From the NCBI RefSeq assembly GCF_014204915.1, contig NZ_JACHMH010000001.1, positions 2,852,001-2,916,000 of the forward strand: a DNA stretch of 64,000 nucleotides. Reading direction: 5' to 3'. This DNA is from Crossiella cryophila (GTDB taxonomy: Bacteria; Actinomycetota; Actinomycetes; Mycobacteriales; Pseudonocardiaceae). Position 1 is the stretch's first letter. Each line of letters begins with the position of its first letter. Below the pieces are notes generated by a model. It searched no databases. It had not been told where the DNA came from and was given only the letters and a program-made list of their open reading frames with translations. Position numbers and translations under genes: made by a program. Shown here in pieces: positions 1-64,000 of the stretch.

Positions 1-877
1 TCCGCTCCAGCCACGGGGTGAACCGGGCCAGCAGCGCCACCTGCGCGATGCCCAGCAGCACCATCAGCACGGTGGGCGGGGCCAGGTTGGACACCGGCAC
101 GTCCGGCAGCCCGATCGGCGCCGGCGGGTACGGCCCGAACACGATCAGCGCCACGATCCCGGCCACCGCGACCCCCGCCACCCCCAGCAGTCCCCGGTCG
201 CCGAAGCGGGCCAGGCCACCGCGGGCCAGCACGATGCCGAGCTGGTGCACGGTCACCCACACCAGCACCAGGCTGACATCGCCGAGCATCCCGGCCGACC
301 CGGTCAGCCCCACGGTGGCGAACCGGTAGGTGTCCACCGCGGCCACCGCCAGGGTGAGCACCGCGGGCACGGCCAGGCCGAACCGGTCGTGCAGCCGCAC
401 CATCACCGGGGCCAGCGCGACCACCACCAGGTAGACCGCCAGGAACCACAGCGGGTTCGCCGCCTGGTCGCCCACGATGGCGATCGCGGGCTGACCCAGC
501 AGCGAACCCGCGGTGGCCAGCGCCGCGCAGATCCCGACCAGTGGCAGGGTCGGGGTCACCAGGCGGCGAGCCCGGCGGGCCAGGAAGGTCACCGCGGACT
601 GGCCCTTGCGGGCCGTCGCGTCCACCCCCGCGGTGTTGACGAACCCACCCGCGATGAACACCAGCGGCATCACCTGCAGGAACCAGGTCGCCACCCAGGT
701 CACCGGGCCGCTGAAGGCGATCCCCGCCTTCACCGCGCCGTTGGTCACGGTGATCACCGGACTGATCCAGTGCAGTAACACCACCATGCCCACCGCGGTC
801 AGCCGCACCAGATCGACCACCGCGTTCCGGTTGCCGGTGCCGACCGGCGTAGCCCCGCGGACCCCCATGCTGTTCAT
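1..877 (-). CDS. Acyltransferase family 3 membrane protein, 3'-truncated by window edge
   Basis: Reading leftwards from ATG at 877, an open frame of 292 codons runs off the window. It is almost entirely hydrophobic helices. Near the N-terminus is LVRLTAVGMVVLLHW, followed by MPLVFIAGGFVNT; both are hallmarks of the OafA/Acyl_transf_3 family, in which multi-pass enzymes transfer acyl groups to extracytoplasmic sugars, lipids or peptides. The family is usually about 350-420 residues, so roughly the last quarter is missing. The start follows the first ATG and places the family motif about 25 residues in. It is divergent from the thiol-redox gene at 1015. Substrate cannot be told from sequence. 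Confidence 0.85.
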   Translation of the reverse strand, partial: MNSMGVRGATPVGTGNRNAVVDLVRLTAVGMVVLLHWISPVITVTNGAVKAGIAFSGPVTWVATWFLQVMPLVFIAGGFVNTAGVDATARKGQSAVTFLARRARRLVTPTLPLVGICAALATAGSLLGQPAIAIVGDQAANPLWFLAVYLVVVALAPVMVRLHDRFGLAVPAVLTLAVAAVDTYRFATVGLTGSAGMLGDVSLVLVWVTVHQLGIVLARGGLARFGDRGLLGVAGVAVAGIVALIVFGPYPPAPIGLPDVPVSNLAPPTVLMVLLGIAQVALLARFTPWLER

Positions 878-950
878 GGGAAAAAGCCTCGCGGGCCGGG
901 CCCGCCGCGGCCATGGGGTGGACTCCCGAGTCGCCTCAGGGGCAGCTCCC

Positions 951-981
951 CCAAAGGTAGGGGGGCTGACACCACCTTTGG
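951..981. promoter_or_regulatory. Inverted repeat in divergent promoter region
   Basis: CCAAAGGT at 951-958 and its exact complement ACCTTTGG at 974-981 flank a G-rich centre in the 137-bp gap between two divergent genes. It could be an operator or a 5'-leader hairpin of the gene at 1015. No regulator is encoded next to it. Confidence 0.3.
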
Positions 982-1014
982 TCGGTCCGGGCCGCGCCGC
1001 TACGGTGTCAGACG

Positions 1015-1794
1015 ATGAGCCAGCCGCAGCCCGACCAGCCGGAAACCCAGTCCGCCCAGCGCCCGGCCTGGCAGCTCGCGCTACCCGCGATCGTGGTGGT
1101 GGCGGGGGTGCTGCTGGCCTACCTGGCCCTGGGCCGCACCGACGGCGACACCCCGCGAGCCGACGCGCCGGCGCCCGCCACCTCGGGCACCTCGGCGTCG
1201 CCAACGCCCAACCAAAGTCAGATGGATGCCGCCGCCCGGCAACTTGACTCCCGGTTCACCCGCCGCCGTGAAGGCGATCCCTACGCCAAGGGCCGGGTGG
1301 ACGCGCCGGTGGTCATGGTGGAGTACGCCGACTACCGCTGCCCGTACTGCGCCAAGTTCAGCACCGACACCCGTCCGGAACTCGTGCGCCGCTTCGTGGA
1401 GCAGGGCCTGCTGCGGATCGAGTGGCGGGACCTGCCGATGTTCGGCGCGGAGTCCGAGGCCGCCGCGGTGGCCGCCCGCGCCGCCGGTCGGCAGGGCCGG
1501 TTCTGGCCGTTCCACGAACTGGCCTTCGCCGAGGCCCCGCGCTCCGGGCACGCCGACTTCGGCCCGGACCGGCTGCTCGACCTGGCCCGCCGCTCCGGCG
1601 TGGCCGACATGGCCAAGTTCGAGCGGGACCTGGCCGATCCGACGCTGCGCCAGGAGATCCGCACCGACGCCGCCGAAGGCCAGGAGATGGGGCTGACCAG
1701 CACGCCGTCCTTCCTGATCAACGGGCGCGCGGTGGTCGGCGCGCAGCCGCTGGAGACCTTCGTCCGGCTGATCGAGCAGGCCGCCAAGAAGTGA
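1015..1794 (+). CDS. Membrane-anchored DsbA-like thioredoxin-fold oxidoreductase
   Basis: The 259-residue protein has a short cytoplasmic tail, one membrane segment at about residues 20-40, a Pro/Ala/Ser-rich linker, then a thioredoxin-fold domain of the DsbA/DSBA-like type (Thioredoxin_4). The redox motif is CPYC at residues 109-112, preceded by VEYADYR, typical of the family; the cis-Pro region TSTPSFLINGR lies near residue 225. It should act outside the membrane in forming or exchanging disulfides in exported proteins. The next gene overlaps its stop by GTGA and encodes a CcdA-like electron carrier, so the two probably form a thiol redox pair. Whether it oxidises or isomerises in vivo is not shown by sequence. 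Confidence 0.92.
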   Translation: MSQPQPDQPETQSAQRPAWQLALPAIVVVAGVLLAYLALGRTDGDTPRADAPAPATSGTSASPTPNQSQMDAAARQLDSRFTRRREGDPYAKGRVDAPVVMVEYADYRCPYCAKFSTDTRPELVRRFVEQGLLRIEWRDLPMFGAESEAAAVAARAAGRQGRFWPFHELAFAEAPRSGHADFGPDRLLDLARRSGVADMAKFERDLADPTLRQEIRTDAAEGQEMGLTSTPSFLINGRAVVGAQPLETFVRLIEQAAKK

Positions 1795-2603
1795 CCGGCC
1801 AGCTCGGCTACCTCGGCGCGCTGCTCGGCGGCGCGCTCGCGCTGGCCAGCCCCTGCTCGGCGTTGCTGCTGCCCGCCTTCTTCGCCTACGCCTTCGGCAG
1901 CCCGGCCCGGCTGCTGGCCCGCACCGGCGTGTTCTACCTCGGCCTGGCCACCACCCTGGTGCCCCTCGGCGCGGCCGCGGCCAGCCTCGGCGGCCTGCTC
2001 ACCGCGCACCGGCAGACGGTGATCGCGGTGGCCGCGGTGCTGCTGATCGGTTTCGGCGTGGCCCAGCTCTTCGGCCGCGGCTTCGGCTCCGGCCTGTCCC
2101 AGCGTTTCGCGGCCGGCACCAGGATCTCCTCGGCCGCCTCGGTGTTCGTGCTCGGCGCGACCTACGGCCTGGCCGGGTTCTGCTCCGGCCCGATCCTCGG
2201 CGGCGTGCTCACCGTGGCCGCCGCGGGCGGCGATCCCGGTTACGGCGCGGCCCTGCTCGCGGTCTACGGCCTTGGCATGGTGCTGCCGCTGTTCGCACTG
2301 GCCGCGCTGTGGGACCGGTTCCAGCTGGGGCAGCGGACCTGGTTGCGCGGCAGGGAGATCGGCATCGGCCGCCTCCGCCTGCACTCGCTGAACCTGGTGG
2401 CCGGGCTGCTGTTCATCGGCATCGGCGTGCTGTTCCTGGTCACCGACGGCACCGCGACGCTGCCAGGGATCGTCAGCGTGGACACCGAGTCCGCACTGGC
2501 CGAACGCGCCGGCGCGTTCGCCGCCGGAGTGCCGGATCTGCTGGTACTGGCCCCGGTGCTGGCGGTGGCCACCTTCGTGCTGCTCCGCCGTCTGAGGCGT
2601 TAA
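1791..2603 (+). CDS. CcdA/DsbD-type transmembrane electron carrier
   Basis: A GTG start at 1791 overlaps the TGA of the upstream gene (GTGA). The 270-residue protein has about six hydrophobic helices. Conserved cysteines occur at Cys22 (ALASPCSALLLPAF) and Cys131 (GFCSGPILGG), the expected positions of the redox pair of the CcdA/DsbD beta-domain family, which carries electrons from cytoplasmic thioredoxin to extracytoplasmic thiol proteins. Translational coupling to the DsbA-like gene suggests it serves that partner rather than cytochrome c maturation; no cytochrome genes are near. The frame stays open upstream of 1791, but that part overlaps the DsbA-like coding sequence, so the GTG is preferred. 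Its TAA shares the palindrome TTAA with the convergent next gene. Confidence 0.88.
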   Translation: MTGQLGYLGALLGGALALASPCSALLLPAFFAYAFGSPARLLARTGVFYLGLATTLVPLGAAAASLGGLLTAHRQTVIAVAAVLLIGFGVAQLFGRGFGSGLSQRFAAGTRISSAASVFVLGATYGLAGFCSGPILGGVLTVAAAGGDPGYGAALLAVYGLGMVLPLFALAALWDRFQLGQRTWLRGREIGIGRLRLHSLNLVAGLLFIGIGVLFLVTDGTATLPGIVSVDTESALAERAGAFAAGVPDLLVLAPVLAVATFVLLRRLRR

Positions 2604-3913
2604 CCCGGCAGCGGCAGCCGCAGCGCGCGCTCGGCGATGCCCTGCAGCACCACATCGGTCTGCTTGGTCTCCTGGCTCACCCACACCGCGCGCACGATCC
2701 GCACCCTGGTGCCATCACGCGAGGTCGAGGACACCGCCTGGGCGAACGAACTCGGCCCGCCCGGCCAGCTCCGGCCCTCGCGCAGCAGCTCGTTCACCCC
2801 GCCGCTCTGCTCGTCGTCGGCCAGCGCCTGGAAGCGTTGCGCCTGCACCGCGTCGGCGAAGCTGACCACCACCACCGAGACCGCGGCCTTGCGCTCCTCG
2901 TTGACCTCGAACAGGCTGCGCACCAGCGCGGTGCACGGGTTCTCCCGCAGCCACTGCTGCAACTGGCCGAAGGCCCTCGGCCCGCAGTCGGTCTCCCTGG
3001 AGGAGCCGCGCGGCACGAAGTCCAGACCGTCCACAGTGGACTCCGGTGGCTCCGCGCTGCGCAACGAGGACACCGCGCCACTGCCCTCGGGCTGGGCCGG
3101 TTCCGCACTACAGGACTGGGCCACGGTGGCGATCAACAGCACCAGCGCCAGCCCGGCCAGGGCCAGCCCGGCCAGCGGCAGCCAGGGCTGGCGCTTCTTC
3201 GGCCGGGGCGCGGCGGGCCGCGGCGGCGCGGGGCGGCCGTCGGCGGTGAACCGGGGGATGAGCATGGTGCTGGCACTGGCCAGATCCGGACTCACCGAAT
3301 CGGCGAAACCCTCCGCGACCAGCTCACCGGCGGTCAGCGCGGCGGTGCGCCGGTCCACACTGGACAGCAGCCGCCTGGCGGCCTCGGCGGTGCACGGGCG
3401 TTCGTAGGTGGACAACTCCTTGACCGCGGCCAGCATCGCGGTCGGCGCCGGGTGCAGCACCCGGACCCCGCGGTGCAGGTCCCCGGTGGGCTGCAACACC
3501 TGGGCGACATACGGTCCGACCGCCACGATGGTGGACACGGGTAACGGCTCGATCCGCTCCGCCTGCAACCGCTGGGTCAGCGCGGAGGCCGCGGTGAGCG
3601 CCTCCACCGCCGGGTTGAGCAGCCCGTCGTCCCTGATCAACGGCCAGCCGTCGACCTTCCACTGGCCCTGCAACGGGGCTTCCAGCTTCATCGCCGGACC
3701 GGGCAGGTCGACCCCGACCACCACGATCACCCCGCGGGGCAGCACGATCACCGCGTCCAGCGGCCGCAGGCTGCCCGGCGGCGTGCAGTCCAGCAGCGCG
3801 ATCCCGCCGGCCAGGTCGGTCCCGGCGCCCCAGGTGGACAGCGCGGCCCGCAGATCGGCCTCGACACCTTCCACCCTGGCGGACGGATCGTCACCGAGCC
3901 GCACCAACCGCAC
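2600..3913 (-). CDS. Membrane-anchored hypothetical protein with NERD-like N-terminal half
   Basis: 437 residues from GTG at 3913, chosen because GGAGGTG lies six bases upstream; in-frame codons extend further 5' but lack a ribosome site. The cytoplasmic N-terminal part contains a stretch around residues 50-100 (DAVIVLPRGVIVVVGVD, later GQWKVDGWPL) that recalls the NERD nuclease-related domain, but catalytic residues are not convincing. After a Pro/Lys-rich spacer comes one membrane segment at about 242-263 (LAGLALAGLALVLLIATVA), then an extracytoplasmic domain of about 170 residues with several cysteines. Function is unknown. It faces the thiol-redox operon convergently, and its exported cysteines could be clients of that pair, which is speculation. 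Confidence 0.75.
   Translation of the reverse strand: MRLVRLGDDPSARVEGVEADLRAALSTWGAGTDLAGGIALLDCTPPGSLRPLDAVIVLPRGVIVVVGVDLPGPAMKLEAPLQGQWKVDGWPLIRDDGLLNPAVEALTAASALTQRLQAERIEPLPVSTIVAVGPYVAQVLQPTGDLHRGVRVLHPAPTAMLAAVKELSTYERPCTAEAARRLLSSVDRRTAALTAGELVAEGFADSVSPDLASASTMLIPRFTADGRPAPPRPAAPRPKKRQPWLPLAGLALAGLALVLLIATVAQSCSAEPAQPEGSGAVSSLRSAEPPESTVDGLDFVPRGSSRETDCGPRAFGQLQQWLRENPCTALVRSLFEVNEERKAAVSVVVVSFADAVQAQRFQALADDEQSGGVNELLREGRSWPGGPSSFAQAVSSTSRDGTRVRIVRAVWVSQETKQTDVVLQGIAERALRLPLPG
3029..3041. repeat. Copy 1 of the GTCCAC(A/T)GTGGAC motif
   Basis: Exact 13-base near-palindrome inside the leftward gene ending at 2600, where it encodes Ser-Thr-Val-Asp. Confidence 0.7.
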
Positions 3914-4222
3914 GCCAAACACCTCCGCGCGTGACTCGTCCCGTACCCGTCCCGGTTGCTCCGGTCGGCTCAAACCGTAGCGGGAGTCCCCCCGTGGGTT
4001 ACGGGCAACCACCCAATTCGCAATCTGTACCCGAACACACTGGGTGAACGCCCCCGGCTGGGTGACACTGATCGGGGTGTCGGTTGGTTCTTCTGGCGCA
4101 TTGGAGGTCGCGCAGGGCAGAATGACCGCACGGGTGATCGCCGGAAAGTCACGACGCACCGTCCGTTGCACAAGACGAGGTACGCGGGGAAGACGTCCCT
4201 CGTCGAGTAGCGGAGGTCAACA
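3914..4222. other. Divergent intergenic region without a gene
   Basis: These 309 bases separate two divergent genes and must hold both promoters. Base composition is somewhat lower in G+C than the flanking genes. I see ribosome sites at each end (GGAGGTG for the leftward gene, GGAGG at 4212-4216 for the rightward gene) but no convincing -10/-35 pair and no conserved RNA element. Confidence 0.5.
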
Positions 4223-4726
4223 GTGAGCGCACGGGGATGCACCAGTGGCGTTGTCTACGTCCACTCGTCGCCGTCTGCGGTCTGTCCGCACGTCGAGTGG
4301 GCGATCTCGGGCACCCTTGGTGGCCGGGCCGATCTGAAGTGGACCGCCCAGCCGGCGGCGCCAGGACAGCTGCGCGCCGAATGCGCCTGGACCGGCGATG
4401 CCGGCACCGGCGCTTCGCTGGTGTCCGCGCTGCGGGCCTGGCCGATGCTGCGCTTCGAGGTCACCGAGGAACCCAGCACCGGCGTGGACGGCGAGCGGTT
4501 CTGCCACGTCCCGGGCCTTGGCCTGTGGCGGGCCCGCACCAGTGCCAACGGCGACATCGTGGTCACCGAGGACCAGCTGCGCACCCTGATGGCCGCCAAC
4601 CGCGCCGCCGAGGCCATGACCCACCGCCTGGGCGAACTGCTCGGCGCGGCCTGGGACGACGCCCTGGAGCCGTTCCGCCGGGCGGGCGACGGCGCGCCGG
4701 TGACCTGGCTGCACCGGGTGGGCTGA
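4223..4726 (+). CDS. DUF3145 domain protein
   Basis: GTG start preceded by GGAGGTC. The 167-residue soluble protein begins with a run typical of the actinobacterial DUF3145 family (GVVYVHSSPSAVCPHVEWA), followed by the WTAQPAAPGQ segment and a C-terminal helical part (residues 115-160). The family is nearly universal in actinobacteria, single-copy and of unknown function. No membrane segment or signal peptide is seen. It reads alone; the next gene starts 30 bases on and could be co-transcribed. Confidence 0.9.
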   Translation: MSARGCTSGVVYVHSSPSAVCPHVEWAISGTLGGRADLKWTAQPAAPGQLRAECAWTGDAGTGASLVSALRAWPMLRFEVTEEPSTGVDGERFCHVPGLGLWRARTSANGDIVVTEDQLRTLMAANRAAEAMTHRLGELLGAAWDDALEPFRRAGDGAPVTWLHRVG

Positions 4727-4756
4727 GCTGACAGGTTGGTGTGGCACCCTGGTGGG

Positions 4757-5332
4757 GTGAGTGGGTTGCGGCGGTTCTGGCCGCTGTTTCTCGTCGGGCT
4801 GGTGCTGCTCGGCGCGGTGTCGATCGGGCTGACCCTGCGTCAGGCCTACCCCACCGCGGGCGCCGATCCGACGGTGCGCGCGGTCATCGACAGCACCTCG
4901 GCACGGCCACGGGAACAGGAACCCGGACCGTCCACAGTGGAGTTCACCCCGGACGCCAGCGCGCACCCGGACGCCCCGGCCATCAAGAACCTGCTCACCG
5001 GCTACTTCGAGGCGATCAACAACCGCAACTTCGACCAGTGGCGCGCCCACGTCACCGCCAAGGTCTCCCAGGAGACCCAGCGCACGGTCTGGCTCGCCGA
5101 CTACGCCACCACCAAGGACGGCAGCATCCTGGTCCGCCGGGTGATCAACTCCCCTGGCGGCACCCTGCGGATCATGCTGACCTTCACCAGCACCCAGGAC
5201 CCGGCCAAGTCCCCGGCGGACGCGCGCTCGGACTGCAACCGGTGGCGGGCGACCTATCAGCTCGCCATGGAGGGCCGGACGTTGCGCATCGACAAGGGCT
5301 CGCCGCTGAGCACCATCGTCTCGGTCTGCTGA
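4757..5332 (+). CDS. Membrane-anchored NTF2-like hypothetical protein
   Basis: 191 residues from GTG at 4757; the frame is open upstream, but this start puts the membrane segment (WPLFLVGLVLLGAVSIGLTL) at residues 7-26, the normal place for a signal anchor. The extracytoplasmic part carries a segment (IKNLLTGYFEAINNRNFDQW) typical of the SnoaL/NTF2-like fold of many actinobacterial exported proteins, plus two cysteines near the C-terminus. Role unknown. The gene contains one copy of the GTCCACAGTGGA motif. Confidence 0.8.
   Translation: MSGLRRFWPLFLVGLVLLGAVSIGLTLRQAYPTAGADPTVRAVIDSTSARPREQEPGPSTVEFTPDASAHPDAPAIKNLLTGYFEAINNRNFDQWRAHVTAKVSQETQRTVWLADYATTKDGSILVRRVINSPGGTLRIMLTFTSTQDPAKSPADARSDCNRWRATYQLAMEGRTLRIDKGSPLSTIVSVC
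4930..4942. repeat. Copy 2 of the motif (GTCCACAGTGGAG)
   Basis: The last base differs from the full palindrome; it encodes Ser-Thr-Val-Glu in the anchored NTF2-like protein. Confidence 0.65.
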
Positions 5333-5458
5333 GCCAGCGGGACAGAGATGTCCCCGTTCTCCGCCCTCGGAACCGGTGACACTGGCATGCAGGTGCCCAA
5401 ACAACGCTGTCGCGGTGGCCGAACAAGCGAGTGACACCGGCCGCACACCGTCGGCCGC

Positions 5459-5572
5459 ATGTCCAACGAATCTGCTATCTGCCCGGACTGCGACGGTTCC
5501 GGTGCGTACGACGAACGACGCGACTACGACCGCTGCGAACTCTGCGACGGCGAAGGGGTACTGCATTGGTGA
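5459..5572 (+). CDS. 37-residue double CxxCxGxG zinc-finger protein
   Basis: A short frame from ATG at 5459 encodes 37 residues with two CxxCxGxG-type motifs: CPDCDGSG at residues 8-15 and CELCDGEG at 26-33. This is the repeat of the DnaJ cysteine-rich zinc domain, here as a free-standing miniprotein without J or C-terminal domains. Two repeats could bind one zinc ion in a hairpin. No strong ribosome site precedes the ATG, and a stop lies 27 bases upstream, so this is the only possible start. The surrounding kilobase has no other clear gene. The motifs make chance unlikely, but expression is unproven. Confidence 0.6.
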   Translation: MSNESAICPDCDGSGAYDERRDYDRCELCDGEGVLHW

Positions 5573-6260
5573 CCGGCCACGCTGCTGCCGAACTCGGTCG
5601 GGCAGCGTGGCGGCGCGGAGGGCTGCCCGAGCTGAGCCCTCGCTGGGTCTGTCCGAAGATCCGGGCAGACCCAGCGCCAGAGGCCGTGCATGCCAGTGCG
5701 GGATGGAGCCGTGCGCGCCGTGCCCGGCTTCCGGTGGATCTGCCGGGGTTCGGCTACTTCGCCCACCACCCGTGACCCGCTCGTGCTTGCACGCCAGCTC
5801 CTCCCGCAGCGCCGCCTGGGGTGCGGGAGTTCATCGCGATGTAGGCGCGGCCGTAGGCTTTCGCGTGATCAGGGTGGCTCGGAGGATGGCGGCTGCGGCG
5901 AAGGCAGGCAGCAGGTTCGCGCCGCGGCGGACCACGCCGCCCACCCGGAGCGGGTTGTTCACCAGCACGCCGACACTGCGGCAACAGCGCGGCGAGGTCC
6001 CGCTCGGTGTGCACCGCGTGCGGGTTGATCAGGAACAACCCGGTGATCTGTCGGGCCCGAGCGCAGGCGTCGGTCCCGTCCGCGGCCACGATGTGCGCCA
6101 TCCCGGGCCATTCACGCACACCCGGCCAGCCTCGCGCCGCCGTCGGGCAGACGGCTCAGCCGTAACCAGGGAGAACGGATCCGCCCCCGGGGGTGCATTT
6201 TGGTCAGTCTTGGCCGCAACGCCGTCATCACACGGGCCTCGAGAGGTGCGGGACAGCGCG
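5573..6260. other. Gene-poor region, possible decayed gene on minus strand
   Basis: No intact gene is convincing here. On the minus strand, protein-like stretches occur in different frames: around 5990-6110 a frame reading HIVAADGTDACARARQ and then ITGLFLINPHAV, and around 5860-5970 a neighbouring frame reading VLVNNPLRVGGVVRRGANLL. Joining them would need at least one frameshift, which suggests a pseudogene or remnant. I cannot name the family. Confidence 0.25.
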
Positions 6261-6316
6261 AAAAAAAGAGGCTGACGCCCCGGTCTGAGGGCAACCCGGC
6301 GGAAAACACCGGGGCG
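6261..6316 (-). terminator. Rho-independent-like terminator of the fab operon
   Basis: On the minus strand just past the fabF stop, CGCCCCGGT pairs with ACCGGGGCG (6308-6316 with 6276-6284), and a run of seven T (A on the plus strand at 6261-6267) follows. A run of T is rare in this genome, which strengthens the call. Confidence 0.7.
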
Positions 6317-6321
6317 GAGAC

Positions 6322-7548
6322 TCAGACCGAGGCGAAAGCCAGTGCGACGTTGTGCCCGCCGAAACCGAACGAGTCGTTCACGGCGGCCTGCAGCCGGACG
6401 TGCCGGGGTCCGCCCGTCACCACGTCCAACCCGACCGCGGGGTCGAGGTTCTCCAGGTTCAGCGTCGGCGGGATCACGCCGTCGCGGATCGCGAGCACGG
6501 TGGTGATCGCCTCCACCGCACCGGAACCACCCAGCAGGTGACCCAGTGCGGACTTCGGCGCGGTGACCACGGCGTGGGTGCCGATGGCTGAGCGGATGGC
6601 CGCAGCCTCGGCCACGTCGCCGACCGGGGTCGACGTCGCGTGCGCGTTCACATGCCCCACGTCGGCGGGGGTGAGCCCGCCGGTGCGCAGCGCGGCCTTG
6701 ATGGCCCGGCTGGCGCCCTTGCCCTCCGGTTCCGGGGCGGTGATGTGGTAGGCGTCCGCGCTGGTGCCGATCCCGGCCAGCTGCCCGTACACCCTCGCCC
6801 CGCGCGCCGCGGCGTACTCGGCCCGTTCCAGCACCATGATCCCGGCGCCTTCCCCGAGCACGAACCCGTCGCGGGCGGTGTCGAACGGGCGGGAGGCCCG
6901 TTCGGGTTCGTCATTGCGCGTGCTCATCGCCCGCATCTGGGAGAAACCGGCCACCGGCAGCGCGCAGATGCTCGCCTCGGCGCCGCCACAGACCACGATG
7001 TCGCACTCGCCCGCCTTGAGCATCCGCCACGCCCAGGCGATGGCCTCGGCGCCGGAGGCGCAGGCGGAGACGGGAGCGTGCACCCCGGCCCTGGACCCCA
7101 GCTCCAGCCCGACCACGGCCGCGGGGCCGTTGGGCATGAGCATCGGGACGGTCAGGGGCGAGACCTTGCGCTTCCCGTAGGTCTCCAGGATGTCGTCCTG
7201 ACCGAGGATGGTCAGGGCGCCACCGATGCCGGTGCCCACCACGACGGCCAGCCGCTCGGGCTCGACCTCGGGTGTGCCCGCATCGGCCCACGCTTGCCGC
7301 GCGGCGATCAGGGCGACCTGCTCCGACCGGTCGAGGCGGCGAGCCTCGACCCTGGTCAGCACCTCGGTGGGTTCGACAGCGAGCTGGGCGGCGATACGCA
7401 CGTCCAGATCGAACCTGTCCACCCAGTCGGCCTTGAGCACGCCGACCCCGCTGCGCCCGGCGAGCATCGCGTCCCAGGTGGACGCGACGTCGCCGCCGAG
7501 CGGAGTCGTCGCACCGAGACCGGTGACGACAACGTCAGGAGATGTCAT
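6322..7548 (-). CDS. fabF: 3-oxoacyl-[acyl-carrier-protein] synthase II
   Basis: 408 residues, full length for KAS II. It condenses malonyl-ACP with acyl-ACP in each elongation round of type II fatty acid synthesis. The Cys-His-His catalytic triad is complete: Cys163 in SACASG, His303 in NAHATSTPVGD and His337 in SALGHLLGGSG. The FGFGGHN motif closes the active site near the C-terminus. The ATG overlaps the TGA of acpP (ATGA), so translation is coupled. It is last in fabD-fabH-acpP-fabF and is followed by a terminator. In M. tuberculosis the corresponding genes are kasA/kasB; only one KAS II is present here. Confidence 0.97.
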   Translation of the reverse strand: MTSPDVVVTGLGATTPLGGDVASTWDAMLAGRSGVGVLKADWVDRFDLDVRIAAQLAVEPTEVLTRVEARRLDRSEQVALIAARQAWADAGTPEVEPERLAVVVGTGIGGALTILGQDDILETYGKRKVSPLTVPMLMPNGPAAVVGLELGSRAGVHAPVSACASGAEAIAWAWRMLKAGECDIVVCGGAEASICALPVAGFSQMRAMSTRNDEPERASRPFDTARDGFVLGEGAGIMVLERAEYAAARGARVYGQLAGIGTSADAYHITAPEPEGKGASRAIKAALRTGGLTPADVGHVNAHATSTPVGDVAEAAAIRSAIGTHAVVTAPKSALGHLLGGSGAVEAITTVLAIRDGVIPPTLNLENLDPAVGLDVVTGGPRHVRLQAAVNDSFGFGGHNVALAFASV

Positions 7549-7787
7549 TGGTTCTTCGAGATGTAGTTCACCGCGTCGCCGACGGTCTTCAGGTTGACCA
7601 GCTCGTCGTCCGGGATCTTCACGCCGAACTTGTCCTCGGCCTGCACCGCGACCTCGACCATGGACAGCGAGTCGATGTCCAGGTCGTCCACGAAGGACTT
7701 GTCGGCGGAGACGTCGGCCTGGTCCACACCGGCGACCTCTTCGATGATCTCGGCGAGACCTTCGAGAATTTCTTCGTTCGAAGCCAT
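7545..7787 (-). CDS. acpP: Acyl carrier protein
   Basis: 80 residues from ATG at 7787, with AAAGGA nine bases upstream; an upstream in-frame ATG at 7814 would add nine unconserved residues. The phosphopantetheine attachment serine is Ser40 in DIDSLSMVEV, within the usual four-helix acidic protein. It carries growing acyl chains between FabH, FabF and the reductases. It lies between fabH (81-base gap) and fabF (overlap). Confidence 0.97.
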   Translation of the reverse strand: MASNEEILEGLAEIIEEVAGVDQADVSADKSFVDDLDIDSLSMVEVAVQAEDKFGVKIPDDELVNLKTVGDAVNYISKNQ

Positions 7788-7868
7788 TGAGCTTGTTCCT
7801 TTCGCGTTACCCACCGACCAGGGCGGCAGCGGCCGCCCCGGAGTCTTGTTGAGTTGCCGCCCCCGTGC

Positions 7869-8834
7869 TCAGGGGCAGATGACCACCTGTCCGGCGGACA
7901 CCAGGCCGGCGCCGAAACCAATGAGCAGCACGACATCACCGCTGGAGATCTCACCGGCCGCACGCATGTGGTCCAGGGCGATCGGGATCGAGGCCGAGGA
8001 GGTGTTGCCGCTGGTGACGATGTCCCTGGCGACCACCAGGTCCTCCCGGGCGCCGCGACCGCGCAGTTCCTTGGCGATGGACTCCACGATCCGCAGGTTC
8101 GCCTGGTGCGGCACCAGCACGTCGATGTCGGAGAGCTTGAGCCCGGCCAGTTCCACCGCGCGCTCGGCCACCGGCCAGTTCTCCGTGGTGGCCCAGCGGA
8201 ACACCGACTGGCCCTCCTGGTAGAGGTAGCGCTGCGGGGTCACCCCGATCACCTCGGCCATGCCGCCCGCGCTCTCCCAGGCCACCGGCCCGATGGCGGG
8301 TTCGTCGGCGGGTCCGACCACCACGGCGCCCGCGCCGTCGGCGAAGATGATGCAGGTGGAGCGGTCGGTCCAGTCCACCCAGTCGGTGAAGCGCTCGGCG
8401 CCGATCACCAGCACGTAGCGGGAGGAGCCACCGCGGACCAGGTCCGAGGCGGTGGCCATGGCGTAGCAGAAGCCCGCGCAGGCCGCGTTCACGTCGAAGG
8501 CGCCCGCCTTGACGATCCCGATCCGCGCGGCCACCTGGGCCGCGGCGTTGGGGATCGTGGTGGGCATGGTGCAGGTGGCGATGATGACCGTGTCGATCTC
8601 GGTCGGGTCCAGCCCGGAGTCCGCGACGGCCTTCTTGCCGGCCTCGACCGCCATGTCGGTCAGCGACTGGTCCTCGCGGGCGAGCCTGCGGGACTTGATG
8701 CCCACCCGGCTCTGGATCCACTCGTCAGAGGTGTCGACCAGCTTGGCGATGTCGTGGTTGGTCACCACGCGGTCGCCCTGGTGGCTGCCGAGTCCGATGA
8801 TCTTCGTGCCGACCGGGCCGGGGGCCAGCTGCAT
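7869..8834 (-). CDS. fabH: 3-oxoacyl-[acyl-carrier-protein] synthase III
   Basis: 321 residues. It starts fatty acid synthesis by condensing a short acyl-CoA with malonyl-ACP; in branched-chain actinomycetes it prefers isobutyryl- or methylbutyryl-CoA. The catalytic set is present: Cys119 in NAACAGF, His243 in VPHQANLR, and the Asn of SGNTSSAS at about 277. The ATG at 8834 has GAGGAG nine bases upstream. A GTG at 8858 overlaps the fabD stop and is an alternative that would add eight residues. Its placement right after fabD, unlike the unlinked fabH of M. tuberculosis, follows the Streptomyces order. Confidence 0.96.
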   Translation of the reverse strand: MQLAPGPVGTKIIGLGSHQGDRVVTNHDIAKLVDTSDEWIQSRVGIKSRRLAREDQSLTDMAVEAGKKAVADSGLDPTEIDTVIIATCTMPTTIPNAAAQVAARIGIVKAGAFDVNAACAGFCYAMATASDLVRGGSSRYVLVIGAERFTDWVDWTDRSTCIIFADGAGAVVVGPADEPAIGPVAWESAGGMAEVIGVTPQRYLYQEGQSVFRWATTENWPVAERAVELAGLKLSDIDVLVPHQANLRIVESIAKELRGRGAREDLVVARDIVTSGNTSSASIPIALDHMRAAGEISSGDVVLLIGFGAGLVSAGQVVICP

Positions 8835-8854
8835 GGTTGGTCGCTCCTCGTTGC

Positions 8855-9787
8855 TCACGCCGCACCACCGGCGAACAGGTCGACCGCCTTGTCTAGGTCG
8901 GCCGGGGACTTCAGGGGGAGCCGCGCAACGTCGGGCAGCTCGCGCTTGACCAGGCCACTCAGGGTCCCGGCCGGAGGCAGCTCGACGACCGCGGTCACAC
9001 CCTGAGCAGCGAGGGTGGTCATGCAGGCGTCCCAACGCACCGGCGAGGTCACCTGGGTGACCAGCCGGCCAAGCACTTCGGCGCCGCCGGTGCCCACAGG
9101 GAGCACAGCGCCTTCGGCGTTGGACAACAAGGGGCGCGTGACGTTGTTCACCGTCACCTGGGCGGCGCGGGCGCGCAGCGCCTCGGCCGCCGGGGCCATG
9201 TATCCGGTGTGGAAGGCGCCCGCGACCGGCAGCGCCTTGACCCGCGCGCGCTCGGGCGGGTTCGCCAGCAGCTTGTCCAGCCCGGCCAGGCTGCCTGCGG
9301 CCACGATCTGGCCAGCGCCGTTGCGGTTGGCGGGGATCAGGCCGAACTCCTCGATCCGGGCGAGGACCTCGGCCTCCACGCCACCCATCACGGCGATCAT
9401 GCCGGTCGGTTCGAGCGCGCAGGCGGCGGCCATCTCGGCGCCGCGCACCGCGGCCAGTGCGACGGCGTCGTCGGCGGTGAGCACGCCACCCAGAACAGCG
9501 GCGGCGAGCTCACCGACCGAGTGGCCGGCGACCGGGACGTCGGTGGGCAACTCGACCCGGCGGGCCAACTCTTCGTACGCCAGCAACGCCAGGGCCACCA
9601 CCAGTGGCTGGGTCACCGACGTGTCCTTGATCTCCTCCGCGGTCGCCGTGGTGCCGAGGCGGACCAGGTCCAGCCCGGTCAGCTCGGACCAGTGGGACAG
9701 CCGCTGCGCGGTTCCGGGCAGCGCGAGCCAGGGCTCGAACATGCCGGGGGACTGCGAGCCCTGTCCGGGAGCGAGGAGAGCGATCAC
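8855..9787 (-). CDS. fabD: Malonyl-CoA:ACP transacylase
   Basis: 310 residues with GQGSQ near the N-terminus, the nucleophile serine in GHSVGE (Ser90), the AFHTGYM segment carrying the catalytic His near residue 200, and a typical C-terminal region. It loads malonate from malonyl-CoA onto AcpP. It is the first gene of the fab operon; the start is GTG at 9787. A promoter candidate lies about 90-115 bases upstream and the fasR gene next to it. Confidence 0.97.
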   Translation of the reverse strand: MIALLAPGQGSQSPGMFEPWLALPGTAQRLSHWSELTGLDLVRLGTTATAEEIKDTSVTQPLVVALALLAYEELARRVELPTDVPVAGHSVGELAAAVLGGVLTADDAVALAAVRGAEMAAACALEPTGMIAVMGGVEAEVLARIEEFGLIPANRNGAGQIVAAGSLAGLDKLLANPPERARVKALPVAGAFHTGYMAPAAEALRARAAQVTVNNVTRPLLSNAEGAVLPVGTGGAEVLGRLVTQVTSPVRWDACMTTLAAQGVTAVVELPPAGTLSGLVKRELPDVARLPLKSPADLDKAVDLFAGGAA

Positions 9788-9875
9788 GTCGGTAACTGAA
9801 CACGCTCAAGGGGGTCTGGAGGCATGCTGCGGGGAACTAAGTTCGGCGGCTGGTTTTGTGGAGTGTCTACAAGCA

Positions 9876-9903
9876 GTAATAGAAAACGGGGCCAGATATG
9901 TCA
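9876..9903 (-). promoter_or_regulatory. Candidate fabD promoter
   Basis: Within the 186-bp gap before fabD, the minus strand reads TGACAT (9898-9903) and, 16 bases on, TATTAC (9876-9881), a reasonable -35/-10 pair in an otherwise AT-enriched stretch. In Streptomyces, FasR binds just upstream of fabD, so its site is expected here; I cannot point to the exact sequence. Confidence 0.4.
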
Positions 9904-9973
9904 GTTTCATTGTGGCGACCGCTAGAAGTCCAGCTCGCGCGTTAGGCCGAATGGGTGAGCATTGAGACGGAGG

Positions 9974-11182
9974 TCACCAGAGTCCGCGGGCCCTGGCCAG
10001 CCGACCCACCGCGAGGGCCACCCGGAGCACCAGCGCGTCCCGCGGATCGGTGGCGGTGTGCCCGGTGATCTCGGCCACCCGGCGCAGCCGGTACCGCACG
10101 GTGTTGGAGTGCACGAACAGGGTGCGCGCGCAGCTCTCCAGCACGCCACCGGCCTCCAGGTAGGCCTCCACGGTCTCCAGCAGCGAGCCGCCCGCCTCCA
10201 CCAGCGGCCGCACCACCCGTTCCACCAGCTGCCGTTCGGCCTCGGGGTCACCGGCCAGCGCGCGTTCGGGCAGCAGTTCGCCGGAGCGCACCGGGCGCGG
10301 CGCGGCAGGCCAGCCGACCACCGCGCGCAGGCCGGAGATGGCGTCGGCGGCGCTGTGGTGCGCCTCGGCCAGGCTGGACACGGTCGGCCCGGCCACCACC
10401 GGCCCGTCGCCGAATGCCTCGGACATCTTGGCCAGCACGTCGTGCCCGGTGGATCCGGCGACCGGGCCGCCGAGCACCACGACCAGGCGGGAGCCCTGCA
10501 CGCCGAGCAGTACCGCGCGGCCGGTGCGGGCGGCCCGGCTGCGCACGTCGAAGACCACCGCGGGCGGGTCGTCGCTGGCCGGGTTGCCGACCAGCACGGT
10601 GGCCTCGGCGGCCAGGTCCCAGCCCAGCGCGGCGGCTCGCGAGAGCAGTGACTCCTCGGCGTCGCCACGCACGATGCCGTCCACCATCAGCGCCTCGAGG
10701 CGGGCGTCCCAGGCGCCGCGGGCCTCGGCCGCGGCCGCGTAGGAGGTGGCCGCGGCGAAGGCGATCTCCCGCCCGTAGCGCAGCACGGCCTCGGTGAGCC
10801 AGGCGCGCTCGGCGGTGTCCCTGCCCAGTATCGGCAGCTGCTGCTCGAGCATGTCGATCGCTATCCGGACCAGTTCCACGGTCTGGCGCAGGCTGACCCA
10901 GCGGGAGATGTCCCGTGGCGCGGCCCGGAAGGCCTCGGCGGTGAGCCGGATGGCCTGGCGCGGGTCGCGCAGCCATTCCACGAAGTTGGCCGCGCCGGTC
11001 TGGATCACCAGCAGCACGCTGGCCCGCTGGTCGGCAGGCATCCGGCGGAACCAGGGCAGCTGGGAGTCCATCGCGGCGATGCTGGCCGCGGCCAGGTCCC
11101 CTGACGCGCGCTCCAGGCCCCGCAGGGTCGCCGTGGACAGCTCCGGCGACGGGTGCGGCTGCGGCACGACCTCGGGACTCAT
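9974..11182 (-). CDS. fasR: FasR-like PucR-type transcriptional activator of fatty acid synthesis
   Basis: 402 residues. The C-terminal PucR helix-turn-helix is clear: an ETVEAYLEAGGVLE region followed by LFVHSNTVRYRLRR and the helix after it. The N-terminal two thirds form the sensing part (RsbRD-like plus GGDEF-related fold). Position and architecture match FasR of Streptomyces coelicolor, which activates fabD-fabH-acpP-fabF, and Rv2242 of M. tuberculosis between aceE and fabD. The start is uncertain: ATG at 11182 or ATG at 11209; neither has a strong ribosome site. The gene sits immediately upstream of fabD on the same strand with its own upstream region. Confidence 0.9.
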   Translation of the reverse strand: MSPEVVPQPHPSPELSTATLRGLERASGDLAAASIAAMDSQLPWFRRMPADQRASVLLVIQTGAANFVEWLRDPRQAIRLTAEAFRAAPRDISRWVSLRQTVELVRIAIDMLEQQLPILGRDTAERAWLTEAVLRYGREIAFAAATSYAAAAEARGAWDARLEALMVDGIVRGDAEESLLSRAAALGWDLAAEATVLVGNPASDDPPAVVFDVRSRAARTGRAVLLGVQGSRLVVVLGGPVAGSTGHDVLAKMSEAFGDGPVVAGPTVSSLAEAHHSAADAISGLRAVVGWPAAPRPVRSGELLPERALAGDPEAERQLVERVVRPLVEAGGSLLETVEAYLEAGGVLESCARTLFVHSNTVRYRLRRVAEITGHTATDPRDALVLRVALAVGRLARARGLW

Positions 11183-11370
11183 GTCGCCCAGCGTCCCACG
11201 CCGTGGCATCGCTGAAGCTCACCCAGGGCGTTACCTCTGTCGAGTGACCGCCTATACGGGGAAAATCCCAGAATAATGTGCCGCCGGTCTGCCCTGTTTT
11301 CGCTGTTCACCCGCCGGTAGGAACGTTCTGCTCGCCCGAAAGGGGCACAGGCGATGCAGGAGGTCTCACC

Positions 11371-13017
11371 GTGCGTAGAACAACCGCCGCCCGTGGTGGC
11401 TGGCCGAGGGCAGCCGCGCTGACACTCGGTCTGCTCGGACTGCTCGGCAGCCAGGTCGTGACCGCGACCCAGCCCGCCGAAGCAGCGGAAACGGCCAACC
11501 CGGCCGCGCTCAAGGAGTTCTACAGCCAGGTTCCGAACTGGCAGCCGTGCAAGTTCAACAGCGCGCTGGACTGCGCCACCCTGGTGGTGCCGATGGACTA
11601 CGGCAAGCCCAAGCAGGAGCGGATCGCGCTCTCGGTCAGCAGGCTCAAGGCCAGCGACCCGGCCAAGCGCCGCGGCATCCTGCTGTCCAACCCGGGTGGT
11701 CCCGGCGGCAGCGGCCTCGCCTTGCCGACCTACTTCTACGGCACCCCGCTGACCGAGGTCTACGACCTGATCGGCTTCGACCCGCGCGGGGTCAACGAGT
11801 CCACCCTGCTCAGCTGCGAGGTCACCACCGACCTGCACAAGCTCAGCTCGCGGCCGGAGGACAAGGACTTCGCGGCCTGGACGGCCAGTGCCCGGCAGAG
11901 CGAGGAGGCCTGCCGCAAGGCCGGTGGCGCGCTGCGCAAGCACGTCAACACGCCCAACACCGCCCGTGACATGGACGTCATCCGCGGCGTGCTGGGGGAG
12001 AAGAAGCTCAGCTACGTCGGCTACTCCTACGGCACCTACCTGGGCGCGGTCTACGGCAGCCTGTTCCCCAAGCAGCTCGACCGCAGCGTGCTGGACTCCT
12101 CGGTGCACCCGGAGTGGATCTGGCGGCAGCAGTTCAAGCAGCAGTCGGTGGCCTTCCGGGACAACGTGGACCTGTGGGCGGAGTGGGCGGGGCAGCGCAA
12201 CAACCGCTTCGGCATCGGCAAGACCAAGGCCGAGGTGCTGGCCACCGTCGAGCAGGTCGCGGCCAAGCTGCACGCCACCCCGGCTGACGGCTTCGACCGC
12301 ACCCAGTTCGACGCCGGGGTCGGCGGCGGCGCGCGCTACCGGTTCAACTGGGAGTTCCTCGCCGAGGACGTGAAGTACTTCCGCGACTTCCAGCCCGGCT
12401 CGGCCGAGTTCGCCGAGGCGGCCAAGGCCGGCAAGGAACTCGCCACCCTTGGCCTGGCCCAGCTGCGCGCGGGCGTGTTCGACACGGTCACCTGCGAGGC
12501 GGACTGGCCGCGCGATCTCAACAGCTACTACCAGGACATGCGCGAGTTCCGGGACCGCTACCCCTACGGGCTCGGCGTGACCAGGGCCGCGCCGCGCACC
12601 TGCACCTTCCGCTCGTTCACCCCGCCGGAGAAGCCGGTCAAGCTCAAGCGCAAGGGCTACCAGACCGGCGTGGTGATCCAGGCCGACGGCGACACCCAGA
12701 CCCACTACGACGGCGGCCCGGCCATGGCCGAGCGCCTGGAGGACCACCTGATCTCGGTGGCGGACGAGGGTCGGCACGGCCTGTACGCCCTTGGCGGCAA
12801 CACCTGCGTTGACGAGCACGTCAACCGGTACCTGGTCGACGGCGTGCTGCCGCCGAGCCGGGTGATCTGCGCGGGCACCCCTCGGCCGGACGTGCCCACC
12901 GACGCCGAGTCGGCCTCCTCGCGGTCCCGCCGGCTCGCGCCGACCCCGCCGGGCGCGCTCGCGGAGAAGGTGCGGCAGGCCGCGGTGGCCAACAAGGTGG
13001 CCAACCTGCCGTTCTGA
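11371..13017 (+). CDS. Secreted tripeptidyl aminopeptidase-like alpha/beta hydrolase
   Basis: 548 residues from GTG at 11371 with AGGAGG ten bases upstream. A Sec-type signal peptide is present: Arg-rich start, hydrophobic run ALTLGLLGLLGSQVV, then ATQPAEAAE. The alpha/beta-hydrolase core has NPGGPGGSG (oxyanion region) and the nucleophile Ser219 in GYSYGTY, and a TAP-like C-terminal domain carries the remaining triad residues near GNTCVDEHVNRYL. The family, including S. lividans Tap, removes tripeptides from exported proteins and peptides. It is monocistronic and followed by a strong hairpin. The C-terminus beyond residue 510 is a basic Ser/Arg-rich tail. Confidence 0.9.
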   Translation: MRRTTAARGGWPRAAALTLGLLGLLGSQVVTATQPAEAAETANPAALKEFYSQVPNWQPCKFNSALDCATLVVPMDYGKPKQERIALSVSRLKASDPAKRRGILLSNPGGPGGSGLALPTYFYGTPLTEVYDLIGFDPRGVNESTLLSCEVTTDLHKLSSRPEDKDFAAWTASARQSEEACRKAGGALRKHVNTPNTARDMDVIRGVLGEKKLSYVGYSYGTYLGAVYGSLFPKQLDRSVLDSSVHPEWIWRQQFKQQSVAFRDNVDLWAEWAGQRNNRFGIGKTKAEVLATVEQVAAKLHATPADGFDRTQFDAGVGGGARYRFNWEFLAEDVKYFRDFQPGSAEFAEAAKAGKELATLGLAQLRAGVFDTVTCEADWPRDLNSYYQDMREFRDRYPYGLGVTRAAPRTCTFRSFTPPEKPVKLKRKGYQTGVVIQADGDTQTHYDGGPAMAERLEDHLISVADEGRHGLYALGGNTCVDEHVNRYLVDGVLPPSRVICAGTPRPDVPTDAESASSRSRRLAPTPPGALAEKVRQAAVANKVANLPF

Positions 13018-13043
13018 TTCAGCCGCTGGGACAACGGAAACGG

Positions 13044-13075
13044 GAGAAGGCCCGGCGCGTGCGCCGGGCCTTCTC
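13044..13075 (+). terminator. Perfect 15-bp terminator hairpin
   Basis: GAGAAGGCCCGGCGC at 13044-13058 and its exact complement at 13061-13075 are separated by two bases, directly after the aminopeptidase stop. No long T run follows, as usual for actinomycete terminators. Confidence 0.8.
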
Positions 13076-13236
13076 ATCCCTCCGGTCCCCACCGGTGGTT
13101 CTACTGTGGACGGTCAAGGGCCGTTGGGGCTAGTGCATTACTCCTATCGGGTCTGTGTCGCGCCTTGCTGGTTTAGTCCATCCGGCCCACGATCAACTCC
13201 GTAGCGACAAGCTGTCGCGGACATGAGGAGGAAGTC

Positions 13237-14016
13237 GTGGGAGGCGAACTACGCCGGGGACTCGCGGACGCGTGGTCCATGGTGGCCACATTCGTGCCGA
13301 AGCTCTTCGGCTTCTTGCTGATCCTGTTGGTCGGCTGGCTGATCGCCAAGGCGCTGGCCAAGGTGGTCTCGTTGCTGCTGCGCAAGACCGGCTTCAACAA
13401 GCTGGCCGACAAGGCGGGCATCGGCACCCTGCTGGCCAGTCAGCGGGTGGACGCGGCCGAGATCATCGTCAAACTCGTCTACTACTTCGTCCTGCTGATC
13501 GCACTGCAACTGGCCTTCGGCGTCTTCGGCGCGGGCAACGCGGTGAGCCAGCTGCTCACCGACATCATCGGCTACCTGCCACGGATCATCGTGGCCATCG
13601 TGCTGCTGCTGGTGGCCGCGGCCATCGCCCGCATCGCCCGCGACCTGGTCGGCACCGCCATCGGCAACCGCCCGTTCACCGGACTGCTGCGCGGCATCAC
13701 CTATGCCTTCATCCTGGCCCTCGGCGTGATCGCCGCGCTGAACCAGCTCGGCATCGCCACCACGGTCACCACCCCGGTGCTGATCGCGGTGCTGGCCACC
13801 GTCGGCGGCATCCTGGTGGTCGGTGTGGGCGGCGGCCTGATCCGGCCCATGCAGGACCGCTGGGGCCGCTGGCTGAACCGGATCGAGAGCGAGGCCGCGG
13901 CCACCCGCAACCCCGCTCCCGCACCGGGCACCTCGAACCCGCCGGGACCGCCGCCGAACGAGACGCCGACCCCGCCCGCGGGGACGCCGATCCCACCGAT
14001 CCCGCCGGCGCAGTAA
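13237..14016 (+). CDS. Mechanosensitive-channel-like TM-helix protein (CmpX/YnaI-type fold)
   Basis: 259 residues from GTG at 13237 preceded by GAGGAGG. Four to five membrane segments are visible, beginning with PKLFGFLLILLVGWLIAKAL, which with the following KVVSLLLRKTGFNKLADKAG is the conserved TM-helix repeat of small mechanosensitive-type membrane proteins. The second repeat, YLPRIIVAIVLLLVAAAIAR with RDLV, follows the same pattern. The C-terminal 50 residues are a Pro/Asn-rich cytoplasmic tail. It probably responds to membrane tension or acts as a scaffold; the beta-domain of MscS itself is absent. It is convergent with the phytase gene, one base apart. Confidence 0.78.
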   Translation: MGGELRRGLADAWSMVATFVPKLFGFLLILLVGWLIAKALAKVVSLLLRKTGFNKLADKAGIGTLLASQRVDAAEIIVKLVYYFVLLIALQLAFGVFGAGNAVSQLLTDIIGYLPRIIVAIVLLLVAAAIARIARDLVGTAIGNRPFTGLLRGITYAFILALGVIAALNQLGIATTVTTPVLIAVLATVGGILVVGVGGGLIRPMQDRWGRWLNRIESEAAATRNPAPAPGTSNPPGPPPNETPTPPAGTPIPPIPPAQ

Positions 14017-14017
14017 C

Positions 14018-15280
14018 TCAGCGCTCCAGGGAAGCCAGCACGTCCTTCCAGCTCAGGTAAGCGAAACCGGTGGTCTCCAGCTCCTTGCCAGAGGGGTCGG
14101 TGGCCGCCGGTTTCCGTTCTCCGTCGTGCACCGCGAGCAGTCCGGCCGGGTAGCCGGGCAGCGGCGTGGTCACCACGGCCGCGCCGTCGGAGTGCTCCAC
14201 CGAGTCCCTGCCATGCCCCTCGCGCACCCGGAAGGTGCCCAGCACCGTGCCCGGCTTCTCCCGGTCGTAGACCACGAACCGGGAATCGCCCTGGCTGGAG
14301 GCGACCAGCTGGCCGCGCCCGTGTCCGGCGTCGGCGATGGTCAGGCCCTCGGCGTCCGCGGTCAGCCACTTCCCGCCGAAGCCGGGGTCCGCGCCGGCAG
14401 GCACGCACTCCTCGGTCTGCTCGTCGTACTTGGCTGGCACGCCGAACTCGCGCACCCGGTCGATCAGCTCGGGCTGACCGAAGCCCTTGGCGGACAACGG
14501 GATCCGCCAGATGCCGACATCCTCCTGGGCCGCGTAGAGCACCCGGTGCCGGGAGTCGATCACCATGCCCTCGATCTGCGGGCCCTCGCCCGGCTCGCCG
14601 CAGGGCGCCCAGGTCTTGCCGTCGGGCAACCGGAAACTCGCCGGTAGGTCCACAGTGGACAGTTGGCGGACGGAGACGCCCTCGGCGGTGCGCACCGGGG
14701 TGAGCAGGGCCAGCCGGGTCTCGTGGCGGCGGCTGGCCACCACCAGCGGGGTGTCCCGGTCGGTGCCGACGGCCAGGCCGTAGGCGGTGCGCTGCTCGTC
14801 CACCTCGGCCTCGGACTTGCTGAACACCAGCGGGGTCCGCGCCGCGGTCACGTCCTTGAGCACGGCCTTCCCGGCCGCCGCGCCGCGCGGGTCGACCCGG
14901 TACACCCGCACCCGGTCCCGGCCCCGGTCGCTGACAAAGGCCAGATCGCCCAGCAGGTCCACGTTGTTGAACCGCCCCGGCGCGGCCCCGGCCACCGGCG
15001 GCGGCGGGGCGGCCACCAGCCGCAGCAGCCTGCCGGACAGGTCGAAGGCGGCCAGCCCGCCCTCCTTGAGCGTGCCCAGCACCACGCTGTCGGCACGCCG
15101 GGACGGGTGCACCCAGATCGCCGGGTCGTCCGCGTTGGCCCTGGGCGGCGTGCCCGAGGCGTCGTCGACGAAGGCGGGGGTCTGGGCGGTCGGGATGACG
15201 ATGCCGGGCCGGGCGTCGGCGACACCGGGCAGGCCGAGCGCGAGCAGCGCCACGACAAGGGGGACCAGCAGGTTGCGCAT
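14018..15280 (-). CDS. Secreted beta-propeller phytase
   Basis: 420 residues with a signal peptide (residues 1-23, ending ADA). NADDPAIWVHP at about 50 is the diagnostic Ca-binding motif of beta-propeller phytases. It is followed by FNNVDLL, SDRGRDRVRVY, the EAEVDEQRTAYGL region, an IEGMV segment, and DAEGLTIAD with SSQGDSRFVVYDR, all typical of the six-bladed fold. It releases phosphate from phytate with calcium outside the cell. Length matches the family (350-450). It has no operon partner; a phosphate-starvation control would be expected but no box is evident. Confidence 0.92.
   Translation of the reverse strand: MRNLLVPLVVALLALGLPGVADARPGIVIPTAQTPAFVDDASGTPPRANADDPAIWVHPSRRADSVVLGTLKEGGLAAFDLSGRLLRLVAAPPPPVAGAAPGRFNNVDLLGDLAFVSDRGRDRVRVYRVDPRGAAAGKAVLKDVTAARTPLVFSKSEAEVDEQRTAYGLAVGTDRDTPLVVASRRHETRLALLTPVRTAEGVSVRQLSTVDLPASFRLPDGKTWAPCGEPGEGPQIEGMVIDSRHRVLYAAQEDVGIWRIPLSAKGFGQPELIDRVREFGVPAKYDEQTEECVPAGADPGFGGKWLTADAEGLTIADAGHGRGQLVASSQGDSRFVVYDREKPGTVLGTFRVREGHGRDSVEHSDGAAVVTTPLPGYPAGLLAVHDGERKPAATDPSGKELETTGFAYLSWKDVLASLER
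14648..14660. repeat. Copy 3 of the motif
   Basis: Exact copy within the phytase gene, again read as Ser-Thr-Val-Asp on the minus strand. Confidence 0.7.
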
Positions 15281-15394
15281 GGATCAACCTTGGCCGCCGT
15301 AGGTGAACGCGAACAGTCTTTCAGGTCACTATCCCCTGGGCGGAATAGCGGCGGGGGAGCAGAGTGTTGGCCAGAGCAGAAGTGTCGTGCGCTC

Positions 15395-15506
15395 CGGGGT
15401 CGGTGAAAATCCGAACCGGCGGTGACAGCCCGCGACCCGCCGGCAGCCAGCCGGCGGTTGACACGGTGGAATTCCGTGGCCGACGGTGAAAGTCCGGATG
15501 GGAGGC
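15395..15506 (+). ncRNA. FMN riboswitch (RFN element)
   Basis: The leader contains the conserved RFN pieces in order: GGGGTCGGTGAAAATCC, GAACCGGCGGTGACAGCC, CGCGACCC, then after a variable arm TTGACACGGTGGAATTCCGTG, and finally GCCGACGGTGAAAGTCC and GGATGGGAGG. The six-helix FMN aptamer is complete. It lies about 100 bases before ribM. Between aptamer and gene, ACAGCC at 15573-15578 can pair with GGCTGT at 15589-15594 next to the GGGGAGAGG ribosome site, suggesting control of translation initiation. Confidence 0.95.
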
Positions 15507-15606
15507 TGCGCACGCGCGCCCGCGTGCGTCGACTCACGTCCGCACGCCGGTGTCGCGTCGCCGTTCCCGAAAACAGCCCCAGGGCCTGGGCTGTGGGGAG
15601 AGGCAG

Positions 15607-16242
15607 ATGCGGTTCCTGATGGAACACGGGTTCGAGTTCTTCGGCCAGCGGGTCGCCTACGCCGAGCTGATCGGCCAGCTAGGCGCCCTGGCCGTGGTGT
15701 TCCTGGCGCAGCGCCGCACGCTGTGGACCTGGCCGGTGCAGATCGTCACCGCCGTGCTGCTGTTCAGCGTCTACTTCTCCGCCCAGCTCGGCGGCCTGGC
15801 CACCCGGCAGGTCGCGGTACTGGCCATCGCGGTCTACGGCTGGTGGGCCTGGACCCGCCACCGCGACCCGGTCTTCGGCGTCGCGGTGCGCGCGGCCACC
15901 ACGGTCGAACGCCTGGTCATGGTGGGCGCGATGCTCGCCGGCACCACCGCCTTCGCGCTGCTGCTGGACGCCCTGGACGCCTCCTGGGCGCCCTGGCCGG
16001 ACGCCTGGATCTTCGTCGGCACCCTGGTCGCCTACGGCGCGCAGGCGGCCGGTCTGGTCGAGTTCTGGTTGGTGTGGCTGGCCGTGGACGCGGTCGGCGT
16101 GCCCTTGCAGCTGATGTCGGGGCTGTGGTTCTCCGCGCTGGTCTACATCGTGTTCGCGGTGCTGGTGGTGCGCGGCTGGCAGGACTGGAACCGCACCGCG
16201 GCCGCCGCCCGCAGCCGAATGACGGTTGACACGATCGGGTGA
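15607..16242 (+). CDS. ribM: RibM-type (PnuC family) riboflavin transporter
   Basis: 211 residues, about seven membrane helices. The PnuC family signature is present: WTWPVQIVTAVLLF near residue 40 and YGWWAWTRHRDP near residue 80, then LVEFWLVWLAVD. In Corynebacterium glutamicum and Streptomyces davawensis the same FMN-riboswitch/PnuC-like pair is RibM, which imports riboflavin by facilitated diffusion; the riboswitch here argues for riboflavin rather than nicotinamide riboside. The ATG at 15607 has GGGGAGAGG five bases upstream. No other riboflavin gene is near. Confidence 0.93.
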   Translation: MRFLMEHGFEFFGQRVAYAELIGQLGALAVVFLAQRRTLWTWPVQIVTAVLLFSVYFSAQLGGLATRQVAVLAIAVYGWWAWTRHRDPVFGVAVRAATTVERLVMVGAMLAGTTAFALLLDALDASWAPWPDAWIFVGTLVAYGAQAAGLVEFWLVWLAVDAVGVPLQLMSGLWFSALVYIVFAVLVVRGWQDWNRTAAAARSRMTVDTIG

Positions 16243-16301
16243 GGCTGATGGGTTCAGGCGGGGCTCACTGGGGGCCCTGCCCGAACTCATCGAGGAGTCA
16301 C

Positions 16302-17555
16302 GTGCGTCGACTCATCGCCCTCTCCGCGCTGACCGCGGCCGCGCTGGGCCTGGTGGCCCCGGTCGCCACCGCCGCGCCCGCCCAGCCGCGCACCGGCTTC
16401 GAGCAGTCCAACGGTGCCCGCTGGACCGGCCTGGACGAGGAAGCGAGCTTCCTGGCCGCGGTCGACAAGGCCAGCCGCCACACCACGGTCAGCCGGATCG
16501 GCAGCACGGTCAAGGGCCGCCCGCTGAACCTGGTCCGGATCGGCCCCGCGCACGCCACCAGCACGGTGCTGTTCATCTGCTCCCAGCACGGTGACGAGCC
16601 CTCCGGCCGCGAAGGCTGCCTGACCAAGCTGCGCGACCTGGCCTTCCAGCGGGAGAACCCGCGGGTCAAATACCTGTTCGTGCCCACAGCCAACCCGGAC
16701 GGCCGGGCCGCGGACACCCGCACCAACGCCAACGGCGTGGACATCAACCGGGACCACCTGCTGCTGGTCTCACCCGAGGCCAAGGCCCTCGCGTCGGTCA
16801 TCCGCGAGCACCGCCCCGAGGTCATCCACGACCTGCACGAGTACGGCGCCACGCCCAAGTTCTACGACAAGGACGTGCTGTACCTGTGGTCGCGCAACCT
16901 CAACGTGGCCGAGCACCTGCACGACGAGTCGGTCACCCTGTCCAAGGACTACGCCAAACCGCACGTCGAACAGGCCGGGCACTCCACCGGTGAGTACGGC
17001 ATCTGGACCGACCCGGTGACCGGCCAGCCGATCCGCCAGGTCGCCGGCGACGGCCAGGAGCGGATCCTGCGCAACACCGCCGGCCTCAAGCACGCGGTCG
17101 GCATCCTGCTGGAGACCAAGGTCGACCCCAAGGACGCCGCCGAGGCCGCCGACCCCGCGCTCAACCAGCGCCGCCGGGTGCACTCCCAGCTCGCCGCGGT
17201 CGCGGGCACCGTCAAGCTGGTGGCCGACCGCTGGGCGCCGATCGCACTGGCCACCGCCAAGAGCCGCCTCGGCGCGGTGCTCGGCCAGGGCCCGGTCTAC
17301 TTCGGCGGCGCGGACAACGAGCCGGCCAAGCCCGAGGACATCGAGCGGAACCCGGCCTGCGGCTACAAGCTCACCGCCGAGCAGTTCGCCACCCACCGCG
17401 AGGTGCTCGGCCTGCACGGCGTCTTCTCGGTGCCGGTGCCCGGCGGCCGCCTGGTGCCGCGCAACCAGGAAGCGGGTCGGCTGATCCCGCTGCTGCTGGA
17501 CCCCCGCGCCGATTACGGCCTGGTCAAGGCCACCGCGGCCCAGCACTGCTTCTGA
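16302..17555 (+). CDS. Secreted M14-type zinc metallopeptidase
   Basis: 417 residues from GTG at 16302 (GAGGA upstream; the 60-base gap to ribM argues against an earlier start). The signal peptide covers residues 1-26 (hydrophobic ALSALTAAALGLVAPVAT, then AAPAQ). HGDE at about 100-105 supplies the HxxE zinc ligands, VDINRDH is the NxR substrate region, and HDLHEYG gives the third zinc His; LLETK near 270 is a candidate for the catalytic Glu. It probably cleaves C-terminal residues from peptides or cell-wall peptides outside the cell. It shares its terminator with aceE. Confidence 0.88.
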   Translation: MRRLIALSALTAAALGLVAPVATAAPAQPRTGFEQSNGARWTGLDEEASFLAAVDKASRHTTVSRIGSTVKGRPLNLVRIGPAHATSTVLFICSQHGDEPSGREGCLTKLRDLAFQRENPRVKYLFVPTANPDGRAADTRTNANGVDINRDHLLLVSPEAKALASVIREHRPEVIHDLHEYGATPKFYDKDVLYLWSRNLNVAEHLHDESVTLSKDYAKPHVEQAGHSTGEYGIWTDPVTGQPIRQVAGDGQERILRNTAGLKHAVGILLETKVDPKDAAEAADPALNQRRRVHSQLAAVAGTVKLVADRWAPIALATAKSRLGAVLGQGPVYFGGADNEPAKPEDIERNPACGYKLTAEQFATHREVLGLHGVFSVPVPGGRLVPRNQEAGRLIPLLLDPRADYGLVKATAAQHCF

Positions 17556-17561
17556 GCATGA

Positions 17562-17596
17562 CGAAGGGGCTCCCCAGCACTCGGGGAGCCCCTTCG
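17562..17596. terminator. Bidirectional terminator between M14 peptidase and aceE
   Basis: A perfect 14-bp stem (CGAAGGGGCTCCCC and its complement) with a seven-base loop sits between two convergent genes, and could end both transcripts. Confidence 0.8.
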
Positions 17597-17612
17597 CTCA
17601 CTGCGTCAACGA

Positions 17613-20381
<2,769 letters not shown>

Positions 20382-20713
20382 GGGTTCTCCTCGCCATGCT
20401 TCGTCGTCAGTTTCGGGGCAGCCTTTCTCGGCCACGCGGTGTCAGTGGAGCATCCCACGCGTTGGCGCTGCCGTGTCATCGTCCCCCATCCTTACGCGTG
20501 CGCGCACGCGCGTCACCGCTACCGGCCGGTAACTGTCAATAGTCCGATAGAGGGCAGCCGGATGCCACCGGTTGGGAAGCGATTCCGGCGTGTCCCGGGG
20601 CGTGCAGTTGCGCAGGTGGGCACTCGCAGTGTTCGCTAGCCGGGATCGGTTGGACACACCAGTGCGGCGGCCGTACGGCCAGCCGCACTCGCGTAGTTGG
20701 AGGAGTGACACTC
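20382..20713. promoter_or_regulatory. Divergent aceE / DUF3052 control region with two palindromes
   Basis: This 332-bp gap has no gene. It holds a perfect 14-bp palindrome GCGTGCGCGCACGC (20496-20509) and a perfect 12-bp palindrome TACCGGCCGGTA (20520-20531). On the minus strand TTGACA (20534-20539) is a consensus -35, placing both palindromes over or just downstream of the aceE promoter, a normal position for repressor sites. No matching -10 is obvious. Confidence 0.5.
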
Positions 20714-21145
20714 GTGGTCGCCGCGGAAGGCGCTGAAAAGGTCGGCGTCGCCGAGAGGCTCGGTATTGAGCCGGACATGGTGGTCCAGGAACTCGGCTGG
20801 GACGAGGATGTTGATGACGACATCCGCGCCGCCGTGGAGGAGCGCTGTGGAGGCGAACTCCTCGACGAGGACGCACAGGAAGTCATCGACGTGGTGCTGT
20901 ACTGGTGGCGGGAGGGTGACGGTGATCTCACCGACGACCTCGTCGACGCCATCACACCGCTCGCCGACGAGGGCGTGATCTGGCTGCTGACACCAAAGAC
21001 GGGCCGGACGGGCTACGTGGAGCCGAGTGACGTCGGCGACGCGTCCAGCACCGCCGGGTTGTCGGTCACCTCGACGCTGTCCGCGTCGGATGACTGGACA
21101 GCGACTCGTCTGGTCGGTGCGCGGGCGGGCAAGCCCAAGCGCTGA
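20714..21145 (+). CDS. DUF3052 domain protein
   Basis: 143 residues from GTG at 20714, eight bases after GGAGGAG; the GTG at 20705 overlaps that ribosome site and is unlikely. The soluble acidic protein shows the family pattern LGIEPDMVVQELGWDEDVDDDI, VLYWWREGDGDLTDDLVDA and IWLLTPKTGR. It is the homologue of Rv2239c, which also sits between aceE and ahpE. Function unknown; the family is conserved across actinobacteria. Divergent from aceE and 76 bases before ahpE. Confidence 0.9.
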   Translation: MVAAEGAEKVGVAERLGIEPDMVVQELGWDEDVDDDIRAAVEERCGGELLDEDAQEVIDVVLYWWREGDGDLTDDLVDAITPLADEGVIWLLTPKTGRTGYVEPSDVGDASSTAGLSVTSTLSASDDWTATRLVGARAGKPKR

Positions 21146-21221
21146 GACCAAGTCTGTGGGTAGTCCCTGAGGGTCTAGGCTGGCTCGCTGGAAGCCAGCC
21201 AGACTCCCAGGAGAGTGCTCG

Positions 21222-21686
21222 ATGACGATCGAGGTCGGTACGCAGGCCCCGGATTTCACGCTGCCGGACAGCAACAAGGAGAAGGTGACCCTCTCCTCGT
21301 TCCGCGGTGAGAAGCACGTCCTGCTCGTGTTCTACCCGTTCGCGTTCAGCGGCATCTGCACGGGCGAGCTGTGCCAGGTCCGGGACGAGATCGGGGACTA
21401 CCAGAACGACGCGGTACAGGTGCTCGGTGTGTCCGTGGACACCCCGTTCAGCCTGAAGGCGTGGGCGGAGCAGGAGGGCTACACCTTCCCGCTGCTGTCG
21501 GACTTCTGGCCGCACGGCGAGGTCGCCAAGACCTACGGCGTCTTCAACGACACCGCGGGCTTCGCCCTGCGCGGCACCTTCCTGATCGACAAGGAAGGCG
21601 TGGTCCGCTTCGCCGAGGCCAACGCCCCTGGCGAGGCCCGCGACCAGGCCGCGTGGAAGAAGGCGCTGGCCGAGGTCCTCGGCTAA
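21222..21686 (+). CDS. ahpE: Peroxiredoxin AhpE
   Basis: 154 residues. The peroxidatic cysteine is Cys46 in the AFSGICTGELC loop, with Cys51 near; APDFTLPD at the N-terminus and GTFLIDKEGVV toward the C-terminus are classic peroxiredoxin elements. The AhpE class reduces peroxides and peroxynitrite, using mycothiol/mycoredoxin as reductant in actinobacteria. It is the homologue of Rv2238c and keeps the same place beside the DUF3052 gene. AGGAGAG precedes the ATG. Confidence 0.94.
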   Translation: MTIEVGTQAPDFTLPDSNKEKVTLSSFRGEKHVLLVFYPFAFSGICTGELCQVRDEIGDYQNDAVQVLGVSVDTPFSLKAWAEQEGYTFPLLSDFWPHGEVAKTYGVFNDTAGFALRGTFLIDKEGVVRFAEANAPGEARDQAAWKKALAEVLG

Positions 21687-21734
21687 ATCGCATGATCTCG
21701 CAGAGCCCCGGGCGTAGGCTCGGGGCTGCTGCGG

Positions 21735-21806
21735 GGGCGCATAGCTCAGCGGGAGAGCACTCGCCTTACAAGCGAGGGGTCGTTGGTTCGAACCCAACTG
21801 TGCCCA
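21735..21806 (+). tRNA. tRNA-Val(UAC)
   Basis: A full cloverleaf of 72 nt: acceptor GGGCGCA pairs with TGTGCCC (one G-U), D arm GCTC...GAGC, anticodon stem CTCGC/GCGAG with loop CTTACAA (anticodon UAC), and T arm GTTGG-TTCGAAC-CCAAC. No CCA is encoded. Confidence 0.97.
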
Positions 21807-21824
21807 CCGGATATTGATTTTTCA

Positions 21825-21870
21825 CGCCACTGTCCGCAAGAGAAATCTTGCGGACAGTGGCGTTTTGTTT
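21825..21870 (+). terminator. Terminator of tRNA-Val
   Basis: A perfect 17-bp stem (21825-21841 with 21846-21862) closed by a GAAA tetraloop and followed by TTTTGTTT, a textbook intrinsic terminator 18 bases after the tRNA. Confidence 0.92.
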
Positions 21871-21916
21871 ACCCTCCGCAACCTCGTTCGCTGCCGGAAG
21901 CCTCATCGCAGTGCTA

Positions 21917-21932
21917 CATTACAGATGTAATG
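21917..21932. promoter_or_regulatory. Probable TetR autoregulatory operator
   Basis: CATTACA-GA-TGTAATG is a perfect 7-2-7 palindrome in an AT-rich patch, ending on the ribosome site of the TetR gene ten bases before its ATG. It is well placed to block transcription or initiation of the TetR/SRPBCC pair. Confidence 0.7.
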
Positions 21933-21941
21933 GAGGTGGCG

Positions 21942-22499
21942 ATGAGAGAACGATGGCAGCCGGACGCGCGGCAGAACGCGGTGGCCGAGGCGGTGGGACG
22001 GCTGCTGGTGCGCGGGCACGGCACCTTCCCCGGCATGCGGGAGATCGCGGCTGAGGCCGGGGTGACGACCGGGACGCTGCAGCACCACTTCAGCACCAAG
22101 GAGGACCTGCTCCTGTTCGCGCTGGAGCACCACTGCCTGCGCTGCGCCGACCGGCTGCGGGCCCGTTTCGCCGAGGGCCTGCCCGCGCCGAGGGAGGCGT
22201 TGTCGGCGATCGTGCTGGAACTGCTGCCGCTGGACGCCGAGCGGGCCGCCGAAACCAGCGTGGCCAAGGCCTTCGTCTCCCGCGCCGCGACCGACCCGGC
22301 CTTCGCCGGGCACTACCAGGCACAGCGGCAGGTGCTGCTCGAGCTGTTCGGCGAGCAGTTCGAGCGCGCGGGCACCCCGGACGCCCTGGTGGCCGCCACG
22401 ATCCTGGCGCAGGCCGTGGAGGGCATGCGCACGGACTGCCTGCTGCTCGGACCGGATGCCGTCCAGGTCGACGCGGTACTGGACCGCCTGCTCCCCTGA
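21942..22499 (+). CDS. TetR family transcriptional regulator
   Basis: 185 residues from ATG at 21942 after GGAGG. The N-terminal helix-turn-helix is typical: MREIAAEAGVTTGTLQHHFSTKEDLL at residues 28-53. The C-terminal ligand domain ends in a helix ending DRLLP. The palindrome immediately upstream suggests autorepression. The ligand is unknown; the downstream SRPBCC gene (24 bases on) is its likely target. Confidence 0.92.
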   Translation: MRERWQPDARQNAVAEAVGRLLVRGHGTFPGMREIAAEAGVTTGTLQHHFSTKEDLLLFALEHHCLRCADRLRARFAEGLPAPREALSAIVLELLPLDAERAAETSVAKAFVSRAATDPAFAGHYQAQRQVLLELFGEQFERAGTPDALVAATILAQAVEGMRTDCLLLGPDAVQVDAVLDRLLP

Positions 22500-22523
22500 C
22501 CCGCACAACCGTTGGGACACAAC

Positions 22524-22961
22524 ATGAAGACCGTGGAATTCAGTACCACGACCATCCTGTCCGCCGCCCCGGAGGAGGTCGTCGAGCACCTGTCCGACCC
22601 GGCCAACCACGTCGGGCTCTCGCCGTTGGTCGTGGCGGTGCGCGACATCCGCCGGACGCCGGATGAGGTGCGGTTCACCGCCGTGGAGCGGTTCCGGTTC
22701 GGGCCGCTGCGGCGGGACAACGTCATCGAGGCCAGCATGCGACTGGGTGCGCGCACGGTGTCCGGCGACGTGGTCAGTCCCGGCGGTGTGCGGTTGGACT
22801 ACGAGTTCCGGATCGAGGCCGTCGCCGAGGGCACCCGGTTGGTGGACCACTACCGGCTGTCGGCTCCGTTCGGGGTGTTGCGGTTCGCCGTGGGGCAGGC
22901 GAAGAAGGTGCAGGTGGCCAGGGGGCGGGAGCTGGCGCGCCGGTTCTCGTCGACCCGGTGA
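22524..22961 (+). CDS. SRPBCC (START-like) family protein
   Basis: 145 residues. The pattern fits the polyketide cyclase/dehydrase-like SRPBCC group: an opening strand STTTILSAAPEEVVEHLSD, then a beta-rich middle (RFTAVERFRFGPLRRDN, LDYEFRIEAV) and a long amphipathic C-terminal helix, forming a hydrophobic pocket. Such proteins bind or modify lipophilic compounds. It follows the TetR gene closely and probably shares its operator. The ribosome site is weak. Confidence 0.8.
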   Translation: MKTVEFSTTTILSAAPEEVVEHLSDPANHVGLSPLVVAVRDIRRTPDEVRFTAVERFRFGPLRRDNVIEASMRLGARTVSGDVVSPGGVRLDYEFRIEAVAEGTRLVDHYRLSAPFGVLRFAVGQAKKVQVARGRELARRFSSTR

Positions 22962-23233
22962 TTATCGATCGTCAAATCATCAACCAATTTAACGATCCTT
23001 CCCGGCCACGCTTGACCTGCGTAAACACCCGATCCGGTGATACCGGCGAGCGGGTAGGTGTTCACCGTGTTCGAAATCCGGCATTCGGGTGGTGTTCTCG
23101 GGTCAGCCGCGACAAAAGACTGGCGTTGGCTGGCAAAAACCCGGAATTCGGCCATGATGACGGCAACCGCGAGGTCCGGCGAAGTGGTTCCCGCACAGCG
23201 CGGGCCGCCGCGCCGGAAAGGGGAAACCCGGTC

Positions 23234-23416
23234 ATGATCACACCACCACCGGGCCTGCCGGTCTGGCTGATCGGCCTGGCAGGCACCGCGGTGCTCTCGG
23301 CACTGGGCGCCACCCCACTGACCGCGGCCACCCTCGTGATCGCCCTCGGCGGCCTGTGCACCGAACTGGCGCACCGATTCGACCCCGGCCCGGCCCTGCC
23401 ACTCGGCCGGCGCTGA
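23234..23416 (+). CDS. Small membrane protein, 60 residues
   Basis: ATG at 23234 follows a purine run (GGAAAGGGGAAA). The product has one long or two short membrane helices (VWLIGLAGTAVLSALG, then LVIALGGLCTELAHRF) and a short basic tail ending LGRR. Codon use is typical and a good terminator follows at once. No family is recognised. The 270-base AT-richer stretch before it (22962-23233) is likely its leader and promoter. Confidence 0.55.
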   Translation: MITPPPGLPVWLIGLAGTAVLSALGATPLTAATLVIALGGLCTELAHRFDPGPALPLGRR

Positions 23417-23466
23417 GCGGCCGCCACCGGCGACTCCGCGAAATCAACACCACCGCGCCCACCACT

Positions 23467-23504
23467 GCCCGTAGTCACGTTTTCGCTGGCTACGGGCTTT
23501 TTTT
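23467..23504 (+). terminator. Intrinsic terminator after the small membrane protein gene
   Basis: GCCCGTAG (23467-23474) pairs with CTACGGGC (23490-23497), followed by seven T residues. Confidence 0.85.
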
Positions 23505-23577
23505 GGGTTCGGTCAGTGTTACTACTTAGGGTGCCAGCCGCCATTCGGGTGATGTGATCGCGAATACGTGTGGATTG

Positions 23578-23596
23578 GTCACGAACCGGTCGTGAC
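23578..23596. promoter_or_regulatory. Palindromic candidate operator before the type VII module
   Basis: GTCACGA-ACCGG-TCGTGAC has seven-base arms that match perfectly and lies 60 bases upstream of the first gene of the secretion-substrate operon. The regulator is not identified. Confidence 0.45.
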
Positions 23597-23656
23597 GTCG
23601 TGGTGATCGCGTTACTGTCCGTTGGGGAGATTTTCCAGGGGATGGGGGGATTTGCC

Positions 23657-24022
23657 GTGGCTCCGCGTGAGACCAAGGTGTCGATCGACTTCGGCGGGGG
23701 TTCGAAGTTCACGGTCGACGTGGCACAACTGGACAACCTGATCGCCGGGCTGAAGGCGGTCCGGACCAAGATCGAGGAGATCAACACCCTGGCGATGGAG
23801 ACCAACGTCATGGCGAATCCGCCCAGCGAGGAGGACTTCAGCCGGGGTGCCGTGCGCCAGATCATCGAGCGCACGATTCAGGAGAAGGACGGCACGCACA
23901 CTCTGGCCAATCGGGCCTATGGCGAGGCCGTCGATACGCTGGTTCAGAAGCTGACGGCTGCCCGTGACCAGTACGCCGGGACCGAAGGCGCAAACCAGAC
24001 CAACTTCAAGCCCAAGGGATGA
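23657..24022 (+). CDS. PE-like/EspC-like small helical type VII secretion substrate
   Basis: 121 residues from GTG at 23657 (GGGGGGA upstream; ATG at 23642 is possible). After a short beta-like start (KVSIDFGGGSKFTVD) the protein is two long helices. Near the C-terminus Y106-A-G-T-E110 fits the YxxxD/E type VII export signal. Similar short helical proteins are the PE-like partners in Pseudonocardiales loci. The gene overlaps the next by ATGA and opens the module PE-like / DUF3558 / PPE-like / EspG-like. Homology to mycobacterial PE proteins is at the level of organisation, not sequence identity. Confidence 0.65.
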   Translation: MAPRETKVSIDFGGGSKFTVDVAQLDNLIAGLKAVRTKIEEINTLAMETNVMANPPSEEDFSRGAVRQIIERTIQEKDGTHTLANRAYGEAVDTLVQKLTAARDQYAGTEGANQTNFKPKG

Positions 24023-24636
24023 CTGTGACTCGCCTGGGAACAAGTGTGATGGCCGCGTTCGGGTTGCTTGCCGGAGTTGTGCTCGCGGGTTGTGGTGCCA
24101 CTCCCGCCCCGGCCACCACAACGCCGACCAGCGGTGCCGCCACCTCGGCGAGTTCGGCGCCGAACGACGCCCCCACCGTTCCGCAGCCTGAGCTGGACAC
24201 CGCTCAGATCGCCGGTAGTCCGTGCTCGGTGCTGAGCACGGAGCAGGCGCGTGAGGTCGCGGGGAGCGTGCGAGGCGAGGTCCGGGAGAGTCCGCTCGGC
24301 CCCTCATGTCGTTGGCTGGCAAGCGATACTCCGGCGAAGAACCACTTCTCGATCACGGTGAACAACCAGCTCGGCGGGATCGCCCAGCTCTACGCGCGCA
24401 AGAGCAACTTCAAGGTGTGGGAGCCGGCCCAGGTCGGCGGCTACCCCGCGGTCGTCGCGATGGACGCGGACGCCCGGAGCAAGGGACTGTGCCGGTTGGA
24501 GATCGGCACCGCGCAGAAGACCGTGGTCGCGGTCCAGGTCCAGCTGACCGTGGGGGCGGCGGACTACGCGAACCCGTGCCCACGGGCAACCGGGATCGGC
24601 GAGATGGTGGTCGCCACGTTGAAGGGGGGAAGTTAA
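24019..24636 (+). CDS. DUF3558 family lipoprotein
   Basis: 205 residues with a lipoprotein signal peptide (GLLAGVVLAGCG; lipidated Cys at about residue 25) and a Thr/Pro/Ala-rich linker. The folded domain starts with SPCSVLSTEQAREVAG, has a CRW motif and ends with a cysteine pair region (CRLEI...ANPCPRATGI), as in DUF3558. These lipoproteins often accompany PPE-like genes in Pseudonocardiales. ATGA overlap with the preceding gene and TAATG overlap with the next show one transcription unit. It would sit on the outer face of the cytoplasmic membrane; partner unknown. Confidence 0.88.
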   Translation: MTVTRLGTSVMAAFGLLAGVVLAGCGATPAPATTTPTSGAATSASSAPNDAPTVPQPELDTAQIAGSPCSVLSTEQAREVAGSVRGEVRESPLGPSCRWLASDTPAKNHFSITVNNQLGGIAQLYARKSNFKVWEPAQVGGYPAVVAMDADARSKGLCRLEIGTAQKTVVAVQVQLTVGAADYANPCPRATGIGEMVVATLKGGS

Positions 24637-25874
24637 TGCCTTTGCCATTGCTGATCGCGGTCGGCGCGGGTGGGGCGGCGATGCTCGGGATCAACCTGTG
24701 GCCGTCGGACACACCGCGGCCCGAGGGTATTCGCGGGGATCAGATCTACAAGTGGTTCCAGGAAGGCAAGGGACCCGGGTCCGGTATCTCGCCGATCCAG
24801 TCGGCCTGGGACAAGGTGGGCAAGGGATACGACGAGGCACGGGATCTCGCGGAGAAGGTGCTTCGGGACTCGCACGGGGTCTGGGAAGGTAAGGCGGCTG
24901 ATGCGGCTCGGCAGCAGTTGAGTCCGCTCGCCGCCTTCGCTGATCATGCCAAGCAGATGGCGGGGAACACCGCGAAAGCCGTTGGGCAGCAAGGTACTGA
25001 CTGGCATGGGTGTAAGAACCAGTTGAAGCCGGTGCCGGAGAATCCGCCGCAGAACAATCTCGGCAACAAGTTGAATCCGTTCACCACCGATCTCGACCGG
25101 GAAATCGACAAGTTCAAGACCGACACCGGTGACAATCAGCGGGTTTACGCCGGTTACGGGGTGCGGACCGAGGACAACGTGAAATCCCTGCCAACCTGGT
25201 TGACGCCGCCCGAGGTCAGTGGCGACGTCTCCGTGGTCAAGCCGGGGCCCGGCGGGCCGGGTGGGCCCGGTGGTGGCGGTGGCTTCGAGGGTGGCCGGGG
25301 CGGCGGTGGCGGTCTTGGCGGCGGGCTTGGGCAGTTCGGCGGCGGTGGTGGCGGCTACAGCGGCGGGGCTGGTGGTGGTGGCGCCGGGGGTGGCGGTACT
25401 GGCGGCGGTGGTGGTGGTGGGTCGGCGGAGGTTCCGGTGGTGGGGACTGGGCCTGCTTATCCGCCTCGGGATCAGACCGGGTCCGCTGGGTACGTCTCCA
25501 ATGAGGTGCCGATTTCCGGTGGTGGCGCCGGTGGTGGGCCTGGTGGCGGGGGTGGGTACTCCGGTGGGGCCGGGGGTGGTGGCTTTGGTGGTGCTGTTCC
25601 TGGTGGGTTCGGGCCTGGGGGCGGTGCTGGTGGTGGGCTTGGCGCTGGGGGGAGTGCTGGGGTTGGGCGTGCGGGGGGTGCTGGGTTTGGGCCTGCTGGT
25701 GGTGGGGTGGCTGGGCGGCCTGGGGCCTCGGGCATGGGTGGGATGCCCATGGGGGGCGCGGGGGCCGGGCGCAAGGAGGAGGACGAGGAGCATGAGCGGG
25801 CCTCGTTCCTGATGGAGACCGAGGACATCTTCGGGGACCATCGGTCCGTGGCGCCGCCGGTGATCGGCGAGTAG
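24636..25874 (+). CDS. PPE-like glycine-rich type VII secretion substrate
   Basis: 412 residues. Residues 1-180 are helical, with a WxG-type turn in GVWEGKAADAA between two helices, as in WXG100/PPE proteins. Residues about 200-380 are a low-complexity Gly-rich region. The last 30 residues (ERASFLMETEDIFGD, then APPVIGE) form a conserved tail seen on PPE-like proteins of this order. It would pair with the helical protein at 23657 and be chaperoned by the EspG-like protein. ATG at 24636 follows GAAGGGGGGA and overlaps the upstream stop. The ESX machinery itself is not in this window. Confidence 0.75.
   Translation: MPLPLLIAVGAGGAAMLGINLWPSDTPRPEGIRGDQIYKWFQEGKGPGSGISPIQSAWDKVGKGYDEARDLAEKVLRDSHGVWEGKAADAARQQLSPLAAFADHAKQMAGNTAKAVGQQGTDWHGCKNQLKPVPENPPQNNLGNKLNPFTTDLDREIDKFKTDTGDNQRVYAGYGVRTEDNVKSLPTWLTPPEVSGDVSVVKPGPGGPGGPGGGGGFEGGRGGGGGLGGGLGQFGGGGGGYSGGAGGGGAGGGGTGGGGGGGSAEVPVVGTGPAYPPRDQTGSAGYVSNEVPISGGGAGGGPGGGGGYSGGAGGGGFGGAVPGGFGPGGGAGGGLGAGGSAGVGRAGGAGFGPAGGGVAGRPGASGMGGMPMGGAGAGRKEEDEEHERASFLMETEDIFGDHRSVAPPVIGE
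25235..25745 (+). repeat. Low-complexity GGT/GGC-rich tract coding for poly-glycine
   Basis: About 500 bases built of irregular GGT, GGC and GGG codons with interspersed Ala, Tyr and Ser. The drift toward GGT and GGG within the tract differs from neighbouring codon use and suggests slippage or recombination. Length may vary between strains. Confidence 0.75.
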
Positions 25875-25876
25875 TG

Positions 25877-26656
25877 ATGTTGCGTTCCGCTGTCACGTTG
25901 TCGGCGCTGGCCTACGACCTGGTCTGGGAGGCCGAGGAGATCGGGGACAAGCACAACGCGCTGCTCACGCACTCGCCGGGCGCGACCATGGCCGAGCGGT
26001 TGGCGGTGGCCCGGCCCGCGCTGGAGGAGTTGGGGCGGGCCGGGTTGTTCGACGGTCGGCTGGTGCATCCGGATCTGAAGGCGGCCATGCGGCTCATCGC
26101 GCGGGCGCACCGGGAGTTGTACGGGTGGTTCATGCCCGAGCCGGGCGCGCCGACGCGCTCGGTGCTCGCGGTGGCCAGTGGGCGGGACGGGCTGCTGGCG
26201 GTGCTGGCCGAGGAGCAGTTGCACCTGCAGCCGATCGACGCCAGGGAGCTGGCGCCCGCGGTGGCGGGGGTGTTGCCGGAGGCCAAGCCGTTGCGGATTC
26301 CTACCTACTCGGTGCCGGTGGCGGATCTGCACGGCGGGCCGCCGGTGGCGGCGGAGGACGGGTACCTGCGGCGGTCCGCGGCGGGAGCCGGGCGGGGCGC
26401 TGAGCTGGAGCGGGTGCGGCGGTTGTTCGCCGAGCCCCGGCTGGGGGCCGGGCAGTTCCGGGCCGCCGGGCGGGATCGGCACGGGCGGCGGCGGGTCAGC
26501 GGCGCGCCGGTGGACTACTTCGACGTCGCGGGTGGGCGGTACGTCACCTACCTGCCCGCCGGCTCGGACGGGCCGGAGTGGGGACTGGTCGCGCCGGGTG
26601 GGCGGGCGCAGCTGGTGGAGCGGTTCAGCGAGCTGGTGGCGAGTACCGCGAACTGA
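25877..26656 (+). CDS. EspG-like ESX secretion-associated chaperone
   Basis: 259 residues from ATG at 25877 (a GTG at 25874 overlaps the previous TAG). The N-terminus TLSALAYDLVWEAEEIGDKH and the MRLIARAHRELYGWF strand-helix pattern fit the EspG/ESX-associated family, cytosolic proteins that hold PPE proteins soluble before export. The C-terminal DYFDVAGGRYVTYL segment is also typical. Its position directly after the PPE-like gene supports the role. A strong hairpin follows at 26766. Confidence 0.82.
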   Translation: MLRSAVTLSALAYDLVWEAEEIGDKHNALLTHSPGATMAERLAVARPALEELGRAGLFDGRLVHPDLKAAMRLIARAHRELYGWFMPEPGAPTRSVLAVASGRDGLLAVLAEEQLHLQPIDARELAPAVAGVLPEAKPLRIPTYSVPVADLHGGPPVAAEDGYLRRSAAGAGRGAELERVRRLFAEPRLGAGQFRAAGRDRHGRRRVSGAPVDYFDVAGGRYVTYLPAGSDGPEWGLVAPGGRAQLVERFSELVASTAN

Positions 26657-26765
26657 GCGGTGGGATGTTCCGCAGGTCACATCTGTCGCCGCGTCATCGG
26701 TTCCTGGCTCGTGTGTCCCTTTATCGCCGCGGGGGGCACACAGACCAACTGGCGAATCCCTGCAC

Positions 26766-26803
26766 GCGGCCCGGACAGGCGTCCCCTCACCTGTCCGGGC
26801 CGC
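26766..26803 (+). terminator. Terminator of the type VII module
   Basis: A perfect 14-bp GC-rich stem (GCGGCCCGGACAGG with its complement) and a ten-base loop, 110 bases past the EspG-like stop. Confidence 0.8.
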
Positions 26804-26875
26804 GGCAGGTCTCCGGGGGCGGCGGGAATACCTACCCCCTGGTAACTCCAGTTCGAATTCGGCATGCTCTTGGGC

Positions 26876-27919
26876 ATGACGTGGATGGTGTACGGGGCCA
26901 ACGGCTACACGGGGACGCTGATCGCGGAGCTGGCGGCGCGCCGGGGTGAGCGGCCGGTGCTGGCCGGGCGGGCGGCGGAGAAGGTCGTGCCGCTGGCGCA
27001 GCGGCTGGGGTTGCCGTACCGGGTCTTCGGGCTCGACGAGCGGATCACCGACCACCTGGCCGACGTGGACGCCGTGGCGCACTGCGCGGGGCCGTTCTCG
27101 GCCACCGCGGCCCCCATGGTGCAGGCCTGCCTGGACGCCAAGGTGCACTACCTGGACATCACCGGCGAGATCGACGTGTTCGAGCAGATCTCGCAGCGCT
27201 CCGCCGAGGCCGAGACGGCCGGGATCGTGCTGCTGCCCGGCGCCGGGTTCGACGTGGTGCCCACCGACTGCCTGGCCGCGATGCTGGCCGCCGACCTGCC
27301 CGGCGCCACCCACCTGGAACTCGCCTTCGCCGGGATGGCCAGTGCCAGTGCCGGCACGCTGCGGACCGCGATCGAGTCACTCGGCCTCGGTGGCCGGGCC
27401 CGGATCGACGGGAGGATCCGCGAGGTCTCGCCGGGCTGGCGGGTGCGTTCGGTGGACTTCCCCGGCAAGCGCCGCGAGGTCATCTCCATCCCGTGGGGCG
27501 ATGTGAGCACCGCCTACCGCTCCACCGGCATCCCCAACATCGTCGTCTACGCCGCGCTCGGCGTGCCGGCGCCGCTGTTCCGGGCCCAGCGCTACGTGCT
27601 GCCGCTGCTGCGCGCCGAGCTGGTGCGGAAGGGGCTGACCGCGCTGGCCAACCGGGTCGCCGGGCCGGACGAGGCGGCGCGGGCCGGCGCCCGCTCGGAG
27701 GTCTGGGGGCAGGTGCGGGACGCGGACGGGCGCACGGTGAGCCGGACCCTGATCGCGCCGGAGGGCTATGAGCTGACCGCGGACGCGGTGGTCCGGGCGG
27801 TGCAGCGGATCCGCTCCGGCGAGGTGCCCAGCGGGGCACACACGCCGTCCTCGGCGCTGGGAGCCAGCTTCGTGCGCTCGCTGACCGGGGTCGAGGTGCA
27901 GGACGTGCAGGTGCGCTGA
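26876..27919 (+). CDS. Saccharopine dehydrogenase-like / trans-acting enoyl reductase family protein
   Basis: 347 residues beginning with a Rossmann NAD(P)-binding motif (MVYGANGYTGTLIAEL), followed by LAGRAAEKV and the HCAGPFSATAAPMVQACL segment that defines this group. The family includes the trans-acting enoyl reductase Rv2953 of phenolic glycolipid synthesis and many uncharacterised reductases. The start is ambiguous (ATG at 26864, 26876 or 26885), since no ribosome site is seen and the transcript may be leaderless. It is monocistronic; the substrate is unknown. Confidence 0.85.
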   Translation: MTWMVYGANGYTGTLIAELAARRGERPVLAGRAAEKVVPLAQRLGLPYRVFGLDERITDHLADVDAVAHCAGPFSATAAPMVQACLDAKVHYLDITGEIDVFEQISQRSAEAETAGIVLLPGAGFDVVPTDCLAAMLAADLPGATHLELAFAGMASASAGTLRTAIESLGLGGRARIDGRIREVSPGWRVRSVDFPGKRREVISIPWGDVSTAYRSTGIPNIVVYAALGVPAPLFRAQRYVLPLLRAELVRKGLTALANRVAGPDEAARAGARSEVWGQVRDADGRTVSRTLIAPEGYELTADAVVRAVQRIRSGEVPSGAHTPSSALGASFVRSLTGVEVQDVQVR

Positions 27920-27936
27920 GCACCGGCTGACACGTG

Positions 27937-27973
27937 CCGGGGCGCCCCGCGTCGTGCATGCGGGGCGCCCCGG
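27937..27973. terminator. Bidirectional terminator
   Basis: CCGGGGCGCCCCGC at 27937-27950 matches its complement at 27960-27973 perfectly. It separates two convergent genes. Confidence 0.8.
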
Positions 27974-27989
27974 TCACCTGTGGAGCAGG

Positions 27990-29402
27990 TCAGCTCGCGT
28001 AGGGAGCAGCCGCCTGCTTGGCGGCGTACATCAGCGCGGGCTTGATCTTCGGCCAGAAGGTGCTGGTCTGGCAGGAGTACGGCGGCAGGAAGCCACCGCA
28101 GGTGCCGCTGGACGGGCCGATCTCGAAGGTGAAACCGGGCACGCCGAGCTTGTCGTAGAGCCAGTCCTCGGTGCCGCCGGAGGCGGCGTAGCCGACGACC
28201 TGCGGCGCGGTGCCGTAGGTGTAGCCGGTGATGCCTGCCATGTCCTTGGCCATCCGGCGCAGGCTGGCGTCGTTGCCGGTGTAGGTGTTGGCCCGGTGCG
28301 CCCAGGGGAAGATGATCCCGTTGGTGTAGCTGTGGAAGGTGATCATCAGGCCCTTGGTGTCCTTGGCCGCCGGCGTGGTGTCACCGTCGCCGCGCTTGTC
28401 CGGGTAGAGCTTGGTGAACAGCGCCTGGAGCGAGTTCAGCTCGGTCTCGGAGTCCGCGCGCGGGCCGCGGTAGGTCTCGGCACACGGGTTGGTCGAGGTG
28501 CCTGCCTGGCCGTAGTGCGAGTTGGCGTTGCGGTTGAGGTCGATGCCGACCTGGCCGCCGGTGCCGCAGGTGCCGTTGGTGGTGTTGGCGTTCTTGCGCT
28601 GCAGGCGCGGGGAGCTGCCACCGGCCTGGACGATGTCAACGCCGTCCGGGTTGGTGATCGGGACGACCCACATCTCGGTGGTGTCCATCAGCCTGGTGAC
28701 CTCGGCGTCCGTGCCGTAGCCCTGGGTCAGGTGGTCGATCCACCGCCAGGCCATGTCACCGGTGGTGATCTCGCGGGCGTGGATCTGGGCCATCAGGAAG
28801 AAGCGCGGTTTGGCGGCGCTGGTGTTCAGCGCGCAGTCCCCGGCCTGCTTCTTGGTCAGGCAGATGGCACGCAGGTCGTAGCCGTTGGGCCTGCCGGTGC
28901 TCTTGCGCCAGGACTGGCCGTAGGTCACCCCGGTGGAGAGCGCGGGGTAGTCGGCGAGCACCTTGTCCAGGTGCGAGTGCTGCGCCCGCACGGTGCGGTA
29001 GCCGCCGTAGTAGGTCTCGTTGATGTCGTTGACGCCCAGCGGCTCGCTGTTGTTGTGCGCCTTGGGCGGGGCCCACGGCGCGGGCGCCATCACCGATTCG
29101 ACCTTGGTGGTGAACCCGGCCTTGGTCAGCCGGTTGGCCTCCTCGGCGTTGCCGAGCACGAACAGGTCGTCGCCGTCGCGCTGCTCCAGCACGTCCGAAC
29201 CGACCTGGATGAGCCGCTCGGAGTCGTTGACCCCGCCGACCACGCGGTAGACGAACATCGCCTGGCGCTGCTCCGCCTGGGCACTGTCGGCCTTGGCCGC
29301 CGGTTCCGGCGCGGGCGCGCCGGTCTGCTGGAACAACAACAGGGCACTGGTCGCCAACGCGGCGACCACGCCCGCGATGGGGATCCGCCGTGATACGGAC
29401 AT
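27990..29402 (-). CDS. Secreted M14 zinc carboxypeptidase
   Basis: 470 residues with a signal peptide (PIAGVVAALATSALLLF). A propeptide-like region spans to about residue 120; the catalytic domain has the HxxE zinc motif in IHAREITTGD, NPDGVD, the DLNRN substrate motif, the third ligand in MITFHSY and the catalytic Glu in FTFEIGPSSG. Cysteines CGTGG and CGGF suggest disulfides. It releases C-terminal amino acids from extracellular peptides. ATG at 29402 follows GAGAGGA. It lies downstream of jetC on the same strand across a 171-bp gap, the place where jetD would be expected. Confidence 0.92.
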   Translation of the reverse strand: MSVSRRIPIAGVVAALATSALLLFQQTGAPAPEPAAKADSAQAEQRQAMFVYRVVGGVNDSERLIQVGSDVLEQRDGDDLFVLGNAEEANRLTKAGFTTKVESVMAPAPWAPPKAHNNSEPLGVNDINETYYGGYRTVRAQHSHLDKVLADYPALSTGVTYGQSWRKSTGRPNGYDLRAICLTKKQAGDCALNTSAAKPRFFLMAQIHAREITTGDMAWRWIDHLTQGYGTDAEVTRLMDTTEMWVVPITNPDGVDIVQAGGSSPRLQRKNANTTNGTCGTGGQVGIDLNRNANSHYGQAGTSTNPCAETYRGPRADSETELNSLQALFTKLYPDKRGDGDTTPAAKDTKGLMITFHSYTNGIIFPWAHRANTYTGNDASLRRMAKDMAGITGYTYGTAPQVVGYAASGGTEDWLYDKLGVPGFTFEIGPSSGTCGGFLPPYSCQTSTFWPKIKPALMYAAKQAAAPYAS

Positions 29403-29573
29403 AGCCGTCCTCTCGCAGTTTCGCCGAGATGCACTGCGCGCAGCAGGGTGGATGCGGCAGGTGGGTCAGGACGCTAGGACGCGCGCACTTATCGCCATAA
29501 CCCTACGAATGGACGACGAGATTCAGTTTTAAGAGGTACCCGATCGTGAACGGGACATATCGCCACCGCCGGG

Positions 29574-32500
29574 CTAGACGTCCTCCCGGTCCAGCCCCGC
29601 TCCGTCCCAGGTGGTGTGCGTGCAGGCGACGCCGCCGCCGTTCTTGGGGCGGAGCACGTCGTAGATGTGCATGCGCGGGATCTTGCCGGAGACGCCCCAG
29701 CCACTGGGCCAGGTGATGATCCAGTCCATGTCCAGGTCGACCAGCAGTCCCAGCATGCGGGCGATGGTGGGGTCGTCGAGGCGCTCGAATGCCTCGTCGA
29801 GCAGGACCAGGCGGAGTGGGAACCAGCCTTCCTCGCCCGCGCTGACCGCGTCGTAGAAGCTGGCCGCGGCGGCGAAGAGGGTGACGTAGGAGACCAGGCG
29901 GGTTTCGCCGGAGGAGAGCTGGCGCAGGCGGCGGACCCTGGGCTTGCTGTCCGGGCCGGTGTCGCGGACCCGGACGGTGAAGGAGTACCAGGAGCGGTAG
30001 TCCAGGGCCCGGCCGAGGATCTCGGCGTAGCCGGCCGAGTGGGCGTCGCGTTCGGCCTCGATGCGTTCGGTGAAGGCGCGGCGCAGGGTGGCGTCCTGGT
30101 CCTGGCTGCGCTGGGCGAAGGGGGTGCGGACCAGTTCCAGGGCGTCCCTGGTGGCCTCGTCCAGCGCGGCCGAGGGGCGCCATTCCAGCTGGACGTGCAC
30201 GCCCTGGCTGGAGCGGGCCCGGTCCAGGACCTCGTTCATCCGGCGGCACAGGTCCTCGGCCACCGCGATCTGGCTGCGCAGGCGTTCGGCCAGGTCGCGC
30301 ATGAGGTAATCGGAGAAGATCTCCTGGTACCGCTCGCCGAGGTAACCGCGCTGGTCACCGAGGCGGGTGGCGACCAGGGCGGCGGCGTCGGCGACCGGGC
30401 GCGGGCCGTCCTCGGAGGTGACCGTGACGGTGAGGATGCCAGCGGTGGTCTCCGCGGTGATGTTGTGCGAACCGGCCAGCGCGGACTGCAGGGCCTGCAG
30501 GCGGCCGATCACGGTGCCCTCGCTGGCCGGGCGGCGGTCCTCGGCCGCGCCCAGGCGTTCGGCGGTGGCCAGCAGGTTCTCCGTGTCCGGGGCCTCGGCC
30601 TCCGGCAGCGCGGCGCTCCACACGCCGGGGGCGGCCAGGGTGTCCCGGAACGCGGCCTCGGCGGTGCTGACCTCCTGCTGACGGCCGGTGCGCTGCTGCT
30701 GCTTGGTCTCCAGCAGGGTGGCGATCTTGGTGGCTTCCTCGCGCACCTCGGCGACCCGCTCGCGCGCGCCGGGCAGGTCGGTCTTGGCCCGCTTGTGCTC
30801 GGCCTCCAGGGTGGCCAGTGATTCGGCGACCTGCTTGGCCTCGCCGCCGATGGCCGAGGTCAGCTCGGCCAGCGCGGCAGCTTGTTCGGCGTACTCGGCG
30901 CAGCGGGATTCGGCCTGGGCCTCGGCCTGTTCCCGGTCGCCGAGGGCGACCCGGTGGTTGTGCAGGGCGTCGGCGAGCTGGCGGATGGAGCCCGCGCAGC
31001 GTTCGGTGAGGGCTTCCTTGAGGCTGTCCACGGTGCCGCGGACCTGTTCGGCGGCCCGGTGCGCCTGTTCCAGCGCGGCGGTGTCGGCGGAGAGCCCGGC
31101 CTCGGTGGCGGCGTGGGTGAGTTCGGACTGCACGGCCCGCCAGTGGTCCTCGGCGTGCGAGTGCTCCTCGCGCAGGGTCAGCGCGCGGTGCTCGGACTCC
31201 TCGGCGCTCTCCTTGGCCCCGGCCAGCCGGGCGTGCGCGGCGATCAGCTCGTCGTCGTGCGGGAAGGCGGCCAGGTGCTTCTCCCAGCCGGTCGCCTGCC
31301 TGCGCAGGGCCTCCAGGTGCTGCTGGGCGGTGGCGAGTTCGCCGCGCCGCTGTTCCAGCTCGTCCTCCAGGCCGAGGATGCGGCGCTGCCGGGCGGCCTC
31401 GCGGGCGCCGGCGCCGATGTGCTCGGCGGCCTCCTTGGTCGCGGAGCCGGAGAGCACGCCTGCCCGCCAGCGGCCGTCGGTGGACAGGGCCAGCGCGGTG
31501 GCGGGCAGGTCCTCGCCGGGGGCGGCCAGTGCGATCGCCGAGAGCAGGCCGCTGACCAGGTCGGCGGGCACGGGGCTGTCCGGTTCGGCGGCGGCGGTGA
31601 GTGCCTCGGCGAGCGAGCGGCCGGTGACCGGGGGCAGCGCGGCGACCGCGGCGGCCAGGTCGGCCGGGGTGTGCAGCACGCCTGCGACCACCTCGGCGGC
31701 ACCGGCCTTGGCGAGGGTGCCGTCAGCGCGGACCCAGGCCGTGAGCAGACCGCTGGCCTGCATCGCGGCTTCCAGCCCCGCCCGTTCGGCCTCGGCAAGG
31801 CCCTCGGCGAAGTCGACCAGGCGGTAGCAGGACTCGCCCAGGTCGGCCGGGCGCTCGCCTGCTGGCAGTTCGGGGGCGCGTTCCTGGCCGCGGCGCAGGG
31901 CGGCGAGTTCGGTCTCCCGTTCCCGGATGCCCTCGCGCACGGTGGCGCAGGCCTGGTCGGCGGCGAGGACCCGCTGGGTGGCGGACTGCTGGTGCGGGGT
32001 GCCCCACTGGCGGAATTCCTCGCGTACCGCCCGTGCCCCGGCCCGGTCGATGACCAGGCTTTCCGGTTGCGGTGGCGCTGGCCGGTCGGCCTCGGCGCCG
32101 CCCTCGGGCGCGGCCTCGGCCCATTCGCGGACCTGGTTGGCCCAGTGTTCGGCGTGTTCGCGCAGCTCTTGCGCGGTCTGGTTGCGCCTGCCAGCGGAGT
32201 CGGTGGCGCCGATCTGGGCGTCCTTGGCGTTGCGGTGCAGTTCCTCGACCTTACGCAGCGCCCGGTCGGATTCCAGCGCGCGCTGGTGCAGCATCAGGGT
32301 GAGCGCGCCGCGCTGGCGCACCTCGGTGGCGGCCTCGGCGGCCTGCGCGGCGGCCGTGGACAGGCCGTCGAGGAGTTCCTCGGGGTCCAGTTCGGGCACG
32401 GCGCGGCGGGTGACCGCCAGTGCCGCGGCCGTGGCCTCGGGCTTGGCCCTGACCTGTTCGGTGGTCTCGGTGACCTCGGCCGGCGGCACGGTCGGCACCA

Positions 32501-33710
32501 CCGGGCACAGCCCGCGGTCCAGGCCCGCGGTGTGCAGCAGCTGGCCGGCCCGGTCGGCGAGGTCCTGGGCGGCGGCGGTGTCCCGGCCGAGCCGGTCCAG
32601 CACGGAGAGCACCGAGTCGACGCCGCGGTCCTCCTGGGCGCGCTGGCGGCTGGCCACCTCCAGCGCGGTCTCGGCGGAGCGGCGGGTGTTGGCGACCAGC
32701 TTCTCCCGGTCGGCCAGGTCGCGCATGCCCTGGTAGGCGGGCAGCGCCTTGAGCGCCTCGATCCGCATGGCCAGTTCGCTCTCGGCCTCCTCCAGCGCGG
32801 CGACGCCCGCGTCGGCGGCGGTGCGTTCCTGCTGCGCGGTGGCCTTGCGGCGTTCCAGCCTGCTCAGTTCGGCGAGCAGGCGTTGCAGGGTGTCGTGCGC
32901 GGCGCGCACCCCGTCGGCCGCGGTGCGCAGCGCGGCGAGGGCGTAGCCGGAGTAGGCGGTGAGGAAGGTGCGCAGCGCGCCGTCGGCGGTGGAGAGCCGG
33001 ACGATGTTCTCCCGGATGGACTCCAGGTCGTCGAAGGAGGTGGCCAGCCGTTCGATCAGGCCGGCTTCCAGCGGCGGCAGCGCGTCGCTGAGGATCTGCT
33101 CCAGCTGGCCCTCGAGGACCTTGAGGCCGACGTCGGGGTTGCGCAGGGTGCGTTGCAGGTGCAGCAGGTCGCCGTAGCGGTCGGCGGGCACGCCGTAGAC
33201 GCTTTCCGCGATCCGGGCCCGGAAGCCCGCCTCCTCCAGGACCGCGTCCGCGCCGAGCAGTTCGCGCAGCTGGCCGGGTCCGACCGGCACCCGGTCCGCG
33301 CCGACCAGGAGAACGTCCTTGCCGACCCGGCACGGGGTGATGAACCGCCAGGAGTCGCTGACCTGCTGCGAGGTCTTGGACGCCTTCACGCCGATGCCGC
33401 AGGTCAGGTACTCGTCCTGACCCGCGTCGTCGCTGCGGACCAGTTCGATCCAGGCGTAGCCGATCCGGTTCGGGCCGCCCTGGTAGTCATCGAGCATCAG
33501 GCGCCGGATGCTGACCGTGTCGAAGCCCTTGGAACCCATCTGCCGCAGTTCGCCGTCCAGGCACAGCGGCAGCAGCAGTTCGAGGGTCCGGGACTTGCCG
33601 GAGCCGTTGGTGCCCTGGAAGATCACCCGGCCGCCGGAGAAGTCGAACTCCTGCTCGGCGTACTGCCAGATGTTGACGATGCCGCCCCGGTTGAGCCGCC
33701 AGCGGTTCAC
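29574..33710 (-). CDS. jetC: JetC-like SMC ATPase of a type II Wadjet system (TIGR02680)
   Basis: 1378 residues, the size of the TIGR02680 family. The N-terminal ATPase half has the Walker A motif GTNGSGKS at residues 33-40; long coiled-coil arms follow with a globular hinge-like middle (about 600-780). The C-terminal half has the signature LSSGETRLVSYVTLF near 1265 and Walker B LRLVLLDEAFERLDD near 1300, so the ATPase looks intact. In Wadjet/MksB complexes this motor extrudes DNA loops and recognises small circular plasmids. The GTG at 33710 overlaps the jetB stop (GTGA). It is the last gene of the operon here. Confidence 0.92.
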   Translation of the reverse strand: MNRWRLNRGGIVNIWQYAEQEFDFSGGRVIFQGTNGSGKSRTLELLLPLCLDGELRQMGSKGFDTVSIRRLMLDDYQGGPNRIGYAWIELVRSDDAGQDEYLTCGIGVKASKTSQQVSDSWRFITPCRVGKDVLLVGADRVPVGPGQLRELLGADAVLEEAGFRARIAESVYGVPADRYGDLLHLQRTLRNPDVGLKVLEGQLEQILSDALPPLEAGLIERLATSFDDLESIRENIVRLSTADGALRTFLTAYSGYALAALRTAADGVRAAHDTLQRLLAELSRLERRKATAQQERTAADAGVAALEEAESELAMRIEALKALPAYQGMRDLADREKLVANTRRSAETALEVASRQRAQEDRGVDSVLSVLDRLGRDTAAAQDLADRAGQLLHTAGLDRGLCPVVPTVPPAEVTETTEQVRAKPEATAAALAVTRRAVPELDPEELLDGLSTAAAQAAEAATEVRQRGALTLMLHQRALESDRALRKVEELHRNAKDAQIGATDSAGRRNQTAQELREHAEHWANQVREWAEAAPEGGAEADRPAPPQPESLVIDRAGARAVREEFRQWGTPHQQSATQRVLAADQACATVREGIRERETELAALRRGQERAPELPAGERPADLGESCYRLVDFAEGLAEAERAGLEAAMQASGLLTAWVRADGTLAKAGAAEVVAGVLHTPADLAAAVAALPPVTGRSLAEALTAAAEPDSPVPADLVSGLLSAIALAAPGEDLPATALALSTDGRWRAGVLSGSATKEAAEHIGAGAREAARQRRILGLEDELEQRRGELATAQQHLEALRRQATGWEKHLAAFPHDDELIAAHARLAGAKESAEESEHRALTLREEHSHAEDHWRAVQSELTHAATEAGLSADTAALEQAHRAAEQVRGTVDSLKEALTERCAGSIRQLADALHNHRVALGDREQAEAQAESRCAEYAEQAAALAELTSAIGGEAKQVAESLATLEAEHKRAKTDLPGARERVAEVREEATKIATLLETKQQQRTGRQQEVSTAEAAFRDTLAAPGVWSAALPEAEAPDTENLLATAERLGAAEDRRPASEGTVIGRLQALQSALAGSHNITAETTAGILTVTVTSEDGPRPVADAAALVATRLGDQRGYLGERYQEIFSDYLMRDLAERLRSQIAVAEDLCRRMNEVLDRARSSQGVHVQLEWRPSAALDEATRDALELVRTPFAQRSQDQDATLRRAFTERIEAERDAHSAGYAEILGRALDYRSWYSFTVRVRDTGPDSKPRVRRLRQLSSGETRLVSYVTLFAAAASFYDAVSAGEEGWFPLRLVLLDEAFERLDDPTIARMLGLLVDLDMDWIITWPSGWGVSGKIPRMHIYDVLRPKNGGGVACTHTTWDGAGLDREDV

Positions 33711-34942
33711 GCGGGTTCCTCCTCATCGAAAAGCGACCAGCTCGCCGGTGGCGGCGGCGCCTCTTCCTTTTCCTGGGCGGCGGGACCGCCAGGGGTGTCA
33801 TCGGGTTCGGGCACCCACCGGTGCGCGACGGGGGAGAGCAGCCAGTCGGGCTCCTCCCAGCGCGCCAGACCGGTGTTGACCAGCAGTTCGAGCACTTCGT
33901 CGACCAGGCCGTCGATGTCCTCGGTGGCCTGTTTGGACCAGGCGGCCGGGTAGGACTCGACCAGCTCGGCGCAGATCTGTTGCAGCCGCTGCCTGCTCAC
34001 CGGGTGGCGGCCGTCGGCGCGGGCCTCGTGTTCGGCGAGCAGTTCGGGCAGGGCCAGCAGCGCGACCCTGGCGACCGTGCCGGAGGAGGGGAAGGCCAGG
34101 TCGGTGAGGTATTCCTCGGGATCGGTGACCGCGATCCCCTCCAGCCGCGCCTCGGTGACCAGGCCGAAGCAGCGGTCCAGCAGCAGGGATTCGCGGCGCT
34201 GGTTCTTCTTCAGCCAGGATGCCTGCTCGGGCGGCAGGTCGGCGTGCAGGACCACCGGGTTCTCCACCAGTTTGCGGCGCACCGCGTGTTCGGTGGTCTG
34301 TTCCATCCCGGCGGGTCCGGCCTCGGCGGCCTTGCCGATCAGCTCCTCGGGGGTGTCCACCTCGCCGACCGGTCCGGCCAGCAGGTGGCCGAGCACGTCG
34401 GTGTCCACGGTGATCAGCGCCTCGGTGATGGCATCGCCGGACCAGGTGGACACCGAGCCCTCGGTCTCGGTGATCACGCCGAGGGCGAGCAGGTGGCGCA
34501 GCGCGGCGGTGAGCGCGCGCCGGTCGCCCAGGTCGTCCACGACCTCGATGCCGGCTTCGACCGCGGCCGCGCGCACCTCGCTGACCAGCCGGGACAGCAG
34601 CACCTGGCGGCCGACGCCGGTGAGTGCGGCCATGGTCAGCGCGACGTAGGCGTAGCCGCGCGGGGACAGCCCGGCCTCACCGCGGGTGGGGTCGGCGCCG
34701 GGGCCCGCCTTGTAGAGCCGGGCGTAGCGGCGCTGCACGACCAGCCGGTAGCCCAGCAGCGAGGCGAACAGGTCGTGCAGGGCGTTGCGGTGCCGGAAGA
34801 CCAGCGGCAGCAGGTCGCCGTCCGGGCCGTCGGCGCGCAGCAGCGGGCGGCGCAGCAGGGTGCGCGCGCAGCGGGTGACGTTGGCCGCGTCGATGTCGGA
34901 GAGTTCGTCCAGGATGCCGATCCCGCTGGGTTTGCGGCTCAT
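33707..34942 (-). CDS. jetB: JetB-like kite subunit (TIGR02678)
   Basis: 411 residues. The N-terminal region (ILDELSDIDAANVTRCARTLLRRPLL) and the segment FRHRNALHDLFASLLGYRLVVQRRYARLYK match the TIGR02678 family, the MksE/JetB-type winged-helix partner of the SMC ATPase. It ends in a Pro/Glu-rich tail. ATGA overlap with jetA and GTGA overlap with jetC show tight translational coupling, expected for fixed stoichiometry of a complex. Confidence 0.9.
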   Translation of the reverse strand: MSRKPSGIGILDELSDIDAANVTRCARTLLRRPLLRADGPDGDLLPLVFRHRNALHDLFASLLGYRLVVQRRYARLYKAGPGADPTRGEAGLSPRGYAYVALTMAALTGVGRQVLLSRLVSEVRAAAVEAGIEVVDDLGDRRALTAALRHLLALGVITETEGSVSTWSGDAITEALITVDTDVLGHLLAGPVGEVDTPEELIGKAAEAGPAGMEQTTEHAVRRKLVENPVVLHADLPPEQASWLKKNQRRESLLLDRCFGLVTEARLEGIAVTDPEEYLTDLAFPSSGTVARVALLALPELLAEHEARADGRHPVSRQRLQQICAELVESYPAAWSKQATEDIDGLVDEVLELLVNTGLARWEEPDWLLSPVAHRWVPEPDDTPGGPAAQEKEEAPPPPASWSLFDEEEPA

Positions 34943-36483
34943 GCCTGGCCCCCCAGCTGGACGCTGGCGTGGTGCAGGGTGAGAACTCCACCCGATGTGG
35001 CGATCTGTGTCACCTGGTCGGGGACGTGGTTGATGGTCAGTCGCAGTCCGTGCACCGGGTCGGCGGCCGAGCCGGTGTCGGTGTCGCGTTCCCGCTGGGC
35101 CATGGCCATGGTGAGCAGTTCGCAGAGCACCTCGAGGGCCTCGGCGGAGAGGTTGCTCTGGGCCAGCGCGGGGGCGGCGGCGCTGAGTTCGGCGACCGCG
35201 GCGGCCCGCTGCCGGTCCGCCTCCCGTGCCTGGGCGAGCAGGGTTTCCTGCAGCATCGGGTCGTCCTGGATGCGGGAGGCGCGGCCGCGGGCGCCGCGGT
35301 CGCCTCGGCTGCGCACGCTGACGTTGACCTCGACCACCGGGCCGTCCCGCCACGGGGTGTGCTCGTCGTCGCCGTCGTGTTCGGGCGCGGGCAGCAGGTG
35401 CCGGGCGGAGTAGAGGCCGAAGGCGGCGGCGTACAGCTCGTGCGAGCGGTGCGGTCCGGCCGAGTCGAGCCAGCCTGCCAGTTGCAGCAGTTCGGCGCGG
35501 CGGCTGGGCAGCAGGCCACCGCCGGCGGTGGCCCGTTTGACGCTGGCCAGCAGGGAGCCGATGGCGCGGGCGGTGGCCTCGCGCAGCGCGGTGACCTGGC
35601 TGGGGCGGCCTGGCCGGTCGGCGAACCAGTCGGTCAGCTCCCGCCAGTCGGTCTCCGAGCGGCCGCGGCCGCGTTCGACGGCGATGCCAAGGCGTTCGGT
35701 GGGGCCGAGGATGCGCAGCAGTTCCCCGCGGGCCGGGGCGAGTCCGGCCAGGGACTCGGCGATGGCCGGGGTGTGCCGCAACACGTCCTCGACGACCATC
35801 TGGATGTATTCGACCAGCAGGTTGCGGAAGCCGGAGATCTCTTCCGGGTCGAGGTGGAACCGGGTGACCACCTGACCGAGGTACGCGTAGAAGTCACGCA
35901 CGGTGACCGCGAGTTCGGCGTGCTGCAGGAACAGCGTGGTGACCTGTTCGGCCAGCTCCTCCTTGGCCCGTTTGGCACTGGCCGCGCTGGGCGCCTGCGC
36001 TTCGGCGACCATGGCCTGGGAGAGCGTGCCGCCCAGTTTGGACAGGCCGCGTTCGATCGCGGGCAGCAGTTCCCGGGAGACCTCGCGCGCGCCCTCCGGC
36101 ACCCGGAGCAGCTCGTCGACGTCCCGCTGCACCCGCACCGCGAGCTTGTTGATCTGGTACCGGAACGCGCCGCGGACGAACTCGGCGATGCTGGAGGCGA
36201 TCGTCTCCCGCCGCCCCTGCACCAGGTTTCCCCAGTCCTTGAGCCGTTTCAGCCGGTCGGCCACGGTGTCGGGATCGGATTCGCCGATGTCCAGGCGGCC
36301 CTCGCGCTCCAGTGGCTTGAGCGCGGCGGCGACCTCGTTGGGGGAGAGGTCGGGCAGCAGCGTCGCGGTGAACAACCGCATGATCGCCACGTAGGTCCTG
36401 GTGTGCTCAGCGTTGAGGTAGGAGTAGAGCCGGAGCCGGCCCTCACCGCCTGTGGAGTCGCCATGAGTCACGGACGGCCACAT
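34939..36483 (-). CDS. jetA: JetA-like kleisin subunit (TIGR02677)
   Basis: 514 residues. After a short leader the protein has RLYSYLNAEHTRTYVAIMRLF, the opening of TIGR02677, followed by a helical middle and a C-terminal winged-helix-like part; this is the kleisin-type MksF/JetA of Wadjet. ATG at 36483 or the in-frame GTG at 36471 may be used; neither has a clear ribosome site. It is first in jetA-jetB-jetC and divergent from cobD across 90 bases, which must hold both promoters. Confidence 0.88.
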   Translation of the reverse strand: MWPSVTHGDSTGGEGRLRLYSYLNAEHTRTYVAIMRLFTATLLPDLSPNEVAAALKPLEREGRLDIGESDPDTVADRLKRLKDWGNLVQGRRETIASSIAEFVRGAFRYQINKLAVRVQRDVDELLRVPEGAREVSRELLPAIERGLSKLGGTLSQAMVAEAQAPSAASAKRAKEELAEQVTTLFLQHAELAVTVRDFYAYLGQVVTRFHLDPEEISGFRNLLVEYIQMVVEDVLRHTPAIAESLAGLAPARGELLRILGPTERLGIAVERGRGRSETDWRELTDWFADRPGRPSQVTALREATARAIGSLLASVKRATAGGGLLPSRRAELLQLAGWLDSAGPHRSHELYAAAFGLYSARHLLPAPEHDGDDEHTPWRDGPVVEVNVSVRSRGDRGARGRASRIQDDPMLQETLLAQAREADRQRAAAVAELSAAAPALAQSNLSAEALEVLCELLTMAMAQRERDTDTGSAADPVHGLRLTINHVPDQVTQIATSGGVLTLHHASVQLGGQA

Positions 36484-36573
36484 TAGAGGCTTGAGGCTGG
36501 CCAGGCAGAATCGTGGGTCCCCAGGCGCGCTAACGTCACCCGTCGGACTTCCGGGACACAGGGGGTATGGGGG

Positions 36574-37539
36574 ATGAGCGGCGCTGCTCGGGCGATCGGT
36601 CTGCTGCTGGGTGCGGCCGCCGACGTGGTGGTCGGCGACCCCCGGCGGGGCCATCCGGTGGCCGCCTTCGGCACGGTCGCGGCCGGCCTGGAGAAGGTGC
36701 TCTACCGGGACCACCGGGCGCCGGGGGTGGTGCACGTGGTGCTGCTCACCGGCGGCGCGGTGCTGCTCGGGGTGGCCGCGGAGAAGCTCGGCAAGCACTC
36801 CCCGGTGCTGCAGGCGGCGACCACCGCGGTGGCCACCTGGGCGGTGCTCGGCGGCTGTTCGCTGGCCGGTGAGGGCACGCTGATGGCCCGCGCGCTCGAC
36901 GCCGGGCGGCTGGACGAGGCCAGGGACCGGCTGCCCAACCTGTGCGGCCGCGACCCGGCGGCGCTGGACGCGCTCGGACTGGCCAGGGCCACCGTGGAGT
37001 CGGTGGCGGAGAACACCTCCGACGCCCAGGTCGCGCCGTTGTTCTGGGGTGCGGTGGCCGGGGTGCCCGGCCTGCTGGCCTACCGGGCGATCAACACCCT
37101 GGACGCGATGGTCGGGCACCGCTCGCCGCGCTACCGCAACTTCGGCTGGGCCGCGGCCCGGCTGGACGACGTGGTCAACCTGGCGCCCTCCCGGCTGGCC
37201 GCGATGCTGACCGCGCTGGGCGCGCCGGTGGTCGGTGGCTCGGCCAAGCACGCCTGGCGGACCTGGCGGCTGGACGCCTCGGCGCACCCCAGCCCGAACG
37301 CCGGGCAGGTGGAGGCGGCCTTCGCGGGCGCGCTGGAGATCCGTCTCGGCGGGCGCACGGTGTACCGGCACGGCGCGGAGGAGCGGCCGGTGCTCGGTGA
37401 CGGGCGCAACCCCGACTCCGGGCACGTCACCAGGGCGGTGGAGCTGTCCAGGGTGGTCGGCGGGCTGTCCGCGCTGGCCTCAGCGACGGCCGCCGTAGCG
37501 ATCGGCGGTCTGCGGCGCAGGCGTCGGCACCGGGTCTGA
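36574..37539 (+). CDS. cobD: Adenosylcobinamide-phosphate synthase (CobD/CbiB)
   Basis: 321 residues, membrane protein. GDPRRGHPVAAFG at the N-terminus, ARATVESVAENTSDAQVAPLFW and AYRAINTLDAMVGHR are family signatures; ARLDDVVNLAPSRL and HPSPNAGQVEAAFAGAL follow. It joins aminopropanol phosphate to adenosylcobyric acid late in cobalamin synthesis. The 3' end overlaps the convergent SURF1 gene by 60 bases. In M. tuberculosis cobD (Rv2236c) also adjoins SURF1 (Rv2235). No B12 riboswitch fits in the 90-bp upstream gap. Confidence 0.94.
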   Translation: MSGAARAIGLLLGAAADVVVGDPRRGHPVAAFGTVAAGLEKVLYRDHRAPGVVHVVLLTGGAVLLGVAAEKLGKHSPVLQAATTAVATWAVLGGCSLAGEGTLMARALDAGRLDEARDRLPNLCGRDPAALDALGLARATVESVAENTSDAQVAPLFWGAVAGVPGLLAYRAINTLDAMVGHRSPRYRNFGWAAARLDDVVNLAPSRLAAMLTALGAPVVGGSAKHAWRTWRLDASAHPSPNAGQVEAAFAGALEIRLGGRTVYRHGAEERPVLGDGRNPDSGHVTRAVELSRVVGGLSALASATAAVAIGGLRRRRRHRV

Positions 37540-38310
37540 GTCCGCGTCGTCGTCCTCGTCCGGCTCGTCCTCGTCGTCCTCTTCCGACTCGGGGTGCGCC
37601 TCCCGCCAGAGCAGGAAGCCGAGCCCGACCGGGGCCATCAGGCCGAAGGCGATCCACTGCAGGGCGTAGGAGAAGAACGGCCCCGCCTCCAGCTTGGGCA
37701 GTGGCAGCAGGCCGAGCACGCCCGGCTGGCCCTCGTTGAGCTGCACGTAGCCGGGCCGCAGGTCCAGGCCGACGGCCTTGCCCAGCACGGTGGGGTCGAT
37801 GGTGTAGATCTGCCGCTTGCCGTCCTGGTCCAGCACGTCCTGCCGGCCGGGGTCGATCTCGCTGCCGCGGACCCGGCCGATCACGGTGACCTGACCGCTC
37901 GGCGCGGCGTCGTAGGCCACCGGTTTGGTGCCCTGCTGGACCTTGATGTAGCCGCGGTTGACGATCACGGTCTGCCCGGAGTCGGTGCGCAGCGGGGTGA
38001 GCACCTCGAAGGCGGCCTTGCCCTCGGCCTTGCGCAGCCGCACCAGCGTCTCCGCCTCGGGCAGGTACCGCCCGGTGAGCTTGACCACCAGCCACTGCTT
38101 CGCCGCCGGGTCGGTACCCGGTGGCAGCGCGGTCTCGTAGTCGACCGCCTCGGTCTCCAGCGAGCCGGTGATCGCCGAGTTCTGCGTCTCCCTGCGCTCG
38201 TCCTGCCGGAACTGCCAGGGGGCCAGGATCCACAGGCAGGCCGCCGAGAACAGCAGCACGAACCCGATCAGGGCCAGCCAGCCCGGTCGCAGCAGGAACT
38301 TCCAACGCAC
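37480..38310 (-). CDS. SURF1 family cytochrome oxidase biogenesis protein
   Basis: 276 residues with two membrane helices, at residues 10-30 (LALIGFVLLFSAACLWIL) and about 215-235 (ALQWIAFGLMAPVGLGFLLW), bracketing an exported beta-rich domain with the VNRGYIKV motif. SURF1 helps insert heme into cytochrome aa3 oxidase. The last 40 residues are an unusually acidic Asp/Glu tail. It is fourth in the leftward unit PIG-L, LMW phosphatase, fructosamine kinase, SURF1, 22 bases behind the kinase gene. Confidence 0.92.
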   Translation of the reverse strand: MRWKFLLRPGWLALIGFVLLFSAACLWILAPWQFRQDERRETQNSAITGSLETEAVDYETALPPGTDPAAKQWLVVKLTGRYLPEAETLVRLRKAEGKAAFEVLTPLRTDSGQTVIVNRGYIKVQQGTKPVAYDAAPSGQVTVIGRVRGSEIDPGRQDVLDQDGKRQIYTIDPTVLGKAVGLDLRPGYVQLNEGQPGVLGLLPLPKLEAGPFFSYALQWIAFGLMAPVGLGFLLWREAHPESEEDDEDEPDEDDDADSDPVPTPAPQTADRYGGRR

Positions 38311-38332
38311 CCCTCCACGGTAGGGGGCGCGT

Positions 38333-39181
38333 TCACCCGCTCGGTGGCCGCCCCCGGACCGCCTGCGCCGCGGCCACCGTCCGCTGCCCGTAGGAGCCGC
38401 CGAAGAGCACCACGTGCACCAGCAGCGGGAACAGCTGGTGCAGCGGAACCCGGTCCCGCCAGCCCTGCGCCAGCGGGGCCACCTCCTGGTAGGCGCCCAG
38501 GATCCGGTCCAGGTGCGGGCAGCCGAACAGGGCCAGCATGGCCAGGTCGCTCTCCCGGTGCCCGCCGTGCGCGGCCGGGTCGATCAGGTGCACCCCGTCG
38601 GCGCCCCACAGCACGTTGCCCGACCACAGGTCGCCGTGCAGCCGGGCGGGCGGCTCGGGCGGTCCCGCGTACTCGGCGATCCGCTCGCACACCGCGCGCA
38701 CCGGCCGCGGATCGGGCAGGTCGGCGGTGCGCAGGTAGGGCTCCAGGCGCTGGGTGGCGAAGAACTCCGGCCAGTCGTCGTGCGGCTCGTTGCGCATCGG
38801 GGCCGCGCCGATCCAGGCATCCGCCGGACCGCCGGGTGGTGGGCAGCCGAAGGCGGTCGCGCCGCTGGCGTGCAGCGCGGCCAGTTCCCGGCCGAACCGC
38901 TCGGCCGCGGCCGGCGTGGGTTCGCCGGGCGGCACCCAGTCCAGCACCAGCCAGGTCTGGTCGTGGCCCAGCACCGCCGGGATCGGCACCGCGTCCGCCG
39001 CGGCCAGCCAGCTCAGCCCGGCCGCCTCGGCCACGCTGCTGCCGGCCGCCGCGGACTTGGCCACCACCTGCCGCCCGTCGGCCAGCCGGGCCCGGAACAC
39101 CTCGGCCGCACTGCCCCCGGCCGCAGTCACCTGCACCGCGTCGACGCCGGTGAGCCGGGTGATCGCGGCGGCCGCGGTCAC
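38333..39181 (-). CDS. Fructosamine kinase family protein (ketosamine 3-kinase)
   Basis: 282 residues. The kinase fold shows GSAAEVFRA (nucleotide loop), VVAKS (Lys), the catalytic loop RLHGDLWSGN, and LIDPAAHGGHRESDLAML. The FN3K family phosphorylates sugars attached to protein lysines or free amines as the first step of deglycation; bacterial members favour ribulosamines and erythrulosamines. The GTG overlaps the stop of the LMW phosphatase gene (GTGA), a pairing known in other bacteria, where the phosphatase acts on the kinase product. Confidence 0.92.
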   Translation of the reverse strand: MTAAAAITRLTGVDAVQVTAAGGSAAEVFRARLADGRQVVAKSAAAGSSVAEAAGLSWLAAADAVPIPAVLGHDQTWLVLDWVPPGEPTPAAAERFGRELAALHASGATAFGCPPPGGPADAWIGAAPMRNEPHDDWPEFFATQRLEPYLRTADLPDPRPVRAVCERIAEYAGPPEPPARLHGDLWSGNVLWGADGVHLIDPAAHGGHRESDLAMLALFGCPHLDRILGAYQEVAPLAQGWRDRVPLHQLFPLLVHVVLFGGSYGQRTVAAAQAVRGRPPSG

Positions 39182-39648
39182 AGCTTCTTCCGCACCCAGT
39201 CCAGCAGGCCGGGCACGGCCGCCTCCACCATGCCCAGCACCTCGGCGAAATCGGCCCGGCCGCCGTAGTACGGGTCGGGCACGTCCAGATCGTCCCCGGC
39301 GGCCGGGTCGAAGGAGCGCAGCAGCCGGACCTCGCCGGTGACCAGGCGGCGCAGTTCGCGCTGGTGCCCGGCGTCCAGGGCCAGGAACAGGTCCGCGTCC
39401 GCGTGCGCCGATCCGACCTGGGCCGCGGTGTGCTCGGCCGGGTAGCCGTGTTCGAGCAGCACCGCGCGGGCCCGGTGGTCGGCCTGCTCGCCGATGTGCC
39501 AGGGCCCGGTGCCCGCGCTGGTCACCTTGACCCGCTCGGCCAGCCCGGCCCGGCGCAGGTGCTCGCGGAAGACGATCGCGGCGATGGGGGACCGGCAGAT
39601 GTTGCCGGTGCAGACGAAGCTCAGGTGCACCGGCTCAGTCTCCGTCAT
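39178..39648 (-). CDS. Low-molecular-weight protein-tyrosine-phosphatase family protein (PtpA-like)
   Basis: 156 residues. The P-loop CxxxxxR(S) is Cys13-TGNIC-Arg19-Ser20 and the general-acid Asp is in DVPDPYYGG near residue 124. In M. tuberculosis the gene at this place, Rv2234, is the phosphatase PtpA. Here it lies between a PIG-L deacetylase and a fructosamine kinase with overlapping starts and stops on both sides, which favours ketosamine-phosphate or aldose-phosphate dephosphorylation over signalling; both remain possible. Confidence 0.93.
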   Translation of the reverse strand: MTETEPVHLSFVCTGNICRSPIAAIVFREHLRRAGLAERVKVTSAGTGPWHIGEQADHRARAVLLEHGYPAEHTAAQVGSAHADADLFLALDAGHQRELRRLVTGEVRLLRSFDPAAGDDLDVPDPYYGGRADFAEVLGMVEAAVPGLLDWVRKKL

Positions 39649-40478
39649 CGCGGTACATCGAGGTACTCGTGCGGATCGGCGGCGGCGGGATCGATCATCA
39701 GGCGCACGCTGTGGTAGCCCAGCGCGTAGCGGCCGTTTGCCGGATCCCAGTGGCGGTACTCGGCCAGCGCCTGGCGCTTGCGGGCGTGCTGGGCCGGGGT
39801 GAGCGGCACCACGTGGTCGGCGGTGCGCTCGGCTGGCGGGTAGGTGTAGCCGTAGACCCAGTAGTAGCGGAAGTCGCTGATCCGCTCGCGCAGGCTCTCC
39901 GCGGCGTCCCGGCAGGCGGCGTGGGTCTTGTTGGGGTCGGCGGGATCGCCGCCGTGGATGACATCCCGCCAGCCGCTGACCAGCTTGTGCGAGGCGCCGG
40001 GGTGGCGGGACTCGAAGTCCAGGATGGTCTCCCGGACGTACTGGACGAACCCGGGGTAGTCGGTCCAGGCGCTGTCCGGATGCTGCATGTTGATCACCCG
40101 GTCCACGCCAAGCCGGTGCGCGGCCGCGGTGAACTCGGCGGTGCGCGCGGCCACGATGTCGTCCAGGCTCAGCTCGATCCGGTGGCCGGGATCACCGGAG
40201 GGGCAGTCCGCGCCCAGGTTGCAGTTGCCGTTGATGATGTCGATCAGCCCGCCGTTCTCGCCGCGGGAGAGCAGCACCAGGTACACCGGCCGCCCGGCCT
40301 CCTTGTGCGCCCGGATCGCGCCCGCCATCGCGATCGACTCGTCGTCCTGGTGCGGGGCGTAGAAGATCGCCGGCCAGTCGGCGGCGGCGGCCGGGGCCTG
40401 ACCGAGGGCCAGACCGCCGAGGGCGGCCGCGGAGACGCCGAGCAGGCGGCGGCGGGAGAGTCCGGCGTGATCGTCCAT
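39645..40478 (-). CDS. Tat-exported PIG-L family deacetylase
   Basis: 277 residues from ATG at 40478. Residues 8-14 SRRRLLG plus the hydrophobic stretch to AAAAD form a twin-arginine signal peptide. The zinc/catalytic motif APHQDDE (residues 41-47) is the PIG-L/LmbE signature; the third zinc His is likely in the THAACRDAA region. The family de-N-acetylates GlcNAc derivatives; cytosolic MshB makes mycothiol, but an exported member more likely works on envelope or environmental glycans. It is the first gene of the leftward unit and overlaps the phosphatase gene by ATGA. Confidence 0.9.
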   Translation of the reverse strand: MDDHAGLSRRRLLGVSAAALGGLALGQAPAAAADWPAIFYAPHQDDESIAMAGAIRAHKEAGRPVYLVLLSRGENGGLIDIINGNCNLGADCPSGDPGHRIELSLDDIVAARTAEFTAAAHRLGVDRVINMQHPDSAWTDYPGFVQYVRETILDFESRHPGASHKLVSGWRDVIHGGDPADPNKTHAACRDAAESLRERISDFRYYWVYGYTYPPAERTADHVVPLTPAQHARKRQALAEYRHWDPANGRYALGYHSVRLMIDPAAADPHEYLDVPR

Positions 40479-40546
40479 CAGCCGAGTGTCGCGGCCGGGC
40501 CCCGACTGGTCATCGGCCACTCGTCGGGCGGCTTAGACTCGCCGCG

Positions 40547-41611
40547 ATGACTGGCGAGGACTTCGAGCGCGCGCGACTGCGCCACCACGGCGATGCCGAG
40601 GCCGCGCCGGGACTCGCCGATTTCGCGGTCAACGTGCGCCTGCCCCGCCCGCCGGACTGGCTGCGCGCCCGGCTCGCCGAGGCACTGGACGGCCTTGGCC
40701 GCTACCCCGGGGCCGAGGACGAGCTGGCCGCCCGCGTGGCCGCCGCCGACCGGCACGGCCGTTCGCCCGAGCAGGTGCTGATCCTCAACGGGGCGGCCGA
40801 GGGGTTCGCGTTGCTGCCCCGGCTGGCGCCGGGACTGGCCGCGGTGGTGCACCCCTCCTTCACCGAGCCCGATGTGGCCCTGCTGGACGCCGGGGTGCCG
40901 CTGACCAGGGTGCGGCTGCGTCCCGAGGACGGCTACGCGCTGCGGCCCGAGCTGGTGCCCGAGGACGCCGACCTGGTGGTGGTGGGCAACCCGACCAACC
41001 CGACCTCGGTGCTGCACCCGGCCGAGACCCTGCGTGCGCTGGCCAGGCCCGGCCGGGTGCTGGTGGTGGACGAGGCATTCGCCGACGCGGTGCCCGGTGA
41101 GCCGGAATCCGTTGCGGGAGCGGACATTCCAGGGCTGCTGGTGCTGCGCAGCCTGACCAAGACCTGGGGCCTGGCCGGACTGCGCGCCGGATACGCCCTC
41201 GGCGCGCCGGAGCTGTTGGCCCGGCTGGCCGCGCACCGTCCACAATGGCCGGTGGGCAGCCTGGTGCTGACCGCGGTCGAGGCCTGCTGCGCCCCGGAAG
41301 CCGTGCGGGAGGCCGACCTCGCCGCCCGCGAGGGCGTGGCGCACCGGAGCGCCATGGCCGCGGCACTGGCCGAACTGCCCGGGGTCGAGGTGTGTGGAGG
41401 GGCCGCCGGGCCGTTCCTGCTGCTGCGGGTCGCCGACGGCGAGCGGGTGCGGCTGGAGCTGCGTGAACAGGGGGTCGCGGTGCGTCGCGCGGACACCTTC
41501 CCCGGCCTGGACGCCACCCACCTGCGGGTCGCGGTGCGCCCGCCGGAGCAGGCCGCGGTGCTGCTCAAGGCGTTGCAGACGGTGTTGCGGGAAGAGGGGG
41601 AGCAGGGATGA
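40547..41611 (+). CDS. cobC: CobC-like class I/II aminotransferase (threonine-phosphate decarboxylase type)
   Basis: 354 residues, PLP fold type I: GNPTNPTSVL binds the cofactor, DEAFAD is the Asp loop, and the Schiff-base lysine is Lys205 in SLTKTWGLAGLRAGY. It is the homologue of Rv2231c, annotated cobC; the enzyme class produces aminopropanol phosphate for cobalamin or acts as a histidinol-phosphate aminotransferase. The nearby cobD makes the cobalamin role more likely. It starts the rightward unit cobC, Nif3, zinc ribbon, RNase H/phosphatase, all with overlapping stop/start codons. Confidence 0.88.
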   Translation: MTGEDFERARLRHHGDAEAAPGLADFAVNVRLPRPPDWLRARLAEALDGLGRYPGAEDELAARVAAADRHGRSPEQVLILNGAAEGFALLPRLAPGLAAVVHPSFTEPDVALLDAGVPLTRVRLRPEDGYALRPELVPEDADLVVVGNPTNPTSVLHPAETLRALARPGRVLVVDEAFADAVPGEPESVAGADIPGLLVLRSLTKTWGLAGLRAGYALGAPELLARLAAHRPQWPVGSLVLTAVEACCAPEAVREADLAAREGVAHRSAMAAALAELPGVEVCGGAAGPFLLLRVADGERVRLELREQGVAVRRADTFPGLDATHLRVAVRPPEQAAVLLKALQTVLREEGEQG

Positions 41612-42756
41612 GCCCGACACTGGCCGAGGTGGTCGCCGCGATCGAGGCGGCCTACCCGCCCGAACTGGCCGAGTCCTGGGACGCGGTCGGCCTGGTGTGC
41701 GGCGATCCGGCCGAACCCGTCGACCGGGTGCTGGTCTGCGTGGACCCGGTCGAGTCCACAGTGGACGAAGCCATCGAACTCGGCGCGCAGCTCGTGCTCG
41801 CCCACCACCCGCTGCTGCTGCGCGGTGTGCACGGCGTGCCCGCCGATGACGCCAAGGGCCGCCTGGTGCACAAGCTCATCCGCAACGGCGCCGGGCTGCT
41901 GTGCGCGCACACCAACGCCGACTCCGCCGACCCCGGCGTGTCCGACGCACTGGCCGAGGCACTGGGCCTGCGGGTCACCGGCCCACTGGACGCCAAACCC
42001 GCCGACCCGCTGGACGCGCTCAGCGTGATCGTGCCGGCCGGGCACACCGACAAGCTCCTGGACGCGCTCTTCGCCGCCGGGGCGGCCGCGATCGGCGACT
42101 ACCGCGAGGCCGCCTTCCTGCACGAGGGCACCGCCCAGTTCCGGCCGATCGCCGCCGCCGACCCGGCCGCGGGCCGCCACGGTGAACTGCACCGCGGCCC
42201 GGAGACCAGGATCGAGACCGTGCTGCCCCGGCACCGCCGCCGTGCGGTGCTGGCCGCCCTGCACGCCGCCCACCCGTACGAGACCCCCGCCTACGACCTG
42301 CACGAACTGGCCGAGGAGCCCTCCAGCCGCGGTATCGGCCGGATCGGCGAACTGGCCGAGGCCGAACCCTTCGGCGCGTTCGTGCAGCGGGTCGCGCTCG
42401 CCCTGCCCGAGACCGCCTGGGGCGTGCGCGCCGCTGGCGAGCCGGAACGCCCGGTGCGCACCGTCGCGGTGTGCGGCGGCGCGGGCGACTCGCTGCTGCG
42501 CGCGGCGACCAGGGCCGGCGTGGACGCCTATGTCACCGCCGACCTGCGACACCACCCGGCCGGGGAACACCTCGCCGGGGCAGACACCCCCATGCTCGTC
42601 GACGTCGCGCACTGGGCCAGCGAATGGCCGTGGTGCGCGCAGGCGGCCGACGTCATCCGCCGGGCGTTCCCCGGTACGGTCGACGTCCACGTCTCCACCC
42701 GACGCACCGATCCGTGGACGCTGGCCGCGTCCGCCACAGGGAGGACCCCCGCGTGA
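41608..42756 (+). CDS. Nif3-like dinuclear metal centre protein
   Basis: 382 residues, the long form with an inserted middle domain. Metal-ligand regions are visible: SWDAVGLVCGD at the N-terminus, AHHPLLLRGVH, HTNADSADPG and the C-terminal GDSLLRAATRAGVDAYVTADLRHH with DVAHWASEW. These build a toroidal hexamer with two metals per subunit. Biochemical function remains unclear across the family (GTP cyclohydrolase I type 2 has been claimed). Homologue of Rv2230c. ATGA overlap with cobC. Confidence 0.93.
   Translation: MSPTLAEVVAAIEAAYPPELAESWDAVGLVCGDPAEPVDRVLVCVDPVESTVDEAIELGAQLVLAHHPLLLRGVHGVPADDAKGRLVHKLIRNGAGLLCAHTNADSADPGVSDALAEALGLRVTGPLDAKPADPLDALSVIVPAGHTDKLLDALFAAGAAAIGDYREAAFLHEGTAQFRPIAAADPAAGRHGELHRGPETRIETVLPRHRRRAVLAALHAAHPYETPAYDLHELAEEPSSRGIGRIGELAEAEPFGAFVQRVALALPETAWGVRAAGEPERPVRTVAVCGGAGDSLLRAATRAGVDAYVTADLRHHPAGEHLAGADTPMLVDVAHWASEWPWCAQAADVIRRAFPGTVDVHVSTRRTDPWTLAASATGRTPA
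41754..41766. repeat. Copy 4 of the motif
   Basis: Exact copy in the Nif3-like gene, Ser-Thr-Val-Asp with the rare codon ACA. Confidence 0.7.
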
Positions 42757-43484
42757 AAGCCGATCCCGCCGTGCAGAAGCGGCTGCTCGACCTCGCCGAG
42801 GTCGACGCCGAGCTGAACCGCGCCACCCACCGGCGGCGCACCCTGCCCGAGCTGGCCGAGATCGTCACCGCCGAAACCGAACTGCGCACCCGCAAGGACG
42901 CGGTGGTGGCGGTGGAGACCACCCTGGCCGACCTGGACCGGGACGCCAAGCGGCTGGACTCCGAGATCGACCAGGTCCGCGCCCGCGAGGAGCGCGACCG
43001 CACCCTGCTCAACTCCGCCGACGCCAAGCGCTCGGTGGACCTCCAGCACGAGCTGGAGACCCTCGCCCGCCGCCGCGGCATCCTGGAGGACGAGTCCCTG
43101 GAGCTGATGGAGCGGCGCGAGGCCGTCGAGATGGACGTGCAGCACGCCCGCGCCCAGGACGGCCTGGCCCAGGAGAAGCTGGCCGACGCCCAGCGCCGCC
43201 GGGACGAGGCATTCGCCGACCTGGAGACCATCGAGGCCCGCTCCGGCGACCGGCGCAAGACCGTGCTGGCCGGCCTGCCCACCGACCTGGTCACCCTCTA
43301 CGAGCGGATCCGGTCCAAGGGCGGCACCGGGGCCGCGCTGCTCAAGGCCCGCCGCTGCGGCGCCTGCCGGCTGGAGCTGGACCGGATCGCGATGAGCAAG
43401 CTCAAGGAGGCCGCCAGGGACGAGGTGGCCCGCTGCGAGGAGTGCGGCGCGATCCTGGTGCGCACCGCGGAGTCCGGCCTGTGA
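42753..43484 (+). CDS. C4-type zinc ribbon coiled-coil protein
   Basis: 243 residues from GTG at 42753 (GGGAGG upstream, GTGA overlap). Residues 1-180 form an antiparallel coiled coil rich in Arg/Glu. The C-terminus has a zinc ribbon with CGAC and, about 30 residues on, CEEC. Homologue of Rv2229c. The family is thought to bind nucleic acid or act in cell envelope assembly; nothing here decides it. Confidence 0.92.
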   Translation: MKADPAVQKRLLDLAEVDAELNRATHRRRTLPELAEIVTAETELRTRKDAVVAVETTLADLDRDAKRLDSEIDQVRAREERDRTLLNSADAKRSVDLQHELETLARRRGILEDESLELMERREAVEMDVQHARAQDGLAQEKLADAQRRRDEAFADLETIEARSGDRRKTVLAGLPTDLVTLYERIRSKGGTGAALLKARRCGACRLELDRIAMSKLKEAARDEVARCEECGAILVRTAESGL

Positions 43485-44608
43485 GGGTGCTCGTCGAGGC
43501 TGACGGCGGGTCCAGGGGCAACCCCGGTCCCGCCGGGTACGGCGCGGTGGTCAAGGACCCCGGCACCGGCGAGGTGCTGGCCGAACGCGCCGAGGGCATC
43601 GGCGAGGCCACCAACAACGTGGCCGAGTACCAGGGCCTGCTGGCCGGGCTGCGGGCCGCGGCCGAGCTGGGCGCGACCGAGGTGGAGTGCAGGCTGGACT
43701 CCAAACTCGTGGTCGAGCAGCTGGCGGGCCGCTGGAAGATCAAGCACCCGGCGCTGCAGCCACTGGCCCGCGAGGCCCAGCGGCTGGCCGCCGGATTCGA
43801 CTGGGTCGGCTACACCTGGATCCCGCGCGAACGCAACACCGACGCGGACCGGCTGGCCAACGAGGCGATGGACGCCCAGGCCAGCGGCACCCCGCGGATC
43901 GAACGCGCGGACAGCCCGCTGCCCGACCTCACCGCCGTACCCCAGCCGGACAGCGCCACCCAGGCCGCACCGCCGTCCTGGACCGGGGCCAAGGGCACGC
44001 CGACCCGGCTGATCCTGCTCCGGCACGGGCAGACCGAGATGTCCGCCCAGCGCCGCTACTCCGGCCTCGGCGACCCACAGCTCACCGAGATCGGCAGGCG
44101 GCAGGCAGCGGCCGCCGCCAAACGGCTCAGCTCGTTCACCGAGGTCAGCGCGGTGATCGCGTCCCCGCTGACGCGTACCCGGCAGACCGCCCAGGCCGTC
44201 GGCGACGCGCTCGGGCTGGCCCCGGAGATCAGCCAGGGGCTGGTCGAGACGAACTTCGGCGCCTGGGAGGGCCTGACCTTCACCGAGGCCGCGCGGCGGG
44301 ACCCCGCGCTGCACGCCCGCTGGCTGGCCGACCCGACCGTGCCCACCCCCGGCGGGGAGAGCTTCGACCAGGTGCACCGCCGGGTCGCGCGGGCCAGGGA
44401 CGAGGTGCTGGCCGCTCGGGCCGGGCAGACCGTGGTGCTGGTCAGCCACGTGACCCCGATCAAATCGCTGCTCCGGCTGGCCCTGGACGTCGGCCCGCAG
44501 CTGCTCTTCCGGCTGCACCTGGACCTGGCCTCGATCTCCATCGCCGAGTTCTACCCGGACGGCAACGCCTCGGTGCGCCTGGTGAACGACACCGCGCACC
44601 TGGACTAG
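43481..44608 (+). CDS. Bifunctional RNase H / acid phosphatase
   Basis: 375 residues from GTG at 43481 (GTGA overlap). Residues 1-135 are an RNase HI domain: Asp8 in EADGGSRGNPGPAG, the Glu in NNVAEYQGLL and Asp in CRLDSKLVVEQL, with DRLANEAMD at the end. After a Pro/Ser/Ala-rich linker, residues 175-375 are a histidine phosphatase domain with LLRHGQTEMS (catalytic His182), SPLTRTRQTAQ and VSHVTPIK. The M. tuberculosis homologue Rv2228c has RNase H activity and alpha-ribazole phosphatase activity, tying it to both RNA-DNA hybrid removal and cobalamin synthesis. Confidence 0.95.
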   Translation: MRVLVEADGGSRGNPGPAGYGAVVKDPGTGEVLAERAEGIGEATNNVAEYQGLLAGLRAAAELGATEVECRLDSKLVVEQLAGRWKIKHPALQPLAREAQRLAAGFDWVGYTWIPRERNTDADRLANEAMDAQASGTPRIERADSPLPDLTAVPQPDSATQAAPPSWTGAKGTPTRLILLRHGQTEMSAQRRYSGLGDPQLTEIGRRQAAAAAKRLSSFTEVSAVIASPLTRTRQTAQAVGDALGLAPEISQGLVETNFGAWEGLTFTEAARRDPALHARWLADPTVPTPGGESFDQVHRRVARARDEVLAARAGQTVVLVSHVTPIKSLLRLALDVGPQLLFRLHLDLASISIAEFYPDGNASVRLVNDTAHLD

Positions 44609-44688
44609 AGCGAGGCGGGTCAAGGAGAACTCGCGGCCGAAACCGGACAGAAGTCCGCGAAACGAGCCGGGTTCGTAAAAGCGCCGCA

Positions 44689-44733
44689 CCGGGTGGGAGC
44701 AGGCAACGGCGCGGAACGCCTGCTCCCACCCGG
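44689..44733 (+). terminator. Strong terminator of the cobC-RNase H unit
   Basis: CCGGGTGGGAGCAGGC (44689-44704) pairs perfectly over 16 bp with 44718-44733, with a 13-base loop. Confidence 0.85.
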
Positions 44734-45164
44734 ACATCCGGCGGCCTACGGCGTTTCCCGTTCACCCGTGCACTGGGGGGCAGCTCACAACGAAGGACGG
44801 GACGCGGCCTTTGTATCGCCGGGGTTATTTTCTGCGGCCGTGGCAATGACGGTAATGAGCCGGGCAGGAAGCCGCAAGCACGAAAAATGGGGGATGACAT
44901 TCGTTCACTCGTTCGGCTGTACGGAATGAATTTCCCATGCCGCCAAAGTGGTACAACCAATCGGGGCTGACCTGCGGAAACGCAGCCGTAACCGCGAGTC
45001 GTCACGCGACACGCTCAACCTATCGCGCTGGGTGACTTTGCACCTTGGTCCGTTCCGCGTAATGGGTTGGTCGCCAATTGTGACGACCGTTCACGTTGAT
45101 TGAGTGGCTGTGTTTCAGCAGCCCCTGGCACAGACCGCTTCGCGGGGGTCGTACACTACTGCGA
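44734..45164. other. Intergenic region upstream of rnpB
   Basis: After the terminator, some 430 bases hold no clear gene. The stretch 44790-45100 is less GC-rich than its surroundings. A 27-codon frame from ATG at 44888 (MGDDIRSLVRLYGMNF start) is present but lacks any family support. TACACT at 45152-45157 is a plausible -10 element for rnpB, eight bases before the mature 5' end. Confidence 0.4.
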
Positions 45165-45571
45165 GCGGATGAGTCGGCCGGGCGGCCGCGTCGGAGGAGC
45201 GATCCTCCGCCGAGGAAAGTCCGGACTCCGCAGGGCAGGGTGGTTGTTAACGGCAACCCGGGGTGACCCGCGGGACAGTGCCACAGAGAGCAGACCGCCC
45301 GGGTCGTGCGAACGACTCGGGTAAGGGTGAAAGGGTGGTGTAAGAGACCACCAGCATCCCGGGTGACCGGGATGGCTAGGTAAACCCCACCCGGAGCAAG
45401 GCCAAGAGGACGCCGCGAGGCGTCTGCGCAGGCGTTCGAGGGCTGCCCGCCCGAGCCTGCGGGTAGGCCGCTGGAGTGTGCCGGCGACGGCAGACCGAGA
45501 TGGATGGCCGCCACCCGTCGACCGCGAGGTCCGGCGGGCACAGGATCCGGCTTATGTGTCGACTCATCCGC
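45165..45571 (+). ncRNA. rnpB: RNase P RNA, bacterial type A
   Basis: The catalytic RNA of RNase P, about 407 nt. P1 is formed by GCGGATGAGTCG (45165-45176) with CGACTCATCCGC at the 3' end. Conserved core pieces are present in order: GAGGAAAGTCCGGACTCC, CCACAGAGAGCAGACCGCC, GGGTAAGGGTGAAAGGGTG, AGAGACCACCAGC, CCCCACCCGGAGCAAGGCCAA and the 3' CAGACCGAGATGGATGGCC. The ends were set by the P1 pairing. Confidence 0.96.
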
Positions 45572-45578
45572 CCCCCAC

Positions 45579-45605
45579 GCCACCCGGCCACCTGGTCCGG
45601 GTGGC
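45579..45605 (+). terminator. Terminator hairpin after rnpB
   Basis: GCCACCCGG (45579-45587) pairs with CCGGGTGGC (45597-45605), eight bases after the rnpB 3' end. Confidence 0.65.
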
Positions 45606-46148
45606 CTCGTCCGTTCGGGCGGGAAGGGCGTGGCGTAGGCCACCCCGGCGTCGGCCCCGGCGTGCTCGCCCGGTAACGTACCGGTCACCGGGACGGGTCA
45701 TTCGAACCCTGCCCGACTGCCTCAGATCAACGGCGCTCGTGCCGACGAACCGGCGAGGACTGGCTTGCGGGTACAGGTTCGACCATGTCGACAATCCCCT
45801 GATGTGGCCCGCGTTCGCCCGAAGATGTGCATCGGCAACCGATTGTTCGGCTGCCTCGAACACAATCTGTGACGGCTCTCTGGGCAAGTGGGTGAACTCT
45901 GCTTGCCGGTGCAAGAAGACCGCGTCGTGTGCTTACCGCTGTGTGGCTCCCAGCCATCATGGGATGGTCAGTTCGGAGGTAGCGCCGGTTCCGGGAGAGC
46001 AACTCACGGGTCCACTCACGGGACTTCGTCCACTACACCTTGTCAGCCACTCATGCTCTACTCGTAACGTCCACCGCCGTCCGCTGGGCAGGCCAGGTCT
46101 CCATGTCCGGAGGCCGGGACCCCGCCCCAGCACTCTGGAGTACCCACG
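45606..46148. other. Intergenic leader of the type IV secretion-like cluster
   Basis: About 540 bases without a convincing gene; G+C falls below the flanking genes between 45700 and 46050. It must carry the promoter for the rightward cluster. A small dyad CGGTA-ACG-TACCG lies at 45672-45684. No ribosome-site/start combination before ATG 46149 stands out. Confidence 0.4.
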
Positions 46149-46418
46149 ATGACGACCATGACCCTCCTGGATACGTTGGCCCAGGGCAACCAACTGCAAA
46201 CCGGGGGTATCACCCGCTGGATCCTGGAGAACATCGTCCCGCTGCTGCTGTTGCTGGTGGCGTTGCTGCTGCTGTGGCTGGGTGGCAGCAAGGGCGACAA
46301 CGCGGGCGTGATGCGGCGGGTCGGCGGTGTCATCGTGGCGCTGGCCATCATCGGCCTCGCCGTCAGCGGCGCCGGCGTGAACATCGGTAAGTGGATCGCC
46401 AGTCTGTTCACCGGGTGA
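46149..46418 (+). CDS. Small two-helix membrane protein, possible pilin-like subunit
   Basis: 89 residues with two hydrophobic helices, ILENIVPLLLLLVALLLLWL (about 25-45) and the later VIVALAIIGLAVSGAGVNIG. This is the general layout of VirB2/TrbC-type pilins and of small membrane proteins that open type IV secretion clusters. There is no cleavable signal. It is the first gene of a dense seven-gene run on the plus strand; assignment rests on context. Confidence 0.6.
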   Translation: MTTMTLLDTLAQGNQLQTGGITRWILENIVPLLLLLVALLLLWLGGSKGDNAGVMRRVGGVIVALAIIGLAVSGAGVNIGKWIASLFTG

Positions 46419-46424
46419 TCGAGC

Positions 46425-47024
46425 TTGCGGATTCGTACTGACGACGAGGTGTACCGGGTCGACGCCGTATGGCTCGGCCCGCCGAAGGCCACTTTCCCCT
46501 GGCGGGCCCGCTACGTCGCCTGGGGCGTGGGACTCGTCGTGTTCCTGCTGGTCCTTGCGGTCGAACGCCGGATGGGCTTCGGCTTCAGCTTCTTCTCCAC
46601 CGCGTGGGCGATCATCATCACCGTGGTGATCACCCGCATCATCTGCTCCCGGATCAACCAGGAGCGGCCGCTGGGCGCGGTCAGTGTGATGTGGCTGCGT
46701 GAACTCACCGCGCCCCGCCAAACGACCTCCGGCAACGGCGGGGCCGCCACCGCCGCCAGGATCCGGGTCAATTCCGCACGTCCCCGGCCCAAGCCGAAGA
46801 AGTCCGAGCAGAAGAAGCAACGGGGGAAGAGCCAGTCCGGCTCTGTGATCTCCGATGGCTCTGTGATCCCTGATACAGCGGTGAGCCCCGATGTGTCAGC
46901 AGTCTCGACGCCGTCAGGTCACGGCACGGACGCGCCGTCACCCTCTTCCCCGTCACGGCGTGGACGTTCACGCCGTGCTCGCACCAAGGAGGTTCGCGGT
47001 GTTCCGTCGCCGACGAAACCGTGA
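46425..47024 (+). CDS. VirB3/TcpE-like membrane protein
   Basis: 199 residues if TTG at 46425 is the start; GTG at 46449 is the alternative. A short N-terminal strand (VYRVDAVWLGPPKATFPW) precedes two close membrane helices (GVGLVVFLLVLAVERRMG, then AIIITVVITRIICSR) and the segment RPLGAVSVMWLRELTAPR, the TcpE/Tn916 Orf17-like plan. The C-terminal 90 residues are Ser/Pro/Lys/Arg-rich and disordered. It overlaps the ATPase gene by 26 bases, so the two are translationally linked. Confidence 0.65.
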   Translation: MRIRTDDEVYRVDAVWLGPPKATFPWRARYVAWGVGLVVFLLVLAVERRMGFGFSFFSTAWAIIITVVITRIICSRINQERPLGAVSVMWLRELTAPRQTTSGNGGAATAARIRVNSARPRPKPKKSEQKKQRGKSQSGSVISDGSVIPDTAVSPDVSAVSTPSGHGTDAPSPSSPSRRGRSRRARTKEVRGVPSPTKP

Positions 47025-49896
47025 CCGTGACCGTCGCGCCACCGAACAGCCCGGCCGCCACGCGCGTGCGCTGCCGCCTGGGCAGGTGAACGACCAACGG
47101 GTGTACAGCAAGCGGGGCAGACGGCTACCCGGCGAGGCGGCCATCCCCACCTACACCCCGTCGATCTCCGCGCGCAGCATCGACGGTCACCTGGTGCGCA
47201 CCGGGCAGGACGTCTACGCCTGGTACCGCCTGGCCCCGCAGCGCTGGTCCTTCCGCTCGGACTCCCAGCGCCAGGACCTCATCCACGCCATCGCCGGCCA
47301 GTACGCCGAACTCCAGGGCCGCTGGCTGCACCTGCGGGTGACCACCCGCCCGTATCCGATCCGGATGTGGGCCGAGGCGCACGTGCACAACGCGGTCGGC
47401 CGCCTGCCCGACACCCCCGGCACGCTCTCCTTCGACGACTACATGGTCGGCGAGCAGCAGCAGCTGATGGGGCGCTCGATGGCCGAGAAGGAGGTCTATC
47501 TCGGCGTCCAGGTGCAGACCCGCAACGTGATGGACCGCGCGGTGGAACGGGCCGCTCCGGTGCTGCGCAAGATCTTCCCGGAGGCGGTGGACGCCGAGCT
47601 GGTCGCGCTGGACAGCGAGGTCGAGCACCTGGACCAGATCCTCGGTGCCTCCGGCCTGGAGGGCAGGCCGGTCACCGCCGAGGAGATGTCCTGGCTGATG
47701 CACCGCTCCTGCTCGCTTGGCCTGCCCGCGCCGCGCAACCTGCCCGCGGTGCCCGGCGCGGCCTGGGAGCCGGAGGACCTGGCCTCCTTCACCGACGCCG
47801 CCGACTTCCACCAGGAGCCGTACTCCCCGAGCGTGACGGTGCGCGGCCGCACCGGGTCCAACGCCGGGGTGAAGCGGCACGTGGTGGTGCTCACCGTGGG
47901 GCTGATGCACGGCCTGCAGATCCCGGAGATCGACGACCCGTGGTTGCAGCGCTCGGACCGGCTGCCCGCGCCGGTGGAGTGGTCCGCCCGCATCTACGTG
48001 CGCAAACCCGAGGACGTCACGGGCGAGCTGCAGCGGCAGATGAACAAGGTGCGCTCCCAGGTGCGGCACTACACCGACGAGCACGACCTGGAGCCGCCGC
48101 AATCGCTGGCCCGCCAGGCCGCACGGGTGCTCGAGATCGACGACGAGATGACCACCGGGTTCACCTCGCTGGCCACCAGGGTGCGCTCCTGGTGGCGGCT
48201 GTCGGTCTCCGGCGCCACCGAGCGCGAGGCGCTGCGGCTGGCCCAGCAGCTGGTCGACCTGTACAAGCCCAAGATCGCCATCGAGCACCCCGAGTCCCAG
48301 TACGCGCTGGCCAGGGAGTTCATCCCGGGTGAGCCGCTGGCCTCGGCCGCCTACCTGCGCCGGGGCTCGGTGAGCTGGGCCGCCTCCGCGGTGCCCACCG
48401 CCACCGCCGAGGTCGGCGACCGGCGCGGCATCCTGCTCGGCGAGACCTGCACCGCGACCCGGCGCCCGGTGGCCTGGGACCCGTGGATGGCCCAGGAGGT
48501 CCGCGAGGCATCCGGCCTGACCGCGATGGTGGCCGGCCTGGGTGGCGGCAAGTCCTTCCTCGGCGGCGGCATCGTCTACAAGACGCTGCGCGCCGGGGCG
48601 TACTGGACCATCCTGGACCCCTCCGGTCCGCTGGCGAAGCTCTGCGACCTGCCGGAACTGCGGCCGTACGCCCGGCCGATCAACCTGCTCAACGCCCAGC
48701 CCGGCATCCTCAACCCCTACCGGGTGGTCGCCGAGCCGATGCTGGAGCACTTCACCGACGAGGACGACCCGGAACGCGCCTGGCGGCGGGAGCGGGCGCT
48801 GGCCGCCGCGACCCGGCGGCGGCTGGTCCTGGACGTGCTCAACGGCCTGCTGCCGTACGAGGTGGCCAGGATGCCGCAGACCCGGATCGTGCTGCTGCGC
48901 GCGGTCCGCGCCGTGGGCGGGCGGGCCACCGCACACCCCGGCCTGGTCTTCGACGCGCTGCGCCGGGACGCCGGTGAGCACCACGAGCACGCGGTGGTGG
49001 TCGCGGACTTCCTGGACGAGATGCGCGAGCGGATGTCGCTGCTGATCCCGGAGCGGGACGCCGACCCGTACTCCGAGACCCGCGACGACCGGCTCACCGT
49101 GCTGACCATGGCCGGGCTGACCCTGCCCAAGGACGGGGTCGGCCGCGAGCACTGGACCGACGCGGAGGCCCTCGGCGTCGAGATGCTCAACCTGGCCGCC
49201 TGGCTCACCCAGCGCTCGATCTACGAGCGGCCGAAGGACATGCGCAAGGGCGTCTGGATCGACGAGGCGTTCTTCCTCTCCGAGGTGCCCACCGGCCGGG
49301 TGCTGATGAACCGCTTCGCCCGTGACTCCCGTAAGTGGAACGTCCGGGTGCTGCTGTCCAGCCAGATCCCGGCCGACTTCCTCAAGATCCAGGGCTTCGT
49401 CTCGCTGCTCGACTCGGTCTTCGTCGGCCGCCTGGACGACGAGCACGCCCAGGCCGACGCGCTACGCCTGCTCAAGGTGCCGATCGGCGCAGGCTACGAG
49501 CAGGTCGTGGCCAGCCTCGGCCGCCGCCCCGGCGGGGTGCGCACCGCCACCGAACGCGACCGCTCGCCGCGGCAGTTCATCTTCGGCGACGGCGCCGGCG
49601 GCGTGGAGCGGATCCGGATCGACTTCGGCGGCCCGCACCTGAACCACCTGCGCAACGGCATGGACACCACCCCGGACGCGATGCGCCAGGCCGCCTCCGG
49701 CGCCCCCGCCCTGCCCTCGGGCCGGGTGGACGGCGTGCTGCCCGACCTGCCGGCCGAGGAGGAGCTGGAAGCGGAGTTCGCGGCCGAACTGGGCCTGGGC
49801 GACGAGGACTTCGACGACCCCTACACGCCCTCGACCGGAGCGGACAACGAAGGGCACGGGGACAGGCACCACGTCGGCCGGGGCAGCGCACGATGA
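46999..49896 (+). CDS. VirB4/TraC-like type IV secretion ATPase
   Basis: 965 residues from GTG at 46999 with AAGGAGG six bases upstream. The N-terminal half is the VirB4-type domain; the C-terminal half is a RecA-like ATPase with a Walker A variant GLGGGKSF (Lys518) and Walker B VWIDEAFFL (Asp755-Glu756), followed by LLSSQIPADFL, the sensor/Q motif of conjugation ATPases. The protein corresponds in role to Orf16 of Tn916/TcpF. It should energise assembly or substrate transfer at the cytoplasmic face. The ATG of the next gene overlaps its TGA. Confidence 0.88.
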   Translation: MFRRRRNRDRDRRATEQPGRHARALPPGQVNDQRVYSKRGRRLPGEAAIPTYTPSISARSIDGHLVRTGQDVYAWYRLAPQRWSFRSDSQRQDLIHAIAGQYAELQGRWLHLRVTTRPYPIRMWAEAHVHNAVGRLPDTPGTLSFDDYMVGEQQQLMGRSMAEKEVYLGVQVQTRNVMDRAVERAAPVLRKIFPEAVDAELVALDSEVEHLDQILGASGLEGRPVTAEEMSWLMHRSCSLGLPAPRNLPAVPGAAWEPEDLASFTDAADFHQEPYSPSVTVRGRTGSNAGVKRHVVVLTVGLMHGLQIPEIDDPWLQRSDRLPAPVEWSARIYVRKPEDVTGELQRQMNKVRSQVRHYTDEHDLEPPQSLARQAARVLEIDDEMTTGFTSLATRVRSWWRLSVSGATEREALRLAQQLVDLYKPKIAIEHPESQYALAREFIPGEPLASAAYLRRGSVSWAASAVPTATAEVGDRRGILLGETCTATRRPVAWDPWMAQEVREASGLTAMVAGLGGGKSFLGGGIVYKTLRAGAYWTILDPSGPLAKLCDLPELRPYARPINLLNAQPGILNPYRVVAEPMLEHFTDEDDPERAWRRERALAAATRRRLVLDVLNGLLPYEVARMPQTRIVLLRAVRAVGGRATAHPGLVFDALRRDAGEHHEHAVVVADFLDEMRERMSLLIPERDADPYSETRDDRLTVLTMAGLTLPKDGVGREHWTDAEALGVEMLNLAAWLTQRSIYERPKDMRKGVWIDEAFFLSEVPTGRVLMNRFARDSRKWNVRVLLSSQIPADFLKIQGFVSLLDSVFVGRLDDEHAQADALRLLKVPIGAGYEQVVASLGRRPGGVRTATERDRSPRQFIFGDGAGGVERIRIDFGGPHLNHLRNGMDTTPDAMRQAASGAPALPSGRVDGVLPDLPAEEELEAEFAAELGLGDEDFDDPYTPSTGADNEGHGDRHHVGRGSAR

Positions 49897-51842
49897 TCAT
49901 GTTGCTGGCGGTGGTGGCCGCCGTGCTGCTGGTCGCGGCGCGGCGGCGGGCCAAACGCACCCCCGAGCCGCTCCCGGCACCCCGCCGGGGCAGGCGCAGG
50001 CTGGCCCTGCTCGGGGTCATCGGCATGCTCGGCCTGCAGATCATGGTCGGCGGGGTCGCGCACGCGCAGAGCATCTGCAAGGAGTCGCCGAACCCGGACC
50101 GTCCCGGTTCGGGCATGGTGGGCGCCTTCGACGCCGCGCCGCTGGGCACCGGTGTGCCGGGCAGCGCCTACGACGAGGTCGGCTACGCGGGCCTGGTCTG
50201 GCACACCTACGACCTCGGCTGTGGCCCCGAGGGTCTGCGCAACCCGAACGCGGTGATCGACACCTGGGCGGGCAACCAGACGTTCAACATGGCCAAGGTG
50301 CTGGTCGGGGCCACCAACGGCCTGCACTACGCACTGCTCGGCGGCGAGCTGATGAAGCCGCTGGACGACCTGGTCTCCACCGGCACCATCGCGCTCTACG
50401 ACACCGTGTACGCGCCCTGGTTCGGACTGGCCGCGCTGATCCTGGCCATCTTCCTGTTCCGCCATATCTGGCAGGGCGACCTGGCCAGCATCGGCAAGCG
50501 CTCGATGTGGGCGCTGGCCGCGATCTGGCTGGCCGCGGCCACCTACCTGACCCCGCTGCTCTACACCCGGCTGCTGGACGACGTGCTGATCAAGGGCACC
50601 TCGCAGATCCAGGCCGGGTTCCTGCGCGAGGTCGGGGTGGACGAGCGCAACTCGCTGCCCACCGTGCTGCACGACCAGGTGATCTACCGCAACTGGCTGC
50701 GCGGGGAGTTCGGCTCCCCGGACAGCACCCCGGCCAAGGACTTCGGCCGGGACCTGCTGCGGGCCCAGACCTTCAGCAAGCAGGAAGTCGCCGAGGGCAA
50801 GGACCAGGGCAAGGAGCCGATCGCGGCGAAGAAGTCCGCGTTCGAGGGCCTGGTCGCCCGCGCTGACGAGGTCGGCGCGAAGGGCCACATCCAGGGCATC
50901 GACGGCAGCCGGATGGGCGCCGGCGCGCTCGGGTTGTTCCAGTCGGTGGTCTACTCGCTGTTCCAGTTGCTGGCCAAGGCCGCCATCCTGCTCGCCCAGG
51001 TGCTGCTGCGGGTGGTCATCCTGGCCGGGCCGATCATCGGCCTGATCGCCATGCTCTACCACGCGATCCTGCGTGGTGTCGGTCGCGCGATCGGCGCCGC
51101 CCTGCTCAACGTGGTGGTCATCGCCGCGCTGGCCGGGCTGCACACCCTGCTGCTGACCTGGATCTTCGCCCCCACCCGAGGGCTGGGGCTGCTCGCCCAG
51201 ATGGCTCTGGCCGGACTGGTCACCTTGGTGTTCTTCTTGGTGGGCAAGCCGGTGCGGCGGATCTGGCAGATGGTCGAACTCTCCGTCGGCGCGGTCGGCA
51301 ACGCCATGCCCGCGCCGCGCACCGGCCTGTGGTCCCGGCTGCGTGGCCGGGGCGGGCAGGAACGGACGCCGCAGGACGAGTTCTGGGAGCAGGTGCGGGA
51401 CGTGGATCCGGACGGCGGCACCGAGCCGAGGCGGGCCCGGCGGCGGGACCGGCCCGAGGCCTCCTACGAGGCGGCGGGGCCGGGCGGCTTCCGCGGCGAT
51501 GCCTCCGGCGGCGCGCTGCCGGTGGCGGGTGCGCTCACCGGCACGGTCAGCGACCGGCTGCACGAGTCCGGTGGCGGCGCGCTCGGCGGGCACCGGGCCG
51601 CGGGGGCACTGCCCTCGGGACGGGGCAGCCGGACGGTGGACACCGCGCCGGTGTTCGACCGGAGCTGGGACCGCAACGACGAGGACGCCGTGGTGGTGCC
51701 GTCCAGGCTGGACGGCAACGCGGGCAGTGTGCCCGGACCACGGCGGGCGGACATGGAGGTCGTCGCCGGACGGCCGGTGTGGGCGGTGTACCGCCCGTCG
51801 CGCGGGGTCGAACTCCGTGACGGCGACGCGGTGCGCGGATAG
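49893..51842 (+). CDS. VirB6/TrbL-like polytopic membrane protein
   Basis: 649 residues. An N-terminal helix and a second one ending in a signal-like AHA site (GVIGMLGLQIMVGGVAHAQS) come first, then an exported loop with cysteines, and about six membrane helices between 180 and 480 (for example WFGLAALILAIFLFRHIW, AAILLAQVLLRVVILAGPIIGLIAML, ALAGLVTLVFFLVG). The C-terminal 170 residues are charged and cytoplasmic. This matches Orf15/TcpH or VirB6, the inner-membrane channel component. ATGA overlap with the ATPase gene. Confidence 0.78.
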   Translation: MIMLLAVVAAVLLVAARRRAKRTPEPLPAPRRGRRRLALLGVIGMLGLQIMVGGVAHAQSICKESPNPDRPGSGMVGAFDAAPLGTGVPGSAYDEVGYAGLVWHTYDLGCGPEGLRNPNAVIDTWAGNQTFNMAKVLVGATNGLHYALLGGELMKPLDDLVSTGTIALYDTVYAPWFGLAALILAIFLFRHIWQGDLASIGKRSMWALAAIWLAAATYLTPLLYTRLLDDVLIKGTSQIQAGFLREVGVDERNSLPTVLHDQVIYRNWLRGEFGSPDSTPAKDFGRDLLRAQTFSKQEVAEGKDQGKEPIAAKKSAFEGLVARADEVGAKGHIQGIDGSRMGAGALGLFQSVVYSLFQLLAKAAILLAQVLLRVVILAGPIIGLIAMLYHAILRGVGRAIGAALLNVVVIAALAGLHTLLLTWIFAPTRGLGLLAQMALAGLVTLVFFLVGKPVRRIWQMVELSVGAVGNAMPAPRTGLWSRLRGRGGQERTPQDEFWEQVRDVDPDGGTEPRRARRRDRPEASYEAAGPGGFRGDASGGALPVAGALTGTVSDRLHESGGGALGGHRAAGALPSGRGSRTVDTAPVFDRSWDRNDEDAVVVPSRLDGNAGSVPGPRRADMEVVAGRPVWAVYRPSRGVELRDGDAVRG

Positions 51843-51856
51843 CGGGAGGGGGAGAC

Positions 51857-52465
51857 GTGCCGATTCGCACCAACCGCGGCCGGGCCGCGGTCTATCGCAG
51901 GCTGTGGGGCTGGCCGCTGCGCTCGCCGCGGCATTTCACGACCACGTTGATCCTGCTCGCGGTGGTGATCATCGGGGTGGGCATCCTGCTGCCGGACTCC
52001 GAGCCGCTGCCCGAACCCGAGCCGCGCTTCGGCGGCACCAGCCAGCAGACCAGCCCCGGCGCGCCCACCAGTGGCACCAGGGCCTTCGCCGCGCCGAGCA
52101 CCAGCACGCACGCGCCGGTGACCTCCTTCCCGCAGGCCGCCCCACCGCCGGCGGCGCCGGCGCCCGAGGCGCTGGCGATCGCCGAGTCCTGGGGCAAGGC
52201 CTGGGTGGACCACCCCGACGGCACCACCACCCAGCAGTGGCTGGACAAGCTCAAGCCGTTCACCACCGACGAGTACCTGGGGCAGCTGGCCTCGGTGGAC
52301 CCGCGGATGGTGCCCTCCAGCAGGGTCACCGGCAAACCCAGTTCGATCAGCGCCACGACCAGCTCGGTGGAGGTGAAGCTGCCCACGGACAAGATCGTGC
52401 TGCGGCTCACCGTGATCACCACCGCGGCGGGGTGGCGGGTCGCCTCCTACACCGAGGCGGACTGA
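51857..52465 (+). CDS. VirB8/TcpC-like bitopic protein
   Basis: 202 residues. Basic cytoplasmic tail, one membrane helix (TTLILLAVVIIGVGILLP, about residues 29-47), a Pro/Thr/Ala-rich spacer, then an NTF2-like domain from residue 105 (EALAIAESWGKAWVDH, then LDKLKPFTTDEYLGQL and a final strand VITTAAGWRVASYTEA). This is the VirB8/TcpC (Orf13) plan, a periplasm-facing scaffold that contacts the channel. Start follows GGAGGGGGA; the next gene begins one base after its stop. Confidence 0.72.
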   Translation: MPIRTNRGRAAVYRRLWGWPLRSPRHFTTTLILLAVVIIGVGILLPDSEPLPEPEPRFGGTSQQTSPGAPTSGTRAFAAPSTSTHAPVTSFPQAAPPPAAPAPEALAIAESWGKAWVDHPDGTTTQQWLDKLKPFTTDEYLGQLASVDPRMVPSSRVTGKPSSISATTSSVEVKLPTDKIVLRLTVITTAAGWRVASYTEAD

Positions 52466-52466
52466 C

Positions 52467-53462
52467 ATGAAACTCGCGCTGGCCGGGGTCGCGCTGGCGG
52501 CCACCGTGGTGGTCGCGATCACCACCACCGGAGTGATCCGGACGGTGGTCGGCGGCAACGAGACCTACCAGCCCAAGGCCGTGGTCAACAGCCTGTGCAC
52601 GCCGGACATGGACTGGGGCATCGGCGGCGCCAACCAGGGCGCGCAGGACGCCTCCCGGCTGGCCGAGGAATCCCGGATGATCGTCTCGATGATCATCACC
52701 ATCGGCCGCGAGCGGAAGCTGCCGCCGCGGGCCTGGCAGGTGGCCATCCAGGCCGGCCGCACCGAGTCCGGCCTGCGCAACCTGGACTACGGCGACCGCG
52801 ACTCGGTGGGCATCTTCCAGATGCGCACCTCCATGGGCTGGGGCACGCCCGCGCAGCTGCAGGACATCCCGTACCAGATCCACAAGTTCTACGACGTGCT
52901 GCTGAAGGTGCCGAACTGGGAGAGCAAGCGTCCCGGCGACGCGGCCCAGGCGGTGGAGCGCTCGGCCTTCCCTGACCGGTACCACCGGTGGGAGTCGATG
53001 GCGGTCCACCTGATCAACCAGATCACCGACGAGACCTCCTTCGTCAGCTGCAAGCAGCTCCCGCAGCCGGGCGAGGTCGCGGTGACCGCGATCCAGTTCG
53101 CGATGAAGGAGCTGGGCAAGCCGTACGTGTGGGGCGCGGAGGGCCCGGACACCTACGACTGCTCCGGCCTGATGCAGTGGTCCTACCGGCTGGCCGGGCT
53201 GAACCTGCCACGCACCTCGCGCGAGCAGTGGTTCGCCGGCGGGTACGTGCCGCTGCGCGAGGCCCAGCCAGGTGATCTGATCTTCTGGTCCACCAACACC
53301 AGCAACCCGAAGAACATCCACCACGTGGCGATGTACCTGGGCGACAACAAGATCCTCGAGGCACAGCAGTCCGGGGTGCCGGTGCACATCCGGAACCTGA
53401 AGTGGACCGAGGGCGAGCTGATGTCCATGGCGGTCCGCCCGAAGTCGAACAAGTCGGCCTGA
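52467..53462 (+). CDS. VirB1-like bifunctional muramidase / NlpC-P60 endopeptidase
   Basis: 331 residues. An N-terminal helix anchors it; residues 70-170 are a lysozyme-like domain with catalytic Glu100 in GRTESGLRNLDYGDRDS, VGIFQMR and GWGTPAQL; residues 210-320 are a C40 NlpC/P60 domain with Cys232 (YDCSGLM) and His286 (HHVAMYLG). The same two-domain build occurs in Orf14 of Tn916 and TcpG/TcpI of pCW3, which open the peptidoglycan for the transfer channel. Placement after the VirB8-like gene agrees. Confidence 0.9.
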   Translation: MKLALAGVALAATVVVAITTTGVIRTVVGGNETYQPKAVVNSLCTPDMDWGIGGANQGAQDASRLAEESRMIVSMIITIGRERKLPPRAWQVAIQAGRTESGLRNLDYGDRDSVGIFQMRTSMGWGTPAQLQDIPYQIHKFYDVLLKVPNWESKRPGDAAQAVERSAFPDRYHRWESMAVHLINQITDETSFVSCKQLPQPGEVAVTAIQFAMKELGKPYVWGAEGPDTYDCSGLMQWSYRLAGLNLPRTSREQWFAGGYVPLREAQPGDLIFWSTNTSNPKNIHHVAMYLGDNKILEAQQSGVPVHIRNLKWTEGELMSMAVRPKSNKSA

Positions 53463-53485
53463 GGCGACCCCAAGGGAGGCAGCGC

Positions 53486-54475
53486 ATGTTCAGCAACGAC
53501 CCGATCCCGCGCCCTGGACGGCCCCCGGCCTCCAGCAGCCCGCTGGCGGACTACCTCAGCGGCGCCCGGCACGGCGTGGACAGCGGGTACGCGGTGCTGC
53601 CCAGATCGCTGGCCGAGTCCATGCCGCTGCCCTGGCAGCAGCAGATGGTGCACCTGCTCGCCGAGTTCCACCAGGCCTACGGCCACCTGCCCTGGCCGGT
53701 GTACCGGGTGGTCCCGTCCCGGTATGAGTTCCTGGTCGACCTGGACGAGGACCAGCTCGCCGAGGTCGGCTGCCTGGTGGAGATCGACGGCGACGGCGAG
53801 CTGGTCTACCGGGAGCGCAACGGCGCCCGCATCCCCAACCCCGAGGACAAACGGGTCCTGGTCTCCTGCCTGGACCCGATCCCGAACCAGCAGTCCGGCT
53901 TCGTCCAGCCCGCGGTGGCCCCCCGGCCGGTCCCGCCGCTGCCCGCCAACGAGCCCGCGAACACCCCCGCCCCACCCCCGGCCCCGCCGCCAACCCCGCC
54001 GCACGGCGAGCCCCCGATCTTCGAGTTCCCGCCGCCACCCGCGCCGTCGCCGTTCGTGGCAGGCGCCGGGATCCCGTCCGCCCCGCCTCCGCCGCAGCAC
54101 AACCCGGTGCCGCACCCGCCGCAACACAGCCCCGCCCCGCAACACACCGGCGCGCAGCAGGCCCCGCCCCAGCACCCATCCCCGCTGAGCACCCCGCCCG
54201 CGGGCTCGCCCGCACCGGGCTTCGGCGCACCACCTCCCGGCTACCGCGGCCAGCACACCCCGCCACCGGGCCTGGGCACCCCACCGCCCGGGATGCCGGG
54301 CATGAGCGCCCCGCCCGGCCCGCCGAGCCAGTCGCCGCCGGGGCAGCCGAGCGCCGGTCAGCCGGTGCCCGGCCAGCGCACCTTCGGCCCGCCGCCGGAG
54401 GAACACGAGGAGCCGGGCTACGACCAGCCGTTCGGCCCGACCGGCTCCGGAAACCGCCCCAACCCATCCTGGTGA
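53486..54475 (+). CDS. Hypothetical protein with proline-rich C-terminal half
   Basis: 329 residues from ATG at 53486 after AGGGAGG. Residues 1-135 look folded, with LPWQQQMVHLLAEFHQAYGH and a strand-rich region (YEFLVDLDEDQLAEVGCLVEID). Residues 140-329 are about half Pro/Gln/Gly with PPP runs, without membrane segments. It closes the cluster and may be a cytoplasmic accessory or scaffold. No family recognised. Confidence 0.75.
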   Translation: MFSNDPIPRPGRPPASSSPLADYLSGARHGVDSGYAVLPRSLAESMPLPWQQQMVHLLAEFHQAYGHLPWPVYRVVPSRYEFLVDLDEDQLAEVGCLVEIDGDGELVYRERNGARIPNPEDKRVLVSCLDPIPNQQSGFVQPAVAPRPVPPLPANEPANTPAPPPAPPPTPPHGEPPIFEFPPPPAPSPFVAGAGIPSAPPPPQHNPVPHPPQHSPAPQHTGAQQAPPQHPSPLSTPPAGSPAPGFGAPPPGYRGQHTPPPGLGTPPPGMPGMSAPPGPPSQSPPGQPSAGQPVPGQRTFGPPPEEHEEPGYDQPFGPTGSGNRPNPSW

Positions 54476-54483
54476 CCCCGCCC

Positions 54484-54514
54484 ACTTTCCAAAACTGCTA
54501 CCATTTTGGAAAGT
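54484..54514. promoter_or_regulatory. Operator of the toxin-antitoxin pair
   Basis: ACTTTCCAAAA (54484-54494) and TTTTGGAAAGT (54504-54514) are perfect 11-base arms around nine bases, an AT-rich dyad exceptional in this genome. TACCAT inside it (54499-54504) could be the -10. The antitoxin ATG is 25 bases on, so binding would shut off the promoter. Confidence 0.8.
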
Positions 54515-54538
54515 AGTCCAGCTATGGGAGGTGGAGTC

Positions 54539-54982
54539 ATGGGGAACAGGGTCGACCGCGAGCGTCAGGAGACCCACGACCAGCTTGGCTTCATCGGCGA
54601 GCTGGAAGACATCGCCGAGGACGCCGACCCGCGGACCGCCGCCCGATTGCGGTCCCTGGTGCGCAAGCGGGTCGCCTGCCTGGCCCCGGTGCGGGTCTCG
54701 GTCACGGCCCAGCTGCTCGACGTCACCACGCCGACCGTCCGCGCCTGGCTGGACCGGGGCGTGCTGATCGAGGCCGAGGGCGATTCGAGCAGTCGGCGGG
54801 TCGACGCCCGCAGCCTGCACGCGGTCATGGGCCTGGTGCGCGAACTCCGGGCGACCGGGGCGAAGCCGGGCAACCTGGTGGACCAACTCTGGGACCGCCT
54901 GGCCGACCAGGCCCTGCTGGACCGGAGTGATCTACGAGAGTCCCTTGCCCGGGTGCGGAGTGGCGAGGTCGTCGAGCTGTGA
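54539..54982 (+). CDS. Helix-turn-helix antitoxin-like protein
   Basis: 147 residues from ATG at 54539 with GGGAGGTGG upstream. A charged N-terminal region precedes an excisionase/MerR-like helix-turn-helix (VSVTAQLLDVTTPTVRAWLD near residues 60-80) and the wing RGVLIEAEGDSSSRRVDARS. The C-terminal third (from about residue 105) is acidic-helical and could wrap a toxin. Size, autoregulatory dyad and the following toxin-like gene make an antitoxin the best guess. It is not part of the secretion cluster by composition or spacing. Confidence 0.72.
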   Translation: MGNRVDRERQETHDQLGFIGELEDIAEDADPRTAARLRSLVRKRVACLAPVRVSVTAQLLDVTTPTVRAWLDRGVLIEAEGDSSSRRVDARSLHAVMGLVRELRATGAKPGNLVDQLWDRLADQALLDRSDLRESLARVRSGEVVEL

Positions 54983-55022
54983 CGATTATTGCTGTCGGTG
55001 ACTTCTGTGGCACTCTGCGTGC

Positions 55023-55463
55023 ATGGTTGTCCGGGTCACGGCAGACCGGCTGGCGGTCGAGTACGGCAAGAGCCTGAAGGGCAGGCAACGCACGAGCTAC
55101 GACCGCTGGCTGGCCGATCTCAAGCAGCGCGGCTGCGCGGCCATGCAGTACCGCCTGCACGGTGCGGGCGTCGACCACTTCTGCGTCAGCCACCTCTACG
55201 GCGCGTTGCGGGTCGTGGTCGCCTTCGAGAGTTCGCGATCGGCGGTCATCGTGCTGCTCGGACCGCACGACAACTCCGATCCCGGTCTGGATGTCTACAC
55301 CCGGCTGTACGACCTCGCCGACATCCCGGTCCCCACGGGCAGGCGCACCAAACCGCCCTGCTGCGCCGCCGACGGCAAGCCACCCGAGCTGGGCGCGGAG
55401 CTTGAGTGGCTGATGGATCGGATGCGGGAACAGGCCAGGGCGCTGACCGGCAGGCTGCGCTGA
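55023..55463 (+). CDS. RelE/ParE-like toxin candidate
   Basis: 146 residues from ATG at 55023. The centre reads as a RelE-type beta-sheet: MQYRLHGAGVDHFCVSHLYG, then LRVVVAFESS and AVIVLLGPHDNSDPG, followed by a helix LDVYTRLYDLAD. In RelE/ParE toxins the same order (RRL.G, wRl, yRvvf, vvLl.ghhd, Y) is found. The tail RTKPPCC is distinctive. It follows the antitoxin by 40 bases with no ribosome site, so translation may be weak or leaderless. Similarity is by pattern, not a confirmed family hit. Confidence 0.6.
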   Translation: MVVRVTADRLAVEYGKSLKGRQRTSYDRWLADLKQRGCAAMQYRLHGAGVDHFCVSHLYGALRVVVAFESSRSAVIVLLGPHDNSDPGLDVYTRLYDLADIPVPTGRRTKPPCCAADGKPPELGAELEWLMDRMREQARALTGRLR

Positions 55464-55535
55464 GGCGCCAGACCGACCCCGTTGCCACCGTGGCGTCGGA
55501 GTGACATGCGCTGCCCCGCATGAAAGGGTCGGTGT

Positions 55536-55727
55536 GTGGTGGATCTCAACGGTTGGTACTACTGCCTGCGGCACCATGAGGTCGAGCACGGGCTCGGGTG
55601 CAAGGCGGCGGAGCGGATGGGTCCCTATCCGGATCAGGCCGCGGCCGAGCGCGCGCTGGAGATCTCGCGGGAGCGCAACGAGGCCGCGGACGCGCAGCGG
55701 CGTAAGTGGGACGACGACGATGACTGA
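55536..55727 (+). CDS. Small conserved actinobacterial protein (WYYC...HH motif)
   Basis: 63 residues starting at GTG 55536 (or GTG 55539), with GAAAGGG upstream. The N-terminus NGWYYCLRHHEVEHGLGCKA, then GPYPDQAAAERALEISRERN and a poly-Asp end, is a pattern I recognise from short uncharacterised actinobacterial proteins. Cys and two His could bind a metal. It lies 20 bases before the RNB ribonuclease gene and is probably co-transcribed. Confidence 0.75.
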   Translation: MVDLNGWYYCLRHHEVEHGLGCKAAERMGPYPDQAAAERALEISRERNEAADAQRRKWDDDDD

Positions 55728-55747
55728 CGGCGCATAGGCTGGCTGGC

Positions 55748-57163
55748 GTGGAGCGCGCGCCGGAACGCGACACCAGGGCCGCGGCGGACTTCGCCGCGAT
55801 CCGGGTCGAGTTCGGGCTGCCGGGGGAGTTCCCGACCGCGGCGCTGGCCGAGGCTGAGCAGACCTCCAGTGAGACCGTGCACCGGTTGCCGCGGCGGGAT
55901 GCCACCGAACTGCCGCTGGTGACCATTGATCCGCCGGGCGCCAAGGACCTGGACCAGGCCGTGTGCGTGCGGCGGCTGCCCAGTGGGTTCCGGGTGTTCT
56001 ACGCGATCGCCGATCTGGGTGCGGTGGTGCCGCCCGGCGGCGCGCTGGACGCCGAGGTGCGCAGGCGGGGGCAGACGCTCTACCTGCCCGATGGCAGTGT
56101 GCCGCTGCACCCGCCGGTGCTGTCGGAGGACGCGGCGAGCCTGCTGCCGGACCAGGCGCGTAACGCGGTGCTGTGGACCATCGACCTGGACGACGACGGC
56201 GAGCCGACCTCGGTGCACGTGGAACGCGCGATCGTGCGCTCCACCGCCCAGTTCGACTACGCCACCGTGCAGGCCGCCATCGCCGACGGCACCGTGCACC
56301 CCTCGGTGGCCGCACTGCCCGAGCTGGGCCGGTTGCGGCGTGGGCTGGCCGTGCGGCGGGGTGCGATCGAGCTGGCCCTGCCCGAACAGGAGATCCAGCC
56401 CGACGGCGCGGGCGGCTGGCGGCTGGTGGTGCGGCCGCGGACCGAGGTCGACAGCTGGAACGCGGAGATCTCCCTGCTCACCGGGATGTGCGCGGCCCGG
56501 ATCATGCTGGACGCGGGGATCGGCATCCTGCGCACGCTGCCCGATGCCAACGAGGGCGCGGTGCACGAGCTGCGCCGCACCGCCGCCGCGCTGGGCCTGG
56601 ACTGGCCCGAGGAGATGCCGGCTGCCGAACTGCTCGCCGGGCTGGACCCGGCCGAACCGACCTCGCTGGCGCTGTCCACCGACGCGACCCGGCTGCTGCG
56701 CGGCGCGGGCTACACCGCCTTCGACGGCACCCCGCCCGAGGTGACCACGCACGCCGGGATCGGCGCGGCCTACGCGCACGTCACCGCCCCGCTGCGCAGA
56801 CTCGTCGACCGGTTCGCCACCGAGGTGTGCCTGGCCGTGGCCGGTGGGGTGCCGGTGCCGGAGTGGGTGCGCACTGCGCTGCCCGAGCTGCCCTCGGCCA
56901 TGGAGGCATCCGACCGGCAGGCCGCCCAGGTGGACCGGGCCTGCATCGACCAGGTGGAGTCCTGGCTGCTGGCCGATGAAGTGGGGCAGAGCTTCGCCGC
57001 GGTGGTGTTGCGCACCAACGCCGAGGGCGGCGAGATCTTCGTCACCGAACCGCCGGTGCTGGCCAAATGTCGGGGCGCCGGCCTGGTCGAGGCCGGGCGG
57101 GTGCGGGTGCGGCTGGTGGAGGCGGATCCACTGCGGCGCAAGGTGTCCTTCGAGACGGAATGA
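55748..57163 (+). CDS. RNB domain ribonuclease (RNase II/R family)
   Basis: 471 residues, essentially the RNB catalytic domain with a short N-terminal part and a C-terminal S1-like remnant; shorter than RNase R (about 800). The active-site string TIDPPGAKDLDQAV carries Asp61, Asp67 and Asp69; the fourth position is Gln rather than Asp, which I recall as usual in the actinobacterial subfamily. DSWNAEISLLTGMCAA and APLRRLVDRF complete the core. It should degrade RNA 3'-to-5', though without cold-shock domains its substrate range may be narrow. Confidence 0.88.
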   Translation: MERAPERDTRAAADFAAIRVEFGLPGEFPTAALAEAEQTSSETVHRLPRRDATELPLVTIDPPGAKDLDQAVCVRRLPSGFRVFYAIADLGAVVPPGGALDAEVRRRGQTLYLPDGSVPLHPPVLSEDAASLLPDQARNAVLWTIDLDDDGEPTSVHVERAIVRSTAQFDYATVQAAIADGTVHPSVAALPELGRLRRGLAVRRGAIELALPEQEIQPDGAGGWRLVVRPRTEVDSWNAEISLLTGMCAARIMLDAGIGILRTLPDANEGAVHELRRTAAALGLDWPEEMPAAELLAGLDPAEPTSLALSTDATRLLRGAGYTAFDGTPPEVTTHAGIGAAYAHVTAPLRRLVDRFATEVCLAVAGGVPVPEWVRTALPELPSAMEASDRQAAQVDRACIDQVESWLLADEVGQSFAAVVLRTNAEGGEIFVTEPPVLAKCRGAGLVEAGRVRVRLVEADPLRRKVSFETE

Positions 57164-57223
57164 CCCTCCACACCGGACGGTTGCGTATGGTGCAGGGGTT
57201 CCACCACAGTCGATGGAGGCGAA

Positions 57224-57895
57224 GTGAGCGAGCAGGACGTGCGCGGGTTGACGGTCGGGGTGCTCGGCGGCACCGGCCCGCAGGGCAAGGGCCTGGCCTA
57301 TCGCTGGGCGCTGGCCGGGCTGAAGGTCGTCATCGGCTCCCGTGACGCCGCCCGCGCCGAGTCCGCCGCCGCCGAACTGGCCGAGCTGAGCGGCGGCGCG
57401 GTCTCCGGCGCGGACAACGCCGCCTGCGCCACCGCCGCCGACCTGGTCCTGGTCGCGGTGCCATGGGAGGCGCACGAGCCGACCCTGACCTCGCTGCGCG
57501 AGCAGCTCGCCGGGAAGATCGTCATCGACTGCGTGAACCCGCTCGGCTTCGACAAGCAGGGCCCGTTCGCACTGGCGGTCACCGAGGGCAGCGCCGCCCA
57601 GCAGGCCGAGGGGCTGCTGCCGGACTCCCGCGTCACCGCCGCCTTCCACCACGTCTCCGCGGTGCTGCTCGCCGACCCCGAGGTGTCCACTGTGGACACC
57701 GACGTGCTGGTGCTCGGCGACGACCGCGAGGCCACCGACCTGGTGCGCGCGCTGGCCGATGTCATCCCCGGCATGCGCGGGATCTTCGGCGGCAGGCTGC
57801 GCAACGCCGGCCAGGTGGAGGCGCTGACCGCCAACCTGATCGCGGTCAACCGGCGGCACAAGACGCACGCGGGCGTCCGGATCACCGGCGTCTGA
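57224..57895 (+). CDS. npdG: F420-dependent NADP reductase
   Basis: 223 residues. The N-terminal GVLGGTGPQGKGLAYRWA binds NADP(H), GSRD is the phosphate-binding strand end, and VAVPWEAHEPTL and KIVIDCVNPL are characteristic of the Fno/NpdG family. It moves hydride between NADPH and coenzyme F420. In actinomycetes this supplies F420H2 for reductases of secondary metabolism and redox defence. GGAGGCGAA precedes the GTG. The next ATG follows its TGA directly. Confidence 0.94.
   Translation: MSEQDVRGLTVGVLGGTGPQGKGLAYRWALAGLKVVIGSRDAARAESAAAELAELSGGAVSGADNAACATAADLVLVAVPWEAHEPTLTSLREQLAGKIVIDCVNPLGFDKQGPFALAVTEGSAAQQAEGLLPDSRVTAAFHHVSAVLLADPEVSTVDTDVLVLGDDREATDLVRALADVIPGMRGIFGGRLRNAGQVEALTANLIAVNRRHKTHAGVRITGV
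57685..57697. repeat. Copy 5 of the motif (T-centred)
   Basis: GTCCACTGTGGAC in npdG, Ser-Thr-Val-Asp with the rare codon ACT. Confidence 0.7.
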
Positions 57896-58642
57896 ATGCG
57901 CGACGACCTCGGCGAACCGGTCCGCCTCGGCGCTGTGCCGAGGCGGGTCGTCTCGCTGGTCCCCTCGCTCACCGAGGCCCTGGCCGCCACCGTGCCCGGT
58001 GTGCTCGCCGGGGTCACCGACTACTGCACCCACCCACCGCTGGACCTGCCGCGGATCGGCGGCTCCAAGTACCCGCGGGTGCCCGATGTCCTTGCCGCCC
58101 AACCCGATCTGGTACTCGCCAACGCCGAGGAGAACCGCCCCGAGGACGTCGCCCGGCTCCGCGCCGCCGGCATCCCGGTCTGGGTGAGCGCCGCGCCGGC
58201 CACCGTCCCGGCCGCGCTGGACTCGCTGGCCCGCTTCTTCCGCGAGGTCTTCACCGCCGACCCGCCCTGGCTGACCCAGGCCCGCGACCTGTGGTCGGAC
58301 CTGCCCGAGCAGCAAGCCACCGTGCTGGTCCCGGTCTGGCGCCGTCCCTGGGTCGTCCTCGGCCGCGCCACCTTCGCCGGCGATGTGTTGCGCCGCCTGG
58401 GTTTCGGCAACGTCTACGCCGACCACCCCGACCGCTACCCACGCCCGCCACTGGCCGAACTGCTCGGCTGCGGCGCGGACCTGGTGGTGCTGCCGGACGA
58501 ACCGTACGAGTTCACCGCCACCGACGGCCCGGAGGTCTTCCCGGGCCGCCGCTGCGTGCTGCTCTCCGGCCGCCTGCTCACCTGGTACGGGCCCTCGCTG
58601 GTGCCTGCCAGGGCCGAACTGGCGGCGGCGTTCAGCCCCTGA
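57896..58642 (+). CDS. Helical-backbone metal receptor (TroA-fold), BtuF-like without signal peptide
   Basis: 248 residues beginning PRRVVSLVPSLTEALAA, the start of the BtuF/TroA substrate-binding fold, then GVTDYCTHPP, GGSKYPRVPDVLAAQPDLVLANAEENR and a second lobe. No signal peptide or lipobox is seen, so it appears cytoplasmic, unlike transport BtuF. It might bind a cobalamin-like or metal ligand; function unknown. Directly abuts npdG (TGAATG) and overlaps the convergent pip gene by 11 bases. Confidence 0.82.
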   Translation: MRDDLGEPVRLGAVPRRVVSLVPSLTEALAATVPGVLAGVTDYCTHPPLDLPRIGGSKYPRVPDVLAAQPDLVLANAEENRPEDVARLRAAGIPVWVSAAPATVPAALDSLARFFREVFTADPPWLTQARDLWSDLPEQQATVLVPVWRRPWVVLGRATFAGDVLRRLGFGNVYADHPDRYPRPPLAELLGCGADLVVLPDEPYEFTATDGPEVFPGRRCVLLSGRLLTWYGPSLVPARAELAAAFSP

Positions 58643-59594
58643 ACCGGTCCGTCGCCTCGATCAGGTGGTGCAGCGTGCCCGGTTCGTTGAAGGCGTGGCC
58701 CGCGTCCGGCACGATGATCAGCTCCGAACCGGGCAGCGCGCGGTGCAGTTCCCAGGCCGTCACCAGCGGGGTCACCACGTCGTAGCGGCCCTGCACCAGC
58801 ACGGTCGGGATGCCGGCCAGCCTGCCCGCGTCCCTGATCAACTGGCCGTCCTCGTAGAACCCGCCGTTGACGAAGTAGTGCGTCTCGATCCGGGCGAAGG
58901 CGGCGGCGAAGGTCGGCTCCGCGTAGTGCGCGATCTTGTCCGGGTCCTGGTGCAGCCGGCTGGTGGCGCCCTCCCAGGTGCTCCAGGCGATGGCCGCGGG
59001 CTGCCAGATCGCGGGGTCGGGGTCGGCCAGGCGGCGGTGGTAGGCGTGCAGCACGTCCGCGCGCTCGGGTTCGGTGAGCTGGTCCAGCACGGTCTGCCAC
59101 TCCGCGGGGAAGAGGAAGCCCGCGCCGCCCTGGTAGTAGAACTCCAACTCGTTGCGGCGCAGGGTGAAGATGCCGCGCAGCACCAGTTCGGTGACCCGGT
59201 CCGGGTGGGTCTGGGCGTAGGCCAGGGCCAGCGTGCTGCCCCAGGAGCCGCCGAAGACCTGCCAGCGGTCGATGCCCAGGTGCTCGCGCAGCAGCTCCAG
59301 GTCGGCGACCAGGTGCCAGGTGGTGTTCACCGACAGGTCGGTGGCCGGATCGCCAGCGTGCGGGGTGCTCCGGCCGCAGCCGCGCTGGTCGAACAGCACG
59401 ATCCGGTAGGCGGCCGGGTCGAACACCCGGCGCTGGTCGGGCGAGGTGCCGCCGCCGGGGCCGCCGTGCAGGAACACCGCGGGCTTGCCGTCGGGGTTTC
59501 CGCTGGTCTCCCAGTAGATCCGCTGGCCGTCACCGACCTCGAGCCAGCCGCTGTCGTAGGGCTCGATCTCCGGGTAGAAGGTCCGCACGCGCAC
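58632..59594 (-). CDS. pip: Proline iminopeptidase
   Basis: 320 residues. HGGPGGG (oxyanion hole), DQRGCGRS, the nucleophile Ser117 in GGSWGSTLAL, GRYDVVTP carrying the catalytic Asp and GHAF the catalytic His define the S33 prolyl aminopeptidase. It removes N-terminal proline from peptides in the cytoplasm. Length is typical (about 315). Divergent from the GST gene at 59663. Confidence 0.94.
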   Translation of the reverse strand: MRVRTFYPEIEPYDSGWLEVGDGQRIYWETSGNPDGKPAVFLHGGPGGGTSPDQRRVFDPAAYRIVLFDQRGCGRSTPHAGDPATDLSVNTTWHLVADLELLREHLGIDRWQVFGGSWGSTLALAYAQTHPDRVTELVLRGIFTLRRNELEFYYQGGAGFLFPAEWQTVLDQLTEPERADVLHAYHRRLADPDPAIWQPAAIAWSTWEGATSRLHQDPDKIAHYAEPTFAAAFARIETHYFVNGGFYEDGQLIRDAGRLAGIPTVLVQGRYDVVTPLVTAWELHRALPGSELIIVPDAGHAFNEPGTLHHLIEATDRFRG

Positions 59595-59662
59595 CGCTCC
59601 TAGTCGTGTCTACCTGATGGGACGAAGGGCACCATCGTCCCCCAGACCGTAGATTCGGTCGC

Positions 59663-60649
59663 ATGGCTGGTGCGCAGTTCGGCAAGGAGACCTCCGCCCG
59701 CGGCGAGTGGGTGCGGCAGGCCAACCGGTTCACCCGGCGGATCACCGCCGACGGCTCCTCGGGATTCCCGGCCGAACGCGGCCGCTACCGGCTGGTGGTG
59801 TCGCTGGCCTGCCCGTGGGCGCACCGGGCGGTGATCGTGCGCAGGCTGCTCGGCCTGGAGGAGGTGCTCTCGCTGGCGGTGGTCGACCCGATCCGGGACG
59901 AGCGCGGCTGGCGGTTCACCCTCGATCCGGACGGCCGGGATCCGGTGCTGGGCATCGAATACCTGGCCCAGGCATACCACCGAACCGATCCGGAGTTCGA
60001 GGGCCGGGTCACCGTTCCGTCCATTGTGGACACCCAGACCGGCGAGGTGGTCACCAACGACTACCCGAACATCACCGTGGACCTCAACACCGAATGGCAC
60101 GCGCTGCACCGGCCGGGCGCGCCCGAGCTGTACCCTGCCGAGCTGCGCGCGGAGATCGACGAGGTCAGCGAGGGCATCTTCCACGACGTCAACAACGGCG
60201 TGTACCGCTGCGGGTTCGCCACCACCCAGCTCGCCTACGAGGAGGCGTTCACCGCGCTGTTCGCCCGCCTGGACCAGCTCACCGAACGCCTGTCCACCCG
60301 CCGCTACCTGGTCGGGGACACCATCACCGAGGCCGACATCCGGCTGTTCACCACGCTGGTCCGCTTCGACGCGGTCTACCACGGCCACTTCAAGACCAAC
60401 CGGCACAAGCTGGCCGAGCTGCCGGTGCTGTGGGCCTACGCCCGCGACCTGTACACCACACCGGGTTTCGGCGACACGGTCGACTGGGACCACATCAAGC
60501 GGCACTACTACGTCACCCACGACAACATCAACCCGACCCGGATCGTGCCGCTGGGCCCCGACCTCACCCACTGGTACGAGCCACACGGCCGGGAAGCCCT
60601 TGGCGGCAGGCCCTTCGGCAACGGCACCGCACCCGCCTCGCACGCCTGA
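59663..60649 (+). CDS. Xi-class glutathione S-transferase-like quinone reductase
   Basis: 328 residues. The redox motif CPWAHR at about residues 50-55, VPSIVDTQTGEVVTNDYPNI and the C-terminal helical region with LFTTLVRFDAVYHGHFKTN are those of S-glutathionyl-hydroquinone reductases. Actinobacteria lack glutathione, so the thiol partner is probably mycothiol. It would reduce thiol-conjugated hydroquinones. Monocistronic, with a hairpin after it. A near match (GTCCATTGTGGAC) to the recurrent motif lies within it. Confidence 0.9.
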   Translation: MAGAQFGKETSARGEWVRQANRFTRRITADGSSGFPAERGRYRLVVSLACPWAHRAVIVRRLLGLEEVLSLAVVDPIRDERGWRFTLDPDGRDPVLGIEYLAQAYHRTDPEFEGRVTVPSIVDTQTGEVVTNDYPNITVDLNTEWHALHRPGAPELYPAELRAEIDEVSEGIFHDVNNGVYRCGFATTQLAYEEAFTALFARLDQLTERLSTRRYLVGDTITEADIRLFTTLVRFDAVYHGHFKTNRHKLAELPVLWAYARDLYTTPGFGDTVDWDHIKRHYYVTHDNINPTRIVPLGPDLTHWYEPHGREALGGRPFGNGTAPASHA

Positions 60650-60654
60650 GACGA

Positions 60655-60695
60655 CGAACGGCGGCCGTCCCCACCCGGGGCGCGGCCGCCGTTCG
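60655..60695. terminator. Terminator between the GST and panB genes
   Basis: CGAACGGCGGCCG (60655-60667) pairs perfectly with CGGCCGCCGTTCG (60683-60695), serving two convergent genes. Confidence 0.8.
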
Positions 60696-60704
60696 CGTGT
60701 GCGT

Positions 60705-61574
60705 TCAGTGGAAAACGTGCTCCGGCGCCGGGAACTGGCGACCCCGGACCTCGGCCGCGAACTCACTCGCCGCCCCCGCGATCACACCGCCGACATCGGC
60801 GTAGCGCTTGACGAAGCGCGGCGCCTTGCCCTGGTTGAGCCCGGCCATGTCCTGCCACACCAGCACCTGCGCGTCGCAGTCCGGACCCGCGCCGATACCC
60901 ACGGTCGGGATGGCCAGCTCGGAGGTGATCCGCTTGGCCACATCGGCGGGCACCATCTCCAGCACCACCGCGAACGCCCCGGCCTCCTGCAGCGCCAGCG
61001 CGTCGGCGACCATCTCGTCCCCGGCGTCGCCGCGGCCCTGCACCCGGTAGCCGCCCAGGTTGTGCTCGCTCTGCGGGGTGAAACCGAGGTGGCCCATCAC
61101 CGGCACGCCCGCGCTGGTGATCGCCTCCACGTGCGCGGCGAACCGGCGGCCGCCCTCCAGCTTCACCGCGTGCGCCTGGCCGTCCTTCATGAACCGGACC
61201 GCGGTGGTCAGCGCCTGCTCGGGGGAGACCTGGTAGGAGCCGAACGGCAGGTCCGCGACCACCAGGGCCTTGGTCACCGAGCGGGTGACCGCGCGGACCA
61301 GCGGCAGCATCTCCTCGACCGTGACCGGCAGCGAGGTCTGGTAGCCGTAGACGGTGTTCGCGGCCGAGTCGCCGACCAGCAGCACCGGGATCCCGGCCTG
61401 GTCGAAGATCGCGGCGGTGTAGGTGTCGTACGCGGTGAGCATGGGCCACGGCTCGCCGCGTTCCTTCAGCTCACGCAGGTGGTGCACCCGGACCCGCTTG
61501 GTCGGGCCGCCCGGTGCGGGCGCCGCTCCGGTGCCGTAGGGGGCCTGGCCCTCGCCATGGGACACAGCAGTCAT
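60705..61574 (-). CDS. panB: 3-Methyl-2-oxobutanoate hydroxymethyltransferase
   Basis: 289 residues from ATG at 61574, with AGGAGAGGA upstream; the frame continues 5' but without support. It makes ketopantoate, the first committed step to pantothenate and CoA. Motifs are [51 protein letters not shown] and [21 protein letters not shown]. No panC or panD gene is near. Confidence 0.95.
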
Positions 61575-61700
61575 CGTTGACCGTCCTCTCCTCGCCCCTC
61601 GAGGCCCGACCTCACGCGGGTCCCCGGGTTCGCTGGGAAATTGCAGTGCGAGGTCAGCGTGACACGTGGTGCACACGTCGGCACGCCGGTGGGAGCAGCT

Positions 61701-62591
61701 TCACACCCCCTTGACCCGGCGCACCGCCTCGGCCACCGTGTCCGGCCGGTCCAGCGGCATCATGTGCCCGCAGCGCTGCACCAGTTCGTGGGCGCCGCCG
61801 GGGACCAGCCGGGCCAGCCGGGCGTGACAGGCCAGGATCCGCCGGGCCTGCCGCGGCTTGCCGAGGGCCTGCGCCGCGGTGAGCACCAGCCAGGGCAGTT
61901 CGGGCAGCGGATGCCCGGCCCGCACCGCCTCCAGTTCGGCGACCAGGTCCGGGTAGGCGGCCAGCTCGTCCAGGATCGCGCCGATCACCTCCGGCCGCCG
62001 GTACACCGCCTCGATCCGGTCCAGCGGGGCCACCTCGCGGTGGGTGTGGCTGCCGGTGCGCAGCACGGACCGGCGGCTGGCCGGCCCGGACCAGCCGGCC
62101 AGCGCCCGGCCCAGCCGCCGCATCCCCGGCACCCGCCCGAACGCGAGCAGCATCCTGGCGAAGACCGCCTCGCCGTCGAAGGGCCTGCCCACCCCCGGCG
62201 GCTCCGGACTCGGGTCCAGCAGCACCGCCCCGGCCACCCGCTCCGGCCGCAGCCGGGCGTAGCCCTCCACGTGCAGTCCGGCGATGGAATGCCCGACCAG
62301 CACCGCCCGCGGCGCGCCCACCGCGTCGAGCACCGCGTCCAGCACGGCCACCTCACGGGCCAGGCTTGGCGGGGCCAACGCAGGTCCGCTGTCGCCGGTG
62401 CCGGGCCGGTCGAAGCACACCACCCGCAGGTCAGCGGCCAGCAGCCGGACCACGGCAGGCCAGTCGAACCAGCCGCCGCCGAGCCCGGCGGAGAGCACGA
62501 CCACGTCAGCGGTCGCGGGACCGTCCACCTCGACCCGCAACAGCCCGGCGGGCGAGGAGATCAGCGAGGGCACCCCGTCAGCCTGCCGCAT
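61701..62591 (-). CDS. Alpha/beta hydrolase
   Basis: 296 residues from ATG at 62591. The fold is clear: FDRPGTGDS, the nucleophile in GHSIAG and the C-terminal His in RCGHMMPLDRPD. HG of the usual oxyanion loop is replaced by AGLGGGWFDW. Substrate unknown; it could be an esterase or lactonase. Divergent from lysX with only 45 bases between. Confidence 0.85.
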   Translation of the reverse strand: MRQADGVPSLISSPAGLLRVEVDGPATADVVVLSAGLGGGWFDWPAVVRLLAADLRVVCFDRPGTGDSGPALAPPSLAREVAVLDAVLDAVGAPRAVLVGHSIAGLHVEGYARLRPERVAGAVLLDPSPEPPGVGRPFDGEAVFARMLLAFGRVPGMRRLGRALAGWSGPASRRSVLRTGSHTHREVAPLDRIEAVYRRPEVIGAILDELAAYPDLVAELEAVRAGHPLPELPWLVLTAAQALGKPRQARRILACHARLARLVPGGAHELVQRCGHMMPLDRPDTVAEAVRRVKGV

Positions 62592-62636
62592 CGCCTGCGG
62601 ACCGGGTGGATCGGCAGATCGAATACGGTGAGCACC

Positions 62637-64000
62637 GTGAGTCGGCACACGGTGGACGAAGCGGCGATCCGGACGGCCCTGCCCAGGTGGCAGAGCCGGA
62701 CGGCGGGGATCGTGGCCACCGTGGTGCAGCTCTCCGTGCTGTCCTGCCTGCTGCTGTTCACCGTGACCGACCTGCACGGCGACGTCGCCGAGGACGACTA
62801 CAACGCCCCGGTCGTGCTCGCGGGCGAGGTCTTCAACGCCCTCGGCCTGCCGGTCGAGGCGAACATGGTGATCATGCTGGTGCTGGCCGTGCTCGGCGCG
62901 GCACTGCGCAGGCGCAAACGGGCCGCGCTGTGGGCGTTACTGCTGTTCCAGCTGATCAACCTGACCATCACGCTCACCGTGCTGCTGCTGGACTGGCTGT
63001 TCCCGCAGGCACTGGACATGCAACTGGACCTGGTCGACGGGCTGGCAGGCGACATCTGGTGGCGGCCACTGGTCACGGTGGCCATCTCGGTGTTCCTGCT
63101 GCTGCTCATCCCGGCCTTCCCGGCCCGGCTGGCCATCGGCGCCTGGCGGCGGGCGCTGGCCATGCTCGGCTCCGGCATGGTCCTGGTGGTCTGGATCGGC
63201 TGGGGCCTGACCCACCTGTACCCGGTCTCCGCCTTCGAGCCGACCGACCGGCTGTTGTGGGTGCTCAACCAGGTCACCGGCGAGATCCCGCCGGCCCGCC
63301 AGCTCGGCGTGGTGGACGGGCCAGGTTCGCTCAGTGTCACGCTCAGCCTACTCAGCGCGGTGGCGCTGGGCTACGCGCTGGCGGTGTTCTTCCGCGGTGT
63401 GCGCACCCAGCGGCTGATGTCCCCGGCCGAGGAGCTGCGGCTGCGCGAACTGCTGGCCGAGCACGGCGAACGCGACTCACTCGGCTACTTCGCCACCCGC
63501 CGGGACAAGAGCGTGCTGTTCGCGCCGAACGCGCAGGCCGCGGTCACCTACCGGGTGCTCGGCGGCACCAGCCTGGCCAGCGGTGATCCGCTCGGTGACC
63601 CGGACTACTGGCCGCAGGCCATCCACGCCTGGCTGGCCGAGGCCCGCCGCTACGGCTGGGTGCCAGGGGTGCTTGGCGCCTCCGAGGACGGCGCGCACGC
63701 CTACGCCGCGGCCGGGCTGAAGGTGCTGGAGATCGGCGACGAGGCGATCCTGGAGGTCCGCGACTTCAGCCTCACCGGCAGGCACCGCCGCGCGGTCCGG
63801 CAGGCGGTGAGCAGGCTGGAACGCGCCGGGTACACCGCGCGGATCCGCCGGCACGGCGAGATCCCACCGCATGAGCTGGGCAAACTGGTCGACCTGGCCC
63901 AGGAGTGGCGCGGCGAGGGCAGCGAGCGCGGGTTCTCCATGGCGCTGGGCCGCCTGGACGACGCCAGCGACGGGCGCTGCGTGATGGTCGAGGCCTACGA
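62637..64000 (+). CDS. lysX: LysX-like lysylphosphatidylglycerol synthase, 5' part
   Basis: At least 454 codons from GTG at 62637 (GTG at 62628 possible); it runs off the window. About six to seven membrane helices fill residues 20-255, followed by the soluble DUF2156/MprF-type transferase domain: DSLGYFATRRDKSVLFAPNA, SLASGDPLGDPDYWPQAI and RGFSMALGRLDD. These match LysX of M. tuberculosis, in which a lysyl-tRNA synthetase follows. It would modify phosphatidylglycerol with lysine, lowering sensitivity to cationic peptides. Whether the synthetase domain is present cannot be seen. Confidence 0.88.
   Translation, partial: MSRHTVDEAAIRTALPRWQSRTAGIVATVVQLSVLSCLLLFTVTDLHGDVAEDDYNAPVVLAGEVFNALGLPVEANMVIMLVLAVLGAALRRRKRAALWALLLFQLINLTITLTVLLLDWLFPQALDMQLDLVDGLAGDIWWRPLVTVAISVFLLLLIPAFPARLAIGAWRRALAMLGSGMVLVVWIGWGLTHLYPVSAFEPTDRLLWVLNQVTGEIPPARQLGVVDGPGSLSVTLSLLSAVALGYALAVFFRGVRTQRLMSPAEELRLRELLAEHGERDSLGYFATRRDKSVLFAPNAQAAVTYRVLGGTSLASGDPLGDPDYWPQAIHAWLAEARRYGWVPGVLGASEDGAHAYAAAGLKVLEIGDEAILEVRDFSLTGRHRRAVRQAVSRLERAGYTARIRRHGEIPPHELGKLVDLAQEWRGEGSERGFSMALGRLDDASDGRCVMVEAY

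Follow-up and report, generated by a model that had tools for sequence, protein, structure and literature searches.

The chromosome of Crossiella, a soil bacterium of the Pseudonocardiaceae, bears a type II Wadjet operon, jetA-jetB-jetC, whose genes are intact and overlap, encoded on the reverse strand between positions 29574 and 36483 of the window (the whole stretch of 64,000 nucleotides analysed here); the JetD nuclease, a defining subunit of such systems, is not detectable in the genome. We consider it probable (at about 0.6) that this locus represents a type II Wadjet system minus its nuclease, maintained as a nuclease-free SMC complex that is most likely condensin-like. The loss of JetD is a lineage-wide pattern and no peculiarity of the Crossiella strain, and its recurrence at the same site in many relatives suggests that the motor now has another job.

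An intact jetABC operon without jetD

The three genes share their families, order and overlaps with jetA, jetB and jetC of complete type II JetABCD systems. PADLOC returned type II models as the top match for each protein, placing members of the JetA2, JetB2 and JetC2 families within one operon (Table 1). An earlier note on this DNA had described three overlapping genes matching TIGR02677, TIGR02678 and TIGR02680; the overlaps are readable in the DNA (ATGA for jetA/jetB, GTGA for jetB/jetC), and JetB and JetC exceed the cut-offs of the latter two models (124.65 and 462.85 bits, respectively), whereas the JetA match to TIGR02677 falls below the curated cut-off of 165.85 bits. The likely jetB start is an ATG at 34942, internal to the longest open reading frame; jetA starts at 36483. 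jetC codes for an SMC-type ATPase whose Walker A (GTNGSGKS), signature (LSSGE) and Walker B (VLLDEA) motifs are all intact, as the same note had it, and we take JetA and JetB to be the kleisin-type and KITE-type subunits from what is known of their families.

Table 1. Features of the operon and its surroundings (window coordinates).
Feature	Position	Strand	Details
jetA	34939..36483	-	514 aa; PADLOC JetA2 PDLC00541 639 bits; TIGR02677 146.8 bits
jetB	33707..34942	-	411 aa; TIGR02678 149.1 bits; PADLOC JetB2 403 bits
jetC	29574..33710	-	1378 aa; TIGR02680 697.9 bits; PADLOC JetC2 1185 bits
Site where JetD-bearing relatives have jetD after jetC	29403..29573	-	171 nt, without JetD
M14 carboxypeptidase gene, first on the same strand after jetC	27990..29402	-	PF00246 170 bits
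cobD/cbiB, divergent neighbour of jetA	36574..37539	+	PF03186 308 bits; 90 nt from jetA
SURF1-family gene, second site anchor	37480..38310	-	PF02104 112 bits
Fructosamine kinase, low-molecular-weight phosphatase and PIG-L genes (upstream block)	38333..40520	-
Aminotransferase, NIF3 and CT398/zinc-ribbon genes (further synteny)	40547..43484	+

The operon ends, as first described, at the jetC stop codon, followed on the same strand by a carboxypeptidase gene. The intervening 171 nt are too short to encode JetD, and no terminator-like site was found in them. Upstream, the fructosamine kinase and low-molecular-weight phosphatase genes are widely syntenic. The aminotransferase further out is cobC-like, a name given by eye.

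The whole-genome profile search that the earlier note had proposed found no JetD in the 10.06-Mb Crossiella genome with TIGR02679 (11/11 candidates scored), PF09664 (12/12 scored), PF09983 (no candidates) or, at E<=1, A1 (102/102 scored), a profile built from 15 JetDs of the lineage that include one g8 and two g45 sequences. By these four profiles, neither the operon nor the genome holds the nuclease of a type II Wadjet system, and we reject the suggestion that JetD is encoded elsewhere. TIGR02679 detects JetD in 86 of 150 family genomes, so the search works within the family, and A1 does so in 87 of the 150; TIGR02679 gave no match in any of 14 named control genomes. A JetD too diverged for the profiles would be in keeping with the poor TIGR02679 scores of the g8 and g45 forms. 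This we regard as extremely improbable, given that A1 picks up both forms far better (336-365 bits in five of six g8 loci, the sixth in two pieces) and still has no match in genomes G000, G055 and G086, and given the shortness of the gap behind jetC.

States of JetD at a fixed chromosomal site

The operon keeps to one fixed chromosomal site throughout the family, where cobD is its divergent neighbour and SURF1 lies close by. Loci were drawn from a JetC search in which up to three candidates per genome were scored and 150 of the listed matches used, so that JetC copies may be missed; 104 of the 150 loci were fetched. The JetC tree, which omits loci under the score limit, 16 named duplicates and a partial locus (L060), resolves 81 loci at this site into two clades, I (n=22) and II (n=59). 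cobD lies divergently upstream of jetA in 22/22 clade I and 54/59 clade II loci, and SURF1 lies upstream in 22/22 and 51/59.

The two clades differ in the state of JetD. It is full-length in all 22 clade I loci, 19 of them with the catalytic Toprim residues and three with Gln in place of Glu. Among the 59 clade II loci it is absent from 37, truncated before the Toprim domain in seven, devoid of the Toprim Glu in 14 (six of these, all from genus g8, have D-x-S/T in place of D-x-D as well) and intact in one, with loss spread over 19 genera. The same chromosomal address, with the same motor, thus holds active-type JetD, Glu-less JetD, Toprim-less JetD or none. Since relatives carry jetD behind jetC at this site, as the comparison suggested by the earlier note revealed, jetD has been lost from an inherited operon, one of the outcomes that note had envisaged.

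We take the scored Glu and the D-x-D to be the Toprim metal ligands, from the motif and family knowledge. In the available portion of PMC10123090, the nuclease activity of MksG drops drastically with the substitution E236A or D279A. A search of PDB sequences with a JetD profile yielded no JetD/MksG relative, the sole match being an ADP-ribosyltransferase (E 0.71). In one more distant JetD (L128), Gln occupies the Glu column and a Glu lies adjacent.

The lone intact clade II JetD (L049, Actinokineospora iranica) groups, at a support of 0.994, with JetDs from its relatives that lack the Glu, and therefore looks inherited. If JetD cannot be regained, the JetC tree implies seven inactivations and a concatenated FastTree tree ten, several deciding nodes being weak (0.16 and 0.45; 0.0, 0.42 and 0.21), and the minimum falls to two if this JetD is not ancestral. 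Loss can also run the opposite way: in a relative of clade I (G035, genus g35), SURF1, cobD and an intact jetD remain at the site and jetABC is gone, so the part retained need not be the motor.

Across a sample of the class, no TIGR02679 match lies near 16 of the 35 TIGR02680 loci above the cut-off, the window included, by a hand count that scores up to three JetC candidates per genome and omits a fragmented copy in G280. Fifteen class loci were fetched as JetD-less, of which 14 are informative, since L178 has less than 400 nt between jetC and the contig end. The genome of L187 (G236) has a 31-bit TIGR02679 piece about 10 kb beyond jetC.

The motor genes are conserved

jetABC is under purifying selection. 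In ten JetD-less pairs dN/dS was 0.03-0.18 for jetA, 0.03-0.35 for jetB and 0.06-0.26 for jetC, compared with 0.06-0.09, 0.06-0.16 and 0.09-0.15 in three pairs with intact JetD. Walker A, signature and Walker B are retained in 82/82 aligned JetC proteins (21 from clade I, 57 from clade II and four outgroup; the alignment omits the split JetC of L105 and L157, and L067, whose JetA match is partial). JetC is in a single frame in 57/59 clade II loci, being split into two frames in L105 and L157. Within 11 clade II genera, a count that leaves out single-genome genera and genus g23 (where G061 has an unplaced weaker match only), a resident JetC was found in 48 of 51 genomes among the matches listed, two of the 48 being split in two frames.

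These data bear on whether jetABC is a remnant that has merely not yet decayed. The several visible stages of JetD decay, the two split JetC genes, the retention of jetD without jetABC in G035, and the sampled genera that have no JetC among the matches listed, in which the complex has thus been dispensable over long times, would all suit such a history. We nonetheless consider it very unlikely, because dN/dS is comparable to that of JetD-bearing relatives, the ATPase motifs and an unsplit JetC are so widely kept, and the loss extends over so many genera. Decay of jetABC, which the earlier note had named as a sign against its proposal, was accordingly rejected, and none was seen in the window operon. 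Another role for the remaining motor is consistent with the conserved motifs and the purifying selection.

We also compared alignment columns, seeking a change at the JetB N-terminus and clade-specific conserved columns as possible traces of a contact with JetD. Clade-private conserved columns number 12, 9 and 70 in JetA, JetB and JetC of clade I and 4, 2 and 8 in clade II, an excess that is no evidence of such a contact, as clade I has fewer and less varied members.

Another nuclease, nearby or elsewhere, could have replaced JetD and work with JetABC in trans. In five JetD-less loci from family f18 a RecN/Rad50-like ATPase gene lies behind jetC, so jetABC may at times change partners, and in one genome (G142) a JetD-like gene stands by itself on a separate contig. 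The encoded G142 protein, however, lacks the Toprim Glu, and the two f18 ATPases of the five that were scanned against Pfam have no nuclease domain. Behind clade II jetC, jetD aside, the widest same-strand cluster is the M14 peptidase, which is not a nuclease and is carried there by few genera (12/59 loci in five genera; 0/22 in clade I), and the downstream clusters with more members (25, 23 and 14 of 59 loci) are on the opposite strand. We therefore reject the idea that a replacement gene is broadly conserved behind jetC, and hold replacement in general to be improbable.

A candidate second condensin

The operon resembles Pseudomonas aeruginosa MksBEF, which lacks MksG: each is a Muk-like SMC complex that has no nuclease and occurs alongside Smc-ScpAB, and the operon combines SMC, kleisin and KITE genes (the latter two presumed from family knowledge) without MksG/JetD. 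The Crossiella genome also encodes canonical SMC (954 bits) and ScpA (228 bits). MksBEF is related to type I Wadjet, whereas the Crossiella locus belongs to the type II families, is found in actinomycetes and has relatives in which several stages of JetD decay are still visible. MukBEF and MksBEF are suspected descendants of Wadjet in the text available from PMC10586767, and a review, in the part available, derives Pseudomonas MksBEF from Wadjet through JetD loss. In parallel, we infer that type II Wadjet has turned, probably more than once, into an SMC complex devoid of a nuclease.

Under such a conversion, jetD would have been dropped from an inherited jetABCD operon along a path suggested by the degraded JetDs of relatives: first the catalytic residues, then the Toprim domain, then the whole gene. 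A Glu-less JetD that is still retained is perhaps a structural or regulatory subunit. JetABC would still bind DNA and extrude loops with ATP, and small circles could no longer be cut. Its most likely role would be that of an additional, condensin-like complex acting on the chromosome alongside Smc-ScpAB, in the manner of Pseudomonas MksBEF; our second choice is that small circular DNA would be held or silenced without cutting.

This second choice, in which JetABC would compact, sequester or silence small circles so that they replicate or segregate poorly, strikes us as unlikely, if less so than the other alternatives. JetABC is regarded as a sensor of the shape and size of DNA circles in the excerpted PMC10586767, and the JetC motor motifs are intact; a vertically inherited, fixed site, on the other hand, would be less typical of a defence gene. 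Corynebacterium glutamicum MksBEFG and Mycobacterium smegmatis EptC are likewise actinobacterial Muk-like SMC complexes. Unlike the Crossiella locus, MksBEFG includes a nuclease (MksG) and acts on plasmids, and the presence of EptC restricts plasmids, as cited in the same sources (PMC10123090, PMC7083940, each as far as its text was available). Since MksBEFG, nuclease included, has no chromosome role in the accessible part of PMC7083940, a chromosome role cannot be assumed for JetABC.

Labelling a lone jetABC as an anti-plasmid system may often be a mistake, given the 16 of 35 class loci with no TIGR02679 match nearby. The locus bears on the question of how SMC complexes pass between care of the chromosome and defence against DNA: because close relatives differ in nuclease state at one site, the effect of JetD loss on the motor is directly testable here. 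More tentatively, and at somewhat less than even odds, a housekeeping SMC complex may have arisen several times from type II Wadjet in actinomycetes, with the steps still coexisting; if true, nature would here have recorded directly how a defence machine turned into a condensin.

The operon and the lack of a detectable JetD in its genome

The earlier note had described three overlapping frames with matches to the type II Wadjet families. Sequence and profile searches bore out the frames, the overlaps and the family matches, except that jetA scores under the TIGR02677 cut-off, yet strongly matches the PADLOC type II model. The gene cobD is divergent from jetA, with 90 nt between the two starts, while 171 nt separate the 3' end of jetC from an M14 carboxypeptidase gene; features further downstream are given in the table. 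The nearest named JetC, from Crossiella sp. S99.2, is 98% identical to that of the window. Since profile searches found canonical SMC and ScpA both encoded in the same genome, JetABC is an additional complex.

The earlier note had also raised the possibility that JetD is encoded elsewhere. Profile searches of the whole genome (10.06 Mb, one contig) for a TIGR02679 or DUF2399-type JetD found none: there was no match with TIGR02679, PF09664 or PF09983, nor, at E<=1, with A1, a profile built from 15 JetDs of this lineage, every first-look candidate being scored in each case. Within the family, TIGR02679 detects JetD in 86 of 150 genomes and A1 in 87. Among the five genomes of the genus, a complete type II JetD occurs in one (G016) and a partial match under cut-off in another (G108), both distant from the resident jetABC; the other three (G000, which is the genome of the window, G055 and G086) are without type II JetD. 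PF09983 (JetD_C) also matches in G055 and G108.

Features located downstream of the operon and at the SURF1-cobD site of G035
Feature	Sequence	Position	Remark
tRNA-Val gene	window	21735-21808	downstream of operon
EspG-family gene	window	25874-26656	downstream of operon; PF14011
jetD	L194 (G035:C10:24000-42000)	about 9334-10590	Glu, D-x-D and three glutamates all kept

Resident loci fall into two clades at a fixed chromosomal site

At E<=0.001, the PADLOC JetC model PDLC00553 has a match in 124 of the 150 genomes of the family, certain of these matches being very weak. We compared 104 of the 150 listed JetC loci (96 scoring 1000-1282 and eight chosen controls) together with 24 named loci. In an 85-tip JetC tree with Micromonospora (two), Dactylosporangium and Catenulispora sequences as the outgroup, the resident loci form two groups: clade I, with 22 loci from 7 genera, and clade II, with 59 loci from 19 genera if three named Actinokineospora rows are placed with genus g45. 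Support for clade II is 0.79 in this tree; in a FastTree of concatenated JetABC, clade I receives 1.0 and clade II 0.89. A divergent cobD lies upstream in 22/22 clade I and 54/59 clade II loci, and SURF1 in 22/22 and 51/59, respectively. It follows that the operon is inherited together with its neighbourhood. In Actinophytocola, these neighbours were not found beside the operon.

JetD is mostly intact in clade I and mostly missing or damaged in clade II

All 22 clade I loci carry a full-length JetD 3' of jetC, within about 1.5 kb; 19 keep the scored Toprim residues (Glu and D-x-D), and three, all of genus g38, have Gln instead of Glu. In clade II, no JetD was found behind jetC in 37 of the 59 loci (the shortest stretch covered was 2.3 kb, the rest more than 7.5 kb), seven retain only an N-terminal part, 14 have a full-length or somewhat shortened JetD without the Glu, and one is intact. 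In the six JetDs of genus g8, the second Asp of D-x-D is also replaced by Ser or Thr. In a label-independent test on 20 more distant JetDs, the scored column held Glu in 19 and D-x-D was present in all 20 (hand count), the exception, L128, having Gln in the column with Glu adjacent.

A JetD without this Glu has most likely lost the ability to cut, since, according to PMC10123090, mutation of E236 or D279 drastically impairs the nuclease MksG of C. glutamicum. The same source proposes glutamates of the C-terminal region as nucleophiles for JetD; in the seven Glu-less g45/Actinokineospora JetDs, Pro replaces the first of three glutamates in the C-terminal part, a region that we infer to be equivalent.

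At four g8 loci (L098, L099, L101 and L102), 1.4-2.5 kb of other DNA separates jetC from the Glu-less jetD. A stand-alone JetD-like gene of g8 type, likewise without the Toprim Glu, occurs at L193 (G142:C6, 200380-201381), with no jetABC match within the surrounding 16 kb. Eight loci (L164-L168 in g16; L123, L133 and L134 in g8) encode JetABC of another type II group, with an LSGGE signature, and have no JetD match within the stretch compared.

JetD was probably inactivated more than once

The JetD and JetC trees broadly agree; where they differ, the branches concerned are weak or long, as for the truncated L105. The only intact clade II JetD, that of Actinokineospora iranica (L049), looks like a survivor, because it groups with the Glu-less Actinokineospora JetDs (support 0.994) and shares 57-64% identity with Actinokineospora JetDs vs at most 51% with clade I. 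With L049 as a survivor, the inactivations number from 7 (JetC tree) to 10 (concatenated tree), a count made uncertain by weak nodes; with L049 left out, the minimum is 2.

Conservation of the motor

The earlier note had named decay of jetABC as a sign against its reading; judged by ATPase motifs and dN/dS, the motor is kept. All 82 aligned JetC proteins retain Walker A, signature and Walker B, irrespective of the state of JetD. Values of dN/dS are low in 18 close pairs, of which the 10 JetD-less ones gave 0.03-0.18 for jetA, 0.03-0.35 for jetB and 0.06-0.26 for jetC, the highest values coming from one pair with dS of only 0.02-0.04. In five pairs with damaged JetD, jetC reached 0.33. JetD itself, where it persists in damaged form, does not evolve freely, as its dN/dS is 0.09-0.35 vs 0.22-0.40 for intact JetD.

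A resident JetC was found in 48 of 51 listed genomes of 11 clade II genera (hand count, at most three candidates per genome scored), with six genomes without a match standing outside the list; in some genera the same profile search found none. Against conservation, JetC is split in 2/59 clade II loci (L105 and L157). Furthermore, in G035 (genus g35) an intact jetD directly follows cobD at the SURF1-cobD site (L194), where a search of 18 kb with profiles of jetA, jetB and jetC turned up no jetABC, the sole jetC match being a coiled coil at 15.7 bits. Motor and jetD are thus separately losable at the resident site. Here, in a single genome, it is the motor that has gone, which tempers the view that it is always kept and leaves the clade II pattern unchanged.

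Function and occurrence across the class

No widely conserved replacement gene was found behind jetC. By analogy with the nuclease-free MksBEF of Pseudomonas, which a review derives from Wadjet through loss of JetD, JetABC would most likely have a role on the chromosome; handling of plasmids without cutting would be the second choice.

In five loci of family f18 from the class sample (L174, L175, L182, L184 and L185), a gene for an ABC-type ATPase of about 700 aa (RecN/Rad50-like) lies behind a JetD-less jetABC, with ribosomal protein L33-like and MaoC-like genes (named by eye) downstream of it. Two of these five ATPases were scanned against both Pfam and PADLOC, and Pfam showed no nuclease domain in them; the ATPase is possibly another partner of jetABC. 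Elsewhere, JetD-less operons adjoin a superoxide dismutase-like gene (L176) and an mshC-like gene (L177), again named by eye, which suggests further fixed chromosomal sites.

Across the 148 genomes of the class sample, TIGR02680 matches in 40 and TIGR02679 in 27. JetD lies close by in 19 of 35 JetC loci above cut-off (hand count) and not in 16, including the window; a local profile search found no JetD at the other 15, one of which (L178) stops at a contig edge, and detected the JetD of the control L189 at 238 bits. In the titles and abstract openings of the literature searched, mostly without subscription papers, we found no description of JetD-less type II Wadjet. With 16 of 35 loci lacking JetD close by, such operons are common in the class sample, which makes the finding more general and the window less singular.
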